Source: Vreelandella andesensis | GTDB lineage: Bacteria; Pseudomonadota; Gammaproteobacteria; Pseudomonadales; Halomonadaceae | Length of the DNA: 64,000 nucleotides | Direction: 5' to 3' | Assembly (NCBI RefSeq): GCF_003989795.1 | Contig: NZ_RZHG01000019.1 | Span: 186,145 to 250,144, forward strand | In this document: piece by piece, positions 1 to 64,000 of the stretch | Layout: each line of letters starts with the position of its first letter | Numbering within the stretch: position 1 is the stretch's first letter | Notes under the pieces: model-generated | The model's input: only the letters and a program-made list of their open reading frames with translations | What the model was told of the DNA's origin: nothing | Database searches by the model: none | Made by a program: the position numbers and the translations under genes

Positions 1-758
1 CGTTAGATACGGCATTTCTGCGCACCTTTTTAGGGTCAGAGCGTAGCCGTGGTCTCGCGCCGAGAAGTTTAGCCCGTCGCCGCGCTGCGCTATCACGTTT
101 TGCTGACTATCTTGTGCAGCATCACGTGCTTGCCGATAACCCCGTGGGGTTGCTGCGCACGCCAAAGCAGCCAAGCCACTTACCAAGACCACTTGATGTC
201 GATGCGCTATCACGTTTTTTAGATACGCCTCACGACGGCACGTCGCTGGCAATACGTGACCAAGCCATGCTTGAGTTGTTTTATTCCAGCGGCCTACGAT
301 TAGCGGAACTTGCGGCGTTGGATTTAGGTCATTTAAATGCCCACCATGTGCGGGTGATGGGTAAGGGTAGTAAGCCGCGGCAAGTGCCCGTTGGTAAACG
401 AGCAGATCAGGCGCTTAAGACGTGGTTAACGTGTCGGCCTGAATTGGCAGCAGCCGGTGAAATGGCATTATTTGTTGGCCAGCGGGGGCGGCGTCTGGGG
501 CATCGCGGTATTCAAAAGCGCTTAGCGCAACTTTCCGTTGTGCGTGGTTTGCCTGAACACCTCCACCCCCATCGATTGCGTCACTCGTTTGCAAGTCACT
601 TATTGGAGTCCAGTCAGGACCTGCGAGCGGTTCAGGAGTTGCTGGGTCACGCTAATTTGTCAACTACCCAAGTCTACACCCGCCTGGATTGGCAGCATTT
701 GGCTGAAAGCTATGATGCCGCCCACCCACGCGCTAAACGCCGCCCTACACGGAGTTAA
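1..758 (+). CDS. xerC: Tyrosine recombinase XerC (5' end outside window)
   Basis: Site-specific recombinase that acts with XerD at dif to resolve chromosome dimers. The open frame runs in from the left edge without a stop, so the N-terminal SAM-like DNA-binding domain is only partly present. The catalytic domain is complete: the first Arg in SSGLRLAEL, the beta-hairpin Lys in GKGSKPRQVPV, the His-x-x-Arg box in HPHRLRHSF, the second His in LLGHANLST and the Tyr nucleophile in VYTRLD. The stop is 2 bp before the next gene, as in the usual xerC-yigB pair of gammaproteobacteria. An in-frame Met at 114 is internal and is not the start, because the upstream residues match XerC too. The paralogue XerD is the only serious alternative, and the neighbour argues for XerC. 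Confidence 0.93.
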   Translation, partial: LDTAFLRTFLGSERSRGLAPRSLARRRAALSRFADYLVQHHVLADNPVGLLRTPKQPSHLPRPLDVDALSRFLDTPHDGTSLAIRDQAMLELFYSSGLRLAELAALDLGHLNAHHVRVMGKGSKPRQVPVGKRADQALKTWLTCRPELAAAGEMALFVGQRGRRLGHRGIQKRLAQLSVVRGLPEHLHPHRLRHSFASHLLESSQDLRAVQELLGHANLSTTQVYTRLDWQHLAESYDAAHPRAKRRPTRS

Positions 759-760
759 CC

Positions 761-1498
761 ATGACTTCTCTACAAGCGATTACGTTTGATCTTGACGATA
801 CGCTGTGGGACAACCAAGGCGTGATGTTAAAAACCGAAGAGGGTCATTATCGTTGGCTAATTGAAGCGCTGGCGGCATGGCGCAAAGCCCGACATGAAGC
901 GCCATTAGCGCTGAATTACGAGCAGGGTCTAACCGATTACCTACAGCGCCGCCAGCAGTGGGCCAAGCAGGCGCCGGAACGGTGCGGCGACTTCACCTGG
1001 CTACGTTTACGGGCGTTAGAAGCACAGCTAGAAGCCCAAGGATTAACACGCAGTAGCGCCCTGCTATGGGCTGCCGCGGCGATGAATGAGTTCCATCGCC
1101 TGCGGGTGCAGGTAACGCCGCACCCCGAAGCTGCCGGGCTGTTATCTGCGTTGAGTAAGCGTTATCAGCTAGCTGCCATTACCAATGGCAATATTCATCT
1201 TAAACGCCAGCCGTTAGCTGCGTACTTTCCAGTGGCGATTGCTGCCGGCGAACTGCTGGCACCTAAACCGGATCCCAAGCCGTTTCTCACCGCCCTAGAG
1301 CGCCTCAATGTTGTGCCGCATCGCGCTATGCATGTAGGTGACTCTTGGCAAGAGGACGTGTTACCTGCACAGCGGTTGGGCATGCATGCCGTATGGGTCG
1401 CCGCGCAAGGCGATCAAGCCTTGCCGGCACGTATTCACCGAATTGCCCACGTAAAAGAGTTGCCCGAGCTAATCGAGTGGTTGGAACGACGCTCCTGA
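761..1498 (+). CDS. yigB: HAD-family hydrolase, YigB-like (FMN/phosphosugar phosphatase)
   Basis: A 245-aa cytosolic haloacid-dehalogenase phosphatase. HAD motif I is DLDDTLWD near residue 10, with the nucleophile Asp and the acid Asp two residues on. Motif II is the Thr in AAITNGN, motif III the Lys in LAPKPDPKP and motif IV GDSWQED. E. coli YigB dephosphorylates FMN, and the position directly behind xerC (2-bp gap, with GGAG inside the xerC end as ribosome site) supports the same subfamily. Substrate is inferred from family and position only. Confidence 0.85.
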   Translation: MTSLQAITFDLDDTLWDNQGVMLKTEEGHYRWLIEALAAWRKARHEAPLALNYEQGLTDYLQRRQQWAKQAPERCGDFTWLRLRALEAQLEAQGLTRSSALLWAAAAMNEFHRLRVQVTPHPEAAGLLSALSKRYQLAAITNGNIHLKRQPLAAYFPVAIAAGELLAPKPDPKPFLTALERLNVVPHRAMHVGDSWQEDVLPAQRLGMHAVWVAAQGDQALPARIHRIAHVKELPELIEWLERRS

Positions 1499-1562
1499 CA
1501 CAGCGGTTTATTTAAGGAACCTGAGCTTGCCTGGCAAGGTTGTCTGTTTTGAGTAAGATTTA

Positions 1563-1600
1563 GTTTGTTGGTTAAAACTTGGCTTGTTCGGTAATCCTTG
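1563..1600. repeat. Two 19-bp degenerate tandem copies next to the engB stop
   Basis: Copies at 1563-1581 and 1582-1600 agree at about 14 of 19 positions and end 2 bp before the engB stop codon. A weaker relative may precede them. This is one member of the set of short intergenic tandem arrays seen across the window. Confidence 0.5.
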
Positions 1601-1602
1601 GT

Positions 1603-2238
1603 TTACTCAGCGGTATGTAGCCATTGGTCTAGTTTTTGAGAAAGTGTATCGACACCTTCGCGCTTTAGGGATGAGAAAAGCTGAACCGAGACTAAATCTT
1701 CCCACTCTTTTAGGCGAGAACGAACTTTTTGCAGCGTGGCGCTAGCAGGGCCTTTTTTTAACTTGTCGGACTTGGTTAGCAGTATGTGCACGGGCATTTC
1801 GCGCTTATCCGCATAGTTGAGCATCATTTGGTCGAATTCAGTGAGCGGGTGGCGCACGTCCATTAGCAATACAAGGCCGCGTAAACTGAAGCGACCACGC
1901 AGATAGTCAGACAGATGTTGCTGCCACTCGAGCTTCACCGCTTCAGGCACTTTGGCGTAGCCGTAGCCGGGTAAGTCGACTAAACGACGCGATTCGTCGT
2001 TCATAATGGTAAAAAAGTTAATCAACTGAGTGCGTCCTGGCGTACGTGAGGTGCGGGCCAGCGCATTTTGTCGAGTAAGTGCATTAATCGCGCTTGATTT
2101 ACCCGCATTAGAGCGCCCCGCAAACGCGACTTCTGCACCAGTATCGTCTGGACAAAGAGCAAGCGTGGGTGCGCTGATCATAAAGCGGGCAGTAGGGTAG
2201 TTAAGTCGAGCGACTGGGTTATCATTAGCGGTAGACAT
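1603..2238 (-). CDS. engB: Ribosome biogenesis GTP-binding protein EngB/YsxC (YihA)
   Basis: A 211-aa small GTPase needed for 50S subunit assembly and cell division. All G motifs are visible: G1 in GRSNAGKSS, the Thr-rich switch I region [10 protein letters not shown]3 [11 protein letters not shown]4 TKSDKL and G5 SSLKREG. Length is normal for the family. It is divergent from the cytochrome c4 gene across a 310-bp spacer and convergent with yigB. The order engB | cytochrome c4 - dsbA - nuclease is the same as in Pseudomonas. Confidence 0.95.
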
Positions 2239-2548
2239 GGTGTTAATCCTGAAAAACAGACGTATAAGACGGCCCGTTTCACCACGTTAACGTGAGTAAA
2301 TGACGGTACCGCGACGAATTACCCCAAAAGCAGACCTGGACTTGCATTCCCGCCGCTAGGGTGATTCGTTATAATGCAAGTGGTTTATAACTGCGACCTG
2401 GGGCGCTAGTGTACCATCGCGCTCTAGCCAGCAGCGACCAACACGGTATGTTGTTCGTTTTGGCGGAGCTGACCCTGGTAAAGTGCTGAACCTGGGCAGC
2501 GCCCAGGGTGCGTACCAGTCAATAATCAAACGGCATAGTGGAATAGCA
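2239..2548. promoter_or_regulatory. Divergent engB / cytochrome c4 spacer
   Basis: No gene is seen. A perfect -10 hexamer TATAAT lies at 2370-2375 on the plus strand without a good -35 at normal spacing; if used it gives a leader of about 165 nt for cytochrome c4. A GC-rich hairpin (CCTGGGC/GCCCAGG, 2491-2507) follows in that leader without a T-run, so it is not a typical terminator. In related bacteria this neighbourhood of engB carries the small RNA Spot 42/ErsA, but no matching terminator is visible here. Confidence 0.4.
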
Positions 2549-3178
2549 ATGAGAAAGTTACTGGCAAGCCTGGCAATTACCATGGGTGCCGTTGGCACCG
2601 TGCACGCCCAAACCGACCTTCAAGCTGACGCGGATGCGGCAGCGGGTCGTGAACTCGCTCAAACCTGCGCAGCCTGTCATGGCCAGCAAGGCATTAGCGC
2701 AGTGGGTGCCTTTCCAAATTTGGCCGGACAGCAGATGTCCTATCTGGCTAAGCAGATTATGGATATCCGTGATGGCAATCGCGTGGTTGCCCAGATGGCG
2801 GGGCTGGTTGATAATTATTCTGATCAAGACGCTTGGGATGTTGCGGCTCACTTTGCTGGGCAAGACGCAAATCTTGGCCAGACTGACGATGAAGACGCCG
2901 AGCTTTTAGCGCGCGGTGAAGAGTTGTATCGGGCGGGTGATATGTCCAAAGGTATTCCCTCGTGCAGTGCTTGCCATACACCTACAGGGGCCGGGATCGG
3001 TAGCGCTGTCTATCCTGCGCTCTCAGGCCAGCATGCGGAGTATACGGTGTCTACGTTGCAAGACTATGCTTCTGGTGAGCGTGCCAACAGCCCAAATAAT
3101 ATTATGAGCGACATCGCTTCCAAAATGAGCGATAGCGACATGCAGGCGGTAGCGAATTACCTACTAGGCTTGAACTAG
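2549..3178 (+). CDS. Diheme cytochrome c4
   Basis: A 209-aa periplasmic cytochrome made of two homologous class I domains, each with one c-type haem. The haem-binding motifs are CAACH in the N-terminal half and CSACH in the C-terminal half. The predicted signal peptide is MRKLLASLAITMGAVGTVHA. Upstream in-frame codons back to 2483 would put 22 extra residues in front of the signal peptide, so the ATG at 2549 with GTGGA before it is the better start. It passes electrons to terminal oxidases. The neighbour dsbA suggests a shared envelope redox locus. Confidence 0.92.
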   Translation: MRKLLASLAITMGAVGTVHAQTDLQADADAAAGRELAQTCAACHGQQGISAVGAFPNLAGQQMSYLAKQIMDIRDGNRVVAQMAGLVDNYSDQDAWDVAAHFAGQDANLGQTDDEDAELLARGEELYRAGDMSKGIPSCSACHTPTGAGIGSAVYPALSGQHAEYTVSTLQDYASGERANSPNNIMSDIASKMSDSDMQAVANYLLGLN

Positions 3179-3283
3179 CCGCTATAAATAAAGGTGCCCT
3201 ATCTCACTGGTAATTAAAGAGATGGGGAACCTCTATGCATGCGCAGCGGTCGTAGTTTTGCTTATTTTTGGAGAATTTTCGCT

Positions 3284-3916
3284 ATGTTGAAAACGTTAAT
3301 GGTCGCGATGGCCGGCTTAGGCTTATCTGCGGCAGTGAGTGCCCAGGAGCTGGTTGAAGGTCAGCACTACACGCTGCTCGAGTCGCCGGTGGCGACCCAG
3401 GTAGAAGAGGGGCAGATCGAAGTGACCGAAGCGTTCTGGTTTGGCTGCCCGCACTGCTACCGTCTGCAAACCCCAGCAAGCGAATGGTACGAAACGCTTG
3501 AAGACGACGTTAGCGTTGTCCACATGCCCGCCACGATGGGCGGTGACTGGAACACCCACGCAACAGCATTTTATGCAGCAGAATCCCTGGGTATTGAAGA
3601 CGAACTTCACGCCGGTTTCTTTGAGGCCATTCATGAAGATGGTCGCTCACTGACAGATGCGGACGAAATCGCTGAGTTTTTCGCTAATTACGGTGTAAGC
3701 GAAGAAAAAGCTAAGCAGGCACTAACGGCGTTTAGTGTTCGCAGTGAAGTCAACAAAGCCAACAGCCGCATGCGTGAAATGCGCCTGATGGGCGTGCCCG
3801 CATTGATTATTGATGGTCGCTACGTCGTATCGCCAAGCACGGCCGGTAGCTTGGAAAACATGCCGCAAATTGCGAATGCGCTGGTCGAGCGCGTACGTAA
3901 CGAGCGCGCACAATAA
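3284..3916 (+). CDS. dsbA: Thiol:disulfide interchange protein DsbA
   Basis: Periplasmic oxidase that introduces disulfide bonds into secreted proteins. The 210-aa protein begins with a signal peptide ending SAAVSA. The active site Cys-Pro-His-Cys is at residues 55-58 (WFGCPHCYR), and the cis-proline loop is in MGVPALIIDG. The start at 3284 has GGAGAATTTTCGCT before it; a longer frame from 3239 would add 15 residues ahead of the signal peptide. The stop is 2 bp before the following nuclease gene, so the two are likely co-transcribed. Confidence 0.95.
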   Translation: MLKTLMVAMAGLGLSAAVSAQELVEGQHYTLLESPVATQVEEGQIEVTEAFWFGCPHCYRLQTPASEWYETLEDDVSVVHMPATMGGDWNTHATAFYAAESLGIEDELHAGFFEAIHEDGRSLTDADEIAEFFANYGVSEEKAKQALTAFSVRSEVNKANSRMREMRLMGVPALIIDGRYVVSPSTAGSLENMPQIANALVERVRNERAQ

Positions 3917-3918
3917 CG

Positions 3919-4752
3919 GTGTTAGAACACGGTCACGCAGGGGGGCAAACAACAAGCTCGCCTGCGCTGTCTTTGGCTGAACGTGGTCATATCCGCTTAC
4001 TGACGTTCAATTTGCAGGTGGGTATCCAAACGTCGGCATACCATCACTACCTCACCCGTAGTTGGCAGCACGTGTTACCCCATCCTCAGCGGCTTAAGCG
4101 CTTGGCGAAAATGGGTAACGTGCTAGAGCCATTTGATGTGGTGGGCTTGCAAGAGGTTGACGGCGGTAGTTTTCGTTCTGGCCGTGTTAACCAAGTGGAA
4201 TATCTTGCCTCTCAAGCGCGATTCCCCCACTATTTTCAACAACTAAATCGTAATTTAGGGCAGTTTGCTCAGCACAGTAATGGGCTATTGTCGCGCATTG
4301 TGCCTAGTCACATCGAAGAGCATCGTTTGCCAGGTATGCTGCCAGGGCGTGGTGCAATACACGCACGCTATGGTGAAGGCCCGGATGCGTTGCACATCTT
4401 TATCGCTCACTTGGCGCTAAGCCACCGTGGGCGTGTGCGCCAGCTGAATTATTTGAGTAATATTATCGAGCCACTGCGCCATGTGGTGGTCATGGGTGAC
4501 CTGAACTGCACGCCTGATCAGCTTCATGCCCATGAGCGCTTTAGTATGTCGCTGCCGCTTCATCCAGTTAAGCCGCTGCTTAGCTATCCTTCCTGGCAAC
4601 CTCGTCGCGCTCTGGATCACATCTTACTGTCTAAAACGCTTGAAGCCGCGGATGTGCGTGTGTTGGATCACTTATTTTCTGATCACTTGCCAATCGCTGT
4701 GGATTTGCCACTACCACCAGCCTGCTTGGCATCGATTTGCCAAAGCGTTTAA
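3919..4752 (+). CDS. Endonuclease/exonuclease/phosphatase family protein
   Basis: A 277-aa protein of the EEP (DNase I-like/exonuclease III-like) superfamily. Visible motifs are LTFNLQVGIQ (metal-site Asn), GLQEVDGG (metal-binding Glu), VMGDLNCTP (Asp and Asn) and the final SDHLPIAVDL (general-base Asp-His). No signal peptide or membrane segment is seen. The start is GTG, 2 bp after the dsbA stop. It occupies the same place after dsbA as in Pseudomonas. The substrate, nucleic acid or a phosphoester, cannot be told from the sequence. Confidence 0.85.
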   Translation: MLEHGHAGGQTTSSPALSLAERGHIRLLTFNLQVGIQTSAYHHYLTRSWQHVLPHPQRLKRLAKMGNVLEPFDVVGLQEVDGGSFRSGRVNQVEYLASQARFPHYFQQLNRNLGQFAQHSNGLLSRIVPSHIEEHRLPGMLPGRGAIHARYGEGPDALHIFIAHLALSHRGRVRQLNYLSNIIEPLRHVVVMGDLNCTPDQLHAHERFSMSLPLHPVKPLLSYPSWQPRRALDHILLSKTLEAADVRVLDHLFSDHLPIAVDLPLPPACLASICQSV

Positions 4753-4855
4753 CAATAAGTTTGCCTAGCGGTTTACGGGCGCTGCATTGTCTGCGTATAT
4801 GCGCTATTGTCTGTTGCGCTGACTCCCCCTAGCCGTTTTTACGCGAGACACCACA

Positions 4856-5416
4856 ATGTCGGACACAACACAACTACCTGCGTTTATCGCTGCGCTGGAC
4901 CGCGCTTCGGAGTGGTTTGGGCGTAGCCTTGCGTGGCTGATCATCATCATGATGCTGATTCAGTTCGCGATTGTACTGCTTCGTTATGCTCTTAGCGTCA
5001 ACAGCATTTTTATGCAAGAGCTGGTGATGTACATGCATGCCAGTGTCTTTATGCTCGCTGCGGCCTATACCTTTCGTCATGATGGCCATGTGCGGGTCGA
5101 TATTTTCTATCGTGGAATGACACCCCGCCGCCAAGCGGTCGTTAATATCGCGGGTATTATCATGCTCTTGATTCCCGTGATGGTCTTTATTATTGCTTCC
5201 AGCTTGGGCTACGTTGCTAACTCCTGGCGTGTTATGGAGACCTCCCCAGACTACGGCGGCATTCCTGCCGTTTTTGCACTAAAAACGTTAATACCGCTTT
5301 TTGCCGCGCTAATGATTGTGCAAGGCGTTATTGAAGTGGTGCGCAACGGCTATGTATTTACTGGCCGGATATCCCCATCTGTTGCTGACGATAGCCACCT
5401 TGAGGAGCGCGTTTAA
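4856..5416 (+). CDS. TRAP transporter small membrane subunit (DctQ type)
   Basis: A 186-aa membrane protein with four hydrophobic helices, the normal architecture of DctQ subunits, which pair with the large DctM subunit in sodium-driven uptake. The mid-protein segment with FRHDGHVRVDIFYRG fits the conserved cytoplasmic loop of the family. The stop codon shares one base with the dctM start (TAATG), indicating translational coupling. Together with the next two genes it forms a complete TRAP system whose binding protein is TakP-like. Confidence 0.88.
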   Translation: MSDTTQLPAFIAALDRASEWFGRSLAWLIIIMMLIQFAIVLLRYALSVNSIFMQELVMYMHASVFMLAAAYTFRHDGHVRVDIFYRGMTPRRQAVVNIAGIIMLLIPVMVFIIASSLGYVANSWRVMETSPDYGGIPAVFALKTLIPLFAALMIVQGVIEVVRNGYVFTGRISPSVADDSHLEERV

Positions 5417-6819
5417 TGTTGGAATTTATGCCGCTTATTTTATTTGCCGTCATCTGTGTCGTACTGATGTTCGGTTTCCCTGTGGCGTTTTCATTAGCGG
5501 GCACCGCGCTGTTGTTTGCAGGGATGGGCCTGGGTCTTGAAGCTATCGGTATAGACGCCAATTTCGACAGTGGTTATCTTGCCGCGCTGCCCAATCGGCT
5601 TTACGGCATTATGACCAATCAAACGTTATTGGCGGTGCCTCTTTTTGTTTTGATGGGTGTTTTACTCGAGAAGTCTAAAGTAGCCGAAACACTGCTCGAT
5701 GCGATGGCGCTATTGTTTGGTGCTATGCGCGGTGGTTTAGGTATTTCAGTGACCTTGGTAGGTATGATGATGGCGGCATCTACCGGTATTGTAGGGGCCA
5801 CCGTGGTCACCATGGGTCTCATGTCGCTACCTACCATGCTAAAGCGCGGCTACAGCACCTCGCTTGCGACCGGCACTATTTGTGCAACCGGTACACTAGG
5901 CCAGATTATTCCACCCTCCATTGCGCTAGTACTGCTTGGCGATGTGCTGTCGTCCGCTTACCAGCAGGCGCAGCTCTCGATGGGCATTTTCAGTCCTAAA
6001 ACGGTCTCTGTGGGTGATTTGTTTATGGGCGCGTTAGTGCCAGGGCTGTTGCTGGTGGTTATGTATATGATTTACGTTGCCATGGTCGCGTGGTTGCGCC
6101 CGCAAATGGCGCCTGCAGCCAACCGTGAAGAGCTAATGGCAGAGCTTGGTCATACGTCGGGTCTTGGGTGGCTGCTGCTGAAGGGCCTCGTGCCACCTGT
6201 GGTGCTGATTGTCGCAGTGCTTGGCTCGATATTGGGCGGGTTTGCAACGCCCACGGAAGCGTCGGCGGTTGGCGCCTTTGGTGCCCTGGTGCTGGCCTTG
6301 GCTTATCGCCAGTTAGATTGGGCAACGCTGAAAGATGTGCTGCGTTCAACCACCCACGTGACCACCATGGTGTTTATGATTCTGATTGGTGCGGCGCTGT
6401 TTTCGTTGGTCTTCCGGGCCTACGGTGGCGAGCATATGGTCACTGACCTGTTCGAAGGTATGCCCGGCGGTGTGGTAGGTGCGACTATTATCGTGATGCT
6501 GGTTATTTTCCTGCTCGGCTTTATTCTCGACTTTATCGAAATCACCTTTGTGGTGGTGCCTATCGTGGGGCCGATTCTGCTGGCCATGGGGCTTGATCCG
6601 ATATGGTTGGGCATCATGATCGCTATTAACCTGCAAACTTCGTTCTTAACCCCACCGTTTGGCTTTGCGTTATTTTACTTGCGTGGCGTAGCGCCGCCCT
6701 CGGTGCCGACGTCGGCAATTTACCGTGGGGTCATACCATTTATTCTGATGCAGCTTGGGATGCTACTGATGCTAGCGTTTTACCCTCAACTGGCGACATG
6801 GCTACCTAGTCAATTTTGA
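5416..6819 (+). CDS. TRAP transporter large membrane subunit (DctM type)
   Basis: The 467-aa transport channel of the TRAP system, with about twelve hydrophobic helices and the family signature region LGQIIPPSIALVLLGD. It is longer than many DctM proteins because of an inserted loop around residues 190-205 (QQAQLSMGIFSPKT), which is usual for the extended DctM subunits that pair with TakP-like receptors. Energy would come from a sodium gradient, suited to a halophile. It overlaps the DctQ gene by 1 bp. A short tandem array lies over its stop codon. Confidence 0.9.
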   Translation: MLEFMPLILFAVICVVLMFGFPVAFSLAGTALLFAGMGLGLEAIGIDANFDSGYLAALPNRLYGIMTNQTLLAVPLFVLMGVLLEKSKVAETLLDAMALLFGAMRGGLGISVTLVGMMMAASTGIVGATVVTMGLMSLPTMLKRGYSTSLATGTICATGTLGQIIPPSIALVLLGDVLSSAYQQAQLSMGIFSPKTVSVGDLFMGALVPGLLLVVMYMIYVAMVAWLRPQMAPAANREELMAELGHTSGLGWLLLKGLVPPVVLIVAVLGSILGGFATPTEASAVGAFGALVLALAYRQLDWATLKDVLRSTTHVTTMVFMILIGAALFSLVFRAYGGEHMVTDLFEGMPGGVVGATIIVMLVIFLLGFILDFIEITFVVVPIVGPILLAMGLDPIWLGIMIAINLQTSFLTPPFGFALFYLRGVAPPSVPTSAIYRGVIPFILMQLGMLLMLAFYPQLATWLPSQF

Positions 6820-6854
6820 ACGACTCAATTTTAAATGGCTTAATTTTAGCCTGC
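6810..6854. repeat. Three 15-bp degenerate tandem copies over the dctM stop
   Basis: Copies at 6810-6824, 6825-6839 and 6840-6854 share the form TYAATTTTRAAYGGC. The dctM stop codon (6817-6819) is inside the first copy, so the array covers the end of the gene and the start of the spacer. Confidence 0.6.
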
Positions 6855-6973
6855 GTCGTTTTGATGGGAATTTCGATGAGCGCCGAGTTGAAAGCTATCG
6901 TTACTATCAACGCAACTAAGTGGCAACCTTACTTAAAAGCAGACAAGCTGATCTTACTAATGGCTTGCAACAA

Positions 6974-7000
6974 ACCGCCAAGCCAAAAAGGCTAGGCGGT
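6974..7000 (+). terminator. Hairpin between dctM and the TRAP receptor gene
   Basis: The arms ACCGCC-A-AGCC and GGCT-A-GGCGGT pair around an AAAAA loop. The following sequence is CTTCCTCCT, pyrimidine-rich but without a proper T-run. It may act as a weak terminator or as an mRNA-stabilising structure that sets a different dose for the binding protein relative to the membrane subunits. Confidence 0.45.
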
Positions 7001-7047
7001 CTTCCTCCTACCTATAACAGCAATAATAGAAGCAAGAGGGTTTATGT

Positions 7048-8157
7048 ATGAAAATTAAAGCACTCCCTGTCGCCATTGCGATGACGACCGCTTTATCCGC
7101 TAGCTTGCTGGTGGTTTCAAGTTTCGATAATCAGGCTCAAGCACAAGAAAACTTTCGCTGGAAAATGGTTACTTCCTGGCCTAAAAACTTCCCAGGCGTA
7201 GGGCAGGGGCCAGAGCGGCTCTCACAACTGGTGGAAGAAATGTCCGATGGCCGCCTGACCATCGAAGTGTTCGGTGCTGGCCAGTTAGTGCCTGGGTTTG
7301 AAGTGTTTGACGCCGTGTCTGATGGCACCGCTGAACTTGGCCACTCCGCTTCTTACTACTGGAAGGGTAAAGCGCCTGCTGCTCAGTTCTTCGCGGCCGT
7401 GCCGTTTGGCATGAATGCTCAAGAAATGAATGCATGGTTAAGCTATGGCGGAGGCATTGAGCTGTGGAATGAGCTTTACGATGATTTCGGTGTGGACGTG
7501 CTAGTAGCTGGGGCATCTGGTGTTCAAATGGGCGGCTGGTACAACAAGGAGATCAACTCGGTTGATGACCTTAATGGCTTAAAAATGCGCATGCCAGGTC
7601 TAGGCGGCGAAGTGATGAGTCGCATGGGCGTCGCCATTGTCAACATGCCAGGTGGTGAGATTTTCACCTCGTTGCAGTCGGGAGCAATTGACGCTACCGA
7701 ATGGATTGGTCCGTACAATGACTTAGCATTTGGTCTACACCAGGCAGCAGACTATTACTATTACCCAGGTTGGCATGAGCCGACGGTGATGTTCGAAGCA
7801 ATTGTCAATGAAGAGGCTCTAGCAGAACTGCCGGCAGACCTTCAGGCAATTCTACGCTCCGCTATTAGCGATATTAACCAAAGCGTATTGGACGAGTACA
7901 CAGCGCGTAATAATGATGCTCTTGAAACGCTGGTCAATGAGCACGAGGTTGAACTGCGTCGTATCCCCGACGATGTTTTAGCTCAGGCCCGCGAGCATTC
8001 CGCCGATGTTGTAGCCGAGTTGGCAGAATCCAGTGAGCTGGCAACGCGCATCTATGAATCGTACAAAGCATTCCAGGATAAAGTCGTAGATTACCATGCG
8101 ATTTCTGAGCAGGCATATTACAACGCCCGTAATCCAGATGGTGACACAACGCAGTAG
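7048..8157 (+). CDS. TRAP transporter solute receptor, TakP-like (2-oxo acid type)
   Basis: A 369-aa periplasmic binding protein with a signal peptide (residues 1 to about 32, ending NQAQA). It carries signatures of the TakP/SmoM subgroup: TSWPKNFPGVGQG at the mature start, GGWYNKEI, LKMRMPGLGGEVMSRMG, GGEIFTSLQSGAIDATEW and YYYYPGWHEP. TakP of Rhodobacter sphaeroides binds 2-oxo acids such as pyruvate with sodium. The substrate here is inferred from the subgroup. It lies 228 bp behind dctM, separated by the hairpin, and may have its own promoter. Confidence 0.88.
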   Translation: MKIKALPVAIAMTTALSASLLVVSSFDNQAQAQENFRWKMVTSWPKNFPGVGQGPERLSQLVEEMSDGRLTIEVFGAGQLVPGFEVFDAVSDGTAELGHSASYYWKGKAPAAQFFAAVPFGMNAQEMNAWLSYGGGIELWNELYDDFGVDVLVAGASGVQMGGWYNKEINSVDDLNGLKMRMPGLGGEVMSRMGVAIVNMPGGEIFTSLQSGAIDATEWIGPYNDLAFGLHQAADYYYYPGWHEPTVMFEAIVNEEALAELPADLQAILRSAISDINQSVLDEYTARNNDALETLVNEHEVELRRIPDDVLAQAREHSADVVAELAESSELATRIYESYKAFQDKVVDYHAISEQAYYNARNPDGDTTQ

Positions 8158-8185
8158 CGACTCAATAACGCAGTAACTATGCTGT
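8148..8185. repeat. Two 19-bp tandem copies over the stop of the TRAP receptor gene
   Basis: Copies at 8148-8166 and 8167-8185 both begin AACGCAGTA and agree at about 13 of 19 positions. The stop codon (8155-8157) is in the first copy. Confidence 0.5.
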
Positions 8186-8211
8186 AAGCATTCTGCGCTT
8201 GTTGAACACGC

Positions 8212-8240
8212 AATGGCCGCCTCCTAGGCGGCCATTGTTT
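8212..8240 (+). terminator. Rho-independent terminator after the TRAP operon
   Basis: A perfect 11-bp stem AATGGCCGCCT/AGGCGGCCATT around a CCT loop is followed by GTTT. It closes the dctQMP unit before thiD. Confidence 0.8.
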
Positions 8241-8313
8241 AGTTAAAATGCCTCTATTTAGCGCTGCATTTGGGTATTCTAGAGAGCTACTGAACCGTTA
8301 AGTAAGGAGCCCC

Positions 8314-9144
8314 ATGTCCAACAATTCCCGCCTTCGCAATGTACTCACCATTGCTGGTTCTGACCCCTCAGGTGGTGCTGGCTTGCAGGGTGATCTGAAA
8401 ACCTTTTCGGCGCTAGGTGTCTACGGCACCAATGTGATCACTGCGGTCATCGCCCAAAATACCTGTGGTGTCGCTTCCGTATACCCGGTTTCTCCTCAGG
8501 CTATTCGCGAGCAGCTAGCGCATCTGCTAGATGATGTGGCATTAGATGCGGTTAAAATTGGCATGGTTGCGAACCGCGAAGTTGCCGAAGTAATCGCTGA
8601 TGTATTGCGGAAAAATCGCCCTCGCTGGATCGTACTAGACCCAGTGATGGTAGCCAAAAGCGGTGATATTTTGGTCGATGATGCTGGCATTCGTGCCGTG
8701 CGCGATATATTGGTGCCATTAGCGGATGTCATTACCCCAAATTTGCCTGAAGCGGCTGTGCTCTTAGACGCCGAACCACCGGCTTCACTGGATGACATGG
8801 AGGCGATGCTGCCAGCGCTGGTTGAGCTGGGAGCACCTTACGTAGTTCTTAAAGGTGGTCACCTGCGTGGTGATACCTGCCCTGACTTATTGGCCACTCC
8901 AAACGGGCACGCATGGCTTCCTGCCTCGCGTATTGCCACTGATAACCTACACGGCACGGGCTGCGCACTTTCTTCGGCAATCACTGCGTGTCTGGCAAAA
9001 CTACCTGCCGATGCCGAGCCTAGTGCACCTAAGCAAGCGATTGGCGAAGCGAAGCTGTGGTTGCATGCCGCATTAGAAGCGAGCACTAGACTTAATGTCG
9101 GTCATGGGCGTGGGCCGGTGCACCACTTTCATGCGTGGTGGTGA
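8314..9144 (+). CDS. thiD: Hydroxymethylpyrimidine/phosphomethylpyrimidine kinase
   Basis: The 276-aa cytosolic kinase of thiamine synthesis that phosphorylates HMP and HMP-P to HMP-PP. Ribokinase-fold signatures are AGSDPSGGAGLQGDLKTF at the N-terminus (substrate site), VLKGGHLRGD in the middle and the anion-hole/catalytic motif DNLHGTGCALSSA near residue 208. AAGGAG stands five bases before the ATG. It stands alone here; thiS and thiG lie 16 kb away on the other strand. Confidence 0.93.
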   Translation: MSNNSRLRNVLTIAGSDPSGGAGLQGDLKTFSALGVYGTNVITAVIAQNTCGVASVYPVSPQAIREQLAHLLDDVALDAVKIGMVANREVAEVIADVLRKNRPRWIVLDPVMVAKSGDILVDDAGIRAVRDILVPLADVITPNLPEAAVLLDAEPPASLDDMEAMLPALVELGAPYVVLKGGHLRGDTCPDLLATPNGHAWLPASRIATDNLHGTGCALSSAITACLAKLPADAEPSAPKQAIGEAKLWLHAALEASTRLNVGHGRGPVHHFHAWW

Positions 9145-9301
9145 TGTAAATGACCCAGCGCAATAAGTGTGTAAAGTGGTTGTGGAAAAGGTAAGAGACA
9201 CCTTGCGGTATGCACAAACGAACACCATGCTGAACAATGCTTGTTTAGCTATTTAATGTGCCTACTGATGATGCCGATTCGATCGGCCAAGGAGTTGTGC
9301 C

Positions 9302-10147
9302 ATGTCTCGCACGCTGCTGTTCGCCACGGACCTATCTCAGGATAACCGCGCTGCGTTTGCTCGCGCGCTACGGCTGGCTTATGCCCAAGGGGCGCAGCTC
9401 GACATTCTTCATGTCCTTGACCCTTACTTGCCTCACCGTGTTCTTCACGACGTTGAAAGCGCGGTTAATGAAGACATCAGTACCACATTGACTGACCTGC
9501 GCGAAGATTACGCACTGGAAGCGCCTTCGCTGCTTATTCAAACCGTTGTGGGTGAGCCTCATGTTGAAATTGTTCGAGAAGCTCACGAACGCAATGCCTC
9601 GTTAATTATTTTGGGCATGCACCGTAAGCGCGGTCAGAAAGACCTCCTGTTGGGAACCACCGTGATGCGTGTGCTTAGAAGTGCCCCGTGCCCCGTGGTG
9701 GTAGCTTCTTATCTGCCGACGCAGCCCTGGCGACATATCCTAGTGCCGATCGATTTTTCGCTTACCGCCCGGCAAACCCTAAGAGAGGCACTTATACGCT
9801 TTCCAGAAGCAACGTTGACGCTATTGCATGCATGGAGCTTGCCCGGTGAGCGTGAGCTTGGCTCCCAAGCTAATTTTGCGCAGTGGCGAGATCATGAGGT
9901 AGAACGCTTACGCGGAACATTGGATAACGAGATTGAGAGTTTAATGCGTGATCTTGATGGCGTTCCTGATGTCGAGCTAGTTCTCGAACCGGGGCAACCT
10001 TGTGATGTGCTTCACGATTATATGAAGCGGCACTCTCCTGATTTGGTGATCATTGGTAGCCGGGGCCAGCCTCAACACACTAGCCAAGTGGCCGAAATGC
10101 TGTTGGGTGAGCCCCACTGTGATCTCATGCTGTGCCGCTCTTGGTAG
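9302..10147 (+). CDS. Tandem universal stress protein (two UspA domains)
   Basis: A 281-aa protein of two UspA domains, about residues 1-138 and 143-281. The first has the ATP-binding pattern GMHRKRGQKDLLLGTTV. The second has GSRGQPQHTSQVAEMLLGEP, a looser glycine motif, so nucleotide binding is most credible in the first domain. AAGGAG precedes the ATG. E. coli UspE has the same tandem architecture, but orthology is not claimed. Confidence 0.88.
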   Translation: MSRTLLFATDLSQDNRAAFARALRLAYAQGAQLDILHVLDPYLPHRVLHDVESAVNEDISTTLTDLREDYALEAPSLLIQTVVGEPHVEIVREAHERNASLIILGMHRKRGQKDLLLGTTVMRVLRSAPCPVVVASYLPTQPWRHILVPIDFSLTARQTLREALIRFPEATLTLLHAWSLPGERELGSQANFAQWRDHEVERLRGTLDNEIESLMRDLDGVPDVELVLEPGQPCDVLHDYMKRHSPDLVIIGSRGQPQHTSQVAEMLLGEPHCDLMLCRSW

Positions 10148-10220
10148 TTACTGTACGGAACCTTTATCTATGTTTTAAGTATGTATAACCGGTGTTTTGT
10201 GAAACGTGGAGATTTTCGCT

Positions 10221-10802
10221 ATGCCATCTGTCCTTAGACATTATTTAACCTTAGGCCTACTGCTGTCAGTCGTTATGCTTCTGTCGGCCCCTAACGCGCT
10301 GGCTGCCAGTGTGAATGAGCAGGGCGAGCGCTTCGAGCGCGTTGTGGAGGATGATGGTCAGCGCTATACATTGATAGGTAGTGGGGTCTTTCGCTACATG
10401 ATCTGGACTGCTTATGCAGGAGCCTACTATCAGCTTGAAGGAGAAACGGCACCACAGCCGTTAAGTAACGTCCCCCGTCGCCTTGAGCTCGCTTACTTTC
10501 ATAGCATTGAAGCTGCCGACTTTGCTGAAGCGACTGAGGAAACGCTGAAAAAGTCGCTGACACTTTATGAGTTTAACCAGATTGAAGAGGACCTTGAGCG
10601 GCTAAATCAGCGCTATCGCGATGTAGCGCCTGGCGACCGCTATCTGCTCAGTTGGGACGGGGAATGGCTGCGTCTTGCCCTTAACGGTGAGGTGGTATTT
10701 GAGGATGACAGCGCTGAGTTCGCCAGCGCCATGTTTGGTATTTGGTTGGGCGAGCGTCCGTTAGGCGACGATTTCCGTGATGCACTGTTGGGCAAAAACT
10801 GA
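10221..10802 (+). CDS. Chalcone-isomerase-like periplasmic protein
   Basis: A 193-aa exported protein with a signal peptide ending NALAAS. The mature part matches the bacterial chalcone isomerase-like domain: GSGVFRYMIWTAYAGAYYQ, then PRRLELAYFHSIEAADF, and a C-terminal LSWDGEWLRLALNG...FGIWLGERPL. Bacterial members are not thought to act on flavonoids and the role is unknown. The ATG at 10221 with GGAGATTTTCGCT is preferred over a GTG at 10206 that would lengthen the region before the signal peptide. The next gene is dtd, 73 bp on. Confidence 0.78.
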   Translation: MPSVLRHYLTLGLLLSVVMLLSAPNALAASVNEQGERFERVVEDDGQRYTLIGSGVFRYMIWTAYAGAYYQLEGETAPQPLSNVPRRLELAYFHSIEAADFAEATEETLKKSLTLYEFNQIEEDLERLNQRYRDVAPGDRYLLSWDGEWLRLALNGEVVFEDDSAEFASAMFGIWLGERPLGDDFRDALLGKN

Positions 10803-10875
10803 CCTAAACGTAAGTGTCTGAACGCTATCTCAGCGATTACACTGTCCTTTTGGATTTACATCGTAAGGGGCAAGC

Positions 10876-11313
10876 GTGAAGGCATTGATACAGCGGGTAA
10901 AAAACGCCAGCGTGACGGTTCAGGGTAACACCGTAGGGGCCATCGAGCATGGGCTGTTGGCGTTAGTGGGTGTTGAAAAAGGCGATAGCGAAGCCGATGC
11001 TGAAAAGCTATTGCATAAGCTGCTGCACTACCGAGTATTTAGCGATCATGAAGGTAAAATGAATAATAACCTGCAGCAGGCCGGCGGAGGTTTACTGTTG
11101 GTATCACAATTTACGTTGGCCGCCGATACCCGCAAAGGATTGCGCCCCAGCTTTTCTAGCGCGGCACCGCCCGACGAGGGCGAGCGTCTGTTTGACTATT
11201 TAGTCGTTAATGCAAACGCTCGCTGGTCTAACGTTGCAACCGGGCAATTTGGTGCTGATATGCAGGTGGCGTTGGTTAACGATGGGCCAGTAACGTTCCT
11301 GCTTGAAAGCTAA
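10876..11313 (+). CDS. dtd: D-aminoacyl-tRNA deacylase
   Basis: A 145-aa chirality-proofreading enzyme that hydrolyses D-aminoacyl-tRNA and Gly-tRNA(Ala). The active-site motif [17 protein letters not shown] and the C-terminal cross-subunit Gly-cisPro motif [11 protein letters not shown] are both intact. The start codon is GTG with TAAGGGG upstream. Length equals that of the E. coli enzyme. Confidence 0.95.
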
Positions 11314-11357
11314 CTCCCTAATTAACGCGGAATAATGTGCAGGCTGATCACATAGGG

Positions 11358-13304
11358 CTAGGCGTCCTCACTGGCCAGCAGCGCCGCTTCCATCGTTTCC
11401 AGTGCTTCCTCTGCTGCCAGCCACTGCTGTTCGGCATCGTTCAGACGGCTTTTAATGGTTGCTTGTTGAGCAAGCGCATCGGTTAGCTCTGCCTTGCGAG
11501 CACTGTCGGTATAAAGCGTCGGGTCAGCGAGAACAGCCTCTACTTCTTCAAGTGCTTGCTGGGCTTTCTCCATGGTTTTTTCAGCGTGATCGCGCTCTTT
11601 TTTCAGCGGTCGCAGTTTCTCGCGTAGTTCCGCCGCTGCCTTGCGAGCAGCTTTGCGGTCACCGCTGGGCGGTAGGCTTTGGCGTTCATTCTTTTCGCTA
11701 CGGGCGTCGCGGCGACTCTCTTCCAGACGCGCTTTTAGCCATACCCGATAGTCATCGAGATCGCCATCGAAGGGTTCCACACGGTGATCGGCAACCCGCC
11801 AGAACTCATCAACCGTGGCACGCAGTAAATGACGGTCGTGGGATACCAGAATGACCGTACCCTCAAAACTTGCTAGCGCTTCGGTTAGCGCCTCGCGCAT
11901 TTCCAAGTCCAAGTGGTTGGTTGGCTCATCAAGCAGCAGCAGGTTTGGTTTTTGCCAAGCGACCAGCGCCAGTGCCAAGCGCGCTTTTTCACCGCCAGAA
12001 TAGGTGGCAACTTCGCCAAAGGCGTCATCACCTTTAAAACCAAAGCCACCTAAGAAGTTGCGGATTTCCTGGTCACTTACCGTTGGAGAGAGCCGTTGTA
12101 CATGCATAAAGGGCGTTGTGGTTACGTCCAGGCTTTCTAATTGATGCTGAGCAAAATAGCCAATCGCTAAATGTTCACCTGGTACGCGTTTGCCCTCTAG
12201 CAGCGCAAGCTCGCCAGTCAATGATTTGATCAGCGTTGATTTGCCCGCGCCGTTGGGGCCTAACAGGCCGATACGGCTGCCGGGTAACAGGGTAACGTTG
12301 ACCTTCTCTAGCTGAGCAACATCGCCCGCTTTGCTGCGATAGCCAAGGGTGGCTTGGTCTAGCACGAGCAGCGGGTGTGAGGTCTTATCGGCAGCGGGAA
12401 AAGTGAAGTGAAAGGGTGAGTCCGTGTGAGCGATGGCGATATCACCCATACGCTCCAGCATTTTTACACGGCTTTGCGCTTGCTTTGCTTTTGTTGCCTG
12501 GGCGCGAAAGCGCGTAATAAAACGCTCAATCTCTTCGCGCCGGGCCTGCTGTTTAGCCGCTTCGGCTTGCTGTAGAGCGAGCTTCTCTGCTCGCGTTCGC
12601 TCAAAGCGGGAGTAGTTGCCGCGATAAAGCTCGAGCGTTTGGTGGTGCATATGCACAATGTGATCGCACACAGCGTCCAAAAAGTCACGGTCATGCGAAA
12701 TCAGCAGCAGCGTGCCTGGGTAGCGGGTCAGCCACTGTTCTAGCCAAAGCAGGGCGTCAAGATCTAAGTGGTTGGTTGGCTCATCAAGCAACAGCAGGTC
12801 AGACGGCATAAATAGTGTGCGGGCCAAATTCACCCGCATACGCCAGCCACCGGAAAAGTCCGACAGGGGCCGCTCAAGGTCCGCTTGCACGAAGCCGAGT
12901 CCCACTAATAGCTGCGCCGCCCGTGATTCGGCTGTATAGCCATCCAGCGTTTCGATAAGGCCATGTAATTCGGCTTCCCGATGCGGATTATCTGTTTTGC
13001 GAGCGGCCAGAAGATCTGCTTCCGCTTGCCGCAGCGCATGATCGCCATCCAGCACATACTCCACAATAGGGCGATCTAGTGCGTCAACTTCTTGGGCCAT
13101 GTGGGCGATTCGTTGGCCACCGCTCATCTCAACGTCGCCTTGGTCGGGGCCGAGCTCACCTAGCAAGAGTTTGAATAAGCTCGACTTACCGGCGCCGTTT
13201 GCCCCGATAATGCCAGCCTTTATGCCGCTGTGGAGCGTAAGGTCAGCGTTATCGAGTAGCGTTTGTGTACCCCGTTGCAGGGCGACTTGGCGCAGTGCGA
13301 TCAT
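11358..13304 (-). CDS. ABC-F family ATPase, YheS-like
   Basis: A 648-aa soluble protein with two ABC domains and no membrane segments, the ABC-F plan of ribosome-associated ATPases. Walker A motifs are GANGAGKSS and GPNGAGKST, signatures FSGGWRMR and YSGGEKARL, and both Walker B/H-loop units read DEPTNHLDL. The N-terminus and the charged C-terminal coiled-coil region (residues 530-640) fit the YheS subgroup. It is divergent from the TIGR02444 gene with starts 28 bp apart, an arrangement also seen in Pseudomonas. Confidence 0.9.
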   Translation of the reverse strand: MIALRQVALQRGTQTLLDNADLTLHSGIKAGIIGANGAGKSSLFKLLLGELGPDQGDVEMSGGQRIAHMAQEVDALDRPIVEYVLDGDHALRQAEADLLAARKTDNPHREAELHGLIETLDGYTAESRAAQLLVGLGFVQADLERPLSDFSGGWRMRVNLARTLFMPSDLLLLDEPTNHLDLDALLWLEQWLTRYPGTLLLISHDRDFLDAVCDHIVHMHHQTLELYRGNYSRFERTRAEKLALQQAEAAKQQARREEIERFITRFRAQATKAKQAQSRVKMLERMGDIAIAHTDSPFHFTFPAADKTSHPLLVLDQATLGYRSKAGDVAQLEKVNVTLLPGSRIGLLGPNGAGKSTLIKSLTGELALLEGKRVPGEHLAIGYFAQHQLESLDVTTTPFMHVQRLSPTVSDQEIRNFLGGFGFKGDDAFGEVATYSGGEKARLALALVAWQKPNLLLLDEPTNHLDLEMREALTEALASFEGTVILVSHDRHLLRATVDEFWRVADHRVEPFDGDLDDYRVWLKARLEESRRDARSEKNERQSLPPSGDRKAARKAAAELREKLRPLKKERDHAEKTMEKAQQALEEVEAVLADPTLYTDSARKAELTDALAQQATIKSRLNDAEQQWLAAEEALETMEAALLASEDA

Positions 13305-13332
13305 GCATTCTCCCGAAAAAGTGGGTAAATCA

Positions 13333-13905
13333 ATGTTCGATTCTAACCGATTCCAGCGCTTACAGCAGGCTCCGCTGTGGGATTTTGCACTGACGTTCTA
13401 TGCCCAGCCTGGGGTCGAGCAGGCTTGCCTTGTGCTACAGGACAGTGCTGGGGTTGATGTGTGTGAGTTGCTCATGCATAGCTGGCTTTATCAGTACGGC
13501 CTTCAGGCAACGCCAAGTGCGCTGACAGTGGAGCGCAAAGCGCGCGAGCATTGGCAGCTTTCGGTCACGGCTGTTTTGCGGCAGCTGCGTCGTGATCTCA
13601 AGCCGCAAGCGGCAGAAAGTGAGGGCATTGCCCAGCTTCGAAAGACACTTCAGCAGGCCGAACTTCAAGCTGAGCGTGAGAACCTTCAACGCTGGCAGCA
13701 ATGGATACTGCAAGCGTCTAAATATAACCGCCGGATAACAAATTGCGCTATAAGCAAGCAAGATGTTGCACAATGGCTGCAAAGTAAGCTGTTTTCGGAT
13801 GCGCTTGCGTTTGATCAAGAGGTCGTGCAACCCAGGCGCGAGAACGTTAGGGAAGCAATTAATATGCTTGCGACACAGCTTGACCGTTACGAGCGACCGC
13901 GCTAG
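13333..13905 (+). CDS. TIGR02444 family protein
   Basis: A 190-aa conserved protein of unknown function, recognised by its N-terminal block LWDFALTFYAQPGVEQACL followed by a Cys- and Leu-rich stretch. No signal peptide or clear catalytic motif is seen. The frame is open further upstream, but that part is antisense to the ABC-F gene; the family start is the ATG at 13333 (or a GTG four codons earlier). The ribosome site is weak. Partnership with the divergent ABC-F gene is conserved and may be functional. Confidence 0.75.
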   Translation: MFDSNRFQRLQQAPLWDFALTFYAQPGVEQACLVLQDSAGVDVCELLMHSWLYQYGLQATPSALTVERKAREHWQLSVTAVLRQLRRDLKPQAAESEGIAQLRKTLQQAELQAERENLQRWQQWILQASKYNRRITNCAISKQDVAQWLQSKLFSDALAFDQEVVQPRRENVREAINMLATQLDRYERPR

Positions 13906-14174
13906 CCTGAAGTTAAGCTATTTTTGAATAACGCGTGCTGATAAGGCTGTTAACGCTTTTGCTATGGTTTCAAAAAGCTGCTTCCAGGCGTTGCCTTAAT
14001 CGTGTTCAAAAAGACATATTCTACGAATAATGTTTTACGGACATCGAGGCCAGAACGCTCCAATAGTTTGCTCTGACTTAATTGCCAGAGCATCTTATTA
14101 GCAGCACGCATTATACAAAAATTAAGTATTGGCGCACTTGTACAGCGCGCCTACCATTGCTAGGGGAACTCTGT
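13906..14174. promoter_or_regulatory. Upstream region of teaA
   Basis: A 269-bp spacer with no gene. It contains an inverted repeat TGCTCTG/CAGAGCA (14069-14075 and 14086-14092) with a 10-bp AT-rich centre, 83 bp before the teaA start, a candidate operator. AT-rich stretches such as 14013-14034 could hold a promoter, but no clear -35/-10 pair stands out. teaA is osmotically induced in H. elongata; that behaviour is assumed here, not seen. Confidence 0.35.
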
Positions 14175-15221
14175 ATGAAGGCAAGCAAGTTAATTTCGAC
14201 TCGTTCAGTAACGACCAAGTTAATGACGACGGCAAGCATTGGTGCACTATTATTTGGTCTCAGCGCAGCCGCTCAAGCAGATAACTGGCGTTACGCCCAC
14301 GAAGAGTACGAAGGCGATGTCCAAGACGTGTTCGCTTACGCATTCAAAGAATATATTGAAGAAAATTCCGATCACACTGTTCAAGTCTATCGTTTTGGTG
14401 AGTTAGGTGAGTCTGACGACATCATGGAGCAGACCCAAAACGGCATTCTACAGTTCGTAAACCAGTCACCTGGTTTCACGGGATCTCTTATCCCAGAAGC
14501 GCAAATCTTCTTTATCCCTTATCTACTGCCTACTGACGAAGAAACGGTTCTCACGTTCTTCGACGAGAGTAAGGCTATCAACGAGATGTTCCCAGCGCTC
14601 TACGCCGAGCAAGGTCTTGAGCTACTGAAGATGTACCCTGAAGGTGAAATGGTTGTTACCACCGACGAGCCAATTAGCTCGCCGGAAGATATGAGTAACA
14701 AGAAAATTCGTACCATGACGAATCCATTGCTCTCAGAAACTTATGATGCTTTTGGTGCGACACCGACGCCGCTACCTTGGGGTGAAGTGTATGGTGGTCT
14801 GCAAACCGGCATTATCGATGGACAGGAAAACCCAATTTTCTGGATCGAATCTGGCGGCTTGTACGAAGTGTCTCCGCACCTTACCTTCACAGGTCATGGC
14901 TGGTTCACCACCGCAATGATGGCTAACCAAGACTTCTATGAAGATTTGTCTGATGAAGACAAAGAGCTGGTGCAAGAAGCGTCTGATGCTGCTTATGATC
15001 ACACAATTGAGCATATTAAAGGCTTGGCTGGTGAGTCATTAGCTAAAATTCAAGAAGCTTCTGATGAAGTGACGGTTACGCGATTGAACGAAGAGCAAAT
15101 CCAGGCTTTCCGCGAGCGCGCTCCACAGGTAGAGGAAGCTTTCCTAGGCATGACGGGGGAGCGCGGTGCTGAGCTGCTTGAGCAGTTTAAAGCCGATCTT
15201 GAAGCCGTAACTAACGAGTGA
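14175..15221 (+). CDS. teaA: Ectoine/hydroxyectoine TRAP binding protein TeaA
   Basis: The periplasmic receptor that binds ectoine and hydroxyectoine for the sodium-coupled TeaBC carrier, which recovers compatible solutes leaking from the cell. The 348-aa product has a signal peptide ending AAAQA. Its mature start (DNWRYAHEEYEGDVQDVF), VQVYRFGELGESDDIMEQ, KIRTMTNPLLSETYDAFGA and GGLQTGIIDGQENPIFWIE match my recollection of H. elongata TeaA nearly residue for residue. The start at 14175 follows AGGGGAACTCTGT; an in-frame upstream Met at 14082 lies before the signal peptide. A strong terminator separates it from teaB. Confidence 0.95.
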   Translation: MKASKLISTRSVTTKLMTTASIGALLFGLSAAAQADNWRYAHEEYEGDVQDVFAYAFKEYIEENSDHTVQVYRFGELGESDDIMEQTQNGILQFVNQSPGFTGSLIPEAQIFFIPYLLPTDEETVLTFFDESKAINEMFPALYAEQGLELLKMYPEGEMVVTTDEPISSPEDMSNKKIRTMTNPLLSETYDAFGATPTPLPWGEVYGGLQTGIIDGQENPIFWIESGGLYEVSPHLTFTGHGWFTTAMMANQDFYEDLSDEDKELVQEASDAAYDHTIEHIKGLAGESLAKIQEASDEVTVTRLNEEQIQAFRERAPQVEEAFLGMTGERGAELLEQFKADLEAVTNE

Positions 15222-15262
15222 TTAATCGTTTAGCATATTCGCTCTAACGTAGAGTCACCTAG

Positions 15263-15290
15263 GGGGCAGCCAGCGCTGCCCCTTTTTATT
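15263..15290 (+). terminator. Terminator/attenuator between teaA and teaB
   Basis: A perfect 8-bp stem GGGGCAGC/GCTGCCCC with a CAGC loop is followed by TTTTTATTTTTAT. It should stop most transcripts after teaA, giving more binding protein than membrane subunits unless teaB has its own promoter in 15291-15515. That stretch shows no clear promoter and no gene. Confidence 0.85.
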
Positions 15291-15515
15291 TTTATATGTT
15301 CACGACACTGACGGCCTCTTAACAAAAAAAGCGCACTACTTTTCGCACAACACAGAAAAACTTTCGTACATCTAGCGTTGAAGCGAAAAGAGTTATTAAC
15401 CGTTACGCTGCAAAATGAACAAGGCCGGACATGCTCCGTTCGGTGGTCAGTGAGGGATGAGGCGCTAGGTTGTCTTAAATAGTTAGCTGCCACGCTGCTT
15501 AAGAGGAGATCGGCC

Positions 15516-16094
15516 ATGACCGAAGAAGAATCCGAAAAGAATTACAGCTCTGGTTTGCCCGGCATACTAGGCGTGATCGACACTGCAATTAGCAAAATCG
15601 AGTCAGTCATACTGGCGCTGGGGGTTTTGCTAATGGCGCTGAATACGGTTACCAATGTTATTGCCCGCTTTATATTTAACAATAGCATTATGTTTTCGGG
15701 TGAATTAAACCGTATTTTGATCATCATGATTACCTTTGCGGGCATCGGTTACGCTGCTCGCCACGGTCGTCATATACGCATGTCAGCCATCTACGATGCG
15801 CTGCCCGTCGGTGGGCGCAAGGTGTTGATGATAGGTATTTCGTTTTTTACCTCCCTCGTCATGTTTTTCCTGCTGTACTACTCCGTTATCTACATCCTTG
15901 ACCTTCAAAGCAAAGGTCGCGTATTGCCGTCACTCGGGATACCTATTTGGATTATCTATATTTGGGTGCCTATGGGCTTCCTAATTACGGGTATTCAGTA
16001 CCTGTTAACGGCAATTAAAAACCTTACCTCTCGGGATGTATATCTCTCTACAGGGGTAGTTGACGGTTATAAAGACACCGAAACAGAAGTGTAA
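15516..16094 (+). CDS. teaB: Ectoine TRAP small membrane subunit TeaB
   Basis: The 192-aa DctQ-type subunit of the ectoine transporter with four hydrophobic helices. The motif [16 protein letters not shown] lies in the loop between helices 2 and 3, as in other small TRAP subunits. AAGAGGAGAT precedes the ATG. It is followed by teaC after 28 bp. Assignment rests on family features and on its place between teaA and teaC/teaD. Confidence 0.93.
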
Positions 16095-16122
16095 AGCAGG
16101 GCTTGCACCCTAGGGGAATGCT

Positions 16123-17406
16123 ATGACGACGATAATGGTAGTCACCATGATTGCCCTGCTGCTATTGGGCTTTCCTATGATGATTCCGCTGATTACAGCA
16201 GCGGTGATCGGTTTTTATATGATGTTCAACGGCTTCGGCCAGATGGATACGCTAATTCAACAGATGATGGCGGGGATCCGGCCTGCTTCACTGATTGCGG
16301 TGCCGATGTTTATTTTGGCGGCTGATGTTATGACGCGCGGCCAGTCTGCAAATCGCCTGATCGAAATGGTGATGTCATTTATTGGTCATATCAAAGGTGG
16401 TCTTGCGGTTAGTACGGCAGCTTCTTGTACGTTATTTGGTGCGGTTTCTGGCTCTACCCAGGCAACCGTGGTGGCCGTAGGCTCACCATTGCGGCCTAAA
16501 ATGCTGAAAGCGGGCTATTCTGACCCGTTTACATTGGCGTTGATCATTAACGCGAGCGACATCGCCTTTTTGATTCCCCCCAGTATTGGCATGATCATCT
16601 ATGGGGTTATTTCGGGCACATCGATTGGTGAGCTATTTATCGCCGGTATTGGGCCAGGGCTTTTAATCCTGCTTATGTTCTCAATCTATTGCATTATTTA
16701 TGCCACGGTAAAAGGTGTGCCTACTGAGCCCCGTGCTAGCTGGAAAGAGCGCGCTGTTGCAGTGCAAAAAGCGCTATGGCCGCTAGGTTTTCCCGTTATT
16801 ATCGTTGGTGGCATTTATGGGGGTATCTTTAGCCCAACGGAAGCAGCCGCAGCCTGTGTGCTATATGCAGTACTGCTTGAGTTTGTGGTATTCCGCTCGC
16901 TGAAGATGAACGATATTTATGCGATTGCTAAATCTACCGGCTTAATTACCGCGGTGGTGTTTATATTGGTCGCCGTGGGCAATGGGTTCTCCTGGATAAT
17001 CTCGTTCGCGCAGATTCCCCAAATGATTTTGGAAGCGGTAGGCGTCAATGAAGCCGGGCCTACAGGCGTACTGATCGCGATCTGTATCTCTTTCTTTGTC
17101 GCGTGTATGTTTGTTGACCCGATTGTAGTCATTCTGGTGCTTACGCCCATTTTCGCGCCTGCGATTGCGGCGACCGGACTTGACCCTGTTCTGGTAGGTA
17201 TTTTGATCACGCTGCAGGTGGCCATCGGCTCCGCGACCCCGCCCTTTGGCTGCGATATTTTCACCGCAATTGCGATCTTCAAGCGGCCTTACTGGGAAGT
17301 CATTAAGGGCACGCCGCCCTTCATCTTTATGCTGATCCTAGCGGCGGCGCTGCTGATCATGTTCCCGCAAATTGCGCTGTTCTTGCGTGATGTTGCTTTC
17401 CGCTAA
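16123..17406 (+). CDS. teaC: Ectoine TRAP large membrane subunit TeaC
   Basis: The 427-aa DctM-type permease that moves ectoine and hydroxyectoine with sodium. It has about twelve hydrophobic helices and the family motifs CTLFGAVSGSTQATVVAVG and ASDIAFLIPPSIGMIIYG. Length is the usual 425-430 residues, without the insertion found in the TakP-type DctM at 5416. A TAGGGGAATG ribosome site precedes the ATG. Confidence 0.93.
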   Translation: MTTIMVVTMIALLLLGFPMMIPLITAAVIGFYMMFNGFGQMDTLIQQMMAGIRPASLIAVPMFILAADVMTRGQSANRLIEMVMSFIGHIKGGLAVSTAASCTLFGAVSGSTQATVVAVGSPLRPKMLKAGYSDPFTLALIINASDIAFLIPPSIGMIIYGVISGTSIGELFIAGIGPGLLILLMFSIYCIIYATVKGVPTEPRASWKERAVAVQKALWPLGFPVIIVGGIYGGIFSPTEAAAACVLYAVLLEFVVFRSLKMNDIYAIAKSTGLITAVVFILVAVGNGFSWIISFAQIPQMILEAVGVNEAGPTGVLIAICISFFVACMFVDPIVVILVLTPIFAPAIAATGLDPVLVGILITLQVAIGSATPPFGCDIFTAIAIFKRPYWEVIKGTPPFIFMLILAAALLIMFPQIALFLRDVAFR

Positions 17407-17427
17407 GCAGTCACAAGGAGATCGCGG

Positions 17428-17871
17428 ATGTTTAATCGCATTTTAATCCCCGTGGATGGCTCGAAAGGGGCGATTAAGGCGCTGGAGAAAGCGGTGGGCC
17501 TGCATATGCTCACCGGTGCAGAACTGTATTTGCTGTGTGTATTCAAGCACCACAGCTTACTGGAAGCATCGCTTTCCATGGTGCGGCCGAATAAACTGGA
17601 TCTGCCTGATGATGCGCTTAAAGAGTACGCCACGGAAATTGCTGTACACGCAAAGTCCTATGCCGTAGAGATGGGAGCAGACAGTGCGCGAGTGAGGGCA
17701 TTTGTGAAAGGTGGGCGCCCTTCCCGAACGATTGTGCGCTTTGCCCGTAAGCGGGAGTGCGACTTAATTGTGATTGGCGCTCAGGGAACCAACGGCGAGA
17801 AAAATCTGTTGTTGGGCAGTGTCTCCCAGCGTGTGGCGGGTGCGGCACACTGTCCCACATTGGTTGTTTAA
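17428..17871 (+). CDS. teaD: Universal stress protein TeaD, regulator of TeaABC
   Basis: A 147-aa single-domain UspA protein. The ATP-binding pattern G-2x-G-9x-G-S is complete in [15 protein letters not shown]. The sequence, including [16 protein letters not shown] and [18 protein letters not shown], is close to TeaD of H. elongata, an ATP-binding protein whose loss raises ectoine uptake, so it acts as a negative modulator. It starts 21 bp behind teaC with AAGGAG. A terminator follows. Confidence 0.95.
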
Positions 17872-17904
17872 GACACTAAACTACTGCACTTAATTGTGGT
17901 CTTA

Positions 17905-17956
17905 CTAACACCCGTTGTCTCAGGTAATGCAGCCTGGGGTAACGGGTGTTAGTCTT
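17905..17956 (+). terminator. Terminator after teaD
   Basis: A perfect 12-bp inverted repeat CTAACACCCGTT/AACGGGTGTTAG (17905-17916 and 17941-17952) encloses an inner CAGG/CCTG pairing and is followed by TCTTTAT. It closes the teaBCD transcript. Confidence 0.7.
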
Positions 17957-18006
17957 TATAGCACTCAAACATTTGGCGCGTTGCGCCGTTGGATAAGGTT
18001 TTTTTC

Positions 18007-18687
18007 ATGAAGGCATTATTTTCTTCCACCGCTTTGGCAAGTTTGTTACTGGTCGCTCCTTTTGCGGCAGCGGCCCCTGAAACTGACGAACAGCGTCTTG
18101 CCTATAGCTTAGGCGTAACGTTAGGCGAGAGCATGCAGGCCGATATTGAAGACCTCGACCTTGATGCATTTACGGACGGTATGCGCGATGTCTTCGATGG
18201 CAATGAGTTAGCGCTAAGCGAGGAAGAAATGATGGAAGCGCTGGTCGCTTTCCAAGAGCGCTCCATGGAAGAGCGCGCGCAAGAAGCCGCTGAAATTGCT
18301 CAACTTAACCTAAAGGAAGGCCAAGCTTACCTAGCGGAAAACGCTGAGCGTGAAGAAGTCGAAGTCACTGAATCTGGCTTACAGTATGAAGTGCTTGAGT
18401 CCGGTGAAGGCGCAACACCTGGTGCGGAAGATACCGTTGAAGTGAATTATGAAGGCATGCTGCTGGACGGCACGGTATTTGACAGCTCTTTCGAACGTGG
18501 CCAGCCAGTAAGTTTCCAAGTAAATCAAGTCATTGAAGGTTGGCAGGAGGCACTTCAGCTGATGAGCGTCGGCGATAGCTGGATGCTATATATCCCTGCT
18601 GAGCTGGCTTACGGTGAAGGCGGCCAAGGTCCTATTGGTCCGAATGAAATGCTGACGTTCCGCGTTGAACTGTTAGGCGTTGAGTAA
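18007..18687 (+). CDS. FKBP-type peptidyl-prolyl isomerase (FkpA/MIP-like)
   Basis: A 226-aa exported proline isomerase/chaperone. A signal peptide ends AAAAP. Next come an N-terminal helical dimerisation domain (DEQRLAYSLGVTLGESM onward) and a C-terminal FKBP domain from about residue 118 with VEVNYEGMLLDGTVFDSSFERG, VIEGWQEALQLM and IPAELAYGEGG. The ATG at 18007 is used because the signal peptide begins there; six codons earlier is a GTG-type alternative. Its TAA touches the ATG of the following esterase gene, so they form one operon. Confidence 0.9.
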   Translation: MKALFSSTALASLLLVAPFAAAAPETDEQRLAYSLGVTLGESMQADIEDLDLDAFTDGMRDVFDGNELALSEEEMMEALVAFQERSMEERAQEAAEIAQLNLKEGQAYLAENAEREEVEVTESGLQYEVLESGEGATPGAEDTVEVNYEGMLLDGTVFDSSFERGQPVSFQVNQVIEGWQEALQLMSVGDSWMLYIPAELAYGEGGQGPIGPNEMLTFRVELLGVE

Positions 18688-19737
18688 ATGATTCGATCCG
18701 CCGCTTCTACGTCTTGCTTTTTGGGCGCACTTTTACTGTTAGGCGGCACGGCTGTTTATGCTGAAGAGGATGTCGTGCCTGGGGATTTACCTGCGCTGAG
18801 TGCAGCGAGTGACCGCGCTAGCGTGGTAGGTGTCTCTTCAGGCGGCTATATGGCGACGCAGTTGGCGGTTGCTTGGCCTGAGCGCTTTAGTGGCGTAGGC
18901 GTATTAGCGGCGGGTCCTTGGAGCTGTGCCCAAGGCGCGCTCAGTTTGGCCCTTAGCCAGTGTATGAGCACCCGCCGTGGGTTGCCTTCTCTGGATGAGC
19001 TAGATCGCCGGCGTGAGCGTTATGAGTCGCTTGAGCAAGTGGGTAAGCGCGACGCACTCGCGAAACTACGCGCCTATGTATGGCACGGTGATGAAGATGA
19101 CACGGTTTCTCCAGCGCTGGGCAACTTGTTAGCAGAGCAGTGGCAGCGCTGGCTGGCATCTCCAGAGCAGCTGCGTTTCGTACGCAGTGAGAACACCGGC
19201 CATGGCTGGCCTATAAAACTGCCAAAGCAAGCTAACGTTAGCCCCGAGGCACTTGGTGGCTGTCGCCAAGGCGGAGGCAGCCATGTGCTTGCCTGCGATG
19301 AAAACGTGGCTGGCGATATGCTTTCATGGCTTTATCCAGAGCGTGATGTTAATGCCAGCGAGGGCGAAGTAATTGCCTTTGATCAGTCAGAGTTTGCTGT
19401 TAAAGGTCTGGCCGACGTGGGGTATTTATTTATTCCTGAGGTGTGTGAGGCCGGGGGCTGCCCCGTTACGATTGCGTTGCATGGTTGTCAAATGAACGTT
19501 GACGCCATCGGTGACACGTTTATACGCCATAGCGGTTTGAACCGTTGGGCAGCAGACCACGGTCAAGTGGTGTTATATCCGCAGGCGGAAAGTAGCATGG
19601 CTAACCCGCAGGGGTGTTGGGATTGGTGGGGTTTTGCCGAAAGCACTTGGCAGCTCAATCCGCTACATGACACCCGTGATGGCACACAAACCAGAGCGTT
19701 ATTGGCAATGCTTGATCACCTACAAAGCGCACCTTAA
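18688..19737 (+). CDS. PHB-depolymerase-like serine esterase, permuted catalytic order
   Basis: A 349-aa exported alpha/beta hydrolase of the PHB depolymerase family. After a signal peptide (to about residue 25, TAVYA) the lipase box GVSSGG places the nucleophile at Ser50. The acid Asp is probably in WHGDEDDTVSP and the base His in ENTGHGWP. The oxyanion-hole motif ALHGCQMN lies after the triad, and QGCWDWWGF follows. Having the oxyanion histidine behind the triad is the type-2 (circularly permuted) arrangement of extracellular depolymerases. No substrate-binding domain is attached. The start codon directly abuts the FKBP stop. Confidence 0.8.
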   Translation: MIRSAASTSCFLGALLLLGGTAVYAEEDVVPGDLPALSAASDRASVVGVSSGGYMATQLAVAWPERFSGVGVLAAGPWSCAQGALSLALSQCMSTRRGLPSLDELDRRRERYESLEQVGKRDALAKLRAYVWHGDEDDTVSPALGNLLAEQWQRWLASPEQLRFVRSENTGHGWPIKLPKQANVSPEALGGCRQGGGSHVLACDENVAGDMLSWLYPERDVNASEGEVIAFDQSEFAVKGLADVGYLFIPEVCEAGGCPVTIALHGCQMNVDAIGDTFIRHSGLNRWAADHGQVVLYPQAESSMANPQGCWDWWGFAESTWQLNPLHDTRDGTQTRALLAMLDHLQSAP

Positions 19738-19777
19738 GCGCAGGTGCTTCACTGGTGCTGCTTTGCAGTATTTCCTG

Positions 19778-20386
19778 TCAACTGCCTAACTCATTCTCCA
19801 ACGCTGACATCAAACCATGCGGCGTTGGAGAGTAGAGCACTCTTTGTAAAATCTTGCCGTTGCGGTCAACCAAGAAAAGCGATGCGCTATGGTCAATGGT
19901 GTAGGCCATGGCTGAATTAGGTGCCTCTACTCGCCGCCAAATAACGCCATAGCGAGCCGCTACCTCTGCAAGCTGCTCTTGACTGCCCACCAAGCCGATA
20001 AACTCATCGCCGAAGAACTGCATATACTCTTCCATGCGTGGCAGCGTATCGCGTTCAGGATCAACTGTTACCATTAGCGGCACCACGCGTTCACGCTGAG
20101 CATCGCTTAGCTGGGCCAGCGCTTGTCGCTTTACGGCTTGGTTCATTGGGCAAACGTCTGGGCAGTAGGTATAGCCAAATGAAACAATGGCAATGTCACC
20201 TTCATTTAGCTGGGAGAGCGAGAAATCTCCCTGAGTAGACGGCATCTCTATAGGTCCACCCGTTACGTTGTCACTGTCGGGCTGAAAGGCATACTGGTAA
20301 AGGCCGATAGCGGCAACGACCAGCAGGGTGAGAATGAGTACTAAGCCCAGCCAGAGTGATTTACGATTGAAAGGTTTTGCGGCCAT
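19778..20386 (-). CDS. SCO1/SenC family copper chaperone
   Basis: A 202-aa membrane-anchored thioredoxin-fold protein that delivers copper to the CuA site of cytochrome c oxidase. There is one N-terminal transmembrane helix (residues 11-32). The copper-binding CxxxC is in YTYCPDVCPMN, and the third ligand His is in YTIDHSASLFLVD. The upstream small membrane gene ends 5 bp before its start, so the two are co-transcribed. No oxidase genes are in the window. Confidence 0.9.
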   Translation of the reverse strand: MAAKPFNRKSLWLGLVLILTLLVVAAIGLYQYAFQPDSDNVTGGPIEMPSTQGDFSLSQLNEGDIAIVSFGYTYCPDVCPMNQAVKRQALAQLSDAQRERVVPLMVTVDPERDTLPRMEEYMQFFGDEFIGLVGSQEQLAEVAARYGVIWRRVEAPNSAMAYTIDHSASLFLVDRNGKILQRVLYSPTPHGLMSALENELGS

Positions 20387-20391
20387 GCGTA

Positions 20392-20895
20392 TTAACTCCT
20401 AATTACGTCAAAGTCGAACCAGCTGCCGAACTTGCCTTCTGGTGTTTCCAGGATAACCCGCGCCCGCCAGGGCATTACGTCTTGCGTGCAGATACCCACT
20501 TGCCCTTGGCCATGAAAGTGTCCGGGCGCAGTGGCGGTTAATCCAAAGCGGTGTAAGCCCATATCCATATCGCGACCAATAAAGTCGACCGTTACATGGC
20601 TTGGGTTGAGCCCCTCTACTTCTACATCCAGTGGCAGGATATCCAGCGCGTCGATACGGCCATCGGCATCAACCGTCAGGGTTAAGCGGCCTTTATTTCC
20701 CAGGACTGCCGAGCACGTGCTGGTGTGAAGATTGCAGTCGGCATTTGGCGTAAACCATGTGATATCACCATCATCGCGAAGCCAATTGGCGAACACGTAC
20801 CACGTGCAGGCGGCTAGGGAGATGCCCGTGATGAGGATAAGCACTTTCAGTGCTGGAAAACCCGTAAAGTAGACAGGTTTGGACAAATTCTTCAT
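20392..20895 (-). CDS. Membrane-anchored periplasmic protein preceding SCO1
   Basis: A 167-aa protein of unknown function with one N-terminal membrane helix (about residues 13-38) and a small beta-rich periplasmic domain. Two Cys are near residues 53-60 (DCNLHTSTC) and one is in VGICTQD. His and Met residues cluster in RDMDMGLHRFGL and GHFHGQG, which could bind copper. The topology and the MPWRARVILETPEG...W ending recall FixH/YtkA-like domains, but I cannot claim membership. Coupling with SCO1 suggests a role in copper supply or oxidase assembly. Confidence 0.65.
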   Translation of the reverse strand: MKNLSKPVYFTGFPALKVLILITGISLAACTWYVFANWLRDDGDITWFTPNADCNLHTSTCSAVLGNKGRLTLTVDADGRIDALDILPLDVEVEGLNPSHVTVDFIGRDMDMGLHRFGLTATAPGHFHGQGQVGICTQDVMPWRARVILETPEGKFGSWFDFDVIRS

Positions 20896-21001
20896 GGCAG
20901 AATGGTCACTACGCAGGCCGTAAGGTGGAAGTCAGTTTCATGGTAACAGTAATCGCACGGATGTCGCTGTGCTTGGATGTCGCAGTTAACAAGGAATAAT
21001 A

Positions 21002-21916
21002 ATGGAGAGCATTACTGGCGCACTTGGGCCACTGTTTTTATTAATTTTACTGGGCGCTGCCATTGGTTATTACCGCTGGCCAAGTGACACTTTTTGGCCG
21101 CAAATGGAGCGGCTGATCTACTTTGTGCTGTTTCCTGCGATGCTGATAGGTACGCTGGCCACTGCCGATGTCAGCCAAGTGCCGGTTGGTCGTATAGCGT
21201 TGGTATTGCTCGGCACTATGGGGATTTTTGGTTTGTTGCTATGGCGCTTTCGTGGTTGTCTAGGGCTAACGCCTGCGGCGTTTACCTCGGTGTTTCAAGG
21301 CGCTGTGCGTTTTAACACCTACGTGGGGGTCGCGGGTGCAGCGGCACTGCATGGCAGTATGGGTGCAACTACCGCTGCGGTGGCGGTAGCACTCATGGTA
21401 CCGGTAGCGAATGTCATGTGTGTCGCAAGCTTCGTAGCGGCAGGTACGCTGGGCAGTGGAAGCCTTAGCCAAAGTGCCCTCGCACTGGCTAAAAATCCAC
21501 TAATCTTAGCTTGTTTGGCGGGTATTGGTCTCAATCTTTCCGGTGTTGGCTTACCCGGTTGGAGCCAGGATACGGTAGGGCTATTGGGTGGTGCGGCGCT
21601 GCCACTGGGGCTAATTGCTGTGGGCGTGGCGTTGCGCCCGGCAGCGCTGCTACGGCTTGATCGTGGCGTGATAGCGACGAATAGTATCAAGCTGCTGTTA
21701 ATGCCAGCAGTGGTGCTGTTATTAGCGTGGCTGGTGGGATTAGATTCTGTTAGCCGTGATGTAGCGCTACTGTTTGCAGCGCTGCCTACCGCCACCTCTG
21801 CCTACATTCTTGCTCGGCAGTTGGGCGGGGATGCAGAGCTTATGGCGGGCATCATTACTGGTCAAACGTTGTTAGCTATGCTGACGCTGCCCTTTTGGTT
21901 GCAGTTGGTAGGCTAG
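21002..21916 (+). CDS. AEC family transporter
   Basis: A 304-aa integral membrane protein with about ten hydrophobic helices of the auxin efflux carrier family. Recognisable parts are the first helix with LLGAAIGYYRWP, the RLIYFVLFPAMLIGTLA segment and the second half with ALPLGLIAVGVAL and LPTATSAYILARQLGGD. Bacterial members transport small organic acids; the substrate is unknown here. AAGGAATAATA precedes the ATG. Confidence 0.85.
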   Translation: MESITGALGPLFLLILLGAAIGYYRWPSDTFWPQMERLIYFVLFPAMLIGTLATADVSQVPVGRIALVLLGTMGIFGLLLWRFRGCLGLTPAAFTSVFQGAVRFNTYVGVAGAAALHGSMGATTAAVAVALMVPVANVMCVASFVAAGTLGSGSLSQSALALAKNPLILACLAGIGLNLSGVGLPGWSQDTVGLLGGAALPLGLIAVGVALRPAALLRLDRGVIATNSIKLLLMPAVVLLLAWLVGLDSVSRDVALLFAALPTATSAYILARQLGGDAELMAGIITGQTLLAMLTLPFWLQLVG

Positions 21917-21962
21917 TGTAAAAAGCGAGCATAAAAATAAATAAAAAGTATTCGCATTTGGG

Positions 21963-21993
21963 TTGACGGGGTAAATGAGAATGATTATATTGT
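21963..21993 (+). promoter_or_regulatory. Sigma-70 promoter overlapped by a Fur-box-like sequence
   Basis: The -35 TTGACG (21963-21968) and -10 TATATT (21986-21991) each match the consensus at five of six bases and are 17 bp apart. The spacer and -10 carry GAGAATGATTATATTG (from 21978), related to the Fur consensus by its AATGATTAT core; about 11 of 19 positions match the full palindrome. This placement is typical of iron-repressed promoters. Confidence 0.6.
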
Positions 21994-21997
21994 GATT

Positions 21998-22129
21998 GTC
22001 AGCGTTTGATGAGACGCTGGCAACCACGACAGCTGCTTTGGCTAAGATCGCCCAGTTTTCTGTCATGGTTTCTCCCTCTCATTGCTAGTCACGGTCTTTT
22101 GCCGCTCCGTTGGAGCGGCTTTCTTTTTT
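21998..22129 (+). ncRNA. Candidate iron-responsive small RNA (PrrF/RyhB-like layout)
   Basis: No protein frame fits this 317-bp spacer, but it holds a complete sRNA gene plan. A Fur-type promoter predicts a start near 21998. A 5' hairpin follows (CAGCGT/ACGCTG, 22000-22019), then an unstructured C/T-rich segment (TCTCCCTCTCA, 22071-22081) able to pair with ribosome-binding sites, and a terminator with a long U tail typical of Hfq-bound RNAs. Size is about 130 nt. The TCTCC...CTAGTCACGG region resembles PrrF as I remember it; that homology is unverified. The next gene, ldhA, has its own ribosome site further down. Confidence 0.55.
22101..22129 (+). terminator. Rho-independent terminator of the candidate small RNA
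   Basis: Stem GCCGCTCC/GGAGCGGC with a GTT loop is followed by TTTCTTTTTTT. The upstream protein gene ends about 185 bp earlier and needs no such signal unless transcription continues, so the terminator most likely belongs to the small RNA. Confidence 0.85.
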
Positions 22130-22233
22130 TAGTAATACCTTTCCTTGATCTCTGTGAGTACTTTTGTGCTGTTAAGGCAGACAATAGGTAGATTGCCTAT
22201 GCTGACTTTTCATTCAAAGCCAGGAGCACTGCC

Positions 22234-23235
22234 ATGCGCGTTGCCGTTTTTAGCGCTAAGCCTTATGACCAAACTTTCCTTACCCGTGCCAATTCCGCGA
22301 ATCGACACGAATTAAGCTTCTTTGACGTGCGACTGAGTGTCGATACGGCCCCCCTCGCGAAAAGGTTTGAAGCCGTATGCGCTTTTGTAAATGATCACTT
22401 GTACGCAGATGTACTGGAGCAGCTACATGCGAGCGGTACACGGTTGGTGGCGCTGCGCTCGGCTGGGTTTAACCATGTTGACTTGGCAGCCGCCGAGCGG
22501 CTGGGAATTACCGTAGTGCGGGTGCCTGCTTATTCGCCCCACGCGGTGGCGGAGCACGCGGTAGCGCTGGTGATGAGTCTTAATAGGATGACATATCGCG
22601 CCTACAATCGGGTACGCGAGGGTAACTTCGCTCTGGATGGCCTATTGGGGTTTGATTTGTTTGGTAAAACCGTAGGTGTGATTGGTACTGGAAATATTGG
22701 GCTTATTTTCGCCAATATCATGCATGGCTTTGGCTGCCGAGTGGTTGCCAGTGACCCTTTTCCGAACCCGAATGCTGAGCCGTTTGTGGAATACGTACCG
22801 CTGGCGTCACTCTACGCTCAGGCGGATATAATCTCGTTGCACTGCCCGCTAACACCGGATACCGATCACTTGATTAACGCCGATGCTATTGCCCAGATGA
22901 AACAAGGCGTGATGCTGATTAATACTGGGCGCGGGCGAGTGGTGGACACTCAGGCGGTGATTGCTGGGTTAAAAAGCGGCCATATTGGCCGCCTGGGGCT
23001 GGATGTCTACGAAGAAGAGGAGCAGCTGTTTTTCGAAGACCTGTCCTATAAGGTGATCGATGACGATCAGTTCATGCGCTTGACGACTTTTCACAACGTG
23101 TTGATCACTGGGCATCAGGCATTTTTTACCGCCGAGGCGTTGACCAACATCGCCGAGACCACGTTGGCAAATATTGATGCTTTTGAAAGTGGTACCGGTA
23201 CGTTGCATCGCGTCGTTTACGATAAGCAAACGTAA
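22234..23235 (+). CDS. ldhA: Fermentative D-lactate dehydrogenase
   Basis: A 333-aa NAD-dependent D-2-hydroxyacid dehydrogenase that reduces pyruvate to D-lactate. The NAD-binding motif is [11 protein letters not shown]. The catalytic Arg is in [11 protein letters not shown], the Glu in [13 protein letters not shown] and the His in LITGHQAF. The N-terminus ([37 protein letters not shown]) follows E. coli LdhA closely, which separates it from other hydroxyacid dehydrogenases. AGGAG precedes the ATG. The neighbouring Fur-type promoter does not read directly into it because a terminator intervenes. Confidence 0.9.
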
Positions 23236-23264
23236 ACGACGCTTAGTTGCCTTTTAGTGCTTTT

Positions 23265-24035
23265 TTAAACGTCACGGCGGTAGATTAGATCCCACACGCC
23301 GTGGCCAAGCTTTTCACCGCGGGCTTCAAACTTGGTGAGAGGGCGAAAGTCTGGCCGCGGTACGTAAGGTGCTGTGTCTGCGCTGGCGGAATTCGCGTAG
23401 CCAGGCGCGGCGTCCATCACCTCCGCCATCCACTCGGCGTAGGCTTCCCAGTCCGTCGCCATGTGGAAGTTGCCGCCAAGCTTCAAGCGTGTGCGAATAA
23501 GTTCAACAAACGCGGGCTGCACAATACGTCGTTTGTGATGCTTCTTTTTCGGCCATGGATCCGGAAAAAACAGTTGTAGCGTGGTCAACGAATCTTCTGG
23601 TAGGCACTGTTCAAGTACCGCCAAAGCATCTTCGCGGTAAACGCGGAGATTGGTCAGGCCGCGCTTGTCCACTTCATCCAGCAGCTTGCCCACGCCAGGC
23701 GCGTGTACCTCGATACCAATAAAGTCTGTCTCTGGGTGGCGTTCAGCCTGCTCGATAAGTGAGTTGCCCATACCAAAGCCAATTTCTACCACGCGCGGTG
23801 CCTGGCGGCCAAATAGGGTGTCTAAATCCTGACGTCCATCGGCAATGGTTAGCCCTAAGCGTGGCCAAACATCTTCTAAACCACGGTTTTGCGCTGGGGT
23901 CATGCGTCCTGCGCGAATGACGTAGCTTTTAATTCCCCGCCGATGCAGCGGGGCATCAACGCTTTCAGGGCCAGTGGCAGCGCTTTCAAGGCCAGGGGTG
24001 CTTTCTTCGGGCGTGGTGTCGTTCGTATCGGTCAT
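23265..24035 (-). CDS. trmB: tRNA (guanine-N7-)-methyltransferase
   Basis: A 256-aa enzyme that makes m7G46 in the variable loop of tRNAs with SAM. The SAM site is [10 protein letters not shown] and the catalytic/tRNA-binding block is [16 protein letters not shown]. The N-terminal [10 protein letters not shown] motif is also typical. The first 35 residues are a low-complexity acidic extension rich in Thr, Glu and Ser. It follows thiG with a 12-bp gap, as in Pseudomonas. Confidence 0.95.
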
Positions 24036-24047
24036 GGTGTCTCTGTA

Positions 24048-24842
24048 TCAGCCGTTAATTCGGCCTGCAAAAGGCGAAGAAGGGTCAGCGTTCTGGCGGC
24101 GTGGCATACGGCCCGCTAAGAAGGCATCGCGGCCAGCTTCTACGGCCAGCTTCATGGCGTTAGCCATACGTATTGGGTCGCGGGCGTGAGCAATCGCGGT
24201 GTTGAGCAGCACGCCATCACACCCTAGCTCCATTGCCATGGCGGCATCAGACGCGGTGCCAATACCCGCATCGACCAATACGGGCACGCTGCTTTGTTCA
24301 ACAATTAGACGTACATTGTGCGGGTTTTGAATGCCGTGCCCCGAGCCAATCAGTGACCCTAGCGGCATGATAGCGCAGCAGCCCATCGCTTCTAATTCAC
24401 GTGCCACAATGGGGTCGTCGCTGGTGTACACCATCACGTCGAAACCGTCAGCCAACAGTGTTTCGGCGGCTTTTAACGTCTCGACCACATTGGGGTAGAG
24501 CGTGTGATCGTCGCCGAGTACTTCCAACTTGACTAAGTTATGGCCATCTAACAACTCACGTGCCAAGCGGCAGGTGCGCACAGCGTCTTTGGCGTTGTAG
24601 CAGCCGGCGGTGTTGGGCAGCAATGTGTAGCGCTGAGGGGAAACCACATCGAGGAGATTAGGCGCATCGGCATCCTGACCTAGGTTGGTGCGGCGTACGG
24701 CAAAGGTAACAATTTCCGCGCCGCTTTGGGCAATGGCCGCGCCGGTCTCGGTAAAGTCTTTGTACTTGCCAGTACCCACCAGTAGGCGGGAGCTGAACTC
24801 ACGTCCAGCAACGGTAAACGGTGTATCAGTCAGTGGCGTCAT
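24048..24842 (-). CDS. thiG: Thiazole synthase
   Basis: A 264-aa TIM-barrel enzyme that assembles the thiazole phosphate of thiamine from DXP, the ThiS thiocarboxylate and dehydroglycine. The Schiff-base Lys is in [11 protein letters not shown]. The phosphate site is seen in [21 protein letters not shown] followed by [10 protein letters not shown]. The frame runs 20 codons further upstream, but the ATG at 24842 has AAGGAAC in place and begins the family-typical sequence. It lies 40 bp behind thiS and 12 bp before trmB. Confidence 0.94.
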
Positions 24843-24882
24843 AGCGGTTCCTTGTGAAAACAAAAACGGGTGACGGACTACG

Positions 24883-25104
24883 CTAGCCGCCGCCGATGGC
24901 ATGAACGACTTCTATTTGGTCGCCATTGGCTAAATGTGTTTGCGCAAGCTGGCTTTTGGGCACGATCTGTTCGTTAATTTCCACGGCAATACGGCGCCCG
25001 GCCAGGCCTAATTGCTCGATCAAATCGGCGGCGCTAAGTCCGGCTGCCAACGTATGCGATTCGCCATTGAGCGTCAGTTGTATCGACTCATTAGGAGTAG
25101 ACAT
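24883..25104 (-). CDS. thiS: Sulfur carrier protein ThiS
   Basis: A 73-aa ubiquitin-like protein that carries sulfur as a C-terminal thiocarboxylate to ThiG. The fold signature runs [12 protein letters not shown] to VVHAIGGG. The chain ends Gly-Gly-Gly, one Gly more than the usual Gly-Gly tail. The ATG at 25104 is chosen by length and by GGAG-like bases upstream; the frame is open 19 codons further. Confidence 0.92.
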
Positions 25105-25204
25105 AACGGTAGGTGTCCCATTCGGTGAAGCAAAATATTGCCTATTGTAGCGGTTTCGCACTGTTCAAGGTATGTGACAACGTTAATCATCTCAGTGAAA
25201 TATC

Positions 25205-25308
25205 AAGTGCTCATAACCAGTATTTGTAATGGGTATTTATAATCAGTACTTATGACGAGTACTTATGACGAGTACTTATGACGAGTACTTATAATGAGTG
25301 CTTATAAA
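25205..25308. repeat. Eight-copy 13-bp tandem array upstream of the DUF423 gene
   Basis: Eight consecutive 13-bp units, consensus GAGTACTTATGAC, start at 25205, 25218, 25231, 25244, 25257, 25270, 25283 and 25296. Units 5 and 6 are identical and the outer ones are more diverged. The array ends one base into CAGGAG, the ribosome site of the gene at 25321, so it occupies the whole promoter/leader region. Confidence 0.9.
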
Positions 25309-25320
25309 CAGGAGTAACGC

Positions 25321-25698
25321 ATGCAGCGAGCAGACAGGCTTTGGTGGTGTTTAGTAGCCCTCTCAGGGGCATTAATGGTGATATTGGGGGCCTATGCGGC
25401 TCACGGGTTGGCATCGCGTACCAGTGCTGCCATGGTCGACATCGTTGAAACCGGCGTGCGTTACCAAGCGTGGCATACGTTGGCTATGCTAGCGGTGCTG
25501 GCTTGGCGAAGCCAGTGTCCGCAGCCAGGGCAGCCCATTGTGCTAGCGCTATGGACGTTGGGCATCATTGCGTTTTCCGGCTCGCTTTACCTGATGGCCT
25601 TAGTGGGGCTTAGCGTTGGTATTGTGACGCCCATCGGTGGTTTGCTGTTGATAGCAGGCTGGTTAGGCTTAGCCGTCACTGCGCTGCTTAGCCGTTAG
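25321..25698 (+). CDS. DUF423 (YgdD-like) membrane protein
   Basis: A 125-aa protein with four hydrophobic helices. DUF423 signatures are LGAYAAHGL near residue 22, then VETGVRYQAWHTLAMLAV, and the second half IAFSGSLYLMALVG...ITPIGGLLLIAGW. Function is unknown. The leader consists of a 13-bp tandem array. It is convergent with the thioesterase gene and their stop codons overlap by 4 bp (TTAG). Confidence 0.88.
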   Translation: MQRADRLWWCLVALSGALMVILGAYAAHGLASRTSAAMVDIVETGVRYQAWHTLAMLAVLAWRSQCPQPGQPIVLALWTLGIIAFSGSLYLMALVGLSVGIVTPIGGLLLIAGWLGLAVTALLSR

Positions 25699-26129
25699 CG
25701 CGGAGGCTGACCAGTTGGATTGTCTGGCAACGCGTAGCTTGCCGTAATATGCGCAACCGGCTTAGTGTCATCGCTAGCAGAAAAAATCTGTACTTCGCCT
25801 ACGGCTAAACGGCGGCCTAACTTTATGAGTTTGGCGTGAGCAACAATATCGTGCTCGCCAGAAGCAGCGCGCAGGAAGTGGCAGTTTAAATCACTAGTGA
25901 CTGCCATGGCTTCGGGGCCGATCTGAGCCAGTATGGCGACATACAGCGCCACGTCGGCAAAGCCCATCATCGTGGGTCCAGAAACACGCGGGCCAGGGCG
26001 CAGATGCTCATAACCCACCGTTAAACGCATTGTGGCACGCATTTCGCCCACGCTTTCAATTCTGCCCATCCGCTGGGGAAACACCTCATCTAAAAAGTGT
26101 TCAATTTGTTCGGCGGTCATTACGGTCAT
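25695..26129 (-). CDS. PaaI-type hotdog-fold thioesterase
   Basis: A 144-aa single hotdog-domain protein, probably an acyl-CoA thioesterase. The core pattern is RPGPRVSGPTMMGFADVAL followed by LNCHFLRAASGEHDIVAHA and GRRLAVGEVQIFSA. The central helix carries Asp in GFADVA at the place of the catalytic carboxylate. Met1 or Met4 could start it. It lies 68 bp behind glcB with the glcB terminator between. The substrate is not predictable. Confidence 0.78.
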   Translation of the reverse strand: MTVMTAEQIEHFLDEVFPQRMGRIESVGEMRATMRLTVGYEHLRPGPRVSGPTMMGFADVALYVAILAQIGPEAMAVTSDLNCHFLRAASGEHDIVAHAKLIKLGRRLAVGEVQIFSASDDTKPVAHITASYALPDNPTGQPPR

Positions 26130-26146
26130 TATTGTTATCCTCGATT

Positions 26147-26177
26147 AAAAAAGCCCCGAGGCATACGCCTCGAGGCT
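26147..26177 (-). terminator. Rho-independent terminator of glcB
   Basis: On the minus strand the stem AGCCTCGAGGC/GCCTCGGGGCT with a GTAT loop is followed by TTTTTT. One G-T pair is in the stem. Confidence 0.85.
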
Positions 26178-26197
26178 GATTGCGCGGTAAAGCGAGT

Positions 26198-28372
26198 TTA
26201 CTTCGCTTTGTGCACCTGACGCCATGCGTGAAGTAGCGGTTCGGTGTAACCCGAAGGCTGTACGCGGCCCTTGAACACCAAGTCGGAGGCGGCTTTAAAG
26301 GCGGTAGAGTCTTCGAAGTCGGCGCTCATCGCGGTATACGTGGGGTCGTCAGCATTCTGCTTATCAACCACTTTAGCCATCCGCTTAAGGGTTTCTTCTA
26401 CCCGCGGCGCGTCGACAATGCCGTGGTGTAGCCAGTTGGCAATATGCTGGCTGGAAATACGCAATGTAGCACGGTCTTCCATCAGGCCTACGTTATGGAT
26501 GTCCGGCACTTTCGAACAGCCTACGCCATGCTCAACCCAGCGCACTACATAGCCCAGAATGCCTTGGCAGTTGTTATCTAGTTCTTGCTGAATTTCTTCA
26601 TCAGACCAGTTCGTGTTTTCCGCCACAGGCACAGTGAGCAGGTCATCTAAAAAGTCGGGCTCGCCCTGAGCTTCCAGCTCGCGCTGAACGTCCGTTACGT
26701 TGACTTGGTGGTAGTGAAGCGCATGCAGCGTAGCGGCCGTTGGGGAGGGTACCCAGGCGGTGTTGGCACCGGCCTTTGGATGACCAATTTTCTGCTCTAG
26801 CATGTTATGCATCAGGTCGGGCATCGCCCACATGCCTTTACCGATTTGAGCACGGCCACGTAGGCCACAGGCTAAGCCTACTTGCACGTTGTTCTTCTCG
26901 TAGGCAATGATCCACGCAGCGCTCTTCATATCGCCTTTGCGAACCATCGGGCCTGCTTCCATGGCGGTGTGCATTTCGTCACCGGTGCGGTCAAGGAAGC
27001 CAGTGTTGATGAACACAACGCGAGAAGCTGCTTCAGCAATACACGCCTTCAAGTTGACGGTGGTGCGGCGTTCTTCATCCATGATGCCCATTTTCAGGGT
27101 GTCACGGCTCATGCCCAGAATGTCTTCAACGCGACCAAACAGCTCGTTGGCAAACGCGACTTCCTTCGGGCCGTGCATCTTCGGCTTCACGATGTAAACG
27201 GAGCCGGTGCGCGAGTTGCGCGGTTGGTCGGCGTCTTTTTTCAGGTCGTGCAGCGCCAGCAGCGAGGTCACTACCGCGTCTAAAATACCTTCCGGCAGTT
27301 CGTTGCCGTTTTCGTCCAGGATAGCAGGCGTGGTCATCAGATGGCCTACGTTGCGCACGAACATCAGCGAACGGCCGGGCAGTTTAACGGTGTTGCCATC
27401 GGTAGTTTGCCAAGTACGATCAGCGTGCAGCGTCCGCTTGAAGGTCTTGCCCCCCTTGTCGATATTCTCTTCCAGGTCGCCCTTCATCAGGCCAAGCCAG
27501 TTGCTGTAAACACCGACTTTATCTTCAGAGTCGACCGCAGCGATGGAGTCTTCGCAATCCATAATCGCGGTCAGCGCCGCTTCCACGACCACATCTTTCA
27601 CGTGTGCGGGGTCTGTTTTGCCGATCGGATGGCTGTCGTCGATCTGGATTTCCAGATGCAGACCGTTGTTGGCGAGCAGGATTGCTTCCGGTGCGGATGC
27701 GTCGCCGTTAAAGCCGATCAGCTTGCCCGAATCTTTCAGGCCGGTTTCACGTCCGCCTTCCAGCGTAACGACCAAGTGCTCGTCACGAATCACGTATTTC
27801 ACTGCATCACGGTGAGAGCCCGTGGCCAATGGGGCTGCACGATCAAGAACGCCGCGAGCATAAGCGATAACTTTTTGGCCACGCTTTGGGTTGAAGCTAG
27901 TGCCTTTCTCAGCGCCGTCTTCCTCAGAAATCGCATCGGTGCCGTACAGGGCATCATACAAGCTGCCCCAGCGAGCATTAGCGGCATTCAGTGCATAGCG
28001 GGCGTTGCTGACGGGTACGACCAGCTGTGGGCCTGCTTGAACAGCCACTTCGCGATCCACATTGGCCGTCGTGGTTTTAACACTGTTGGGTGCATCAACC
28101 AGGTAGCCTGCTTCTTTTAAGAAGCTGCGATAAGCCGGCATATCGCTAACCGGACCTGGGTTTTCGCGGTGCCAGGTATCCAGCTTTTCTTGAAGCGCGT
28201 CGCGTTCTTCAAGCAACTGACGGTTCTTTGGTGTCAGCTCATGGAACAAGGCGTCAACGCCGGCCCAAAAGGTGCTTTCGTTGACACCAGTGCCCGGCAG
28301 AGCCTGTTCATTGATGAAGCGGTCCAGGTCTGCTGACACTTGTAAACGGTGACGCGTGATACGCTCGCTCAT
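26198..28372 (-). CDS. glcB: Malate synthase G
   Basis: The 724-aa monomeric enzyme that condenses acetyl-CoA and glyoxylate to malate. Length and all domains match the G isoform. Visible parts are the N-terminal block [20 protein letters not shown], the Mg site region [15 protein letters not shown], the catalytic Arg in [12 protein letters not shown] and the C-terminal [11 protein letters not shown]. No isocitrate lyase is nearby, so it may serve glycolate/glyoxylate use as well as the glyoxylate shunt. Long antisense frames over this gene are shadows. Confidence 0.97.
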
Positions 28373-28578
28373 GGGGTTCTCCTGTCAAGGTGCCCGTGGG
28401 ATATTATCGTGCCACGGTCAGGGTAAAGGTATATTTATGGAAAATACTTCCACAACTGCGCGGGCATGTAAACAGCCGATGCCGTAAAGCAGCATAATGC
28501 TCGACCAAATGATGAGAGCGACAGTGGTCTTCGCTGCCATTCAGCCAACGAATAGGTGGCGTTCATGGAGAGACGTTA

Positions 28579-29547
28579 ATGCATAATTTCCAACACCTGG
28601 AAGGCTTGTTTCGGCAAGCAGCAGGCGAATCCTCGCTCTCCCGACTTAGGCCGGGCGATGCGCTAACGGACGCCGTGCATGACTATTTTCGCCACTATGG
28701 TTTAGAAACGCTATTAAACGACACCAGCGAGGTGCACGCGGGATTTATTGATACTGGACGCTTTGCCCTTTGGTGCCAAGTATGGAGCCCACCTGTCCCT
28801 ACTGGTACCGCGTTTGTGATTCACGGCTACTTTGATCATCTAGGCCTTTACCGTCATTTGCTCGGTTGCCTGCTGGCCAAAGGGTGGCGAGTGGTATTGT
28901 GGGACCTTCCTGGCCACGGTCTTTCCAGCGGCCCGCGGGCTGAAATTGAAGATTTTGACGACTACCAGCACTGCCTTGCGCACTTGCAGGCGACATTGCA
29001 AATTAAGAGGATGGCACCAAAGCCGTGGCTAGGCGTGGGGCAGAGCACCGGGGCCGCCATATTAGCGACCGACGCACTGACCCGCCGTGAAGCGGCAGGC
29101 TGGGCCGCTATTGTGCTACTGGCGCCGTTGGTGCGCCCCTGGCGCTGGAGTCAATCCAGTTGGCTGCACCTTATTGCCAGCCCGTTTCTAAAAGACCTGC
29201 CAAGAAAGTATCGCCCCAACTCCACCGATGAGCAGTTTACGATGTTTCTGCGCGACCAAGACCCACTTCAACCGGAACGGTTAAGTGTTATGTGGATTAC
29301 CGCCATGCGACGCTGGATGCCGCGTTTACTGGCGCTGGCCCCCAACCCGTTGCCTACGCTTATTTTGCAGGGCGAACAGGACTTAACCGTCGATTGGGAG
29401 TGGAACCTGATGGTATTAAAAGAGAAGTTCCCCAATGCCGAGATCCTCCGCCACCCAGAAGCCCGCCACCACTTAGTTAATGAAGCCGAGCCGATACGCC
29501 AAGTGCTCTTCGATGCGTTAGATAACTTTGTTGAAAATGTTCACTAG
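28579..29547 (+). CDS. Alpha/beta hydrolase, lysophospholipase-like
   Basis: A 322-aa soluble hydrolase of the PldB/monoacylglycerol-lipase type. It shows the oxyanion region FVIHGYFDHLGLYRHL, WDLPGHGLSSGPRAEI, the nucleophile elbow GVGQSTGAA (Ser in GxSxG), an acid Asp in LQGEQDLTVDW and the His in PEARHHLVNEAEP. No signal peptide is seen. It is convergent with the 3' part of comM; the stops overlap by 4 bp (CTAG). Confidence 0.82.
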   Translation: MHNFQHLEGLFRQAAGESSLSRLRPGDALTDAVHDYFRHYGLETLLNDTSEVHAGFIDTGRFALWCQVWSPPVPTGTAFVIHGYFDHLGLYRHLLGCLLAKGWRVVLWDLPGHGLSSGPRAEIEDFDDYQHCLAHLQATLQIKRMAPKPWLGVGQSTGAAILATDALTRREAAGWAAIVLLAPLVRPWRWSQSSWLHLIASPFLKDLPRKYRPNSTDEQFTMFLRDQDPLQPERLSVMWITAMRRWMPRLLALAPNPLPTLILQGEQDLTVDWEWNLMVLKEKFPNAEILRHPEARHHLVNEAEPIRQVLFDALDNFVENVH

Positions 29548-30418
29548 GCTCCCCTCAGCAACCTATCCAACTGTCGGTAGCCGATGGCTTCGATAAAGTG
29601 CGGTTGGGTGGGCTTGGGTTCGCCTTGCAGGTCGGCCAGGGTGAGCGCGACTCGCAGGACGCGGTGGTAGGCGCGGGCAGAGAGTTTAAGCTTTTCTAAT
29701 ACGCCTGCTAACCAAGCGCGTTCATCATCATTCAGCGCGCAGGCGGCTTCCAGGGCCTTGCCGCTGAGTTGACTGTTGAGTGCGCCCCGCGACATCTGCC
29801 GCTCTCGGGCGGCCATCACCCGCTCGCGTACTGCACTGGAAGGTTCACCCTGGGTTTGGGCGGTGAGCTGTTCAGGCGGCAAGGCGGGCACTTCTACCTG
29901 TAGGTCAATGCGGTCTAGCAGCGGGCCAGAAAGCCGTGCTTGATAGCGCTGGATTTGGCTGGCACTGCATTGGCAGCGCTGGCGCGGGTCGCCCAGGTGA
30001 CCACAGGGGCAGGGGTTCATGGCAGCAACGAGCTGGAACTGCGCTGGGTAGCGGCGCTCATGGTTAGCGCGTGAGAGGTGAATCTCCCCCGTTTCCAGTG
30101 GCTGCCGTAAAACTTCTAATACGTTGCGGGAAAACTCTGGCAGCTCATCTAGAAACAGTGCGCCGTGGTGAGCCAGCGAGATTTCCCCTGGTTTGGGTTT
30201 TGAGCCCCCGCCCACCAGTGCGGCGGCGCTGGCGCTATGGTGGGGCTGACGAAACGGCCGCTGGCCCCAGTCTGCTTCTAGGGGTAGCCCACATACCGAG
30301 CGTACAGCGGCCACTTGCAGTGCATCCTCTTCGGAAAGCGGCGGCAAAATGCCAGGCAAGCGGCTAGCGAGCATGGTTTTACCGGTGCCAGGAGGTCCAG
30401 CTAACAGCAAATTGTGGC
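29544..30418 (-). pseudogene. comM: comM (yifB), 3' part, cut off by the integrative element
   Basis: About 290 residues forming the C-terminal part of the ComM/YifB AAA+ branch-migration helicase, which helps integrate DNA in natural transformation. It begins at HNLLLAGPPGTGKTMLA, so Walker A is intact. Next come LFLDELPEFSRNVLEVLRQP (Walker B), NPCPCGHLGDPRQRC and SGPLLDRIDLQVEVP (sensor/Arg region). The N-terminal part lies 5.2 kb away at 35582-36238. Fusing the two gives about 502 residues, the normal family length. The first Met read in this frame is a TTG and is not a start. Confidence 0.95.
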
Positions 30419-30432
30419 TATTTAAACCCCAT
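30402..30432. other. Left junction (att site) of the comM element
   Basis: Contains TAACAGCAAATTGTGGC (30402-30418), a 15/17 match to the right junction copy at 35588-35604, followed after 2 bp by the inner arm TTTAAACCCCAT (30421-30432). The arm is the exact inverted repeat of ATGGGGTTTAAA at 35567-35578. Together they are read as half of attP joined to half of attB. Confidence 0.85.
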
Positions 30433-30499
30433 ATATTATAGAGCTAATCCTGGATTTGAGTTTTGGCAGCAATTTGATGATGAAGATGAAGTCTTATAA
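30431..30499 (+). pseudogene. Possible C-terminal gene remnant at the element's left end
   Basis: Reading plus-strand codons from 30431 gives ...RANPGFEFWQQFDDEDEVL then TAA at 30497-30499, which looks like a real acidic C-terminus. Upstream the frame runs into the att site and comM and has no start codon. In the circular form it is closed about 13 codons further back. It may be the tail of a gene lost when the element formed. Confidence 0.25.
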
Positions 30500-30585
30500 A
30501 GGGTTATTTATAGATAAATGCCAATGAATAATTAATTTTTTTGAGAAATTTCATTGATTTTTAATGATGTTGGGAAAATTGGATG

Positions 30586-31584
30586 TCACTTTAAATATAT
30601 AGTTTCGAATCTTATATTCTTTAGAGGAGCTTTGTCTTGAGCCTTAGCGTCTTTAAAAAAAACAATTTGACTGTAACGTAATTTATCTTTCTTTGCTTTT
30701 ACTTCTGATAAAACTATATCGTTGTCGCTGAGGTACAGCACGTCAGGTAAGCCACCATTTAAGTTCGAGAGATAAATCGCTAAGTCTTTAGTCGTTTGTG
30801 CCCCAATCGAATTTATTAGTGTTTTTGTATTATGTTTCTCTTTGTTGTCATATTTTAGTGAGTTGCTCTCTAGAAGGTAGTTGAGATTATACATAAAATC
30901 TTTATGGCTTACTGTGCTGATTCCTTCATAAAATATATCTTTAGCTTTTTTTTGTTTTTGTATAGTGTACTCTTCTTGGTTCATGTTTGAAGGCAATAGC
31001 GATCTTGATATAACTGAATGATATATGTCGCCAAAAAGATATAACTTGTACGATTGGTTACCGCACATTTTTTCTATATTTGTAATTTGGCTTATCAAAT
31101 CACTAGATAGAAATTTATCTTCCATAGCTAATATATATGCACCTATTATATTTGAACTAAAGTTGCCCTCTTCTTTAACGGCAATCTTACCTTCTTTTCT
31201 TAGTCGTTCAATAAAAAAAAGATCTGAGCTACCGCTATTGAAATTACAATCGATAGTTTTAATCGGTATGCCAATCCGATTACACTGTTCTTCTAGCGGG
31301 AAAAAGCTTAATGTTTTTGAAGCACCTGCTTCAGAGAGATTTCCTCCATTCTTAAAGTATTCAAATGGCTGAAGTTTTTCTAAAAGAAGGTCGTCTGTCT
31401 TAATAGAGGTCATTCCTTTGAGCAAGGCTATAAGCGGAGTTATTACCTCGATAGGTGGTTTGTAGTTAGCATAAAAGTCAATAATTAAGTTCCGATAATT
31501 GCCGCCGGTTGAACCAAATAGGAGGCCTATGTCAGGCTCGTCACCAAGAAAAAATCTATCTAATTCATATTTATATCTACTCAT
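30586..31584 (-). CDS. Putative nuclease with C-terminal VRR-NUC-like motif (element cargo)
   Basis: A 332-aa protein not recognised over its first 270 residues. The C-terminus from about residue 277 reads GGLPDVLYLSDNDIV, LSEVKAKKDKLR and YSQIVFFK, the pattern of VRR-NUC/PD-(D/E)XK nucleases. The metal-site Asp is 281, Glu294-Val-Lys296 is the ExK motif and Gln306 is the conserved Gln. The N-terminal region is helix-rich and has no signal or membrane segment. The gene has a good GGAG site, is AT-rich like the rest of the element and is its only clear cargo. A role in defence or DNA processing is inference. Confidence 0.6.
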   Translation of the reverse strand: MSRYKYELDRFFLGDEPDIGLLFGSTGGNYRNLIIDFYANYKPPIEVITPLIALLKGMTSIKTDDLLLEKLQPFEYFKNGGNLSEAGASKTLSFFPLEEQCNRIGIPIKTIDCNFNSGSSDLFFIERLRKEGKIAVKEEGNFSSNIIGAYILAMEDKFLSSDLISQITNIEKMCGNQSYKLYLFGDIYHSVISRSLLPSNMNQEEYTIQKQKKAKDIFYEGISTVSHKDFMYNLNYLLESNSLKYDNKEKHNTKTLINSIGAQTTKDLAIYLSNLNGGLPDVLYLSDNDIVLSEVKAKKDKLRYSQIVFFKDAKAQDKAPLKNIRFETIYLK

Positions 31585-32107
31585 GAGAAGTACTCCAACG
31601 GAATGAAAGCATTAAGGCTACATTTTTAAAGAATGGCAGTGAAATTAACCTGACATCAAGTTATCAACAGTTATATCTAAATCATCCTATAGAGAAAAAA
31701 TTTGCTTAGCCAAGTGAAAGTCTTCTGGTGATGCGGTTGTAGAATCCTCAGATGAAACCTTTCTTTTGAGAGGCGGGCGGTTGCCATCTATGAGTACCTA
31801 TCTGAGTCGCTATATATTGAGCTGAAAGGTACTGAGAGAGGTACCCTATAAACGTGGCTTACACGGCCTTATTTAACAGCGTACAACCAAGGGAATCAAA
31901 CTAAACGACTCTAGCCCTATGTACCCTACTGGGTAGTCTCTGCTTTTCATTTTTACGTGCTGGCGCTAGGGGAATACTGAAGCTGATGAAGGTATACCTC
32001 AAGAAGACCAGTTAAAGATGCCTAGAAGCCACTTTAATTCTATTGACAGACCACCCATAACAGACTTTAATAACGAAACCACTTAAAACAGACTAAGGCT
32101 ACTCGTG
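31585..32107. other. Non-coding stretch between nuclease and resolvase genes
   Basis: 523 bp without a convincing gene. It holds a small palindrome TACCC-TACT-GGGTA (about 31921-31934) and TTACACGGCCT at 31859-31869, repeated exactly at 32807-32817 on the other side of the resolvase gene. These may be resolvase binding sites (res-like). Divergent promoters for the two genes must lie here. Confidence 0.35.
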
Positions 32108-32743
32108 ATGACTATCGTTAGAGCTTACCTACGCGCCAGCACTACTGACCAAGACGCTAATAGAGCAAAGCGCCAGCTTCAAGATTTTGCTGAACAACAT
32201 GGTTTTGCTATAGCGACCTATTACAGCGAGAACGCTTCAGGCTCTACGTTGGAGCGCCCTGAGCTTATGCGACTACTATCGGAAGCTGGCGCTGGCGATA
32301 TTCTACTTGTTGAGCAAATAGACCGATTAGCACGCTTGAACCAAGATGATTGGCAACAGCTTAAGCAGCTAATTAACGCGAAAGGCTTAAAAATCGTTTC
32401 TCCTGAGCTTCCAACTTCTCATGCTCTACTGAATGAGTCTCAAGGTTTCACCAGTGCCGTTATGCAGGCGGTAAATGGTATGCTTTTGGATCTATTAGCA
32501 GCTACAGCAAGAAAAGACTACGAAGATAGACGACGTAGACAAGTTCAAGGTATCGAGAAAGCAAAGCAGTTAGGCAAGTTCAAAGGTCGCCAAGAAGATA
32601 CCAAAAAACAGAATGCAGTTAAGGCAATGCTTAAAAGCGGTCATTCGTATAACGAAATTATAGAATCTGTCTCATGTAGTCGTGCTTTGGTTGCAAAAGT
32701 CTCAAAGAAGATCAAGGAAGATCAAAATAGTGTCGCTACTTAA
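32108..32743 (+). CDS. Small serine recombinase (resolvase/invertase family)
   Basis: A 211-aa resolvase-type recombinase. The catalytic domain starts IVRAYLRASTTDQD with the nucleophile Ser in RAST. LLVEQIDRLARLNQDDW contains the active-site Arg residues, and the long E-helix ends DLLAATARKDYEDRRRRQVQGI. The C-terminal 40 residues (GHSYNEIIESVSCSRALVAKVSK) form a Hin-like HTH. The ATG at 32108 follows an in-frame GTG. It may resolve multimers of the circular element or invert a segment. A hairpin with T-run lies about 140 bp downstream. Confidence 0.88.
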   Translation: MTIVRAYLRASTTDQDANRAKRQLQDFAEQHGFAIATYYSENASGSTLERPELMRLLSEAGAGDILLVEQIDRLARLNQDDWQQLKQLINAKGLKIVSPELPTSHALLNESQGFTSAVMQAVNGMLLDLLAATARKDYEDRRRRQVQGIEKAKQLGKFKGRQEDTKKQNAVKAMLKSGHSYNEIIESVSCSRALVAKVSKKIKEDQNSVAT

Positions 32744-32885
32744 GAGGGTTTAAGAGCTTTTGTTGGATACCCTCTAGGTAGGTATAGGGTGCCCCATTAA
32801 AATTGATTACACGGCCTCTATGACGGCATTAGAAGGTCTTTTAGATAGCTTTCTAAGTGGCCTCAAAAAAAGTGTTAAACACTAG

Positions 32886-32914
32886 CCCCCTACAAAACCC
32901 TGGGGGGTATTTTT
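32886..32914 (+). terminator. Hairpin with T-run after the resolvase gene
   Basis: CCCCC (32886-32890) pairs with the G-run at 32902-32907 around an 11-nt loop and is followed by TATTTTT. Likely terminator of the resolvase transcript, though the stem is short. Confidence 0.5.
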
Positions 32915-33224
32915 CCTAAATCCATCAACCGTTGCATTACAAGGCTTACATTGGGATAAACACCTCTCTCGCTATAGGCTGGTTTAGGTTAAGCTATTGT
33001 AAATTTAACACTAACCATAAGAACTATAAGTCAATGCAATAAGAACCAATAGTAATCTCATAGCGAATGATATTTATTCTCAAAAAAGCTTGCAGCCCCC
33101 ATATGATTGTGATTAACATTCATTATGAATTGGTGGGGCAGTAGCTACAACGCTATGGATTGAGCCAATTAAAATAAGTCAATCCAAACGCTGGGAACCT
33201 CAAAGCATCAAGTGCTTAAGTGAC

Positions 33225-33289
33225 CAAGTGTTATTCCTACTCTCCTACATAAAAAATATGTTGTGGGGGGTAGGGGGGCATAACACTTG
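33225..33289. repeat. Long imperfect hairpin with two G6 tracts
   Basis: Base CAAGTGTTAT/ATAACACTTG, inner pairing CCTAC/GTAGG and a tip TACAT-AAAAAAT-ATGT form a stem of about 65 nt. The 3' side reads GGGGGGTAGGGGGGC. Possible roles are an origin, a processing signal, or a bound site for the HTH protein encoded 166 bp downstream. Confidence 0.45.
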
Positions 33290-33454
33290 AGTTTCCTAAA
33301 GCATCAAATTAGACACCTCTTAATAACAACTTTAGTTTATCCTTAGTAGCTTTAGATATAAATCAATATAGAAATAACATAATTGGTTTGTATTTTAGTA
33401 TACTAATGATTTTCTCTGGTTTTTTTATGTATTCAAATCTCAGGAGTTATTCAG

Positions 33455-33730
33455 ATGAAAAAGCGTTCAGATGGTAAGAAAACCAATGCACGAAAAGACG
33501 CTAAGTTAGTATCAACGGTGAAAACATTGGTTGAATCCGGGCTTCCACCCAGGATGATTGCATTAGTATTCGATATTCGAGAATCAACAATTAGTCAGTA
33601 TCGAACAAATGATCGACAAGCAGATGTAGTTCCGTTGTCATTAGCTGAAGCTAGGAAGAATCTTATCGAGCACATTGATGCAGCATTTGAAAGCCAGTTA
33701 GATTCTCATGTAGGAGACCAAGCAGCGTAA
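33455..33730 (+). CDS. Small basic HTH-like protein of the element
   Basis: A 91-aa protein with a Lys/Arg-rich start (MKKRSDGKKTNARKDAK). A probable helix-turn-helix follows at about residues 20-50 (VKTLVESGLPPRMIALVFDIRESTISQYR), then an acidic C-terminal tail. CAGGAG is correctly placed before the ATG. The family is not recognised. A role as recombination directionality factor or repressor of the element would fit its size and its place between the resolvase and the integrase. Confidence 0.55.
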   Translation: MKKRSDGKKTNARKDAKLVSTVKTLVESGLPPRMIALVFDIRESTISQYRTNDRQADVVPLSLAEARKNLIEHIDAAFESQLDSHVGDQAA

Positions 33731-33778
33731 AAGCCTTAGCCTCATCAAGATACCCCATTGAAAATAAAAGCCTTCTTT

Positions 33779-35554
33779 CTAATCATCGATTTCAGAACCA
33801 GAAAAGTCTTTAATCATTCCTAGTGAAATAAGCCTTTTATAGACTTCTTCGGATTCTTTATCTCTTGGGCTTCCTGACAAAATATTTTCAATGCTTTCTT
33901 TAATTCTTAAAATTGAAACTCCAATTAACTGACCTTCAGATGAGCCTTGCCAGATACGATGTTGACCATGTTTTATTATATGGAAGTCAATTGATTCATA
34001 GTCTTCGTTATGATGAAAGTGAATGGTTAGTAAATGGTCGTACATTTCAATTTCTGATATGTATTTTTTGAAGAAAAAGTTTAGTTGTTCCCTTAGCTCT
34101 TTACTCTTAATTTTAGCTTCGATTGTGTCAGCAGCATCATAGCACAATACTTCAGTAATAATGCCTACAGCTACTTCATTTGCTTTTAGTGCAGTCTCTT
34201 GTAGATCTTCAATTTGTAGTAATGACTCTTCTTCATTATCTATTGATTTTAGAGTTGCTTCCCTTTCTCCTTCTTTTTGAGTTATGGAGGCCAGGATTGT
34301 ACTAGGCGGGTTGTCGGTGCTTGCTATAATGTTCGTAAACCTAGTTAAGCTGATCTCAATTTCTTCTAAAGTTCCCCTTAGAGTCTCAATGCGTGCTTGC
34401 GTTGAGGCTCTTTTTTTTTGAATATTGCTTTGCTCTGGAACTAGCTCCATATAGTTAAGATTAGACAGCAAGCCTAATAGTGATTCTTCAGCGGCTAAGT
34501 AAGGCATAGATATAGCATCGCATTTACCGCCCGATCGAGACATTGAGCATCTAAGGTAAGTGCCTCCTTTTGGTTTAGAACCTTTGTTTATATAGTGTAC
34601 TGGTGAACCGCAGTAGCCACATTTTATTATACCTTTAAACAGATTACTAAAGCGCTCTCCACTTCGCCCTCTTGTTTTTGGCCTTAATTTTTTTGATTTT
34701 GCTGAATAGAATTTTTCTTTCGTTATAGCTGCTGGATAGAATTCTTCTATAGGATCGCCATCTTCTTCATAAATGTACTTGTTGTTATTCTCATTCCAGA
34801 CACCTTTTTTTGGCTGCATGGCTCCATAGGTTGATTTGTTGTTAAGTATTTTTTTGATGTAACTTGTATGCCAAAAATCGCTTCTGCCAAAAGTTGGAGT
34901 TTCTGTATTGTTTAAGTGTCTTGTTATGCTTGATGCGCCTGATCCTTTTTCAGACATTTCGAATATTTCTTGTATTACTCTTGCTCTTTCTTCAATAAGT
35001 TCATATTTATCGTATGTTTTCTTGATCCAAGCAGGACACATTGCTGTGTAAGGCTTCTTGCTTTTCTGTGCTTCATCTCTTTTGTTTTTCCAAACTTGTT
35101 TTATCCTTTCAGCTTTTGTCTTTGATTCTTCGTGAGCACGACTCATAACCATCAAAGAGCCAAAAAGTTCCATTGCTATAGTTTCTGAATTTTCTCGATA
35201 AATCTGGCCATCGGTAAGTGTTGCTATATTAACGCCTTTGTTAATTATTCCTAGAAAATGAGTTAATGCTAGATTAGGTTTTTCTCTACTTAGGCGGTCA
35301 AGCGACTCTACAATCAGGTAAGACCCTTTTTCAATTTTTCCCGCGTCAATTGCCTTTATGAATTCACCTAATGCCCCTTCGGAAGCATTTTCCCCTCTGT
35401 AGCCTGAGACACCCAAGTCAGAGTAGCCAGTCTCAACAAGCTCTAGGCCGTGTTTCTTGGCGAACTCTTGAGCGCCAACGGTCTGCCTTCTGAGGCTGTC
35501 ACCGCTGGCCTGAGCTTTGCTGCTGAATCGTATGTAGCTGTACGCCTTTGTCAT
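33779..35554 (-). CDS. Large serine recombinase (integrase) of the comM element
   Basis: A 591-aa site-specific integrase. The N-terminal catalytic domain begins KAYSYIRFSSKAQASGDS with the nucleophile Ser in FSS; VESLDRLSRE is also catalytic. The recombinase domain (about 170-270) has GASSITRHLNNTETPTFG and IKKILNNKSTYGAM. A zinc ribbon has Cys pairs in KCGYCGSP and RCSMSRSGGKC. A coiled-coil follows, as usual. The ATG at 35554 is preferred to a TTG two codons earlier. It sits 13 bp from the attP arm and is read in the same direction as comM, 27 nt after the truncated comM stop, so host transcription may drive it. Confidence 0.93.
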   Translation of the reverse strand: MTKAYSYIRFSSKAQASGDSLRRQTVGAQEFAKKHGLELVETGYSDLGVSGYRGENASEGALGEFIKAIDAGKIEKGSYLIVESLDRLSREKPNLALTHFLGIINKGVNIATLTDGQIYRENSETIAMELFGSLMVMSRAHEESKTKAERIKQVWKNKRDEAQKSKKPYTAMCPAWIKKTYDKYELIEERARVIQEIFEMSEKGSGASSITRHLNNTETPTFGRSDFWHTSYIKKILNNKSTYGAMQPKKGVWNENNNKYIYEEDGDPIEEFYPAAITKEKFYSAKSKKLRPKTRGRSGERFSNLFKGIIKCGYCGSPVHYINKGSKPKGGTYLRCSMSRSGGKCDAISMPYLAAEESLLGLLSNLNYMELVPEQSNIQKKRASTQARIETLRGTLEEIEISLTRFTNIIASTDNPPSTILASITQKEGEREATLKSIDNEEESLLQIEDLQETALKANEVAVGIITEVLCYDAADTIEAKIKSKELREQLNFFFKKYISEIEMYDHLLTIHFHHNEDYESIDFHIIKHGQHRIWQGSSEGQLIGVSILRIKESIENILSGSPRDKESEEVYKRLISLGMIKDFSGSEIDD

Positions 35555-35566
35555 GCTCAATTTCTC

Positions 35567-35604
35567 ATGGGGTTTAAACGGCTATAATAGCAGCAAATTA
35601 TGGC
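35567..35604. other. Right junction (att site) of the comM element
   Basis: Arm ATGGGGTTTAAA (35567-35578), 9-bp spacer, then TAGCAGCAAATTATGGC (35588-35604), the second copy of the 17-bp imperfect direct repeat. The nine central bases CAGCAAATT are identical at both ends. Confidence 0.85.
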
Positions 35605-36238
35605 CACCTGCGGCCGCCACTTCCAGCGCGCGGCGAGCCTGCTGCTGGCCGCGCACATCAGCTAAATCGGCAACGGGTGCTGTGGATCTCACCGAGGCAG
35701 ACAGTTGATGAGGCGGTATTTTCTCTTGCCCCAGCAAATGAGCGACGACCTGCCACAGGGTGTCGGCGGGTAACACCGGTAAATCGCCTGCCAGCGCCGC
35801 TTCATCGGCGCAGGCGCGAGGAATAATCAGCGCCTTATTGGCACGCCGTGTAGCTAATGCAAAGGGGAGCACGCCGGGCACGGCGCGTAGTTTGCCATCT
35901 AGCGCCAGCTCACCGGCGCACTCCATGCCCTCTAGCGCATCCACGGGAATCTGGCCGGAGGCGGCGAGAATGCCGAGCGCAATCGGTAAATCAAAACGAC
36001 CGCCCTCTTTGGGTAGGTCGGCGGGAGCAAGGTTGAGGGTAATTCGTTTGGTGTTGGGAAAGTCAAACCCTGCATTGATGAGCGCGCTACGCACCCGCTC
36101 GCGGCTCTCTTTGACAGCGGTTTCCGGCAGCCCCACCAGCGTAAGCCCCGGTAACCCGTTGGCTAAATGAACCTCTACGTGAACCGCCGGTGCCTCTAAG
36201 CCAACGCCTGCACGTGTGGCCACAATGGCTAATGTCAT
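35582..36238 (-). pseudogene. comM: comM (yifB), 5' part, ended by the element
   Basis: The N-terminal 218 codons of ComM, with the ChlI/Lon-like domain: MTLAIVATRAGVGLEAP, LPGLTLVGLPETAVKESRERV, TLNLAPADLPKEGG and ADVRGQQQARRALEVAAAGG. It reads into the element after GGHNLL and meets TAG at 35582-35584. The product lacks Walker A and the AAA+ core and should be inactive. Natural transformation, if the strain has it, would be impaired. Confidence 0.95.
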
Positions 36239-36318
36239 CGCGCTCCCTCGCTAAGTTTGCTAACTCCAATTATCCAGCCAACTTAGCGTATTTAGGCAAC
36301 GCTGGGTAGAGTGACACC

Positions 36319-38307
36319 TTAAATGCGCGCGAGCCGCCACATAAAGTAAGCACCACCGATCAGTGAAGCGATCAGCCCTGCGGGGATTTCTTGTGGAAAT
36401 AGCCACTGACGTCCAAGCCAGTCAGCACTTGTCATGATGAGCGCCCCGATTAACGCGGCGCTTAATAAATGCGCGCGGGCATGTTGAAACCCTAGCATTT
36501 TGGCAAGGTGCGGCGCGAGTAGCCCCACAAACGTCAGTGGGCCGACAACCAGCGTGGCACTAGCGGTGAGTAACCCCACCAGTGCGAGTAGCGAGAGACG
36601 GGCGCGGCGCAGGGGCAAGCCGATGGCGGTCGACGTCTCGTCGCCAAGCGGAAGAACCGCCAGCCAGCGGCAAAAGAGCAAGGTAGACGCGATACCGATA
36701 GCTGCGATCATGGCGATACTGATGGCGCCTGTCGGTGTGGCATAATATGTCGAGCCGGAAAGCCAAGCGAGTACCTGCTGGCCGCGGGGATCACCACCGG
36801 CAAGGATGTACGCGCGAACGGCATCAAAAAGCGCGGTGATGGCTACGCCGGTGAGCAGCAGACGGACAGGGGTAAACCCACTGCGGTAGTTAAACAGGAT
36901 TAAAACCCCGAGCGTGACCAGTGCGCCGAGTGTACCAACGCCTAACAGCATGACGGGACTCGGTGAGGATACGGTGTAGATGGCGACGATCAGTGCGATG
37001 GCACTGCCACCGCTAACACCCAGCACCTCGGGGCTTGCCATCGGGTTGGAGGTCACGCGCTGCAAAAGCGTACCGGCGAGAGCGAGCAACACACCGCTGC
37101 TCGCGGCGGCCAAAAGGCGTGGCCAGCGCCATTGAAGCACGTCAACGCTGCCAGAATCGACCCAAAACCAGCCATTCGCTCCTTGGCCTAACAGCAGCGC
37201 AATCAATACGCTGAGTAGCGTTAGCCCCATGAGAATGCCGCTACGCCGACCTAAGTGGGGAGCGGCGTGCACCGGTAAACCCTGCGAAGCGCTAGGGGTA
37301 GTCAGTGATAACCGCGTAATTAACCACAGCAACAGCGGCGCTCCCAGCGCTGCCGTGGCTGCCCCCGTGGGGATTAACGTCGGCAGCATGTTGGGAATCT
37401 GTTGCAAGGCTAAGTCTGTGCTCGCTAAGAGCAAGGCGCCTAACAGCATCGCGTACACGACACGTTCGCCTAGGCGCCGGGCGCCCGCTAATCGGGCCAA
37501 GTTTGGGGCGGCTAAGCCTATAAATCCGATGATACCCACCACGCTCACCACGCAGGCAGTAATAAAAACCGCCACACCCAGCCCACCAACGCGAAGCACT
37601 TTAAGTGAAGCGCCAAGACTGCGCGCTGAAGCATCATCTAGCGTGAGTAGCTGCAGCGGTCGCAGCAGTAATAGAGCCGCAAAGATTCCGAGCAGTAAGC
37701 GAGGCCATAAGAAATTAAGGTCATTCCAGCCATTTTGCGCAAGCGACCCGGCTCCCCATATCAAAAGTCCCTTAAGCGCTTCTTGGTGAAACAGCAGCAG
37801 CACCATACCCAGCGCGCCAGCGTAGAGGTTCATCACCAGCCCCGCTAACACCACGACGGGGGGAGAGAGTTCGCTGCGCCAAGCGAGGAGAAACACGCCA
37901 CCCATGGCAGCGGCACCGCCAGCAAGGGCCACCCATTCACGCCCCCAGTCCAACAGCCCAGGGGCGAATAGCGTGGCCATCATTAAACCGAGGTTGGCGC
38001 CGCTGGCTACCCCAAGCGTTGTCGGTGAGGCCAGCGGGTTGCGCAGCACCTGCTGCATCAATACCCCGGCTAACCCGAGGCCAGCGCCTGCCAGCAGGGC
38101 CATTGCAAGCCTTGGCCAGAAGCTAAAGTGAATCACCGCAAGCGTTGGCGTTAACGGCGCGTCTAGCGTCCAAAGCTGGCGAACCGCCTCGCCAAGCGGA
38201 ACAGGGGAGAGTGCGGAAAGGGTGAGAAACGTTGTAAGCGCGGCTAACAGCAGCGTCAAAACCCTGGGGTGATAGCGGACGTTAAACGTCAGCACGTTAG
38301 TCGTCAT
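36319..38307 (-). CDS. fhuB: Fused iron-siderophore ABC permease (FhuB-like)
   Basis: A 662-aa membrane protein made of two FecCD-type permease halves in one chain, each with about ten helices, as in FhuB. The first half has GAGLGLAGVLMQQVLRNPLA and GFIGLAAPNLARL. The second repeats them as SGVLLALAGTLLQRVTSNPM and TFVGLLAPHLAKML; the G/A-P motifs are the EAA-like ATPase contact. The ATG at 38307 with GGAGGCACCGC is chosen; it overlaps the end of the binding-protein gene by 11 bp. It imports ferric hydroxamates with the next two gene products. Confidence 0.9.
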   Translation of the reverse strand: MTTNVLTFNVRYHPRVLTLLLAALTTFLTLSALSPVPLGEAVRQLWTLDAPLTPTLAVIHFSFWPRLAMALLAGAGLGLAGVLMQQVLRNPLASPTTLGVASGANLGLMMATLFAPGLLDWGREWVALAGGAAAMGGVFLLAWRSELSPPVVVLAGLVMNLYAGALGMVLLLFHQEALKGLLIWGAGSLAQNGWNDLNFLWPRLLLGIFAALLLLRPLQLLTLDDASARSLGASLKVLRVGGLGVAVFITACVVSVVGIIGFIGLAAPNLARLAGARRLGERVVYAMLLGALLLASTDLALQQIPNMLPTLIPTGAATAALGAPLLLWLITRLSLTTPSASQGLPVHAAPHLGRRSGILMGLTLLSVLIALLLGQGANGWFWVDSGSVDVLQWRWPRLLAAASSGVLLALAGTLLQRVTSNPMASPEVLGVSGGSAIALIVAIYTVSSPSPVMLLGVGTLGALVTLGVLILFNYRSGFTPVRLLLTGVAITALFDAVRAYILAGGDPRGQQVLAWLSGSTYYATPTGAISIAMIAAIGIASTLLFCRWLAVLPLGDETSTAIGLPLRRARLSLLALVGLLTASATLVVGPLTFVGLLAPHLAKMLGFQHARAHLLSAALIGALIMTSADWLGRQWLFPQEIPAGLIASLIGGAYFMWRLARI

Positions 38308-39172
38308 GCGGTGCCTCCAGTGCGGACACCAGCGTGCGTGCAAAGCGCTGTGCGGAAGGCAGCGCACCAAAACTCCATACCGGCGGTAAGGTGATCACTC
38401 GCCCCTCGCGAACGCTGGGTAAGTGCTGCCACAGGCCGCTGTTGGCAAGCGCTGCCTCGACGCCAATGGGAAGTGGCTCGATCACCACCAGTTGGGCGTC
38501 CGGGTAGGCGGCTAAGGCGTCGATGCCGGCCAGAGAAAAGCCCCAGGCGTTGGTGGGAGCTTGCCAAGCATTGGCAATACCCAACTGCTCTAAAACAGCA
38601 TGATAGAGACCATTTTTGCCAAATACTCGTACGTGACGCTCATCCATAAATTGCACCATCAAGAGAGGGGCTGTGGTCGGAGTGCGGTCTTTCAGACGGT
38701 CAAAGAGCGCCTTTGTTGCCGCAATCAGCGTTTCGGCTTGCCTCTCGCGGTCAACCCGCTCACCAAGCTTTCGTGTTAGCTCCTGCATCTCTTGCCATGT
38801 ATCGCTGTCTGTCTGGTAAAGCGGCAGCGGCTCAACGGGAGCTATGCGTGATAGTCGCGCGGTCAAATTGCTGAACATGGGAGAGATAAAAATGGCATCA
38901 GGCGCTAAGTCGGCGAGTAGCTCTAGGTTGGGTTGGGTGCGCAACCCCAAGTCGACGACTGTTTCTGGGATACGCGGTTCACCGACCCAGGCATGGTAGG
39001 CATCGATTTGTGCCACGCCGCTTAACGGCGCCTCCAGCGCAATCAACGTTTCTGCGAGCGTCCAATCCAACGTTACCCACTGGGGCGATGCGGCATTGCC
39101 AAGGGGGCTGACGAGTGTAAGAACCCAACCCATTAATAAAACCGCGAAGTGACGTGGCTCTAGCGTGCGCAT
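38297..39172 (-). CDS. fhuD: Periplasmic ferric-hydroxamate binding protein (FhuD-like)
   Basis: A 291-aa class III binding protein with a signal peptide ending PLGNAA. The family pattern is seen in WTLAETLIALEAPLSGVAQ, LGLRTQPNLELLADLAPDAIF and the C-terminal FGALPSAQRFARTL. No lipobox Cys is present, so it is soluble. The start shares one base with the stop of the ATPase gene (TGATG). Assignment to hydroxamate siderophores rests on the FhuB-type fused permease, the FhuF-like reductase and the FhuE-like receptor around it. Confidence 0.85.
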   Translation of the reverse strand: MRTLEPRHFAVLLMGWVLTLVSPLGNAASPQWVTLDWTLAETLIALEAPLSGVAQIDAYHAWVGEPRIPETVVDLGLRTQPNLELLADLAPDAIFISPMFSNLTARLSRIAPVEPLPLYQTDSDTWQEMQELTRKLGERVDRERQAETLIAATKALFDRLKDRTPTTAPLLMVQFMDERHVRVFGKNGLYHAVLEQLGIANAWQAPTNAWGFSLAGIDALAAYPDAQLVVIEPLPIGVEAALANSGLWQHLPSVREGRVITLPPVWSFGALPSAQRFARTLVSALEAPHDD

Positions 39173-39939
39173 CAAGCCACCACGGCAATGGGATGTTCAG
39201 ATGTGGGGTGAGGCACGATACGCATATCGAGGCCGTAAATAGCGTGTAAGGTCTCGCGCTGCATTAATTGTGCGGGGGTGTCATCGGCCAGGAGGCGTCC
39301 GCTATGCAGTGCGACCAGTCGGTCGCAGTAGCGGGCGGCCATATTAATATCGTGCAACACGATGATGACGCCTAAATCAAGCTCGTAGGATAGCCGCTGG
39401 ATAAGGGCTAGCACGTCGACCTGATGGGCAATATCAAGCGCGGCGAGCGGCTCATCGAGTAGCAAAAATTGGCTGCCCTGGGCGAGTAGCATGGCGAGCC
39501 AAATGCGCTGCCGCTCACCTCCGGAGAGCGTATCCACCAGCCGGTCAGCCAGTGCCTCGGTGTGCGTGAGTGCCAGCGCCCGTTCGACGGCCTCGCGGTC
39601 TTTAGCGGTGTGTCGGCCTAACAACCCGTGCCATGGGTAGCGCCCCATAGCGACCAGTTCACGGCCGGTTAAGTGCTCGGTTGGGGGCAGGTGCTGAGGG
39701 AGATACGCTACCTGGCGGGCGAATTCACGTTGCCCCCAGTCGCTAATAGGCCGTTTGGCAAAACAAATATCGCCTTGAGAGGCATGCCGTTGGCGCGCCA
39801 GCAATTTTAGTAATGTGGATTTCCCCGAGCCGTTGTGGCCAATCAAACCGCATACTTGGCCAGGGAGGAAGGTCGTGGTGGTGGCGTGTAGCAGTACTTT
39901 GTCGGCAACCTGAAAGCCAGCCGCGTTCACTTCAAACAT
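39172..39939 (-). CDS. fhuC: Iron-siderophore ABC ATPase (FhuC-like)
   Basis: A 255-aa ATPase of the FhuBCD importer. Walker A GHNGSGKST, Q-loop YLPQHLPP, signature LSGGERQRIWLA, Walker B LLLDEPLAALD and the H-loop in VLHDINMAARYCD are intact. The ATG at 39939 follows AGGAGAGGCACC; codons further up to 39981 are not needed. It is first in the operon, and the intergenic region upstream carries Fur-box-like sequences shared with the divergent receptor. Confidence 0.92.
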   Translation of the reverse strand: MFEVNAAGFQVADKVLLHATTTTFLPGQVCGLIGHNGSGKSTLLKLLARQRHASQGDICFAKRPISDWGQREFARQVAYLPQHLPPTEHLTGRELVAMGRYPWHGLLGRHTAKDREAVERALALTHTEALADRLVDTLSGGERQRIWLAMLLAQGSQFLLLDEPLAALDIAHQVDVLALIQRLSYELDLGVIIVLHDINMAARYCDRLVALHSGRLLADDTPAQLMQRETLHAIYGLDMRIVPHPTSEHPIAVVA

Positions 39940-40063
39940 GGTGCCTCTCCTGCCCGGGGACTCAGCGATAGATAGATACATCAGCGGGGGAAGATTCTAG
40001 ACGAATAAAAATATTTATCAAACTCATTATTATTTGTGAATTATTATCGTTGCAGGTGATTAT

Positions 40064-40082
40064 GATAGTGATTACCATTTGC
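40064..40082. promoter_or_regulatory. Fur box between fhuC and the siderophore receptor
   Basis: GATAGTGATTACCATTTGC matches the 19-bp Fur consensus at about 14 positions and lies 47 bp before the receptor ATG. A second AT-rich region (40022-40050, ACTCATTATTATTTGTGAATTA) resembles overlapping Fur hexamers and faces the fhuC promoter. Confidence 0.75.
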
Positions 40083-40128
40083 TTCTGGAGAAACATCATA
40101 TAACGATACCGATAGAGGCCTAAGTCTC

Positions 40129-42330
40129 ATGCTTGACCCTTTGCTCAAAGCTTCCCCATCAGCCCCTAATGTAACACCCCGTAAACCGCTGGTTAGCGCT
40201 ATTCAGCATGCCCTGTGGATGTCTGCGGCCGGTTTCTTTGCCTTCGGTGCTTCGCCATTGTTAGCCCAAGAGAGCACCGCCGCGTTAGACACGGTGACCG
40301 TTCAGGCTGAAGCCCTTTCGGTCGTTACTGAGGGCACAGAAAGCTACCGTACGCCCCTTACCAGCACCGCCACTCGCCTTGATCTGACGCCCCGTGAAAC
40401 GCCCCAGTCCGTGTCGACGGTAACGCGTGCCCAGATAGATGACTTTCAGCTAGATACCATCAACGATGCGCTCGAAAGCGTTCCCGGTGTGACGGTGGAG
40501 CGCTTGGAAACCGATCGTACTTACTATTCTGCGCGTGGCTTTGAGGTCTCTAACTTTCAAGTTGACGGCCTGCGTGTGCCGATGCCCTATAACAATGTTC
40601 ATGGGGATATGGACACCGCGATTTACGACCGCATCGAAGTGGTGCGCGGTGCCACTGGGTTGATGTCTGGCTCAGGCAACCCGGCCGCGACGGTTAATTT
40701 TGTGCGCAAGCGCCCCACCGCTATGCCGCAAGCCTCTATCTCGGGCACGCTGGGGTCATGGGATCATCGTCGTTTGGACGTGGATGTTTCTGGGCCGCTG
40801 GATGATGCCGGTCGTATTCGTGGGCGGCTTGTTGCGTCGGGAATGCAGAGTGACTCGTACCTGGATCGCCTCAGCCGAGAGCGAGGGCTGCTCTATGGCG
40901 TGGTAGAAGCCGATGTGACGGATAGCACTCAACTGACCGTGGGGCATACCTGGCAGCAGAACAATACCGACGGCAATATGTGGGGGTCACTGCCTAGCTA
41001 CGATTCAGCGGGCAACCCGACCAACTATGCACGCAGTACGTCCTCAGCGCCTGAATGGTCTTACTGGGACGTCGAAACCCATCGCAGCTTTGTCGAACTC
41101 ACTCAGCAGCTCACCGATACGTGGTCGCTGAAAGGTACCGTGACGCATCTGGATATGCTCTCTGATACGCAGCTGTTCTATATTTATGGCGCGCCGGATG
41201 CAGCAAGCGGGCAAATCGACAGTAGCCAGTTGACCTTAAGCCAGTACGAGCGCCATCTGGAACAGTGGGTAGCTGATCTGCATGCCAAGGGCAATATGGA
41301 GGCTTTTGGACGCACGCATCAGCTAATGGCGGGTATCGACTGGAGTCAGAGTCGCAATCAGCAGGAGTCGCGTTATCCCACTTCGCCAGCCGCGACATCA
41401 CTGCCTTGGCTTGATGAGTGGGATGGTCGTTATCCTGAACCCACCAGTTGGGTGACTTACCCTACAACGGTTGGCGATGCGACCATTAAAGAGCGCAGTA
41501 TTTATGGAGCTGCCCAGCTGGATCTCGCCGACCGCTGGACGGGCGTTGCCGGTACCCGAGTAAGCTGGTTTGATACAACGGGAGAGCAGTACGGTGCCTC
41601 TCAAGCGACCGAATCGAATGGGGTTATCACGCCTTACCTGGGGCTGATTTATGATGTGACCGATAACGCATCGCTCTACGCCAGCTATACCGAGATTTTC
41701 TCCCCGCAAACCGAAATGGACCGCAGCGGTCAGTATCTCGATCCTATTGATGGCAAAGCTCAAGAAGTCGGCATTAAAGCGGACATGTTCAATGGCAGTG
41801 CCGATGCGTCGCTCGCCGTATTCCGTATCGAACAAGATAACGTGGCTCAGCTAGATGGAACGCTTCCTGATGGCACATCCGTTTATATTGGCGGTGATGG
41901 CATCACCAGCGAAGGCTTTGAAGCGACGCTCGCCGGTGAGCTAGCCCCCGGCTGGCAAGCAAGCGTCGGCTATACCTACCTTGACGTGGAAGATGCCGAC
42001 GGCAACGCAGCCAACACCTATATTCCACGCAACATGGTGAGGGCTTCCACCAGTTACCGCCCGGCAACAATGGATCAGCTTAAAGTGGGCGCTCGGCTAC
42101 GTTGGCAGGATGCGATTGAACGTGAGCAGAACTTAGCCGAAGGTGAGACGCGCCAAGATGCCTATGCGCTGGTCGATTTAATGGCTAGCTACGACTTTAG
42201 CGACCAGTTAACCGGCTCGCTAAACATTAATAATGTTACTGATGAGAAATACCACACCAGCCTCAAGTGGGATCAAAGCTTTTATGGCGCACCGCGTCAT
42301 GTGATGGCAAATATCACGTGGCGTTATTAA
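40129..42330 (+). CDS. TonB-dependent ferric-siderophore receptor (FhuE-like)
   Basis: A 733-aa outer-membrane receptor. A long N-region leads to a signal peptide ending PLLAQE near residue 49. The plug domain contains TPRETPQSVSTVTRAQIDDF, YYSARGFEVSNFQVDG and YDRIEVVRGATGLMSG. A 22-strand barrel ends with aromatic NITWRY. The SNFQVDG/VVRGATGLMSGSGNP plug resembles the FhuE/coprogen class. A classic TonB box is not obvious. It is divergent from fhuCDB with a Fur box between, and has a terminator downstream. Confidence 0.9.
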   Translation: MLDPLLKASPSAPNVTPRKPLVSAIQHALWMSAAGFFAFGASPLLAQESTAALDTVTVQAEALSVVTEGTESYRTPLTSTATRLDLTPRETPQSVSTVTRAQIDDFQLDTINDALESVPGVTVERLETDRTYYSARGFEVSNFQVDGLRVPMPYNNVHGDMDTAIYDRIEVVRGATGLMSGSGNPAATVNFVRKRPTAMPQASISGTLGSWDHRRLDVDVSGPLDDAGRIRGRLVASGMQSDSYLDRLSRERGLLYGVVEADVTDSTQLTVGHTWQQNNTDGNMWGSLPSYDSAGNPTNYARSTSSAPEWSYWDVETHRSFVELTQQLTDTWSLKGTVTHLDMLSDTQLFYIYGAPDAASGQIDSSQLTLSQYERHLEQWVADLHAKGNMEAFGRTHQLMAGIDWSQSRNQQESRYPTSPAATSLPWLDEWDGRYPEPTSWVTYPTTVGDATIKERSIYGAAQLDLADRWTGVAGTRVSWFDTTGEQYGASQATESNGVITPYLGLIYDVTDNASLYASYTEIFSPQTEMDRSGQYLDPIDGKAQEVGIKADMFNGSADASLAVFRIEQDNVAQLDGTLPDGTSVYIGGDGITSEGFEATLAGELAPGWQASVGYTYLDVEDADGNAANTYIPRNMVRASTSYRPATMDQLKVGARLRWQDAIEREQNLAEGETRQDAYALVDLMASYDFSDQLTGSLNINNVTDEKYHTSLKWDQSFYGAPRHVMANITWRY

Positions 42331-42357
42331 ATCCAAGTGGTTGTATCGTTACCTTCA

Positions 42358-42383
42358 AGCCCGTGCACTGCGCGGGCTTTTTT
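42358..42383 (+). terminator. Terminator after the siderophore receptor gene
   Basis: Stem AGCCCG/CGGGCT (with extra GC pairing inside) and tail TTTTTT. Confidence 0.75.
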
Positions 42384-42419
42384 AGTTTCGACTTTTTAGT
42401 TTCGGTTTTTAGCTTCGAC
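42379..42419. repeat. Three 13-14-bp tandem copies over the fhuF stop
   Basis: TTTTTAGTTTCGAC, TTTTTAGTTTCGG and TTTTTAGCTTCGAC at 42379-42392, 42393-42405 and 42406-42419. The last copy contains the fhuF stop codon (42409-42411) and its final codons. Confidence 0.75.
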
Positions 42420-43122
42420 GCTTGCAAGCAATCGGGCAGTTATCGCAATAGCTAAGCGTCGGAACGCGATAGCATAGGCAGCAGAGGCGCCGTTGGCGTT
42501 TTCCATCGACGCCCTCGTTAACTGGTTGATAAAGATGGTTAAGTTGTCCATCTGGGCGTAGGCGTTTTGTCAAAATTGTATGGGCTTCATTCACACGCTG
42601 CGGCTCGGCGCTGGGATGAGCGGAGAGCAAGTGGGTGAAGTAATCAAAATAGGTGCCAGCGTTACTCCAAAACACCCGTGGGGCTACGCCGGAGATCGCC
42701 GCTAGCGTTTCAATTACCGGTGCAAGGTGTGCGTCTATCAGTGGAGAAAAGGCTGAAAAAGGATCGCTTGTTTGTTGCGCATTGCCTTCGTGGGCCAAGT
42801 GAAGGCGCTCGGTTCGGCTGTTATCAGAAAGATGCAAAGCCACTTGGTTGAGTGCTAAAGGAAGCTGGCGGCTTAGCAGAAGGTGAGCGGCCAGCGCTGG
42901 TGCAACCACGGCGCTGAAATGCCACCGCGACCACAGCGAGGCGCTGGCTTTTAGGTCGTCGCTTTTTAAATCAGCCGCACCAAAATGCAGCACGTGTTGG
43001 CGTAGCTGTGAGGCGTCCGACAGCGCTTCGCCTGGCAGTAGCGGTTCTGCGGGGAGTGGCCCGTAAGAGGGGGCGATAAACGCGCTGAGGGCGTCTTGAT
43101 AGAGCCGCTGTAGTGCCGACAT
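42409..43122 (-). CDS. fhuF: Siderophore-iron reductase, FhuF-like
   Basis: A 237-aa cytosolic protein. The C-terminus has the unusual [2Fe-2S] ligand pattern Cys-Cys-x10-Cys-x2-Cys (RRLCCLCYRV...YCDNCP), diagnostic of FhuF, which releases iron from imported ferric hydroxamates by reduction. VAPRVFWSNAGTYFDY also fits the family. An extra Cys lies between the ligand pairs. It is convergent with the receptor gene. A Fur-box-like sequence is 66 bp upstream. Confidence 0.9.
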   Translation of the reverse strand: MSALQRLYQDALSAFIAPSYGPLPAEPLLPGEALSDASQLRQHVLHFGAADLKSDDLKASASLWSRWHFSAVVAPALAAHLLLSRQLPLALNQVALHLSDNSRTERLHLAHEGNAQQTSDPFSAFSPLIDAHLAPVIETLAAISGVAPRVFWSNAGTYFDYFTHLLSAHPSAEPQRVNEAHTILTKRLRPDGQLNHLYQPVNEGVDGKRQRRLCCLCYRVPTLSYCDNCPIACKRRS

Positions 43123-43187
43123 CTGCGGTCCTTGAGTAACCTAGGCAAAGATTTGCCGTTCGTTACAGTAGCAGGAGAAACGCAGTT

Positions 43188-43206
43188 GTCAATGATTGTG
43201 ATTATT
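43188..43206 (-). promoter_or_regulatory. Fur-box-like site upstream of fhuF
   Basis: GTCAATGATTGTGATTATT matches the Fur consensus at about 13 of 19 bases and lies 66 bp before the fhuF start. Confidence 0.55.
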
Positions 43207-43269
43207 ATTTGTACTAAGGGGCGGCGGCAAGCATATCAATGACCTGCCGCCTGGGAGAAGGGCTAACGC

Positions 43270-43623
43270 TCACTCTTCAGTGGTGTTTGGCTTCTTTGGC
43301 TGGCTGGGGGTTGTGGCGTCGGTGTGCTCAGGAGTAGGGGGCACCTCGGCTTCAAGCGGCGTGGTGGTGTTTGCCATAGAGGCTTCCACTGCTGCTTCAA
43401 GGCTGGCCACTTGGCGCTCCAGTGCTTCAACGCGGGAACGCGTGCGTTGTAGTACATCCATCAAAATATCAAAGTCTTCCCGTGACACCAGTTCCAGCCT
43501 ATCAAAGGCACCGCGTACTACCTGCTGCACGCCTTTCTGAATATCTTCCGGGGCTTGGGACGCGTTCTGTAAACGATCCCCAATTTGCTGGGCTAAACGG
43601 CTAATGCGATCTTGAGGCATCAT
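43270..43623 (-). CDS. ubiK: Ubiquinone biosynthesis accessory factor UbiK
   Basis: A 117-aa coiled-coil protein of the UbiK/YqiC (BMFP) family that supports aerobic ubiquinone synthesis with UbiJ. The N-terminal half (PQDRISRLAQQIGDRLQ to LVSREDFDILMDVLQRTRSRVEALERQVASLE, in parts) is the conserved helical region; the C-terminal 40 residues are Pro/Thr-rich and disordered. Two consecutive ATG codons follow AAGGAGAGAGCG; either may be used. The frame is open 12 codons further up, without family similarity. Confidence 0.9.
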   Translation of the reverse strand: MMPQDRISRLAQQIGDRLQNASQAPEDIQKGVQQVVRGAFDRLELVSREDFDILMDVLQRTRSRVEALERQVASLEAAVEASMANTTTPLEAEVPPTPEHTDATTPSQPKKPNTTEE

Positions 43624-43889
43624 CGCTCTCTCCTTAAATGACCACGCATAAATGTGCACTGCTTATTAACAAGGATACGCAACCCGTCGTCGTTACGCAT
43701 GTTTCGTTTGCAAATTAGCGTCTGGCATTGCTGTAACGACGGGCTGCATCAAAATAAAGCACATCGCTTTTATTGATGTTCATTTATGGTGCAAGCGGAC
43801 AATAGTGAGTTCTGCTAAGCCTTCTTTGTCATCGAATAATCTTAAATTTTATGAAACAAACTGCTGACTTATAAGAAAAAAAAGTTGGG

Positions 43890-43905
43890 TGGCACGGTAT
43901 GCGCA
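43890..43905 (+). promoter_or_regulatory. Sigma-54 promoter of glnK-amtB
   Basis: TGGCACGGTATGCGCA has the GG and GC elements at the correct 10-bp spacing and a full TGGCACG -24 box; the -12 box is GCGCA instead of TTGCA. It is 66 bp before the glnK start. A single NtrC-like half-site TGGTGCA lies near 43786-43792. The rest of the 312-bp spacer holds an inverted repeat CGTCGTTAC/GTAACGACG (43688-43696 and 43733-43741) and no gene. Confidence 0.7.
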
Positions 43906-43926
43906 TTACCCGGAGTAAGTAGTTAA

Positions 43927-44310
<384 letters not shown>

Positions 44311-44370
44311 GTAATGCTTTCCGGGCTGCTTTTTACGTATAACTTCTCATAATACAACGGGGAACACCTC

Positions 44371-45618
44371 ATGAATGAGTTAGCTGATTTGAGCTATGCG
44401 CTCGATACGTTTTACTTCTTGATTTGCGGCGTGCTCGTAATGTGGATGGCCGCTGGCTTCTCAATGCTTGAGGCCGGCTTGGTACGTTCGAAAAACACCG
44501 CCGAAATTTTGACCAAAAATATCGCGCTGTTTGCGATCGCTTGCACCATGTATTTGCTGGTGGGCTACTACATTATGTATTCCAGCAGCGCGGGTGGCTT
44601 CTTACCCAACCTTGGTTTCTTGATCGGCGCTGAAAACAGCGTAGATGCAGTGACCGCCGGTGGTGATGATGCGCCTTACTATTCAATGCGCTCTGACTTT
44701 TTCTTCCAAGTAGTGTTTGTTGCCACCGCCATGTCGATTGTGTCGGGTGCGGTTGCTGAGCGTATGAAACTATGGGCGTTCCTGGCCTTCGCGGTGGTGA
44801 TGACGGCCTTTATCTATCCGGTATCTGGCTACTGGACCTGGGGCGGCGGCTGGTTGTCTGAGGTTGGTTATTCCGACTACGCGGGTTCCGGCATTGTGCA
44901 CATGGCGGGTGCTGCTGCTGCCTTAGCCGGTGTATTGGTACTGGGTCCACGTAGGGGTAAGTACGGTAAAGATGGCTCTATTCATGCGATTCCTGGCGCC
45001 AATATGCCGCTGGCCACGTTGGGTACCTTCATCTTGTGGATGGGCTGGTTCGGTTTCAACGGGGGGTCTGAGCTGAAGATGTCCGATATCAGTTCTGCCA
45101 ACAATGTTGCTCAGGTATTTGTTAACACCAATGCGGCGGCTGCTGGTGGCGTGCTTGCCGCACTGATTCTTGCCAAGCTGTGGTTCCGTAAAGCGGACCT
45201 TACTATGGCGCTTAACGGTGCGCTGGCGGGTCTTGTCGCGATTACTGCCGATCCGCTATCACCTTCAGCGCTAGGTGCTGCGGTGATTGGTGCGGTGGGT
45301 GGTTTGATCGTTGTATTCGCTATCATTTCGCTAGATAAACTCAAGCTTGATGACCCGGTCGGTGCGATTTCGGTACACGGTGTTGTGGGTATCTGGGGCG
45401 TGCTGGCGGTGCCGCTGACTAATGGCGATGCTTCTTTCGGCGCACAGTTAATCGGTATTGTGGGTATCTTTGGCTGGGTATTCCTGGCGAGCCTGGTGGT
45501 ATGGCTGATAATAAAAGCTATCATGGGTGTCCGCGTTAGCGAAGAAGAGGAGTATGAAGGTGTCGACATCGCTGAGTGCGGTCTTGAAGCCTACCCGGAA
45601 TTTAGCGTTAAGAAATAA
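44371..45618 (+). CDS. amtB: Ammonium transporter AmtB
   Basis: A 415-aa membrane channel for ammonium. It starts without an evident cleaved leader. Eleven hydrophobic helices are visible, with the family signature DYAGSGIVHMAGAAAALAG, the pore His residues in VHMAG and ISVHGVVGIWG, and the Phe gate region in RSDFFFQVVFVATAMSIVSG. The cytosolic C-terminal tail (GVRVSEEEEYEGVDIAECGL) ends EFSVKK and is the site bound by GlnK. A tandem array and a terminator follow the stop. Confidence 0.94.
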   Translation: MNELADLSYALDTFYFLICGVLVMWMAAGFSMLEAGLVRSKNTAEILTKNIALFAIACTMYLLVGYYIMYSSSAGGFLPNLGFLIGAENSVDAVTAGGDDAPYYSMRSDFFFQVVFVATAMSIVSGAVAERMKLWAFLAFAVVMTAFIYPVSGYWTWGGGWLSEVGYSDYAGSGIVHMAGAAAALAGVLVLGPRRGKYGKDGSIHAIPGANMPLATLGTFILWMGWFGFNGGSELKMSDISSANNVAQVFVNTNAAAAGGVLAALILAKLWFRKADLTMALNGALAGLVAITADPLSPSALGAAVIGAVGGLIVVFAIISLDKLKLDDPVGAISVHGVVGIWGVLAVPLTNGDASFGAQLIGIVGIFGWVFLASLVVWLIIKAIMGVRVSEEEEYEGVDIAECGLEAYPEFSVKK

Positions 45619-45641
45619 GCTTGCGTTAATGAAATGAGTTG
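45604..45641. repeat. Two 19-bp tandem copies over the amtB stop
   Basis: AGCGTTAAGAAATAAGCTT (45604-45622) and GCGTTAATGAAATGAGTTG (45623-45641) match with one indel. The amtB stop is in the first copy. Confidence 0.5.
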
Positions 45642-45653
45642 GCGTGCTCTTTT

Positions 45654-45679
45654 GGCCTCCCTAACCGGGAGGCCTTTTT
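45654..45679 (+). terminator. Terminator between amtB and the second glnK
   Basis: Perfect stem GGCCTCCC/GGGAGGCC with a TAACC loop and TTTTT tail. It separates the second P-II gene into its own unit. Confidence 0.88.
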
Positions 45680-45797
45680 GGTTTAGTGCATTCTCACTAT
45701 CCATTAGCGTTGATTTTTTATTCTCTGCCGGTAGCGGTGTATGCTTAACGCTAACGGGCTTGGCTAACAGCAGTGGTCCGCCAACCTTCGACAATAG

Positions 45798-46160
<363 letters not shown>

Positions 46161-46193
46161 TCGCGACAGGCGCACAGCGGCTTAAAGTTACCA

Positions 46194-46228
46194 AAAGCCC
46201 CGCTAAACCGACGGTTTAGCGGGGCTTT
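46194..46228. terminator. Bidirectional terminator between glnK-2 and fpr
   Basis: A perfect 17-bp stem AAAGCCCCGCTAAACCG/CGGTTTAGCGGGGCTTT around a single A. The A and T ends allow termination on both strands for the two convergent genes. Confidence 0.9.
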
Positions 46229-46292
46229 GTTATCGTTGTTCGTTGGCGACCGCTTTTTAACTTGCTACTTGCGATTCTTTACCGTTGACGCG

Positions 46293-47069
46293 TTACTTTT
46301 CAACAAAAGCGCGCTCAATCACGTAATCGCCCGGCTCGCCCATCCGGGGGGAAATATTCAGGCCCAGTTCATCTAGCAGCGCGCTAGTGTCGTCGAGCAT
46401 GGCGGGGCTGCCGCAGATCATCGCACGGTCTTGGCGCGGATCAATCGTTGGAAGACCGGTATCTTCGAACAGCTTGCCGCTGCGAATATGGTCAGTCAGG
46501 CGACCCATGGTGTGGAACTCTTCACGGGTGACTGTGGGGTAGTACACTAGTTTCTCAGCAATTTCTTCACCTAGGTATTCATGAGCAGGCAGTTCTTTGG
46601 TGATGAAGTCGGCGTAGGCCAGTTCGGACACCTCGCGCACGCCATGCACCAGCACGATTTTTTCAAACCGCTCGTACACCTCAGGGTCTTGGATCAGGCT
46701 CATAAACGGCGCCAGGCCTGTGCCGGTGGAAAGCATGTAAAGGTTACGGCCTGGTAGCAGGTCATCGCATACCAACGTGCCCGTTGGCTTGCGGCTGACC
46801 ATAATTTGGTCACCGACCTGAAGGTGCTGTAAGCGCGAGGTGAGCGGGCCATCGGGAACTTTAATGCTGAAAAATTCCAGATGGTCTTCGTAGTTGGGGC
46901 TGGCAATTGAGTAAGCACGCATCAACGGTTTGCCGTTTACTTCCAGACCGATCATCACAAATTGGCCATTTTTGAAACGTAAGCTGCGTTCGCGAGTGGT
47001 GCGAAAGCTGAACAGCGTGTCGTTCCAGTGGTGAACGCTGAGGACTTCTTCTAGGGCAAACTTGCTCAT
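46293..47069 (-). CDS. fpr: Ferredoxin/flavodoxin-NADP+ reductase
   Basis: A 258-aa FAD enzyme that exchanges electrons between NADPH and ferredoxin or flavodoxin. The FAD-binding motif is RAYSIASPNYEDHLEF, the NADP site is MLSTGTGLAPFMSLI followed by LVHGVREVSELAY, and the C-terminus ends VIERAFVEK without the terminal Trp of the E. coli type. It is divergent from a LysR gene, as fprA and finR are in Pseudomonas, where the regulator induces fpr under superoxide and osmotic stress. Confidence 0.93.
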   Translation of the reverse strand: MSKFALEEVLSVHHWNDTLFSFRTTRERSLRFKNGQFVMIGLEVNGKPLMRAYSIASPNYEDHLEFFSIKVPDGPLTSRLQHLQVGDQIMVSRKPTGTLVCDDLLPGRNLYMLSTGTGLAPFMSLIQDPEVYERFEKIVLVHGVREVSELAYADFITKELPAHEYLGEEIAEKLVYYPTVTREEFHTMGRLTDHIRSGKLFEDTGLPTIDPRQDRAMICGSPAMLDDTSALLDELGLNISPRMGEPGDYVIERAFVEK

Positions 47070-47174
47070 GCTAACTCCTCTGGTGGGCAGAGTGGCCTAA
47101 GCCGTGTCTGCCATATTCTAAAAAAGCATAAAAAATGGGTAAATATGTTACCGCTAATTCTAAATAAAGAGAGT

Positions 47175-47257
47175 GTTATCTGTTAAGTAAATTATACTGA
47201 TAACGCTTATCTAAAAAATAGATAGGTTGCCGAAACAAAATAGGTTGCCGAAACAAG
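47175..47257. promoter_or_regulatory. fpr / LysR operator region with GATAA palindromes and an 18-bp repeat
   Basis: A perfect palindrome GATAACGCTTATC (47199-47211) has a third related half-site GTTATC at 47175-47180. Next to it two nearly identical 18-bp units ATAGGTTGCCGAAACAAR (47222-47239 and 47240-47257) are followed by a partial third, ending 13 bp before the LysR start. The palindrome has the form of a LysR-type binding site; the tandem repeat may be part of autoregulation or another of the window's short arrays. Confidence 0.55.
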
Positions 47258-47270
47258 ATAGGCCGTTGCT

Positions 47271-48197
47271 ATGCATTACACCCTGCGTCAGTTAGAAGTC
47301 TTTGTGGCAGTCGCTCAGCATGAAAGTGTTTCCCAGGCGGCGCGTGCCCTCGCTATGTCCCAATCTGCGACCAGCACGTCGTTAGCAGAGCTTGAACGTC
47401 AATTTGACTGTCAGCTTCTCGATCGCATGGGAAAGCGGTTGAAGCTTAATGCGCTGGGCTTTCAGCTGCTGCCTAAGGCAGTTGCCTTGTTAGACAGGGC
47501 GGAAGAGGTAGAAGAGCTGTTGCGGGGCCAGCCGGGCGTGGGCGCGTTGGATGTGGGCGCAACGCTAACTATTGGCAACTATTTAGCGACCTTATTGATT
47601 AGCGATTTTATGCAACGCTACCCTGGTAGTCGGGTGCGCCTTGCGGTGCGTAATACGCGTCATATTATTGAGAGTGTGCGCCAGCACTCGCTTGATTTAG
47701 GGCTGATTGAAGGTCTGTGTGACGACGATATGATTATTAGCCAGCCTTGGGTAGAAGACGAGCTATGCGTATTCTGCTCGCCGCGCCACCCATTGGCGGG
47801 TCGCGAGCATCTTGAGTTGGAACAGCTGTTACGTGAAGACTGGATTATGCGCGAAGAGGGCTCCGGCACTCGTATGACGCTTGAGCACGCTGCGCGACAT
47901 CGGCGTAGTCGGTTTAATACCCTGCTGGAGCTTGAACATACCGAAGGCATCAAGCGGGCGGTGGAGTCGGGCTTGGGCATTGGCTGCATTTCCAGGTTAG
48001 CACTGCGTGATGCTTTCCGGCGTGGCAGTTTAGTGCCACTGCCAACACCGGAATTAGATTTAAAACGTCAGTTCACTTTCATTTGGCACCGCCACAAGTA
48101 CCTCACTACGGGGGTGCGAGAGTTCCTACGACTGTGCCGAGAGATGACGGCGGGCGCCAAGCGCAGTGATGATATTCCGCTGCCGCCGATTCCCTAG
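47271..48197 (+). CDS. LysR-type regulator divergent from fpr (FinR-like)
   Basis: A 308-aa LysR-type transcription factor. The winged HTH is TLRQLEVFVAVAQHESVSQAARALAMSQSATS in parts (residues 3-35), followed by the linker helix and a substrate-binding domain with QHSLDLGLIEG, EEGSGTR and VESGLGIGCISR. The divergent fpr neighbour is the basis for calling it FinR-like; another redox or stress regulator is possible. It ends 46 bp from a convergent chemoreceptor gene. Confidence 0.75.
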   Translation: MHYTLRQLEVFVAVAQHESVSQAARALAMSQSATSTSLAELERQFDCQLLDRMGKRLKLNALGFQLLPKAVALLDRAEEVEELLRGQPGVGALDVGATLTIGNYLATLLISDFMQRYPGSRVRLAVRNTRHIIESVRQHSLDLGLIEGLCDDDMIISQPWVEDELCVFCSPRHPLAGREHLELEQLLREDWIMREEGSGTRMTLEHAARHRRSRFNTLLELEHTEGIKRAVESGLGIGCISRLALRDAFRRGSLVPLPTPELDLKRQFTFIWHRHKYLTTGVREFLRLCREMTAGAKRSDDIPLPPIP

Positions 48198-48242
48198 CGG
48201 CTTAGCGTTGTAGCCCCTTGTGTTTCCACAACTACCCACCAC

Positions 48243-50360
48243 TTAGTGCTGTGCCAGCGCTGGCGCAGGCAGTGTGTGCTGGCTCTGTGTGTGGCGGCCG
48301 TCATGTGTTTCAAGCGTGAAGCCACCCACCAGTGCATCAAGCCGGTCCGCCTGATCTTTAAGCTGTTCGGCGGCGGTGGTGGACTCTTGCACCAGGGCTG
48401 CATTTTGTTGGGTCATCTGATCTAGGTCGGTGACGGCAATGCTTACCTGACTGATACCGTCGTTTTGCTCTCTTGCCGCCGTGCTGATATCGCCCAGCAT
48501 TTGGGTGACTCGCGTCACGCTTTGAGCGAGTTCATGCATGGCCGCTTCGGCATCACGCACCATTTGGGTGCCACTTTCCACCTTACCTGCCGAGGCATTG
48601 ATACGTTGGCGAATATCTTTGGCGGCGTCGCTGCTGCGCGAGGCGAGTTTACGTACTTCATCGGCCACAACGGCAAAACCTCGGCCATGTTCGCCCGCAC
48701 GTGCAGCTTCTACGGATGCATTTAGCGCGAGCAGGTTGGTTTGGAAGGCGATACCATCAATAACGCTGACAATGGTCTGAATTTCATCAGAATTGCTGCG
48801 AATATCCATCATCGTGGCGACCACTTGCTCAAACGCACTGTCAGTGCGAGACGCTAGCTCAGAGGCGGTTTGGGAAAGTCCGCTGGCTTCCTGAGAGGCG
48901 TGGGTGGTGTGTTCCACGGTGCTGCTGATCTCTTCCATGGCCGACGAGGTTTGTTGCAGGCTGGCGGCAGCCTGCTCGGTACGCCGTGAAAGATCGTGCC
49001 CTCCTTGGGTAATCTCGTTGGCCGCATGGTTGACTGCTTCGCTGCTGCGCCGTACATCCAGCAAGATGATTTGGATCTTCTCCGCGAAGGCATTGAATTG
49101 TTCTGCTACGGCGGCACTTTCATCGCGGCCATGAACCGGCAAGCGTTGGGTGAGGTCGCCATGCCCTGTCGCGATCTCTTCCATACGGCTGGCCAAGCGT
49201 TTAAGAGGACGTGCGATTCGCCCACCAATCCACCACAGTGCGCCGACACCAATGGCAGCCAGCAGTAAGCCCATCAGTGTCATGCCTAGCGTGTTTTGTT
49301 GGCGCTGGTTACTAAGCACGTCTTGCAACGCATTCAGTTCAGCCAGTACCACAGACTCAGGGAGCTGAAGTACCAGCACCCAGGGCTGACCATGATTGCC
49401 CAGGGCAATGGGTTGATAGCGCTGGAGCATACCGTCAGCCATGCTGCTATGGAGACTGCCCTGCGTTGCCGCTTGTTCAATGCCTGCCAATAGCGTGTCA
49501 CTTAGCGAATCGCTGGCGGGCATCCCAAGGGCTTCTTCGCCAGCCGTGTCGGCCACCAAACCGCCGCGTCCTGCCACCAGCGTCATCCGGCCTGCGCCGT
49601 TATAAAGCATCTGGTTAGCATCGCTTAATAAAGTTTGGATAAAGTTAAGCGCCAGATCAACGCCTGCTACCCCGCGAAATTCGCCATCCACCACTATTGG
49701 TGCATTAAACGAGGTGACTATCTGGCTTTCGCCGCCGAAGTCGTACGCTGCCGGGTCGATAATACAGGGGGACAAGGTTTCGCGCGGGCACAGGTAATAC
49801 TCACCCTCGCGCACGCCGCTTGCTAGGGGCGTTTCGCTTTCCATGTCCTCACCGAGCGGTAGTAGCGCCAGCTCGCCATCATCCGCACGGTACCACCAGG
49901 GCATAAAGCGGCCACTGTCGTCATGGCCGTAGCGCTCGTCACCCGCGTAGCGGGCGTCATCTCCAAAGGCATTGGGCTCCCAGCCAATATAGGCATCCAA
50001 TAGATCGGGATTGTCGGCAACGGTTTGGCGGACTAGGTTGGATAGCTGCCGACGGCTTAGGTGTAACGCGCGAAATCCTTCTTCGTCTTCTGTGCCCATC
50101 AAGGCGTTGGTAGACGCCAGTTGTGACGCTAAGGTCATCGCTTTGTCCAACTCGCGCTGAATGCGCTGGCCTTCTGCATCGGCAATAGCGTTTAAGCGAG
50201 CATCTAGCGCGCTTTCCATGAGCTCACTGGTGTGGTCATCCACGGTTTGTTGGGTGTGAGCGGCGGCGATCAGGTTATACACCACCATGGCGGCCACAAT
50301 AGCTAACAGGCAAGGGCCTGCTAGCGCCACAACAAAAGAGCGTAACGAGCGAAAGTGCAT
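48243..50360 (-). CDS. Methyl-accepting chemotaxis protein with dCache-type sensor
   Basis: A 705-aa chemoreceptor. TM1 is residues 9-32. A large periplasmic domain of about 330 residues follows, with [24 protein letters not shown] and [15 protein letters not shown], typical of double-Cache sensors. TM2 is near residue 365, then HAMP ([19 protein letters not shown]) and the signalling hairpin with tip [20 protein letters not shown] and [19 protein letters not shown]. There is no C-terminal NWETF-type pentapeptide. The ligand is unknown, perhaps an amino or organic acid as for other dCache receptors. Confidence 0.92.
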
Positions 50361-50370
50361 AATGTAATCC

Positions 50371-50562
50371 CTAGGCGAAAGGATAGCGTTGGCTGCCAGG
50401 TGCTTGATAGGAGACTTGCAAAGCAGGTATGGCGGTGTAGGGCAACTTAAAACTACGGATAGTCCCCGCGTTGTGTATCAGAGAGGTGCCATTAATAATT
50501 AAGGCCAAAATAAGGGTCGTTAAGGCAGTAAGTAAGATTCGTGCGCGAAGGGAGGAAAACAT
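50371..50562 (-). CDS. Short membrane ORF upstream of the chemoreceptor, possible remnant
   Basis: 63 residues starting [21 protein letters not shown], one hydrophobic helix after a basic start, then a short tail ending YPFA. It resembles the first transmembrane segment of a chemoreceptor or sensor kinase, with nothing after it, and ends 10 bp before the chemoreceptor start. It could be a degraded N-terminus from a duplicated receptor or a small membrane protein. GAGAG-like bases precede the ATG. Confidence 0.35.
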
Positions 50563-50620
50563 GGTCGCTCTCTAAATCGTCAGGGGTCAGACGACTATCG
50601 GCAAGAACGACCACTTCTTT

Positions 50621-50688
50621 AGTAGAATATTACGCTCAGTAGAATATGTTGCTTATTAGAAAAGCATGCTTGGTGGAAAAGAGAAGGT
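50621..50688. repeat. Four-copy 17-bp degenerate tandem array
   Basis: Units at 50621, 50638, 50655 and 50672: AGTAGAATATTACGCTC, AGTAGAATATGTTGCTT, ATTAGAAAAGCATGCTT and GGTGGAAAAGAGAAGGT. The array ends 13 bp before the stop of the BaeRF-like gene. Confidence 0.6.
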
Positions 50689-50701
50689 AACGTTGAGAAC
50701 G

Positions 50702-51133
50702 TTAGCGTAAATCACTAACAGCGTTTTGAATATCGGCAAGCGACGCTTTACTCAAATCTTTTGAAAGCGTGTGAATGACCAGCTTGAGGGTGGTGTTATC
50801 GAGTTTTTCGCGCAGTAAGCCAAGGAATTTAGGCGGCGCGACCATAATGAGCTTTTCCATGCTGTTATCGACCCGTGCGCCATATAAGCGTTTGGCGACT
50901 TCTTTGGCGAACAATTCGTTTTCATGCTGTGAGGCAGCGCCCTCTTCTCCAGAGGAGCGCGATGACGTGGACGAGGACTCATGAACATCAGCCCCGCGGC
51001 GGTCGGTGATTAAATCTCCTTCGTGCAGCCTACCTGCTGCATGTACAAGGCTATCATGCTCAATGAGATTCAACGCATCGCGGGTAAAGATACGTGCGCG
51101 GGCGGCGTCAGCTACCACGATATAGGTGGTCAT
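50702..51133 (-). CDS. Host-attachment / BaeRF-family protein
   Basis: A 143-aa soluble protein of the family first named for host attachment in Rhizobiaceae and now placed near archaeal release factor eRF1-like BaeRF domains. Signatures are TTYIVVADAARARIF at the start, DRRGADVHESSSTSSRSSGE in the middle and ELFAKEVAKRL, LIMVAPPKFLGLLREKL and THTLSKDL-like endings. The actual role is unclear; members often appear in stress or ribosome contexts. Confidence 0.82.
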   Translation of the reverse strand: MTTYIVVADAARARIFTRDALNLIEHDSLVHAAGRLHEGDLITDRRGADVHESSSTSSRSSGEEGAASQHENELFAKEVAKRLYGARVDNSMEKLIMVAPPKFLGLLREKLDNTTLKLVIHTLSKDLSKASLADIQNAVSDLR

Positions 51134-51230
51134 CGTCGTACGTCCTCCTTGTCGTTAATTACCCTCTAACCATGGCAAGCGTTTGCCGTTTGGTCAAACA
51201 CTTGCGAAGCGTTAGAGTCTCTTTGCGAGA

Positions 51231-51287
51231 GCTAAAGTACTGTGTGAAAGCTAAAGTACTGTGTGAAAGTTAAAGCGCTGTGCGAAA
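51231..51287. repeat. Three- to four-copy 19-bp tandem array at the phnE end
   Basis: GCTAAAGTACTGTGTGAAA occurs twice identically (51231-51249, 51250-51268), then as GTTAAAGCGCTGTGCGAAA (51269-51287). A weaker fourth unit begins at 51288 and includes the stop codon of the transporter gene. Confidence 0.85.
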
Positions 51288-51288
51288 C

Positions 51289-52098
51289 TTAAAGGACTTT
51301 GCTGCGTAGCAGGCTAGTAATGGCTTCACCAATCAGTACTAAGATGATAATCGCGATCAGAATGGTCGCGACCGTCGGCCAAGCAAACGTGTCGATAGCG
51401 CCCTGAAGAATCACGCCAATGCCGCCTGCGCCAACGAGCCCCAACACCGTCGATTCACGAATGTTGATATCCCAGCGCAAAATCACGATCGCAAAAAAGG
51501 CTGGCATTACCTGGGGCACAATGGCGTAGGCAACCACTTTTGCCTTGGAAGCACCGGTCGCTTCCATCGCTTCGACCGGTCGGCGGTCGATTTCTTCAAT
51601 GGCTTCACCCATTAGCTTGCCGATAAAGCCTATCGACCGAAACACAATGGCTAGAATCCCTGCTAATACGCCGGGGCCAAAAATGGCCACGAATAATAGC
51701 GCCCATATAATCGTATTCACCGAGCGGCTGGAGACCAGAATAAAGCGCCCCAACCACAGGCACGCACGATTAGGCGTGGTGTTCTGTGCGGCGATATAGG
51801 CCACTGGCAAGGCGAGAAAAATAGTCAGAAACGTGGCGAGCGTTGCAATATGCACGGTTTCGAGCAGCGCGTTCAAAATATTGCTTAGCCCGGCAGCGCT
51901 GGGGGGCCACATACGGGCACCCAAATTCGACATTTGATTGGGGGCGTCCCATACCCAAGGCCAGAAAATATCAATATCGCGTACTGCCCAAAACACCAGC
52001 ATTAACGTGCCCAGCAGCACTGCGTAGCGTATAAGCCGTTCTTTACGGTCGTAGCGGTGCCAAACGCGGTCGGCGAGTTGCTGTGCGTGATCTACCAT
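51289..52098 (-). CDS. phnE: Phosphonate-type ABC permease PhnE (second)
   Basis: A 269-aa inner-membrane permease with about six helices. The EAA loop is seen as AIEEIDRRPVEAMEATGASKAKVVAYAIVPQVMP. The end GLVGAGGIGVILQGAID is typical of PhnE. It overlaps the first phnE gene by 7 bp. With phnC and phnD it forms an importer of phosphonates, phosphite or organophosphates; no C-P lyase or phosphite dehydrogenase is in the window, so the substrate stays open. Confidence 0.88.
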   Translation of the reverse strand: MVDHAQQLADRVWHRYDRKERLIRYAVLLGTLMLVFWAVRDIDIFWPWVWDAPNQMSNLGARMWPPSAAGLSNILNALLETVHIATLATFLTIFLALPVAYIAAQNTTPNRACLWLGRFILVSSRSVNTIIWALLFVAIFGPGVLAGILAIVFRSIGFIGKLMGEAIEEIDRRPVEAMEATGASKAKVVAYAIVPQVMPAFFAIVILRWDINIRESTVLGLVGAGGIGVILQGAIDTFAWPTVATILIAIIILVLIGEAITSLLRSKVL

Positions 52099-52901
52099 AT
52101 TTTTTTCCTCACCCAGCCGCTGATGCCTTCACTGAGCAAAATAACCGCAATAATGACCAGCAGGATCGCAAAGGCGAAGTCATAATCGTAGCGGCCAAAG
52201 GCGTTCATTAGCGTGCCACCGATACCGCCTGCGCCGACGATCCCCACCACGGCAGAAGCGCGTAGATTGCTATCCAGCTGGTACATAGACAAGCCCACCT
52301 GGCGGGGCAGTATTTGTGGGAAGACGGCGTAATAGAGCGTGGCTATGTAGCCTGCCCCCGCTGCGCGCATCGCTTCTACTTGCCCCCAATCTATTTCTTC
52401 GATCTCTTCGGCTAGCAACTTTCCAACAAAACCGATGGAGTAGAGGGTCAGCGTTAAAATACCTGCCAATGGGCCAAACCCAACGGCCGCCACGAATAAG
52501 ATGGCCACAATAACGGGGTGAAAGCTGCGCGAGATAATAATGACGGCGCGCCCAATCACGTAAATGGGGATTGGCGCAATGTTACGCGCGGCCATCACCG
52601 CAAAAGGAATCGATAAGAAAACGCCCAGTAAGGTGGCGAGAATGGCAATTTGGAAGCTTTCTTTAAAGCCTGTTATCAGCAGCTCGTAACGTTCTAAGCT
52701 GGGTGGAAAACCTCCGCTGAAGATGCGCGCCGCCCGGGGTAGGCCCTCCGAAATGCGCGCCCAGTTAAACGGTAAAGAACCGAAAGCCCACACCAAATAA
52801 ACCGCCGCGACAATGAAGATGCCATAGCGAATGACGGGATTAGCAATAAAGGGCGGCTTTTTCCAGGTGCGCGGAGAAGAAGGGGAGTCAGACGGGGTCA
52901 T
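52092..52901 (-). CDS. phnE: Phosphonate-type ABC permease PhnE (first)
   Basis: A 269-aa permease paralogous to the next one, with EAA loop EIEEIDWGQVEAMRAAGAGY and GIVGAGGIGGTLMNAFGRYD. Two PhnE chains probably make a heterodimer. The ATG at 52901 has GAGGAGCCACGAC before it; a longer frame to 53018 would overlap phnC by 130 bp and lacks membrane features. The chosen start overlaps phnC by 14 bp. Confidence 0.88.
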   Translation of the reverse strand: MTPSDSPSSPRTWKKPPFIANPVIRYGIFIVAAVYLVWAFGSLPFNWARISEGLPRAARIFSGGFPPSLERYELLITGFKESFQIAILATLLGVFLSIPFAVMAARNIAPIPIYVIGRAVIIISRSFHPVIVAILFVAAVGFGPLAGILTLTLYSIGFVGKLLAEEIEEIDWGQVEAMRAAGAGYIATLYYAVFPQILPRQVGLSMYQLDSNLRASAVVGIVGAGGIGGTLMNAFGRYDYDFAFAILLVIIAVILLSEGISGWVRKKIW

Positions 52902-53694
52902 GTCGTGGCTCCTCTGCCTGGGCACCGGGCTGCTCGGTAATGGCATCGTCAGGCGCTTCAATACCCCCATAAATGGCATCAAGGGCGTCTTTGTTAAAGT
53001 CCGCAGGAAGCCCATCAAAAATCATTTTACCGTGGCGTAAACCGACAATGCGCTCCGTGTAGGTTTTTGCTTGAGCAACGTTGTGAATGTTGATCAATAC
53101 CGGTAGCGACAGTTCACTGGCAAGGCTCTGCAGAAGTATCATAATCTGCTCGGACGTGCGCGGGTCTAACGACGCCGTAGGCTCGTCGGCCAGCAATAGC
53201 TCAGGTTCTTGCATTAATGCGCGCACTACCCCGACGCGCTGACGCTCACCGCCGGAAAGCTCATCGGCACGCTTATTGGCGTAATGCGCAATGCCAACGC
53301 GCTCCATGAGGGTAAACGCACGCTCTATATCGGCTTGGGGGAAGCGACGCGAGATGGCTTGGTAGAGATTAACGTAGCCAAGCCGCCCAGCGAGTACGTT
53401 CTCCATAACGGTGAGCCGGTCAAGTAAATTAAAGCCTTGGAACACCATGCCAATTTTGCGCCGGGCACGGCGTAACTCAGCGCCTTTCACATTAACCAGC
53501 TCGGCGCCATTGAGTTTGATAGAGCCCGATGTGGGTTCGACCAAACGATTGATGCAGCGGAGCATGGTGCTTTTACCCGCACCGGACGCGCCGACGATAG
53601 AAACAACGCTGTTGTCCTCTACCTTCAGATCGAGGCCTTTCAGTACTGCCTCATTGTGGCCATAACGCTTGACCAGATTCGTAATTTCCAGCAT
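52888..53694 (-). CDS. phnC: Phosphonate-type ABC ATPase PhnC
   Basis: A 268-aa ATPase. Walker A is GASGAGKST, Q-loop FQGFNLLDRLTV, signature LSGGERQRVGVVRAL, Walker B LLLADEPTASLDP and H-loop in LINIHNVAQAKTY. The Asn in IHNV (where many ABC proteins have HDL) is normal for PhnC. The ATG at 53694 is used; the upstream codons to 53745 read through a hairpin and are unlikely to be coding. The C-terminal 25 residues are acidic and Pro-rich. Confidence 0.9.
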   Translation of the reverse strand: MLEITNLVKRYGHNEAVLKGLDLKVEDNSVVSIVGASGAGKSTMLRCINRLVEPTSGSIKLNGAELVNVKGAELRRARRKIGMVFQGFNLLDRLTVMENVLAGRLGYVNLYQAISRRFPQADIERAFTLMERVGIAHYANKRADELSGGERQRVGVVRALMQEPELLLADEPTASLDPRTSEQIMILLQSLASELSLPVLINIHNVAQAKTYTERIVGLRHGKMIFDGLPADFNKDALDAIYGGIEAPDDAITEQPGAQAEEPRHDPV

Positions 53695-53721
53695 GTGATG
53701 GCTTCCGTCGAAAGGCGAATA

Positions 53722-53746
53722 ATTGCGCCGCCTGAGGCGGCGCAAT
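53722..53746. repeat. Strong hairpin between phnD and phnC
   Basis: A perfect 11-bp stem ATTGCGCCGCC/GGCGGCGCAAT with a TGA loop lies in the 57-bp gap. No T-run follows on the minus strand, so it probably protects the phnD mRNA 3' end and raises binding protein over ATPase and permeases. Confidence 0.7.
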
Positions 53747-53751
53747 CGCTG

Positions 53752-54741
53752 TTACTCCAGGTTTTCCGGCGTGTAGCTCACGTTATTAGCCGCTTGGATG
53801 GTACGAATCACTTGCCAGTTGTCTTTGTAATTTATCGGAATAAACTTCTCGACACCTTCAAATTCTCCACCCAACTCAGTGCCGATGAAATCGAACGTAA
53901 AGAAGGCTTCTTCGATTTTTTCCACGAGATCCGGGTGCAAGTTATGGGCGTAGTTATAGGAGGTAGTTGGGAATCGGTCAGATTCGTAGATCAGTCGCAC
54001 ATCTTCTTCATCGTAAAGGCTGCGTGCTGCCATACGCTCTACCACTTCAGAAGCCACCGGAGCGGCATCGTAGTCACGCGCCACCACACCCAGCATGGAT
54101 TGGTCGTGGCTGCCTGAGTACACCACGTCATAATCTTCTTCGGGGGTAATGCCAAGCTCTGGCAGTAAGGCGCGCGGCGCTAGGTTACCGGAATTGGACG
54201 TTGGTGAGGTGTGGGCAACACGCTTGCCTTTGAGATCTTCCAGGCGCTCGATGTCTGAATCGACGTGGGTAAATAGCTGCAGGGTGTAGCCGAACTGGCC
54301 ATCGTCTGACCCCATTAGTGCGAAAGGTACTGCACCAGCCAAGTTAACGGCAAAAGGGGTAGGGCCGGTTGAGAAGCCTGCAATGTGTAAGCGCCCGCTA
54401 CGCATAGCTTCGACTTGTGCAGCGTTAGATTGAACCGCAAAGAAGCGCACATCGCGTTCGGTAACGTTAGATAAGTGATCAATAAAGGGCTGCCAGATAT
54501 CCGAATAAATGGCAGGATCTTCTACGGGTGTGTAAGCAAAAATAAGCGTGTCTGGGTTGGCCCACTCGGATTCATCGCTTGGCCGGTCGGCGACCATGTC
54601 GCCATTTTCGTCACAGAAAATAGTGTCAAGGTCGCCGCGTTCGCATTCTGCGAAGGCATGGGTAGAGAGTAGTACGAAGGGGAGCAGTGATGCAGCCGCA
54701 AGCATAGCAAGCGGGCGCTTGCAGAAACGTGGTGTTTCCAT
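53752..54741 (-). CDS. phnD: Phosphonate/phosphite-type binding protein PhnD
   Basis: A 329-aa periplasmic receptor with a signal peptide ending LLSTHAFAE. Family features are LIFAYTPVEDPAIY, FFAVQSNAAQVEAMRSGRLHIAGFSTGP, KRVAHTSPTSNSG and DYDAAPVASEVVERM. The SNSG loop and Tyr residues are where phosphonate or phosphite contacts lie in PhnD/PtxB structures. The start at 54741 follows AGAGGCTAACT; 14 codons further up are not needed. It leads the phnDCEE operon. Confidence 0.88.
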   Translation of the reverse strand: METPRFCKRPLAMLAAASLLPFVLLSTHAFAECERGDLDTIFCDENGDMVADRPSDESEWANPDTLIFAYTPVEDPAIYSDIWQPFIDHLSNVTERDVRFFAVQSNAAQVEAMRSGRLHIAGFSTGPTPFAVNLAGAVPFALMGSDDGQFGYTLQLFTHVDSDIERLEDLKGKRVAHTSPTSNSGNLAPRALLPELGITPEEDYDVVYSGSHDQSMLGVVARDYDAAPVASEVVERMAARSLYDEEDVRLIYESDRFPTTSYNYAHNLHPDLVEKIEEAFFTFDFIGTELGGEFEGVEKFIPINYKDNWQVIRTIQAANNVSYTPENLE

Positions 54742-54899
54742 AGTTAGCCTCTTATGTGCGTTATTTTTGTGTGTGCTATCCACTAACGAGTTTAGTCTCT
54801 TTCTTTTGCTTGGCGTGCATTTCGTAAGTGGACATTTGTAGCGCTAGATGTTTATTTTTCGAAAATGATCTCTTTCAATCTAGGATTTATTACAAAGAT

Positions 54900-55493
54900 A
54901 TGTCAAACACTTTTACTACCTCTTTTTACCCTTGGCGAAATCGCTATCTCTTGATGCGCCATGGCCACAGCCAAGCGAACGAACAAGGGTTAATTATTAG
55001 TTCGCCTGGGCGCGGGCTTTGCGGCTTTGGCTTGTCACCCCTGGGTGAAGCGCAGTTATCAACGGTTGTTGATCAGTGGCGGTGGCCGACTCCCACGAAA
55101 GTGGTGCACTCGGACTTTCTGCGCACCACACAAACCGCTGAACGAGTCGCTAATGCCTTTGGCTTAACGTTGGAGAAAGAGGAACGACTTCGTGAGCGTT
55201 ACTTTGGTGAGCTCGATGGTCAAACGGATCGTTACTACCCCGATGTATGGGCGTTAGACGCCCAAGATGCTGACCATCAACAACATCAGGTGGAGGCGGT
55301 AAGTCGCGTCGCCAAGCGTATGTGCGCAGTGATCGAGGGGCTAGAGCGACGCTGTGACGGCGAGACGGTGCTAGTGGTGAGTCATGGCGACCCGTTACAA
55401 ATTCTGCTCACAGCGCTCGCCAATGAACCGCTGACGCAACACCGTGAGCAGCCTTCCCTGCAGCCTGCCAGTATTACCTTGCTGGGGAGTTAG
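54900..55493 (+). CDS. Histidine phosphatase family protein
   Basis: A 197-aa protein of the phosphoglycerate-mutase-like branch. The nucleophile His is in LLMRHGHSQAN, the second Arg in HSDFLRTTQTAE, the acid Glu in RERYFGELDGQ and the second His in VLVVSHGDPLQ. The exact substrate is not predictable. The ATG at 54900 has a weak AAAGAT site. The frame is open to 54828, but that part shows no family match. Its stop overlaps that of ridA by 4 bp (TTAG). Confidence 0.82.
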   Translation: MSNTFTTSFYPWRNRYLLMRHGHSQANEQGLIISSPGRGLCGFGLSPLGEAQLSTVVDQWRWPTPTKVVHSDFLRTTQTAERVANAFGLTLEKEERLRERYFGELDGQTDRYYPDVWALDAQDADHQQHQVEAVSRVAKRMCAVIEGLERRCDGETVLVVSHGDPLQILLTALANEPLTQHREQPSLQPASITLLGS

Positions 55494-55885
55494 TCGGCTT
55501 CTTGCGCGGGAGGAATCCAGGCAATCATATCCACTTCTACGTCGGCACCACCGGCTAGGCCGGTGACGCCAATACACGTGCGGGTTGGCAGCGGCTGCTC
55601 GAAGTAGCTGGCGTAGACGCCGTTCACTTCGTCAAAGTGGCCCATGTTGGTAATAAACACTCGGGACTGAACCACGTATTCAAAACTGCTGCCTACCTCT
55701 TCCAACACAATTGCCAAGTTTTGCATCACTCGGTGGGTTTGTTCGGTAAACGTGCCCAGCAGCATTTCGTTGGTTTCGGGTACAGTGGGCATCTGGCCGG
55801 TAATAAACACTAAATCGCCCACTCGGCAAGCATGCGAAAAAGGCGCAATTGGCTGTGGGGCGCGGTCGATAAATAGCTTTTCCAT
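55490..55885 (-). CDS. RidA family reactive intermediate deaminase
   Basis: A 131-aa trimeric protein that hydrolyses reactive enamines/imines formed by PLP enzymes. Motifs are PFSHACRVGDLVFITGQMP near the start and PTRTCIGVTGLAGGADVEVD near the end, with the key Arg in PTRTC. It lies between the histidine phosphatase and the Aap amino-acid transporter, which agrees with a role in amino-acid use. A 14-bp triplicate array is upstream. Confidence 0.88.
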   Translation of the reverse strand: MEKLFIDRAPQPIAPFSHACRVGDLVFITGQMPTVPETNEMLLGTFTEQTHRVMQNLAIVLEEVGSSFEYVVQSRVFITNMGHFDEVNGVYASYFEQPLPTRTCIGVTGLAGGADVEVDMIAWIPPAQEAD

Positions 55886-55907
55886 TATCAGTTGTCTCTC
55901 TTGTTTC

Positions 55908-55949
55908 GATGAGTCGGCGTTGATGAGTCAGCGTTGATGAGTCAGTGTC
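55908..55949. repeat. Three 14-bp tandem copies upstream of ridA
   Basis: GATGAGTCGGCGTT, GATGAGTCAGCGTT and GATGAGTCAGTGTC at 55908, 55922 and 55936, in the ridA promoter/leader region. Confidence 0.8.
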
Positions 55950-55965
55950 GCTGGCTATAAGCTCA

Positions 55966-55996
55966 ATAGAAAAATGGGCCTACGATGAGGCCCATT
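55966..55996 (-). terminator. Terminator after aapP
   Basis: On the minus strand AATGGGCCT/AGGCCCATT around a 6-nt loop is followed by TTTTCTATT. It ends the aap operon before ridA. Confidence 0.8.
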
Positions 55997-56016
55997 GTCC
56001 TTACCAAGCGTTTTAC

Positions 56017-56808
56017 TTAGTGCCCCAGAATCTGGCTTAAGAAGAGCTGGGTACGTTCTGACTGCGGGTTATTGAAGAAGGGCTCGGGGGCGTTTTCTTC
56101 GATAATCTGCCCCTGGTCCATAAAAATCACCCGGTCGGCGACGGTTTTGGCAAAGCCCATTTCGTGGGTTACGCATAGCATGGTCATGCCTTCATTGGCT
56201 AGCTCAACCATGACGTCCAGTACTTCTTTGATCATTTCCGGATCGAGTGCGGACGTGGGTTCGTCGAACAACATCACATCAGGGTGCATGCACAGAGAGC
56301 GGGCGATGGCTACCCGCTGCTGCTGGCCGCCGGAAAGTTGGCCTGGGTACTTAAGTGCTTGCTCGGCAATGCGTACCCGCTCTAAGTATTGCATGGCCAT
56401 TTCTTCCGCTTCGCGGCGCGACTTTTTTTGCACCCACATCGGTGCGACACAGCAGTTTTCTAGCACCGTTAAGTGAGGGAAGAGGTTGAAGTGCTGGAAC
56501 ACCATGCCCACGCTGCGGCGTATCTGTTCGATACGCTTAACATCTTGAGTAAGCGGTACGCCGCCCACCACGATGTCGCCTTGCTGATGCTCTTCTAGAT
56601 GGTTGATACAGCGAATCAAGGTTGATTTGCCCGAGCCTGACGGCCCGCAAACAACGATACGCTCGCCGCGCTTTACTTCCAGGTCGATATCGCGCAGCAC
56701 GTGGAAATCGCCGTACCATTTGTTAACGCCGCGCATTTCAACCATCAGGTCAGAAGTACTGGTGTCAGAAGTACTGGTGTCAGAGATGTTGGTGGCTGCT
56801 TGAGTCAT
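56017..56808 (-). CDS. aapP: Polar amino-acid ABC ATPase AapP
   Basis: A 263-aa ATPase of the general L-amino-acid importer. Walker [11 protein letters not shown]-loop [16 protein letters not shown], signature [15 protein letters not shown], Walker [13 protein letters not shown] and H-loop [11 protein letters not shown] are intact. The first 20 residues contain a TSTSD repeat from a 15-bp tandem duplication (56750-56779); the conserved protein starts at [13 protein letters not shown]. The AGGATAACGAC before the first ATG supports the long form. Confidence 0.93.
56750..56779. repeat. 15-bp in-frame tandem duplication in aapP
   Basis: TCAGAAGTACTGGTG occurs twice in a row with a third partial copy, encoding repeated Thr-Ser-Thr-Ser-Asp near the AapP N-terminus. 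The unit is a multiple of three, so the copy number can vary without a frameshift. Confidence 0.85.
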
Positions 56809-56845
56809 GTCGTTATCCTGCTGAAAATCGTTAATAAAAGCGGCG

Positions 56846-57946
56846 TTAGCGCTTATGGCCGGTGTGCAGCTTGCGCTCTAAATACTGGCTGTAGCGCGAC
56901 ATGCTGAAACAAAAGATCCAGAACATGAAGGCGGCAAAGACATAGCCCTCCAGTGAGAAGCCCAGCCAGCGGGAGTCGGCCAGCGCTGCTTGCACGATCC
57001 CCAATAGGTCAAATAGTCCGATGATCATGACCAGGGTGGTGTCTTTAAACAGCGAAATGAAGGTATTCACAATGCCGGGAATCATCATCTTTAGCGCCTG
57101 GGGGAGCACAATCAGTCCCATGCGTTTCCAGTAGGTCATGCCTAGCGCTGCGGCAGCCTCTTCTTGGCCCTTCGGGATGGCCTGCAGCCCACCACGGATA
57201 ACCTCTGCCATGTAGGCGCTTTGAAACAGTGTTAAGCCAATCAGCGCCCGCACTAAGCGATCCACATTCATTTCAGAAGGTAGAAAAAGTGGCAGCATTA
57301 CCGAGGCCATGAACAGAACGGTGATCAGCGGTACACCGCGCCAAAACTCGATAAATACCACGCAGAAGCTTTTCACGATGGGCATATCGGATCGCCGCCC
57401 CAACGCCAGCACGATCCCGATTGGCAGTGCGCCAACCATGCCGACGGTGGCCAGTAGTAGGGTTAGCATCAAACCGCCCCAGCGATGTGTCGATACGCGG
57501 GGAAGATCGAAGTAACCGCCATGCAGCAGCACATAGGCAACGATAGGGAAGCCAACTAAAGCAAACACCGCTACCCAACGCTTGAAGGGCAGGCGGGGAA
57601 TTGCCAGCCATGCGATCAACGTAAAGAAACCGGCAAACACAATGTTGGCTCGCCAGATCTCTTCACGGGGATACAAGCCGTAGATGAACTGGGTAAAGCG
57701 TGCGTTGATGAAGACCCAGCAGGCCCCTTCCCGAGAGCAGTCATCGCGTGTGGTGCCTATCCAATCGGCATTCAGAAATGCCCATTGAACGGTGGGTACC
57801 ACCAGAAAATAAAGCACGTAGAGCCCGATCAAGGTGAAAATGGTATTGATCGGCCCGTTGAACAGATTGGCACGTAACCAAGCAACCGCCCCAACAGAAC
57901 TGCTGGGGGCTGGCCGCTCTTTAATGATTGTTTGATTATGGATCAT
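56846..57946 (-). CDS. aapM: Amino-acid ABC permease AapM
   Basis: A 366-aa inner-membrane permease, long for the HisM class as is normal for AapM/BztC. It has an extended N-terminal region with helices and periplasmic [11 protein letters not shown]. The permease core has [20 protein letters not shown], the EAA loop [21 protein letters not shown] and [12 protein letters not shown]. It is followed by aapP after 37 bp. Confidence 0.93.
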
Positions 57947-57967
57947 GTCGTTATCCTCGCCGTCGGC

Positions 57968-59158
57968 CTAGCGTTCAACCAGTGCCACTCGGGCGTTGAA
58001 CCAGTTCATAAACATGGACACCAGCAGGCTGATGGTTAAGTAGACCGCCATGGTCATGGCTATGACCTCTATGGCTTGGCCGGTCTGGTTCAGCGTGGTG
58101 CCTGCAAACACCGAGACAAGGTCGGGATAGCCGATGGCAGTGGCCAGCGACGAGTTCTTGATCAAGTTTAGGTATTGGCTAGTGAGTGGCGGGATAATGA
58201 CGCGCAGCGCCTGAGGAATCACCACCAGACGAAGTACCAGGTTACGAGGCAGGCTCAGTGCCTGGGCGGCTTCCGTTTGCCCGTGGGAAATTGCCTGGAT
58301 GCCTGAGCGGACAATTTCAGCGATAAATGAGGCGGTATAAATCGACAGGGCAAGCCAGAGGGCAAGGAACTCGGGAATCACCGTAATACCGCCACGGAAA
58401 TTAAAGCCGCGCAGTTCGGGCATCTCCCAGGTAACCGGCACGCCGGTGGCAACCAGCACTAAAAGTGGTAAGCCAAAAATCACCACAAACGAAATCCAGT
58501 AAGCCGGCAGGCGTTTCCCTGTGGCTTCATGGCGACGCTTATTCCAGATAACCAGCGCAATGCTGGCAATAATAGCAATGAGAAAAGTAACCGGAATTAA
58601 GCCAAAGCCAGACTCAAACAGTGGCTGAGGTAAATACAGCCCGCGCACGTTAAGAAAAATCGCTTCACCAAATGCCATGCTCTCTCGGGCGCTTGGCAAC
58701 GTGCGAAGCACGGCAAAGTACCAGAAGAAAATTTGCAGCAGCAGTGGAATATTGCGGAAGGTTTCGATGTACGCAGTGGCTAGTCGCGCCAATAGCCAGT
58801 TAGGCGAAAGGCGGGCGATACCAACAGTAAATCCGATGATGGTCGCGGCCAATACCCCTAGGCCACCCACCAGCAGCGTGTTTAGTAAGCCAACGAAAAA
58901 GGTACGGCCATAGGTGCTTTGCGAGGAGTAGTCGATCAGACTCTGCACAATCCCAAAGCCTGCGGTGTTGCTTAAGAAACCAAACCCGGTGGTGATACCA
59001 CGTGAGGATAAGTTGTCTTGGACATTACCGACAATGTAGAGCAAAAAAGCGGCCACAGCAGCGACAAGCAGCAGCTGGAAGATAAGCGCACGTTTGGCGC
59101 GGTCTCGCCAAAACGGCGGCTTGTGGCCAGCGGGGCGAGTGTTAGGACTTGCGGACAT
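57968..59158 (-). CDS. aapQ: Amino-acid ABC permease AapQ
   Basis: A 396-aa permease partner of AapM. Features are the N-terminal helix, GFGFLSNTAGFGIVQSLIDY, ETFRNIPLLLQIFFWY and the EAA loop SGIQAISHGQTEAAQALSLP. The ATG at 59158 with GGAGACGCTTCCC is preferred to the longer frame. It starts about 100 bp behind the first binding-protein gene and ends 22 bp before aapM. Confidence 0.93.
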   Translation of the reverse strand: MSASPNTRPAGHKPPFWRDRAKRALIFQLLLVAAVAAFLLYIVGNVQDNLSSRGITTGFGFLSNTAGFGIVQSLIDYSSQSTYGRTFFVGLLNTLLVGGLGVLAATIIGFTVGIARLSPNWLLARLATAYIETFRNIPLLLQIFFWYFAVLRTLPSARESMAFGEAIFLNVRGLYLPQPLFESGFGLIPVTFLIAIIASIALVIWNKRRHEATGKRLPAYWISFVVIFGLPLLVLVATGVPVTWEMPELRGFNFRGGITVIPEFLALWLALSIYTASFIAEIVRSGIQAISHGQTEAAQALSLPRNLVLRLVVIPQALRVIIPPLTSQYLNLIKNSSLATAIGYPDLVSVFAGTTLNQTGQAIEVIAMTMAVYLTISLLVSMFMNWFNARVALVER

Positions 59159-59256
59159 GGGAAGCGTCTCCGGGATACGGACGATCAATCAAACGGCCCG
59201 CCAACCCTTGAAATAGAGAATTAAGTAGGGTGGCGGGCCGGGGTCAAACGAGACGC

Positions 59257-60282
59257 TTAGCGAATCGGCGGTGCGTACTGGAAGCCACCTTGATTCCACA
59301 GGGCGTTAACACCACGTTCAATTTCAAGCGGAGAGCCCATGCCCACGTTGCGCTCAAAGCTTTCACCATAGTTACCCACTTGGCTCAGGATGTTGTAAGC
59401 CCAGTCGGCTTCCAGACCCATGCCTTCACCGTAGTTGCCATCTTGGCCAAGCAGGCGGGCAACATCAGGGTTGTCAGAGTTGAGCATCTCTTCGGCATTT
59501 TCGCTGGTAACGCCATATTCTTCACCGTTAATCATGGCGAATAGCGACCACTTCACAATGTTTAACCATACGTCGTCGCCTTGACGAACCACGGGGCCTA
59601 GCGGCTCTTTAGAGATAACATCAGGCAAAATCATCGCGCTAGACGGGTCGTCTAGCTGAATACGCAGTGCGGCTAGCTGGGAAGTATCAGAGGTCAGAAC
59701 GTCACAGCGGCCAGCCTGGAAGCCACCGACGGTTTGTTCAGAGGTGTCGAAAACGATGGGGTCAAACTCCATGCCGTTGGCACGGAAGTAGTCCGCGAGG
59801 TTCAGCTCGGTCGTGGTGCCAGACTGGATACAAATAGCGGCACCGTCCAGTTCAGATGCGCTGGAGATACCTAAATCGCGGGAGACCATGAAGCCTTGGC
59901 CGTCGTAGAAGTTAACGCCAGTGAAGTTGAGACCCAGCGTTGTGTCCCGGGTAGTGGTCCAGGTGGTGTTGCGCGATAGTACGTCTACTTCGCCAGATTG
60001 TAGGGCAGTGAAACGCTCAACAGCGTTTAGTGAAATGTAGTTCACCGCCTCCGCGTCACCTAGAACGGCAGCTGCCACGGCACGGCATACGTCAACGTCG
60101 AGTCCTTGCCAGTTACCTTCATCGTCTGGGGAGGAAAAACCTGGCAGACCGTCGCTAACGCCACACTGTACGGCACCGCGTTCCAGTGTATCTTCTAACG
60201 TATCAGCTTGAGCAGTGGCGACACCGGCCAACGTGATAGCACCCGCGGAAGCCAGCAGTACTAAGTGTTTCTTATTCATCAT
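59257..60282 (-). CDS. aapJ: General L-amino-acid binding protein AapJ (first)
   Basis: A 341-aa periplasmic receptor with a signal peptide ending VATAQA. Family signatures are VQCGVSDGLPGFSSPDDEGNW, GLDVDVCRAVAAAVLGD, LQSGEVDVLSRNTTWTTTRD and QYAPPIR at the end. It heads aapQMP and binds a broad set of polar L-amino acids in known members. Two consecutive ATG codons follow GGGGAACGACC. A similar gene lies 280 bp upstream in the same direction. Confidence 0.93.
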   Translation of the reverse strand: MMNKKHLVLLASAGAITLAGVATAQADTLEDTLERGAVQCGVSDGLPGFSSPDDEGNWQGLDVDVCRAVAAAVLGDAEAVNYISLNAVERFTALQSGEVDVLSRNTTWTTTRDTTLGLNFTGVNFYDGQGFMVSRDLGISSASELDGAAICIQSGTTTELNLADYFRANGMEFDPIVFDTSEQTVGGFQAGRCDVLTSDTSQLAALRIQLDDPSSAMILPDVISKEPLGPVVRQGDDVWLNIVKWSLFAMINGEEYGVTSENAEEMLNSDNPDVARLLGQDGNYGEGMGLEADWAYNILSQVGNYGESFERNVGMGSPLEIERGVNALWNQGGFQYAPPIR

Positions 60283-60562
60283 GGTCGTTCCCCTTACTCG
60301 ATTTAATGTCGTTATGCATGCAGATGCATGACAGTAAAAACTAGCAAGGAAGATGCCAGAAAGGATATGTCTACATATTCAGCGCTTTTCAACGCAAAAT
60401 GCGCGATTTATACGAAAGTATTGGTGCAAAAAGAAACATTAGCGGCTAGTGATTGCTCTTTTTTGGTGCACGGCCGCTAATGTTCTGTCAGCTTAAAATC
60501 GTGCGGTTAAGCTTTACCAGTCAATAGGTTTGAAAGATGAACAGGTTTTGAGATGAATAAGG
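60283..60562. promoter_or_regulatory. Spacer between the two aapJ genes with a 12-bp inverted repeat
   Basis: AACATTAGCGGC (60435-60446) and GCCGCTAATGTT (60473-60484) are perfect inverted copies with 26 bp between, containing CTCTTTTTTGG. On the plus strand this would be a long-loop hairpin; on the minus strand it may end transcription from the second gene or bind a regulator. No gene is seen. Confidence 0.45.
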
Positions 60563-60565
60563 TTA
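60523..60565. repeat. Tandem 16-17-bp copies over the stop of the second aapJ
   Basis: AATAGGTTTGAAAGATG (60523-60539), AACAGGTTTTGAGATG (60540-60555) and a partial third copy that contains the stop codon (60563-60565). Confidence 0.6.
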
Positions 60566-61573
60566 ACGAATAGGCGGTGCGTATTGAATGCCACCATCTT
60601 TCCACAGCGCGTTTAAGCCTCTGGCGATCTTGAAGTCAGAGTTAGCACCGACGTTGCTATCGAAAATATCGGCGTAATTACCCACTTGCTTGATGATTTG
60701 GTATGCCCAATCAGTGTTGATGCCCATGGGCTCGCCAAAGTCACCATCTTGGCCAAGCAGGCGCATGACATCAGGGTTTTCCGAATTAAGCTGTTCATCC
60801 ACGTTAGCTTGGGTGATACCCAGCTCTTCGGCATTGATCATGGCAAACAGCGACCACTTAACAAGGTTGAACCACTGGTCATCACCTTGCCGAACGGCGG
60901 GGCCAAGTGGTTCTTTTGAGATAATTTCAGGGAGCACTACCGCCATGTCGGGATCAGCAAGTTGCATCCGCTGGGCATAAAGCTGGGAAGCATCGGAGCT
61001 TAAAACGTCGCAACGACCTGCTTCAAAGCCTGCAATAGACTGCTCTGGGGCATCAAATACCACCGCATCATAGGTCATGCCATTGATGCGGAAGTAATCA
61101 GAAAGGTTAAGCTCGCTGGTGGTGCCGGACTGGGTGCAAACTGCCGCGCCATCAAGTTCTTTGGCACTTTGTATGCCTAAATCACTGGCCACCATAAAGG
61201 CTTGGCCGTCGTAGTAACTCACGCCGGTAAAATTCATTCCCAGCGTTGTGTCACGGCTTGATGTCCAGGTCGTGGTGCGTGATAGGACGTCGACTTCGCC
61301 AGACTGCAGAGCGGTGAAGCGTTCTACCGAGTCGAGTGGCACGAAATCTACTTTTGTCGCGTCGCCAAGGGCTGCAGCCGCAATGGCACGGCATACATCG
61401 GTGTCCAGGCCCCGGTATTGGTCATTATCATCTAATGACGAAAAGCCTGGCTGGGCAGCGTTAACGCCACAGCGCAGGCTATCGCGTTCTTGAACGGTTT
61501 CTAGCGTGCTGGCCACGGCCATCGCAGGCACTAAAATACCAATTCCTACTCCTAACCAACGAACGGTTTTCAT
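60563..61573 (-). CDS. General L-amino-acid binding protein AapJ paralogue (second)
   Basis: A 336-aa receptor clearly duplicated from or with the first aapJ: LRCGVNAAQPGFSSLDDNDQY, GLDTDVCRAIAAAALGDA, SGEVDVLSRTTTWTSSRD and QYAPPIR correspond block by block. The signal peptide ends AMAVAST. It lies 280 bp ahead of the first copy without permease genes of its own, so it probably feeds the same AapQMP complex with a shifted amino-acid preference. Differences include NAAQ for SDGL near the start and many changes between residues 130 and 180. Confidence 0.92.
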   Translation of the reverse strand: MKTVRWLGVGIGILVPAMAVASTLETVQERDSLRCGVNAAQPGFSSLDDNDQYRGLDTDVCRAIAAAALGDATKVDFVPLDSVERFTALQSGEVDVLSRTTTWTSSRDTTLGMNFTGVSYYDGQAFMVASDLGIQSAKELDGAAVCTQSGTTSELNLSDYFRINGMTYDAVVFDAPEQSIAGFEAGRCDVLSSDASQLYAQRMQLADPDMAVVLPEIISKEPLGPAVRQGDDQWFNLVKWSLFAMINAEELGITQANVDEQLNSENPDVMRLLGQDGDFGEPMGINTDWAYQIIKQVGNYADIFDSNVGANSDFKIARGLNALWKDGGIQYAPPIR

Positions 61574-61605
61574 TTGTTATTCCTTAACGTGAAAGAGCAA
61601 AACAA

Positions 61606-61650
61606 CGCCAGCACTTAAAACGCCAGTACTTGAAACGTAAGCACATAAAA
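61606..61650. repeat. Three 15-bp tandem copies between aapJ-2 and speE
   Basis: CGCCAGCACTTAAAA, CGCCAGTACTTGAAA and CGTAAGCACATAAAA at 61606, 61621 and 61636. The last copy runs into the speE terminator T-run. Confidence 0.75.
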
Positions 61651-61673
61651 AAGGCCGAGCAATGCTCGGCCTT
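61645..61673 (-). terminator. Terminator after speE
   Basis: On the minus strand a perfect 10-bp stem AAGGCCGAGC/GCTCGGCCTT with an ATT loop is followed by TTTTTTATG. Confidence 0.88.
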
Positions 61674-61693
61674 GGCTATACGCAGACGCAGCG

Positions 61694-62554
61694 TTATGCG
61701 AAGGCTTTACGCATAAAAGGCGGCAGCGATAGCGCACCCCGGTGAGCATCACCTGTGTAGTACTGTAGCGGCATTTCATGCTCAGCGGCAGCCTGCTCGC
61801 GGAAGCTTTCAACGTTTGTCGCTTTACCGGCCAACGTGACGCTCCACCAACCAGACGGATAAACCGGCTGTGGGAAGGGCAGCGTGGCCACGCTATCAAA
61901 GCCCGCTTCACGCATGTCGTTACGCAGTTCGCGGATAATAGAACCGCTATGATAAAGCGGTGATTCGCTTTGCTGCACCATGACGCCGCCATTTTTTAGA
62001 ATACGGTGGCAACGCTTCAGGAAGTCGGTTTTAAACAGCCCTTCGGCGGGGCCAACCGGGTCGGTGGAGTCGATAATCAACACGTCGATGCTCTCATCGG
62101 CAGCATCGTCTACCCACTTTACGCCATCAGCAAACAGCAGCTCGGCACGGGGGTCGCCGTTAGCTTCCACAAGCGCTGGGAAGAAGTGCTCGGCGGCCTT
62201 GGTGACTTCTTCATCGATATCGATTTGGGTCACTTTTTCAACGCCGGGGTGACGCAGCACTTCTTTTAACGTGCCGCAGTCACCACCACCAATGATCACT
62301 ACTCGTTTGGGGTCTTGATGGGTGAACAGTGCTGGGTGGGCTATCATTTCGTGATAGAGAAAGTTGTCGCGATCGGTCAACATCACGCAGCCATCTAGCA
62401 CCAACAGGTTGCCGTAGGTCTCTGTGGTATACACTTCAAGGTGCTGGTAGGGGCTTTGTACGTCCAGCAGCTTTTCAGAGATTTTCAGCGAGAAAGCGCT
62501 GCCGTGGCTATCAAATACTTCGGTAAACCACTGATCGTCGCGTAAATCGCTCAT
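61694..62554 (-). CDS. speE: Spermidine synthase
   Basis: A 286-aa aminopropyltransferase that makes spermidine from putrescine and decarboxylated SAM. The N-terminal beta domain has [20 protein letters not shown]. The substrate site is in [20 protein letters not shown], and the catalytic Asp region is [18 protein letters not shown]. It overlaps hemE by 4 bp (ATGA), so the two are translationally coupled. No speD is nearby. Confidence 0.95.
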
Positions 62555-63666
62555 GACTTTACTCCTGGGCGCGAGTCGTTCGTTTGGGCCGGAATGCCTT
62601 GATGATACTGGGGGCTTAAATCGTGCAGCGCTTCCATAAAGGCGGTGACGTGATCAGGGTTGGTAAACTGGCTGATACCATGGCCCAGGTTAAATACGTG
62701 GCCAGGGCCGTGTCCGTAGCTTTCCAGCACGCGTGCGACTTCTGCGCGAATGGCAGAAGGCCGGGCGAACAGCACGTTCGGATCGAGATTGCCTTGCAGC
62801 GCCACTTTATGCCCTACCCGTGCGCGGGCATCAGAAAGCTCGGTAGACCAGTCGATGCCTAGTGCATCGGCACCTGCGCAAGCGATATGTTCCAGCCACT
62901 GGCCGCCGTTCTTGGTGAACAGAATGACCGGCACGCGACGCCCATCGTGTTCACGAATCAGGCCAGAAACAATTTGCTCCATGTAGCGCAGCGAAAACTC
63001 CAGGTAGGCGGGGGTTGAGAGCGCACCCCCCCAGGTATCAAAAATCTGTACTGCTTGAGCGCCCGCGCGAATTTGCGCGTTTAAGTAGTCGGTTACCGAC
63101 TGTGCCAGGGTATCCAGCAATTGGTGCATGGTGTCTGGCGTATCGTAAAGCATGGTTTTCAGGTGACGAAAATCTTTGCTAGAGCCGCCTTCCACCATGT
63201 AGGTGGCCAACGTCCAGGGGCTCCCTGAAAAGCCAATCAGCGGCATGCGGCCGTTCAGCTCACGGCGAATGGTCGATACCGCACGCATCACATAATCAAG
63301 ATCGCGCTCGGCGTTGGGCACCGTTAACGCCGCCACTTCTTCGGGTGTGCGCACTGTTTTTCTGAATTTAGGGCCTTCGCCGGTTTCGAAATAGAGCCCC
63401 AAGCCCATCGCGTCAGGGATCGTAAGAATATCCGAAAACAGAATCGCGGCGTCGAGCGGGTAGCGCTCAAGGGGCTGTAGCGTGACTTCGCAGGCTAGGT
63501 CATGGTTGCGACACAGGTCCATAAAGCTGCCAGCATCGGCGCGGCTGGCACGGTATTCGGGCAGGTAACGGCCTGCTTGGCGCATCATCCACACCGGAGT
63601 GCGGTCAACGGGCTGGCGAGCCAGCGCGCGAAGAAAACGGTCGTTTTGCAAAGGTGTGGTGGTCAT
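62551..63666 (-). CDS. hemE: Uroporphyrinogen decarboxylase
   Basis: A 371-aa enzyme that decarboxylates uroporphyrinogen III to coproporphyrinogen III in haem synthesis. Signatures are [16 protein letters not shown] at the N-terminus, [17 protein letters not shown] (catalytic Asp), [19 protein letters not shown] and FNLGHGI near the end. The ATG at 63666 is used; an in-frame GTG two codons earlier is less well placed. A 16-bp tandem repeat lies upstream. Confidence 0.95.
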
Positions 63667-63710
63667 AGACACTTGCTCTTAAGAAATTTGCCCGCATTGT
63701 AGGGGGTCAT

Positions 63711-63758
63711 TGTACTTGAAGATAACGGTACTTGAAGATAACTGTGCTTAAAAACGTC
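63711..63758. repeat. 16-bp tandem repeat upstream of hemE
   Basis: TGTACTTGAAGATAAC (63711-63726) and GGTACTTGAAGATAAC (63727-63742), then a diverged third copy from 63743. It lies between the divergent hemE and ribA genes. Confidence 0.8.
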
Positions 63759-63864
63759 TCTCCCAGTTGATACCGTGAGGCTGGCGTCGCTTCCTGGTAA
63801 ACTATCTTCTTATTTTGCCAACACCGGTGGGGTTAGCTGGTTTGGTTAATCAACGAGGTAACCT

Positions 63865-64000
63865 GTGACCATTCGTTTCATTGCCGCTTCCCGGCTGCCC
63901 ACACCTTGGGCCACATTCACCATGCACGGTTTCGAAGACGAAGCCACGGGTAAAGATCATATCGCCTTAACGCTGGGCGATGTGAGCGGCGGCGAGCCGG
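63865..64000 (+). CDS. ribA: GTP cyclohydrolase II, 5' end only
   Basis: The first 45 codons of RibA, cut by the window edge. TIRFIAASRLPTPWATFTMH and GFEDEATGKDHIALTLGD match the N-terminus of gammaproteobacterial RibA, the first enzyme of riboflavin synthesis from GTP. The catalytic zinc and Tyr residues lie beyond the window. The start is GTG with CGAGGTAACCT before it. Confidence 0.85.
   Translation, partial: MTIRFIAASRLPTPWATFTMHGFEDEATGKDHIALTLGDVSGGEP

Follow-up and report, generated by a model that had tools for sequence, protein, structure and literature searches.

In Vreelandella andesensis, the DNA-uptake gene comM is split a short way upstream of the Walker A motif by a 5,186-bp low-GC element (37.7% GC versus 61-62% for comM), which, judging from its nucleotide sequence, is very probably a 5.2-kb integrative element whose own large serine recombinase (LSR) recombined its attP with an attB in comM at the CT dinucleotide of Leu216. 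The insertion, the hybrid nature of the junctions and the truncation of ComM are directly apparent from the sequence of the window, the whole 64-kb stretch of DNA that was analyzed. LSR insertion in comM is already known, and what is added here is the narrowing of the crossover to a single codon. A previous sequence-only reading had hinted that a serine-integrase element in comM would be novel, a suggestion which has to be withdrawn, as a Mg-chelatase-like gene is already presented as a major LSR target in the available text of Durrant 2022 (PMC10083194), where 12.4% of the predicted site-specific LSRs target Mg-chelatase homologues and competence genes are enriched among LSR targets. The elements described there, directed at Mg-chelatase/ATP-dependent protease homologues, share their target gene type and recombinase class with the element described here, whereas the codon-level site, the orientation reversals and the presence of several comM sites derive from the present analysis and not from the available text of that study.

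The 3′ part of comM (29544..30413, minus strand) starts with the core shared by both junctions and specifies the protein from Asn214 on, including the Walker A motif GPPGTGKT, with matches to Pfam Mg_chelatase (E 1.6e-84) and TIGR00368. The 5′ part (35591..36238, minus strand; Pfam ChlI, E 5.8e-44) comprises codons 1 to 216, core included, and its reading frame continues into the element as far as a stop at position 35582. As had been anticipated, in silico deletion of the element restores comM, yielding an uninterrupted 502-aa frame with GGHNLLLAGPPGTGKT, which is up to 98% identical across the joint to the intact ComM of genus relatives; the 3′ part matches residues 209-502 of this joined protein at 99%, the joined protein containing the same sequence. 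The predicted empty site is also present in relatives without the island, as a comparison with 30 intact comM loci (5 of them misaligned by the script) showed, the best of which shared 111 of the 120 bases of the rebuilt site.

The left junction (30405..30432) consists of the core CAGCAAATT (30405-30413) and the inverted arm TTTAAACCCCAT (30421-30432), and the right junction (35567..35599) of the inverted arm ATGGGGTTTAAA (35567-35578) and a second copy of the core (35591-35599). The core lies within the 17-bp imperfect repeat proposed earlier, 15 of whose 17 positions agree, and the two arms were found only at 30421 and 35567 when the window was searched. Joining the element ends reproduces the 52-bp near-palindrome that had been described, with its 12-bp arms, 18 of 26 possible pairs and a central AG (CT in the comM sense) within the core; among 200,000 random window joins, 7 gave 18 of 26 pairs within 4 bp of the joint. 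In the resulting attP, imperfect inverted arms flank a short core common to attB, the integrase gene adjoins the site, and the overlap is CT at both ends of the element. The best attP palindrome is also centered on the crossover dinucleotide in seven of eight other elements of the family, that of L046 being centered elsewhere; these palindromes are weaker than that of the window (26/48 to 34/52 letters), to which the chance test applied.

The LSR (591 aa; 33779..35554, minus strand; start ATG at 35554, alternative TTG at 35560) is encoded in the direction of comM by a gene whose 5′ end adjoins the comM 5′ part. It carries Resolvase, Recombinase and Zn_ribbon_recom domains in one chain, displays the invariant Ser/Arg and Cys columns of alignment A1, and has a single match within its own genome. 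The only solved chain matching it at E<=0.001 is that of the distant resolvase homologue YokA, the SP-beta integrase (PDB 9dxh; E 5e-8, residues 175-368). It is proposed that this LSR would join attP to attB in comM through strand exchange at the 2-bp CT, and that excision assisted by a directionality factor would restore comM exactly.

No excision factor was identified in the element, where a 91-aa open reading frame without a family match (33455..33730, plus strand) might conceivably specify a regulator or such a factor. This bears on the idea that the element could act as a regulatory switch, excising under competence conditions so as to restore comM, comparable to the excision of Listeria phage A118, which restores comK. 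The comM frame is precisely restorable and the host harbors comEC- and dprA-family genes as open frames, both of which favor such a switch; the lack of an identified excision factor, together with the prospect that loss of ComM may simply be tolerated or favored, nevertheless renders this idea improbable.

Two further genes are carried by the element. The first encodes a small serine recombinase of the resolvase/invertase type (212 aa; 32105..32743, plus strand) with matches to Pfam Resolvase (E 9.6e-22), HTH_7 and a DNA invertase family of PHROGs (E 7.4e-42); counting its own genome, 49 of the 275 family genomes contain matches to it at E<=1e-40. It is flanked by 30-nt direct repeats (31840..31869 and 32788-32817; 77% alike), which are possibly its sites of action but could be due to chance. 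The second is an orphan cargo gene (332 aa; 30586..31584, minus strand) whose C-terminal part weakly matches the nuclease family VRR_NUC of Pfam (E 1.7e-4), its 22.1 bits falling short of the curated cut-off, 23.8; at E<=1e-5 it was detected in 1 of 275 family genomes, namely its own, and it had no match in PHROGs.

An origin as a decayed prophage or phage satellite, in which the integrase would be the only surviving phage part, is suggested by the assignment of the LSR to a PHROGs integrase family (E 7.3e-72) and by the occurrence of LSR relatives in phages (17 records, all below 60% identity) and in 21 viral contigs. Recombinases annotated as YbcK in E. coli phages are approximately 34% identical to the LSR across 59% of its length and differ in being phage borne, and L057, an element at a different comM site, encodes an inovirus-like Zot-domain protein. 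Against this, none of the four scanned open reading frames of the element matched a phage structural or packaging family in Pfam, NCBIfam or PHROGs, six of the eight other family elements at the Leu216 site (site A) are likewise compact (3.7-4.8 kb), and restriction-modification genes are found in the remaining, larger two. A phage origin is thus considered unlikely; comM was absent from all 21 viral contigs with LSR relatives.

The interpretation as an LSR-driven, site-specific insertion is further supported by the recurrence of the site. At E<=1e-40, LSR matches were found in 14 of 275 family genomes, all 14 beside a comM break, 9 at the site used in the window and 5 at a second site. Among 80 LSR loci, retained out of 230 from named genomes, comM is broken at the Leu216 site in 48 and at codon ~35 in 8, and 3 follow a comEC part. 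Early scans with the single LSR as the query gave no matches; scans with an alignment did. The boundary predicted by the sequence-only reading does therefore recur in other genomes, always with a clearly different LSR (approximately 31-45% identical). A second genome with the window's own element was not found, the nearest LSR matching 60% of the query at 72% identity, and the element boundaries consequently rest on these more distant relatives. In the LSR tree (94 rows, leaving out L125, which is the same record as L045, and L111, with an LSR of 172 aa), the window LSR forms a long, unplaced branch. This fidelity to target, with all 14 family matches located in comM and one codon recurring as the break point across dozens of genomes, makes it very improbable that a transposon-like serine recombinase of the TndX/IS607 type landed in comM by chance, a reading to which the small serine recombinase contributes a weak IS607 match far below the cut-off. 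Taken with the LSR domains, the att anatomy and the empty sites in relatives, the recurrent crossover upholds the original identification of a serine-integrase element in comM.

The crossover CT occupies positions 1 and 2 of the codon for Leu216, within the peptide GGHNL[L]LAGPPGTGKT. Both ends could be compared for 27 of 56 site-A elements, 29 having been dropped because they lacked a second end or did not fit the strict pattern; L045 and L104 lie outside this set, yet both of their ends are visible. The first base of codon 216 agrees between the two ends in 25 of the 27 (19 C-C, 6 T-T; Fisher p 1.6e-4, relatedness ignored), L102 and L142 being unlike at the dinucleotide, and agreement is lower at other variable positions nearby. 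All ends in this set have T as the second base, which is hence uninformative. The dinucleotide of codon 216 in 30 intact relatives is CT in 15, TT in 10 and AT, in Ile codons, in 5.

Further comM sites are occupied by other LSRs and by a Tn7-like transposon, the commonest break in the genus being site B (codon ~283). L059 harbors TnsA/TniA/TniB/TniQ genes, TGTCATTTTC ends and a 5-bp target duplication; such Tn7-like elements in comM are of the AbaR/Tn6022 type. These share comM as their target with the window element and differ from it in the possession of those genes and ends and in their position. Assignment of the window element to the Tn7-like/AbaR group was rejected, as no TniA, TniB or TniQ was found among its four open reading frames (Pfam, NCBIfam), and its separation from these islands, as already claimed, stands on this absence and on its different comM position within the genus. 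A relaxase, as expected of an integrative mobilizable element, is present in the site-C elements L053 and L055; none was matched in the window element (Pfam, NCBIfam).

Element orientation flips repeatedly, with 10 changes on a quick tree and opposite orientations even between LSRs that are 85-88% identical. Between L053 and L055 the outer att arms travel with the element body, and relocation of the LSR gene relative to attP appears not to be needed as the sole cause of their opposite orientation. Overall att identity is indecisive on orientation because attP is nearly symmetric: it amounts to 49 (LSR sense) and 48 (comM sense) of 85 letters for L053 versus L055, and in the pair L090/L094 it points in the direction opposite to the L053/L055 arms (47 versus 57).

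Conservation of the comM site, together with tolerance of its loss, would explain why it is used, and it has been hypothesized that loss of ComM may protect an island from removal by natural transformation. We tentatively propose, as a plausible though somewhat doubtful reading, that comM is a common landing gene, offering a Tn7-like site in addition to four or more LSR sites, and that host variants of codon 216 decide which element enters and in which orientation. If so, a silent codon change could make a host resistant, and elements would answer by a dinucleotide switch that also flips their orientation. The junctions provide a natural, many-genome map of LSR crossover within a coding gene, where the overlap dinucleotide can be read from a degenerate codon, and the survey supplies a set of compact serine integrases for which attB/attP pairs are predicted. 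The map can be used to test whether the dinucleotide by itself determines natural orientation, and whether competence genes (comM at several sites, and comEC) attract mobile elements because breakage of these genes stops the removal of the elements by transformation.

The minus-strand comM gene of the window is carried in two pieces, broken at 30405/35591 by an insert of 5,186 bp with a GC content of 37.7%, compared with 61-62% for comM. Fusion of the flanks at CAGCAAATT regains a single 502-aa frame with GGHNLLLAGPPGTGKT, and intact relatives are up to 98% identical to this restored protein, which bears out the sequence-only reading that removal of the element restores comM. The near-palindrome with perfect arms described at the joined element ends likewise held, as the inverted arms TTTAAACCCCAT and ATGGGGTTTAAA occupy one site each, with no further copies anywhere in the window, and an equally good palindrome near the joint arose in 7 of 200,000 random joins. 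The centre of this attP palindrome coincides with the putative crossover dinucleotide, as in seven of the eight other family elements compared, with the exception of L046, in which the palindrome centre differs. By eye, a similar inner motif (e.g., CACAAC) was often present on both attP halves, one side being supplied by comM itself.

The 591-aa large serine recombinase (LSR) of the element possesses all three expected domains, matches a PHROGs integrase family, and has one match in its own genome, while its nearest relative is 72% identical over 60% of its length. For the small serine recombinase, 49 of 275 family genomes, counting its own, have matches at an E value of ≤1e-40; 30-nt direct repeats (77% alike; 31840-31869 and 32788-32817) flank its gene and could be its recombination sites. 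The 332-aa cargo protein, which shows a weak VRR-NUC match under the curated cut-off, was detected at an E value of ≤1e-5 in 1 of 275 family genomes, namely, its own. A family match was sought for the 91-aa open reading frame and none was found, and PADLOC returned no match for any of these four proteins.

Matches to comM were present in all 82 genus genomes examined, in 22 of which the gene was split, with four break positions among them: site A, that of the window (codon ~210-218; G000, G199, and G269); site B (codon ~283; 15 genomes, including G269); site C (codon ~322; G198, G238, G247, and G261); and site E (codon ~340; G217, in which the 5′ part was searched for and not found). A 23rd case is G264, whose sole comM piece is the part past site B, and five further genomes (G212, G222, G230, G236, and G266) harbor a partial or frameshifted comM. 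The proposed search of relatives for empty and occupied comM thus yielded both, as intact genes match the restored protein and site A is broken in other genomes. At an E value of ≤1e-40, LSR matches were found in 14 of 275 family genomes, and in all 14 the LSR adjoins a comM break (nine at site A and five at site C). In G269, comM is interrupted at two places, the LSR site and codon ~283, and G016 seems doubly broken likewise, as judged from its fragment, which ends at residue 283. Loci L063 and L064 carry an intact comM plus a second, partial 5′ copy ~1-3.5 kb upstream, which is possibly the scar of a past insertion.

A strict pattern left 27 of the 56 site-A elements with both ends readable. 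In 25 of these, the two ends carry the same first base of codon 216 (19 C-C and 6 T-T), the exceptions being L102 and L142; the other variable neighbours agreed less often (per 27 elements: -7, 15; -4, 18; -3, 16; -1, 20; +2, 14), and this excess points to the YT of the Leu216 codon, CT in the comM sense of the window, as the place of crossover. Little information is provided by the second base, which is T at every end, or by positions -8, -6, -5, and -2, at which one pair type accounts for 23 to 25 of the 27 elements. The Fisher P value of 1.6e-4 is optimistic, given that the six T-T elements include four related members of the family, and the C/T rule is based on these 27 elements. An Ile codon (ATA or ATT) occupies position 216 in 5 of 30 intact comM genes (L024, L027, L029, L041, and L043); such a codon would be expected to shut out elements with CT or TT.

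A wider survey, in which an LSR alignment was compared with a named genome collection, retrieved 230 relatives, of which the best 80 were kept; as the query alignment derived mostly from comM-inserted LSRs, the survey is biased towards comM. A site-A comM break lay within the fetched stretch in 48 of these 80 loci; apart from one named Desulfobacula record and one uncultured delta record, the sources were alpha-, beta-, and gammaproteobacteria. For L087 and L096, the comM fragment was found across the element from the LSR instead of next to it. Eight loci (L066, L068, L072, L074, L079, L091, L095, and L135) were placed at comM codon ~35, as judged from ~35-residue fragments. In three more, the LSR follows the 5′ part of comEC, as assigned from Pfam Competence (5.4e-5) and DUF4131 matches in L093, DUF4131 and a motif seen by eye in L133, and the motif by eye alone in L100; comEC, another competence gene, is truncated in all three at a conserved RTGxxHLxxI-like motif. 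The remaining 21 loci were placed at none of these targets and include L120, whose LSR is identical to that of the site-A locus L119. Four of the 21 (L073, L083, L084, and L112), which form a Mariprofundus-type LSR subclade, have a target resembling, by eye, the histidine-kinase H-box GGIAHDF, with PAS domains in L083; a single contig of Mariprofundus ferrooxydans PV-1 carries two copies, L083 and L112, which are the sole H-box readings there.

Other elements also occupy comM. At site B, L059 harbors a 12-kb Tn7-like element (1333-13182) with TnsA, TniA-like, TniB, and TniQ matches and, by eye, TGTCATTTTC ends and a GCGGC duplication. Of 20 further junction stretches, 15 (L181, L185 to L188, and L190 to L199) showed the TGTCATTTTC end motif and five (L182, L183, L184, L189, and L200) did not, which places such elements at codon ~283, by end motif, in 11 genomes (G267 and 10 others). 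Among the other comM elements whose cargo was scanned, L045 carries a type II restriction-modification system with Vsr, L047 a C5 methylase and an Eco29kI-like endonuclease, L054 a C5 methylase, L053 and L055 relaxases, and L060 a HerA-like protein. L057, at site C in G261, encodes a Zot-domain (inovirus assembly-like) protein (4944-6347), on which basis comM may also be a target of a filamentous-phage-like element.

The window LSR reads in the comM direction and those of the other eight family site-A elements read against it; across the 56 site-A elements, 17 read with comM and 39 against it, requiring a minimum of 10 orientation changes on a quick tree with 20 of 90 inner branches open. The LSRs of L090 and L094 are 85% identical and their bodies are collinear across two matching stretches, with opposite orientations, as is also true of the orientations of the site-C pair L053 and L055 (88% LSR identity). 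Read in the LSR sense, L094 has the dinucleotide CT where L090 has AG, and L055 has GA where L053 has TC. The central dinucleotide reportedly determines orientation (Ghosh 2003), and the observed pattern fits such control. A dinucleotide switch may have caused the flip; since the target fixes the dinucleotide in the comM sense, opposite orientation by itself gives rise to the association, which is no proof of cause.

Durrant 2022 (PMC10083194) describes strong enrichment of LSR targets in competence genes and lists Mg-chelatase/ATP-dependent protease homologues among the enriched targets, at 12.4% of predicted site-specific integrases. The window insertion therefore belongs to a kind already reported there, and only the hint of novelty in the sequence-only reading is not upheld; the element is distinct from the Tn7-like ones at site B. 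We propose that the island represents an LSR-driven integration in comM, the activity of the window copy being predicted. The host ComEC- and DprA-family genes are open frames. ComM has a role in natural transformation, and one idea is that disruption of comM protects the island from removal by transformation.
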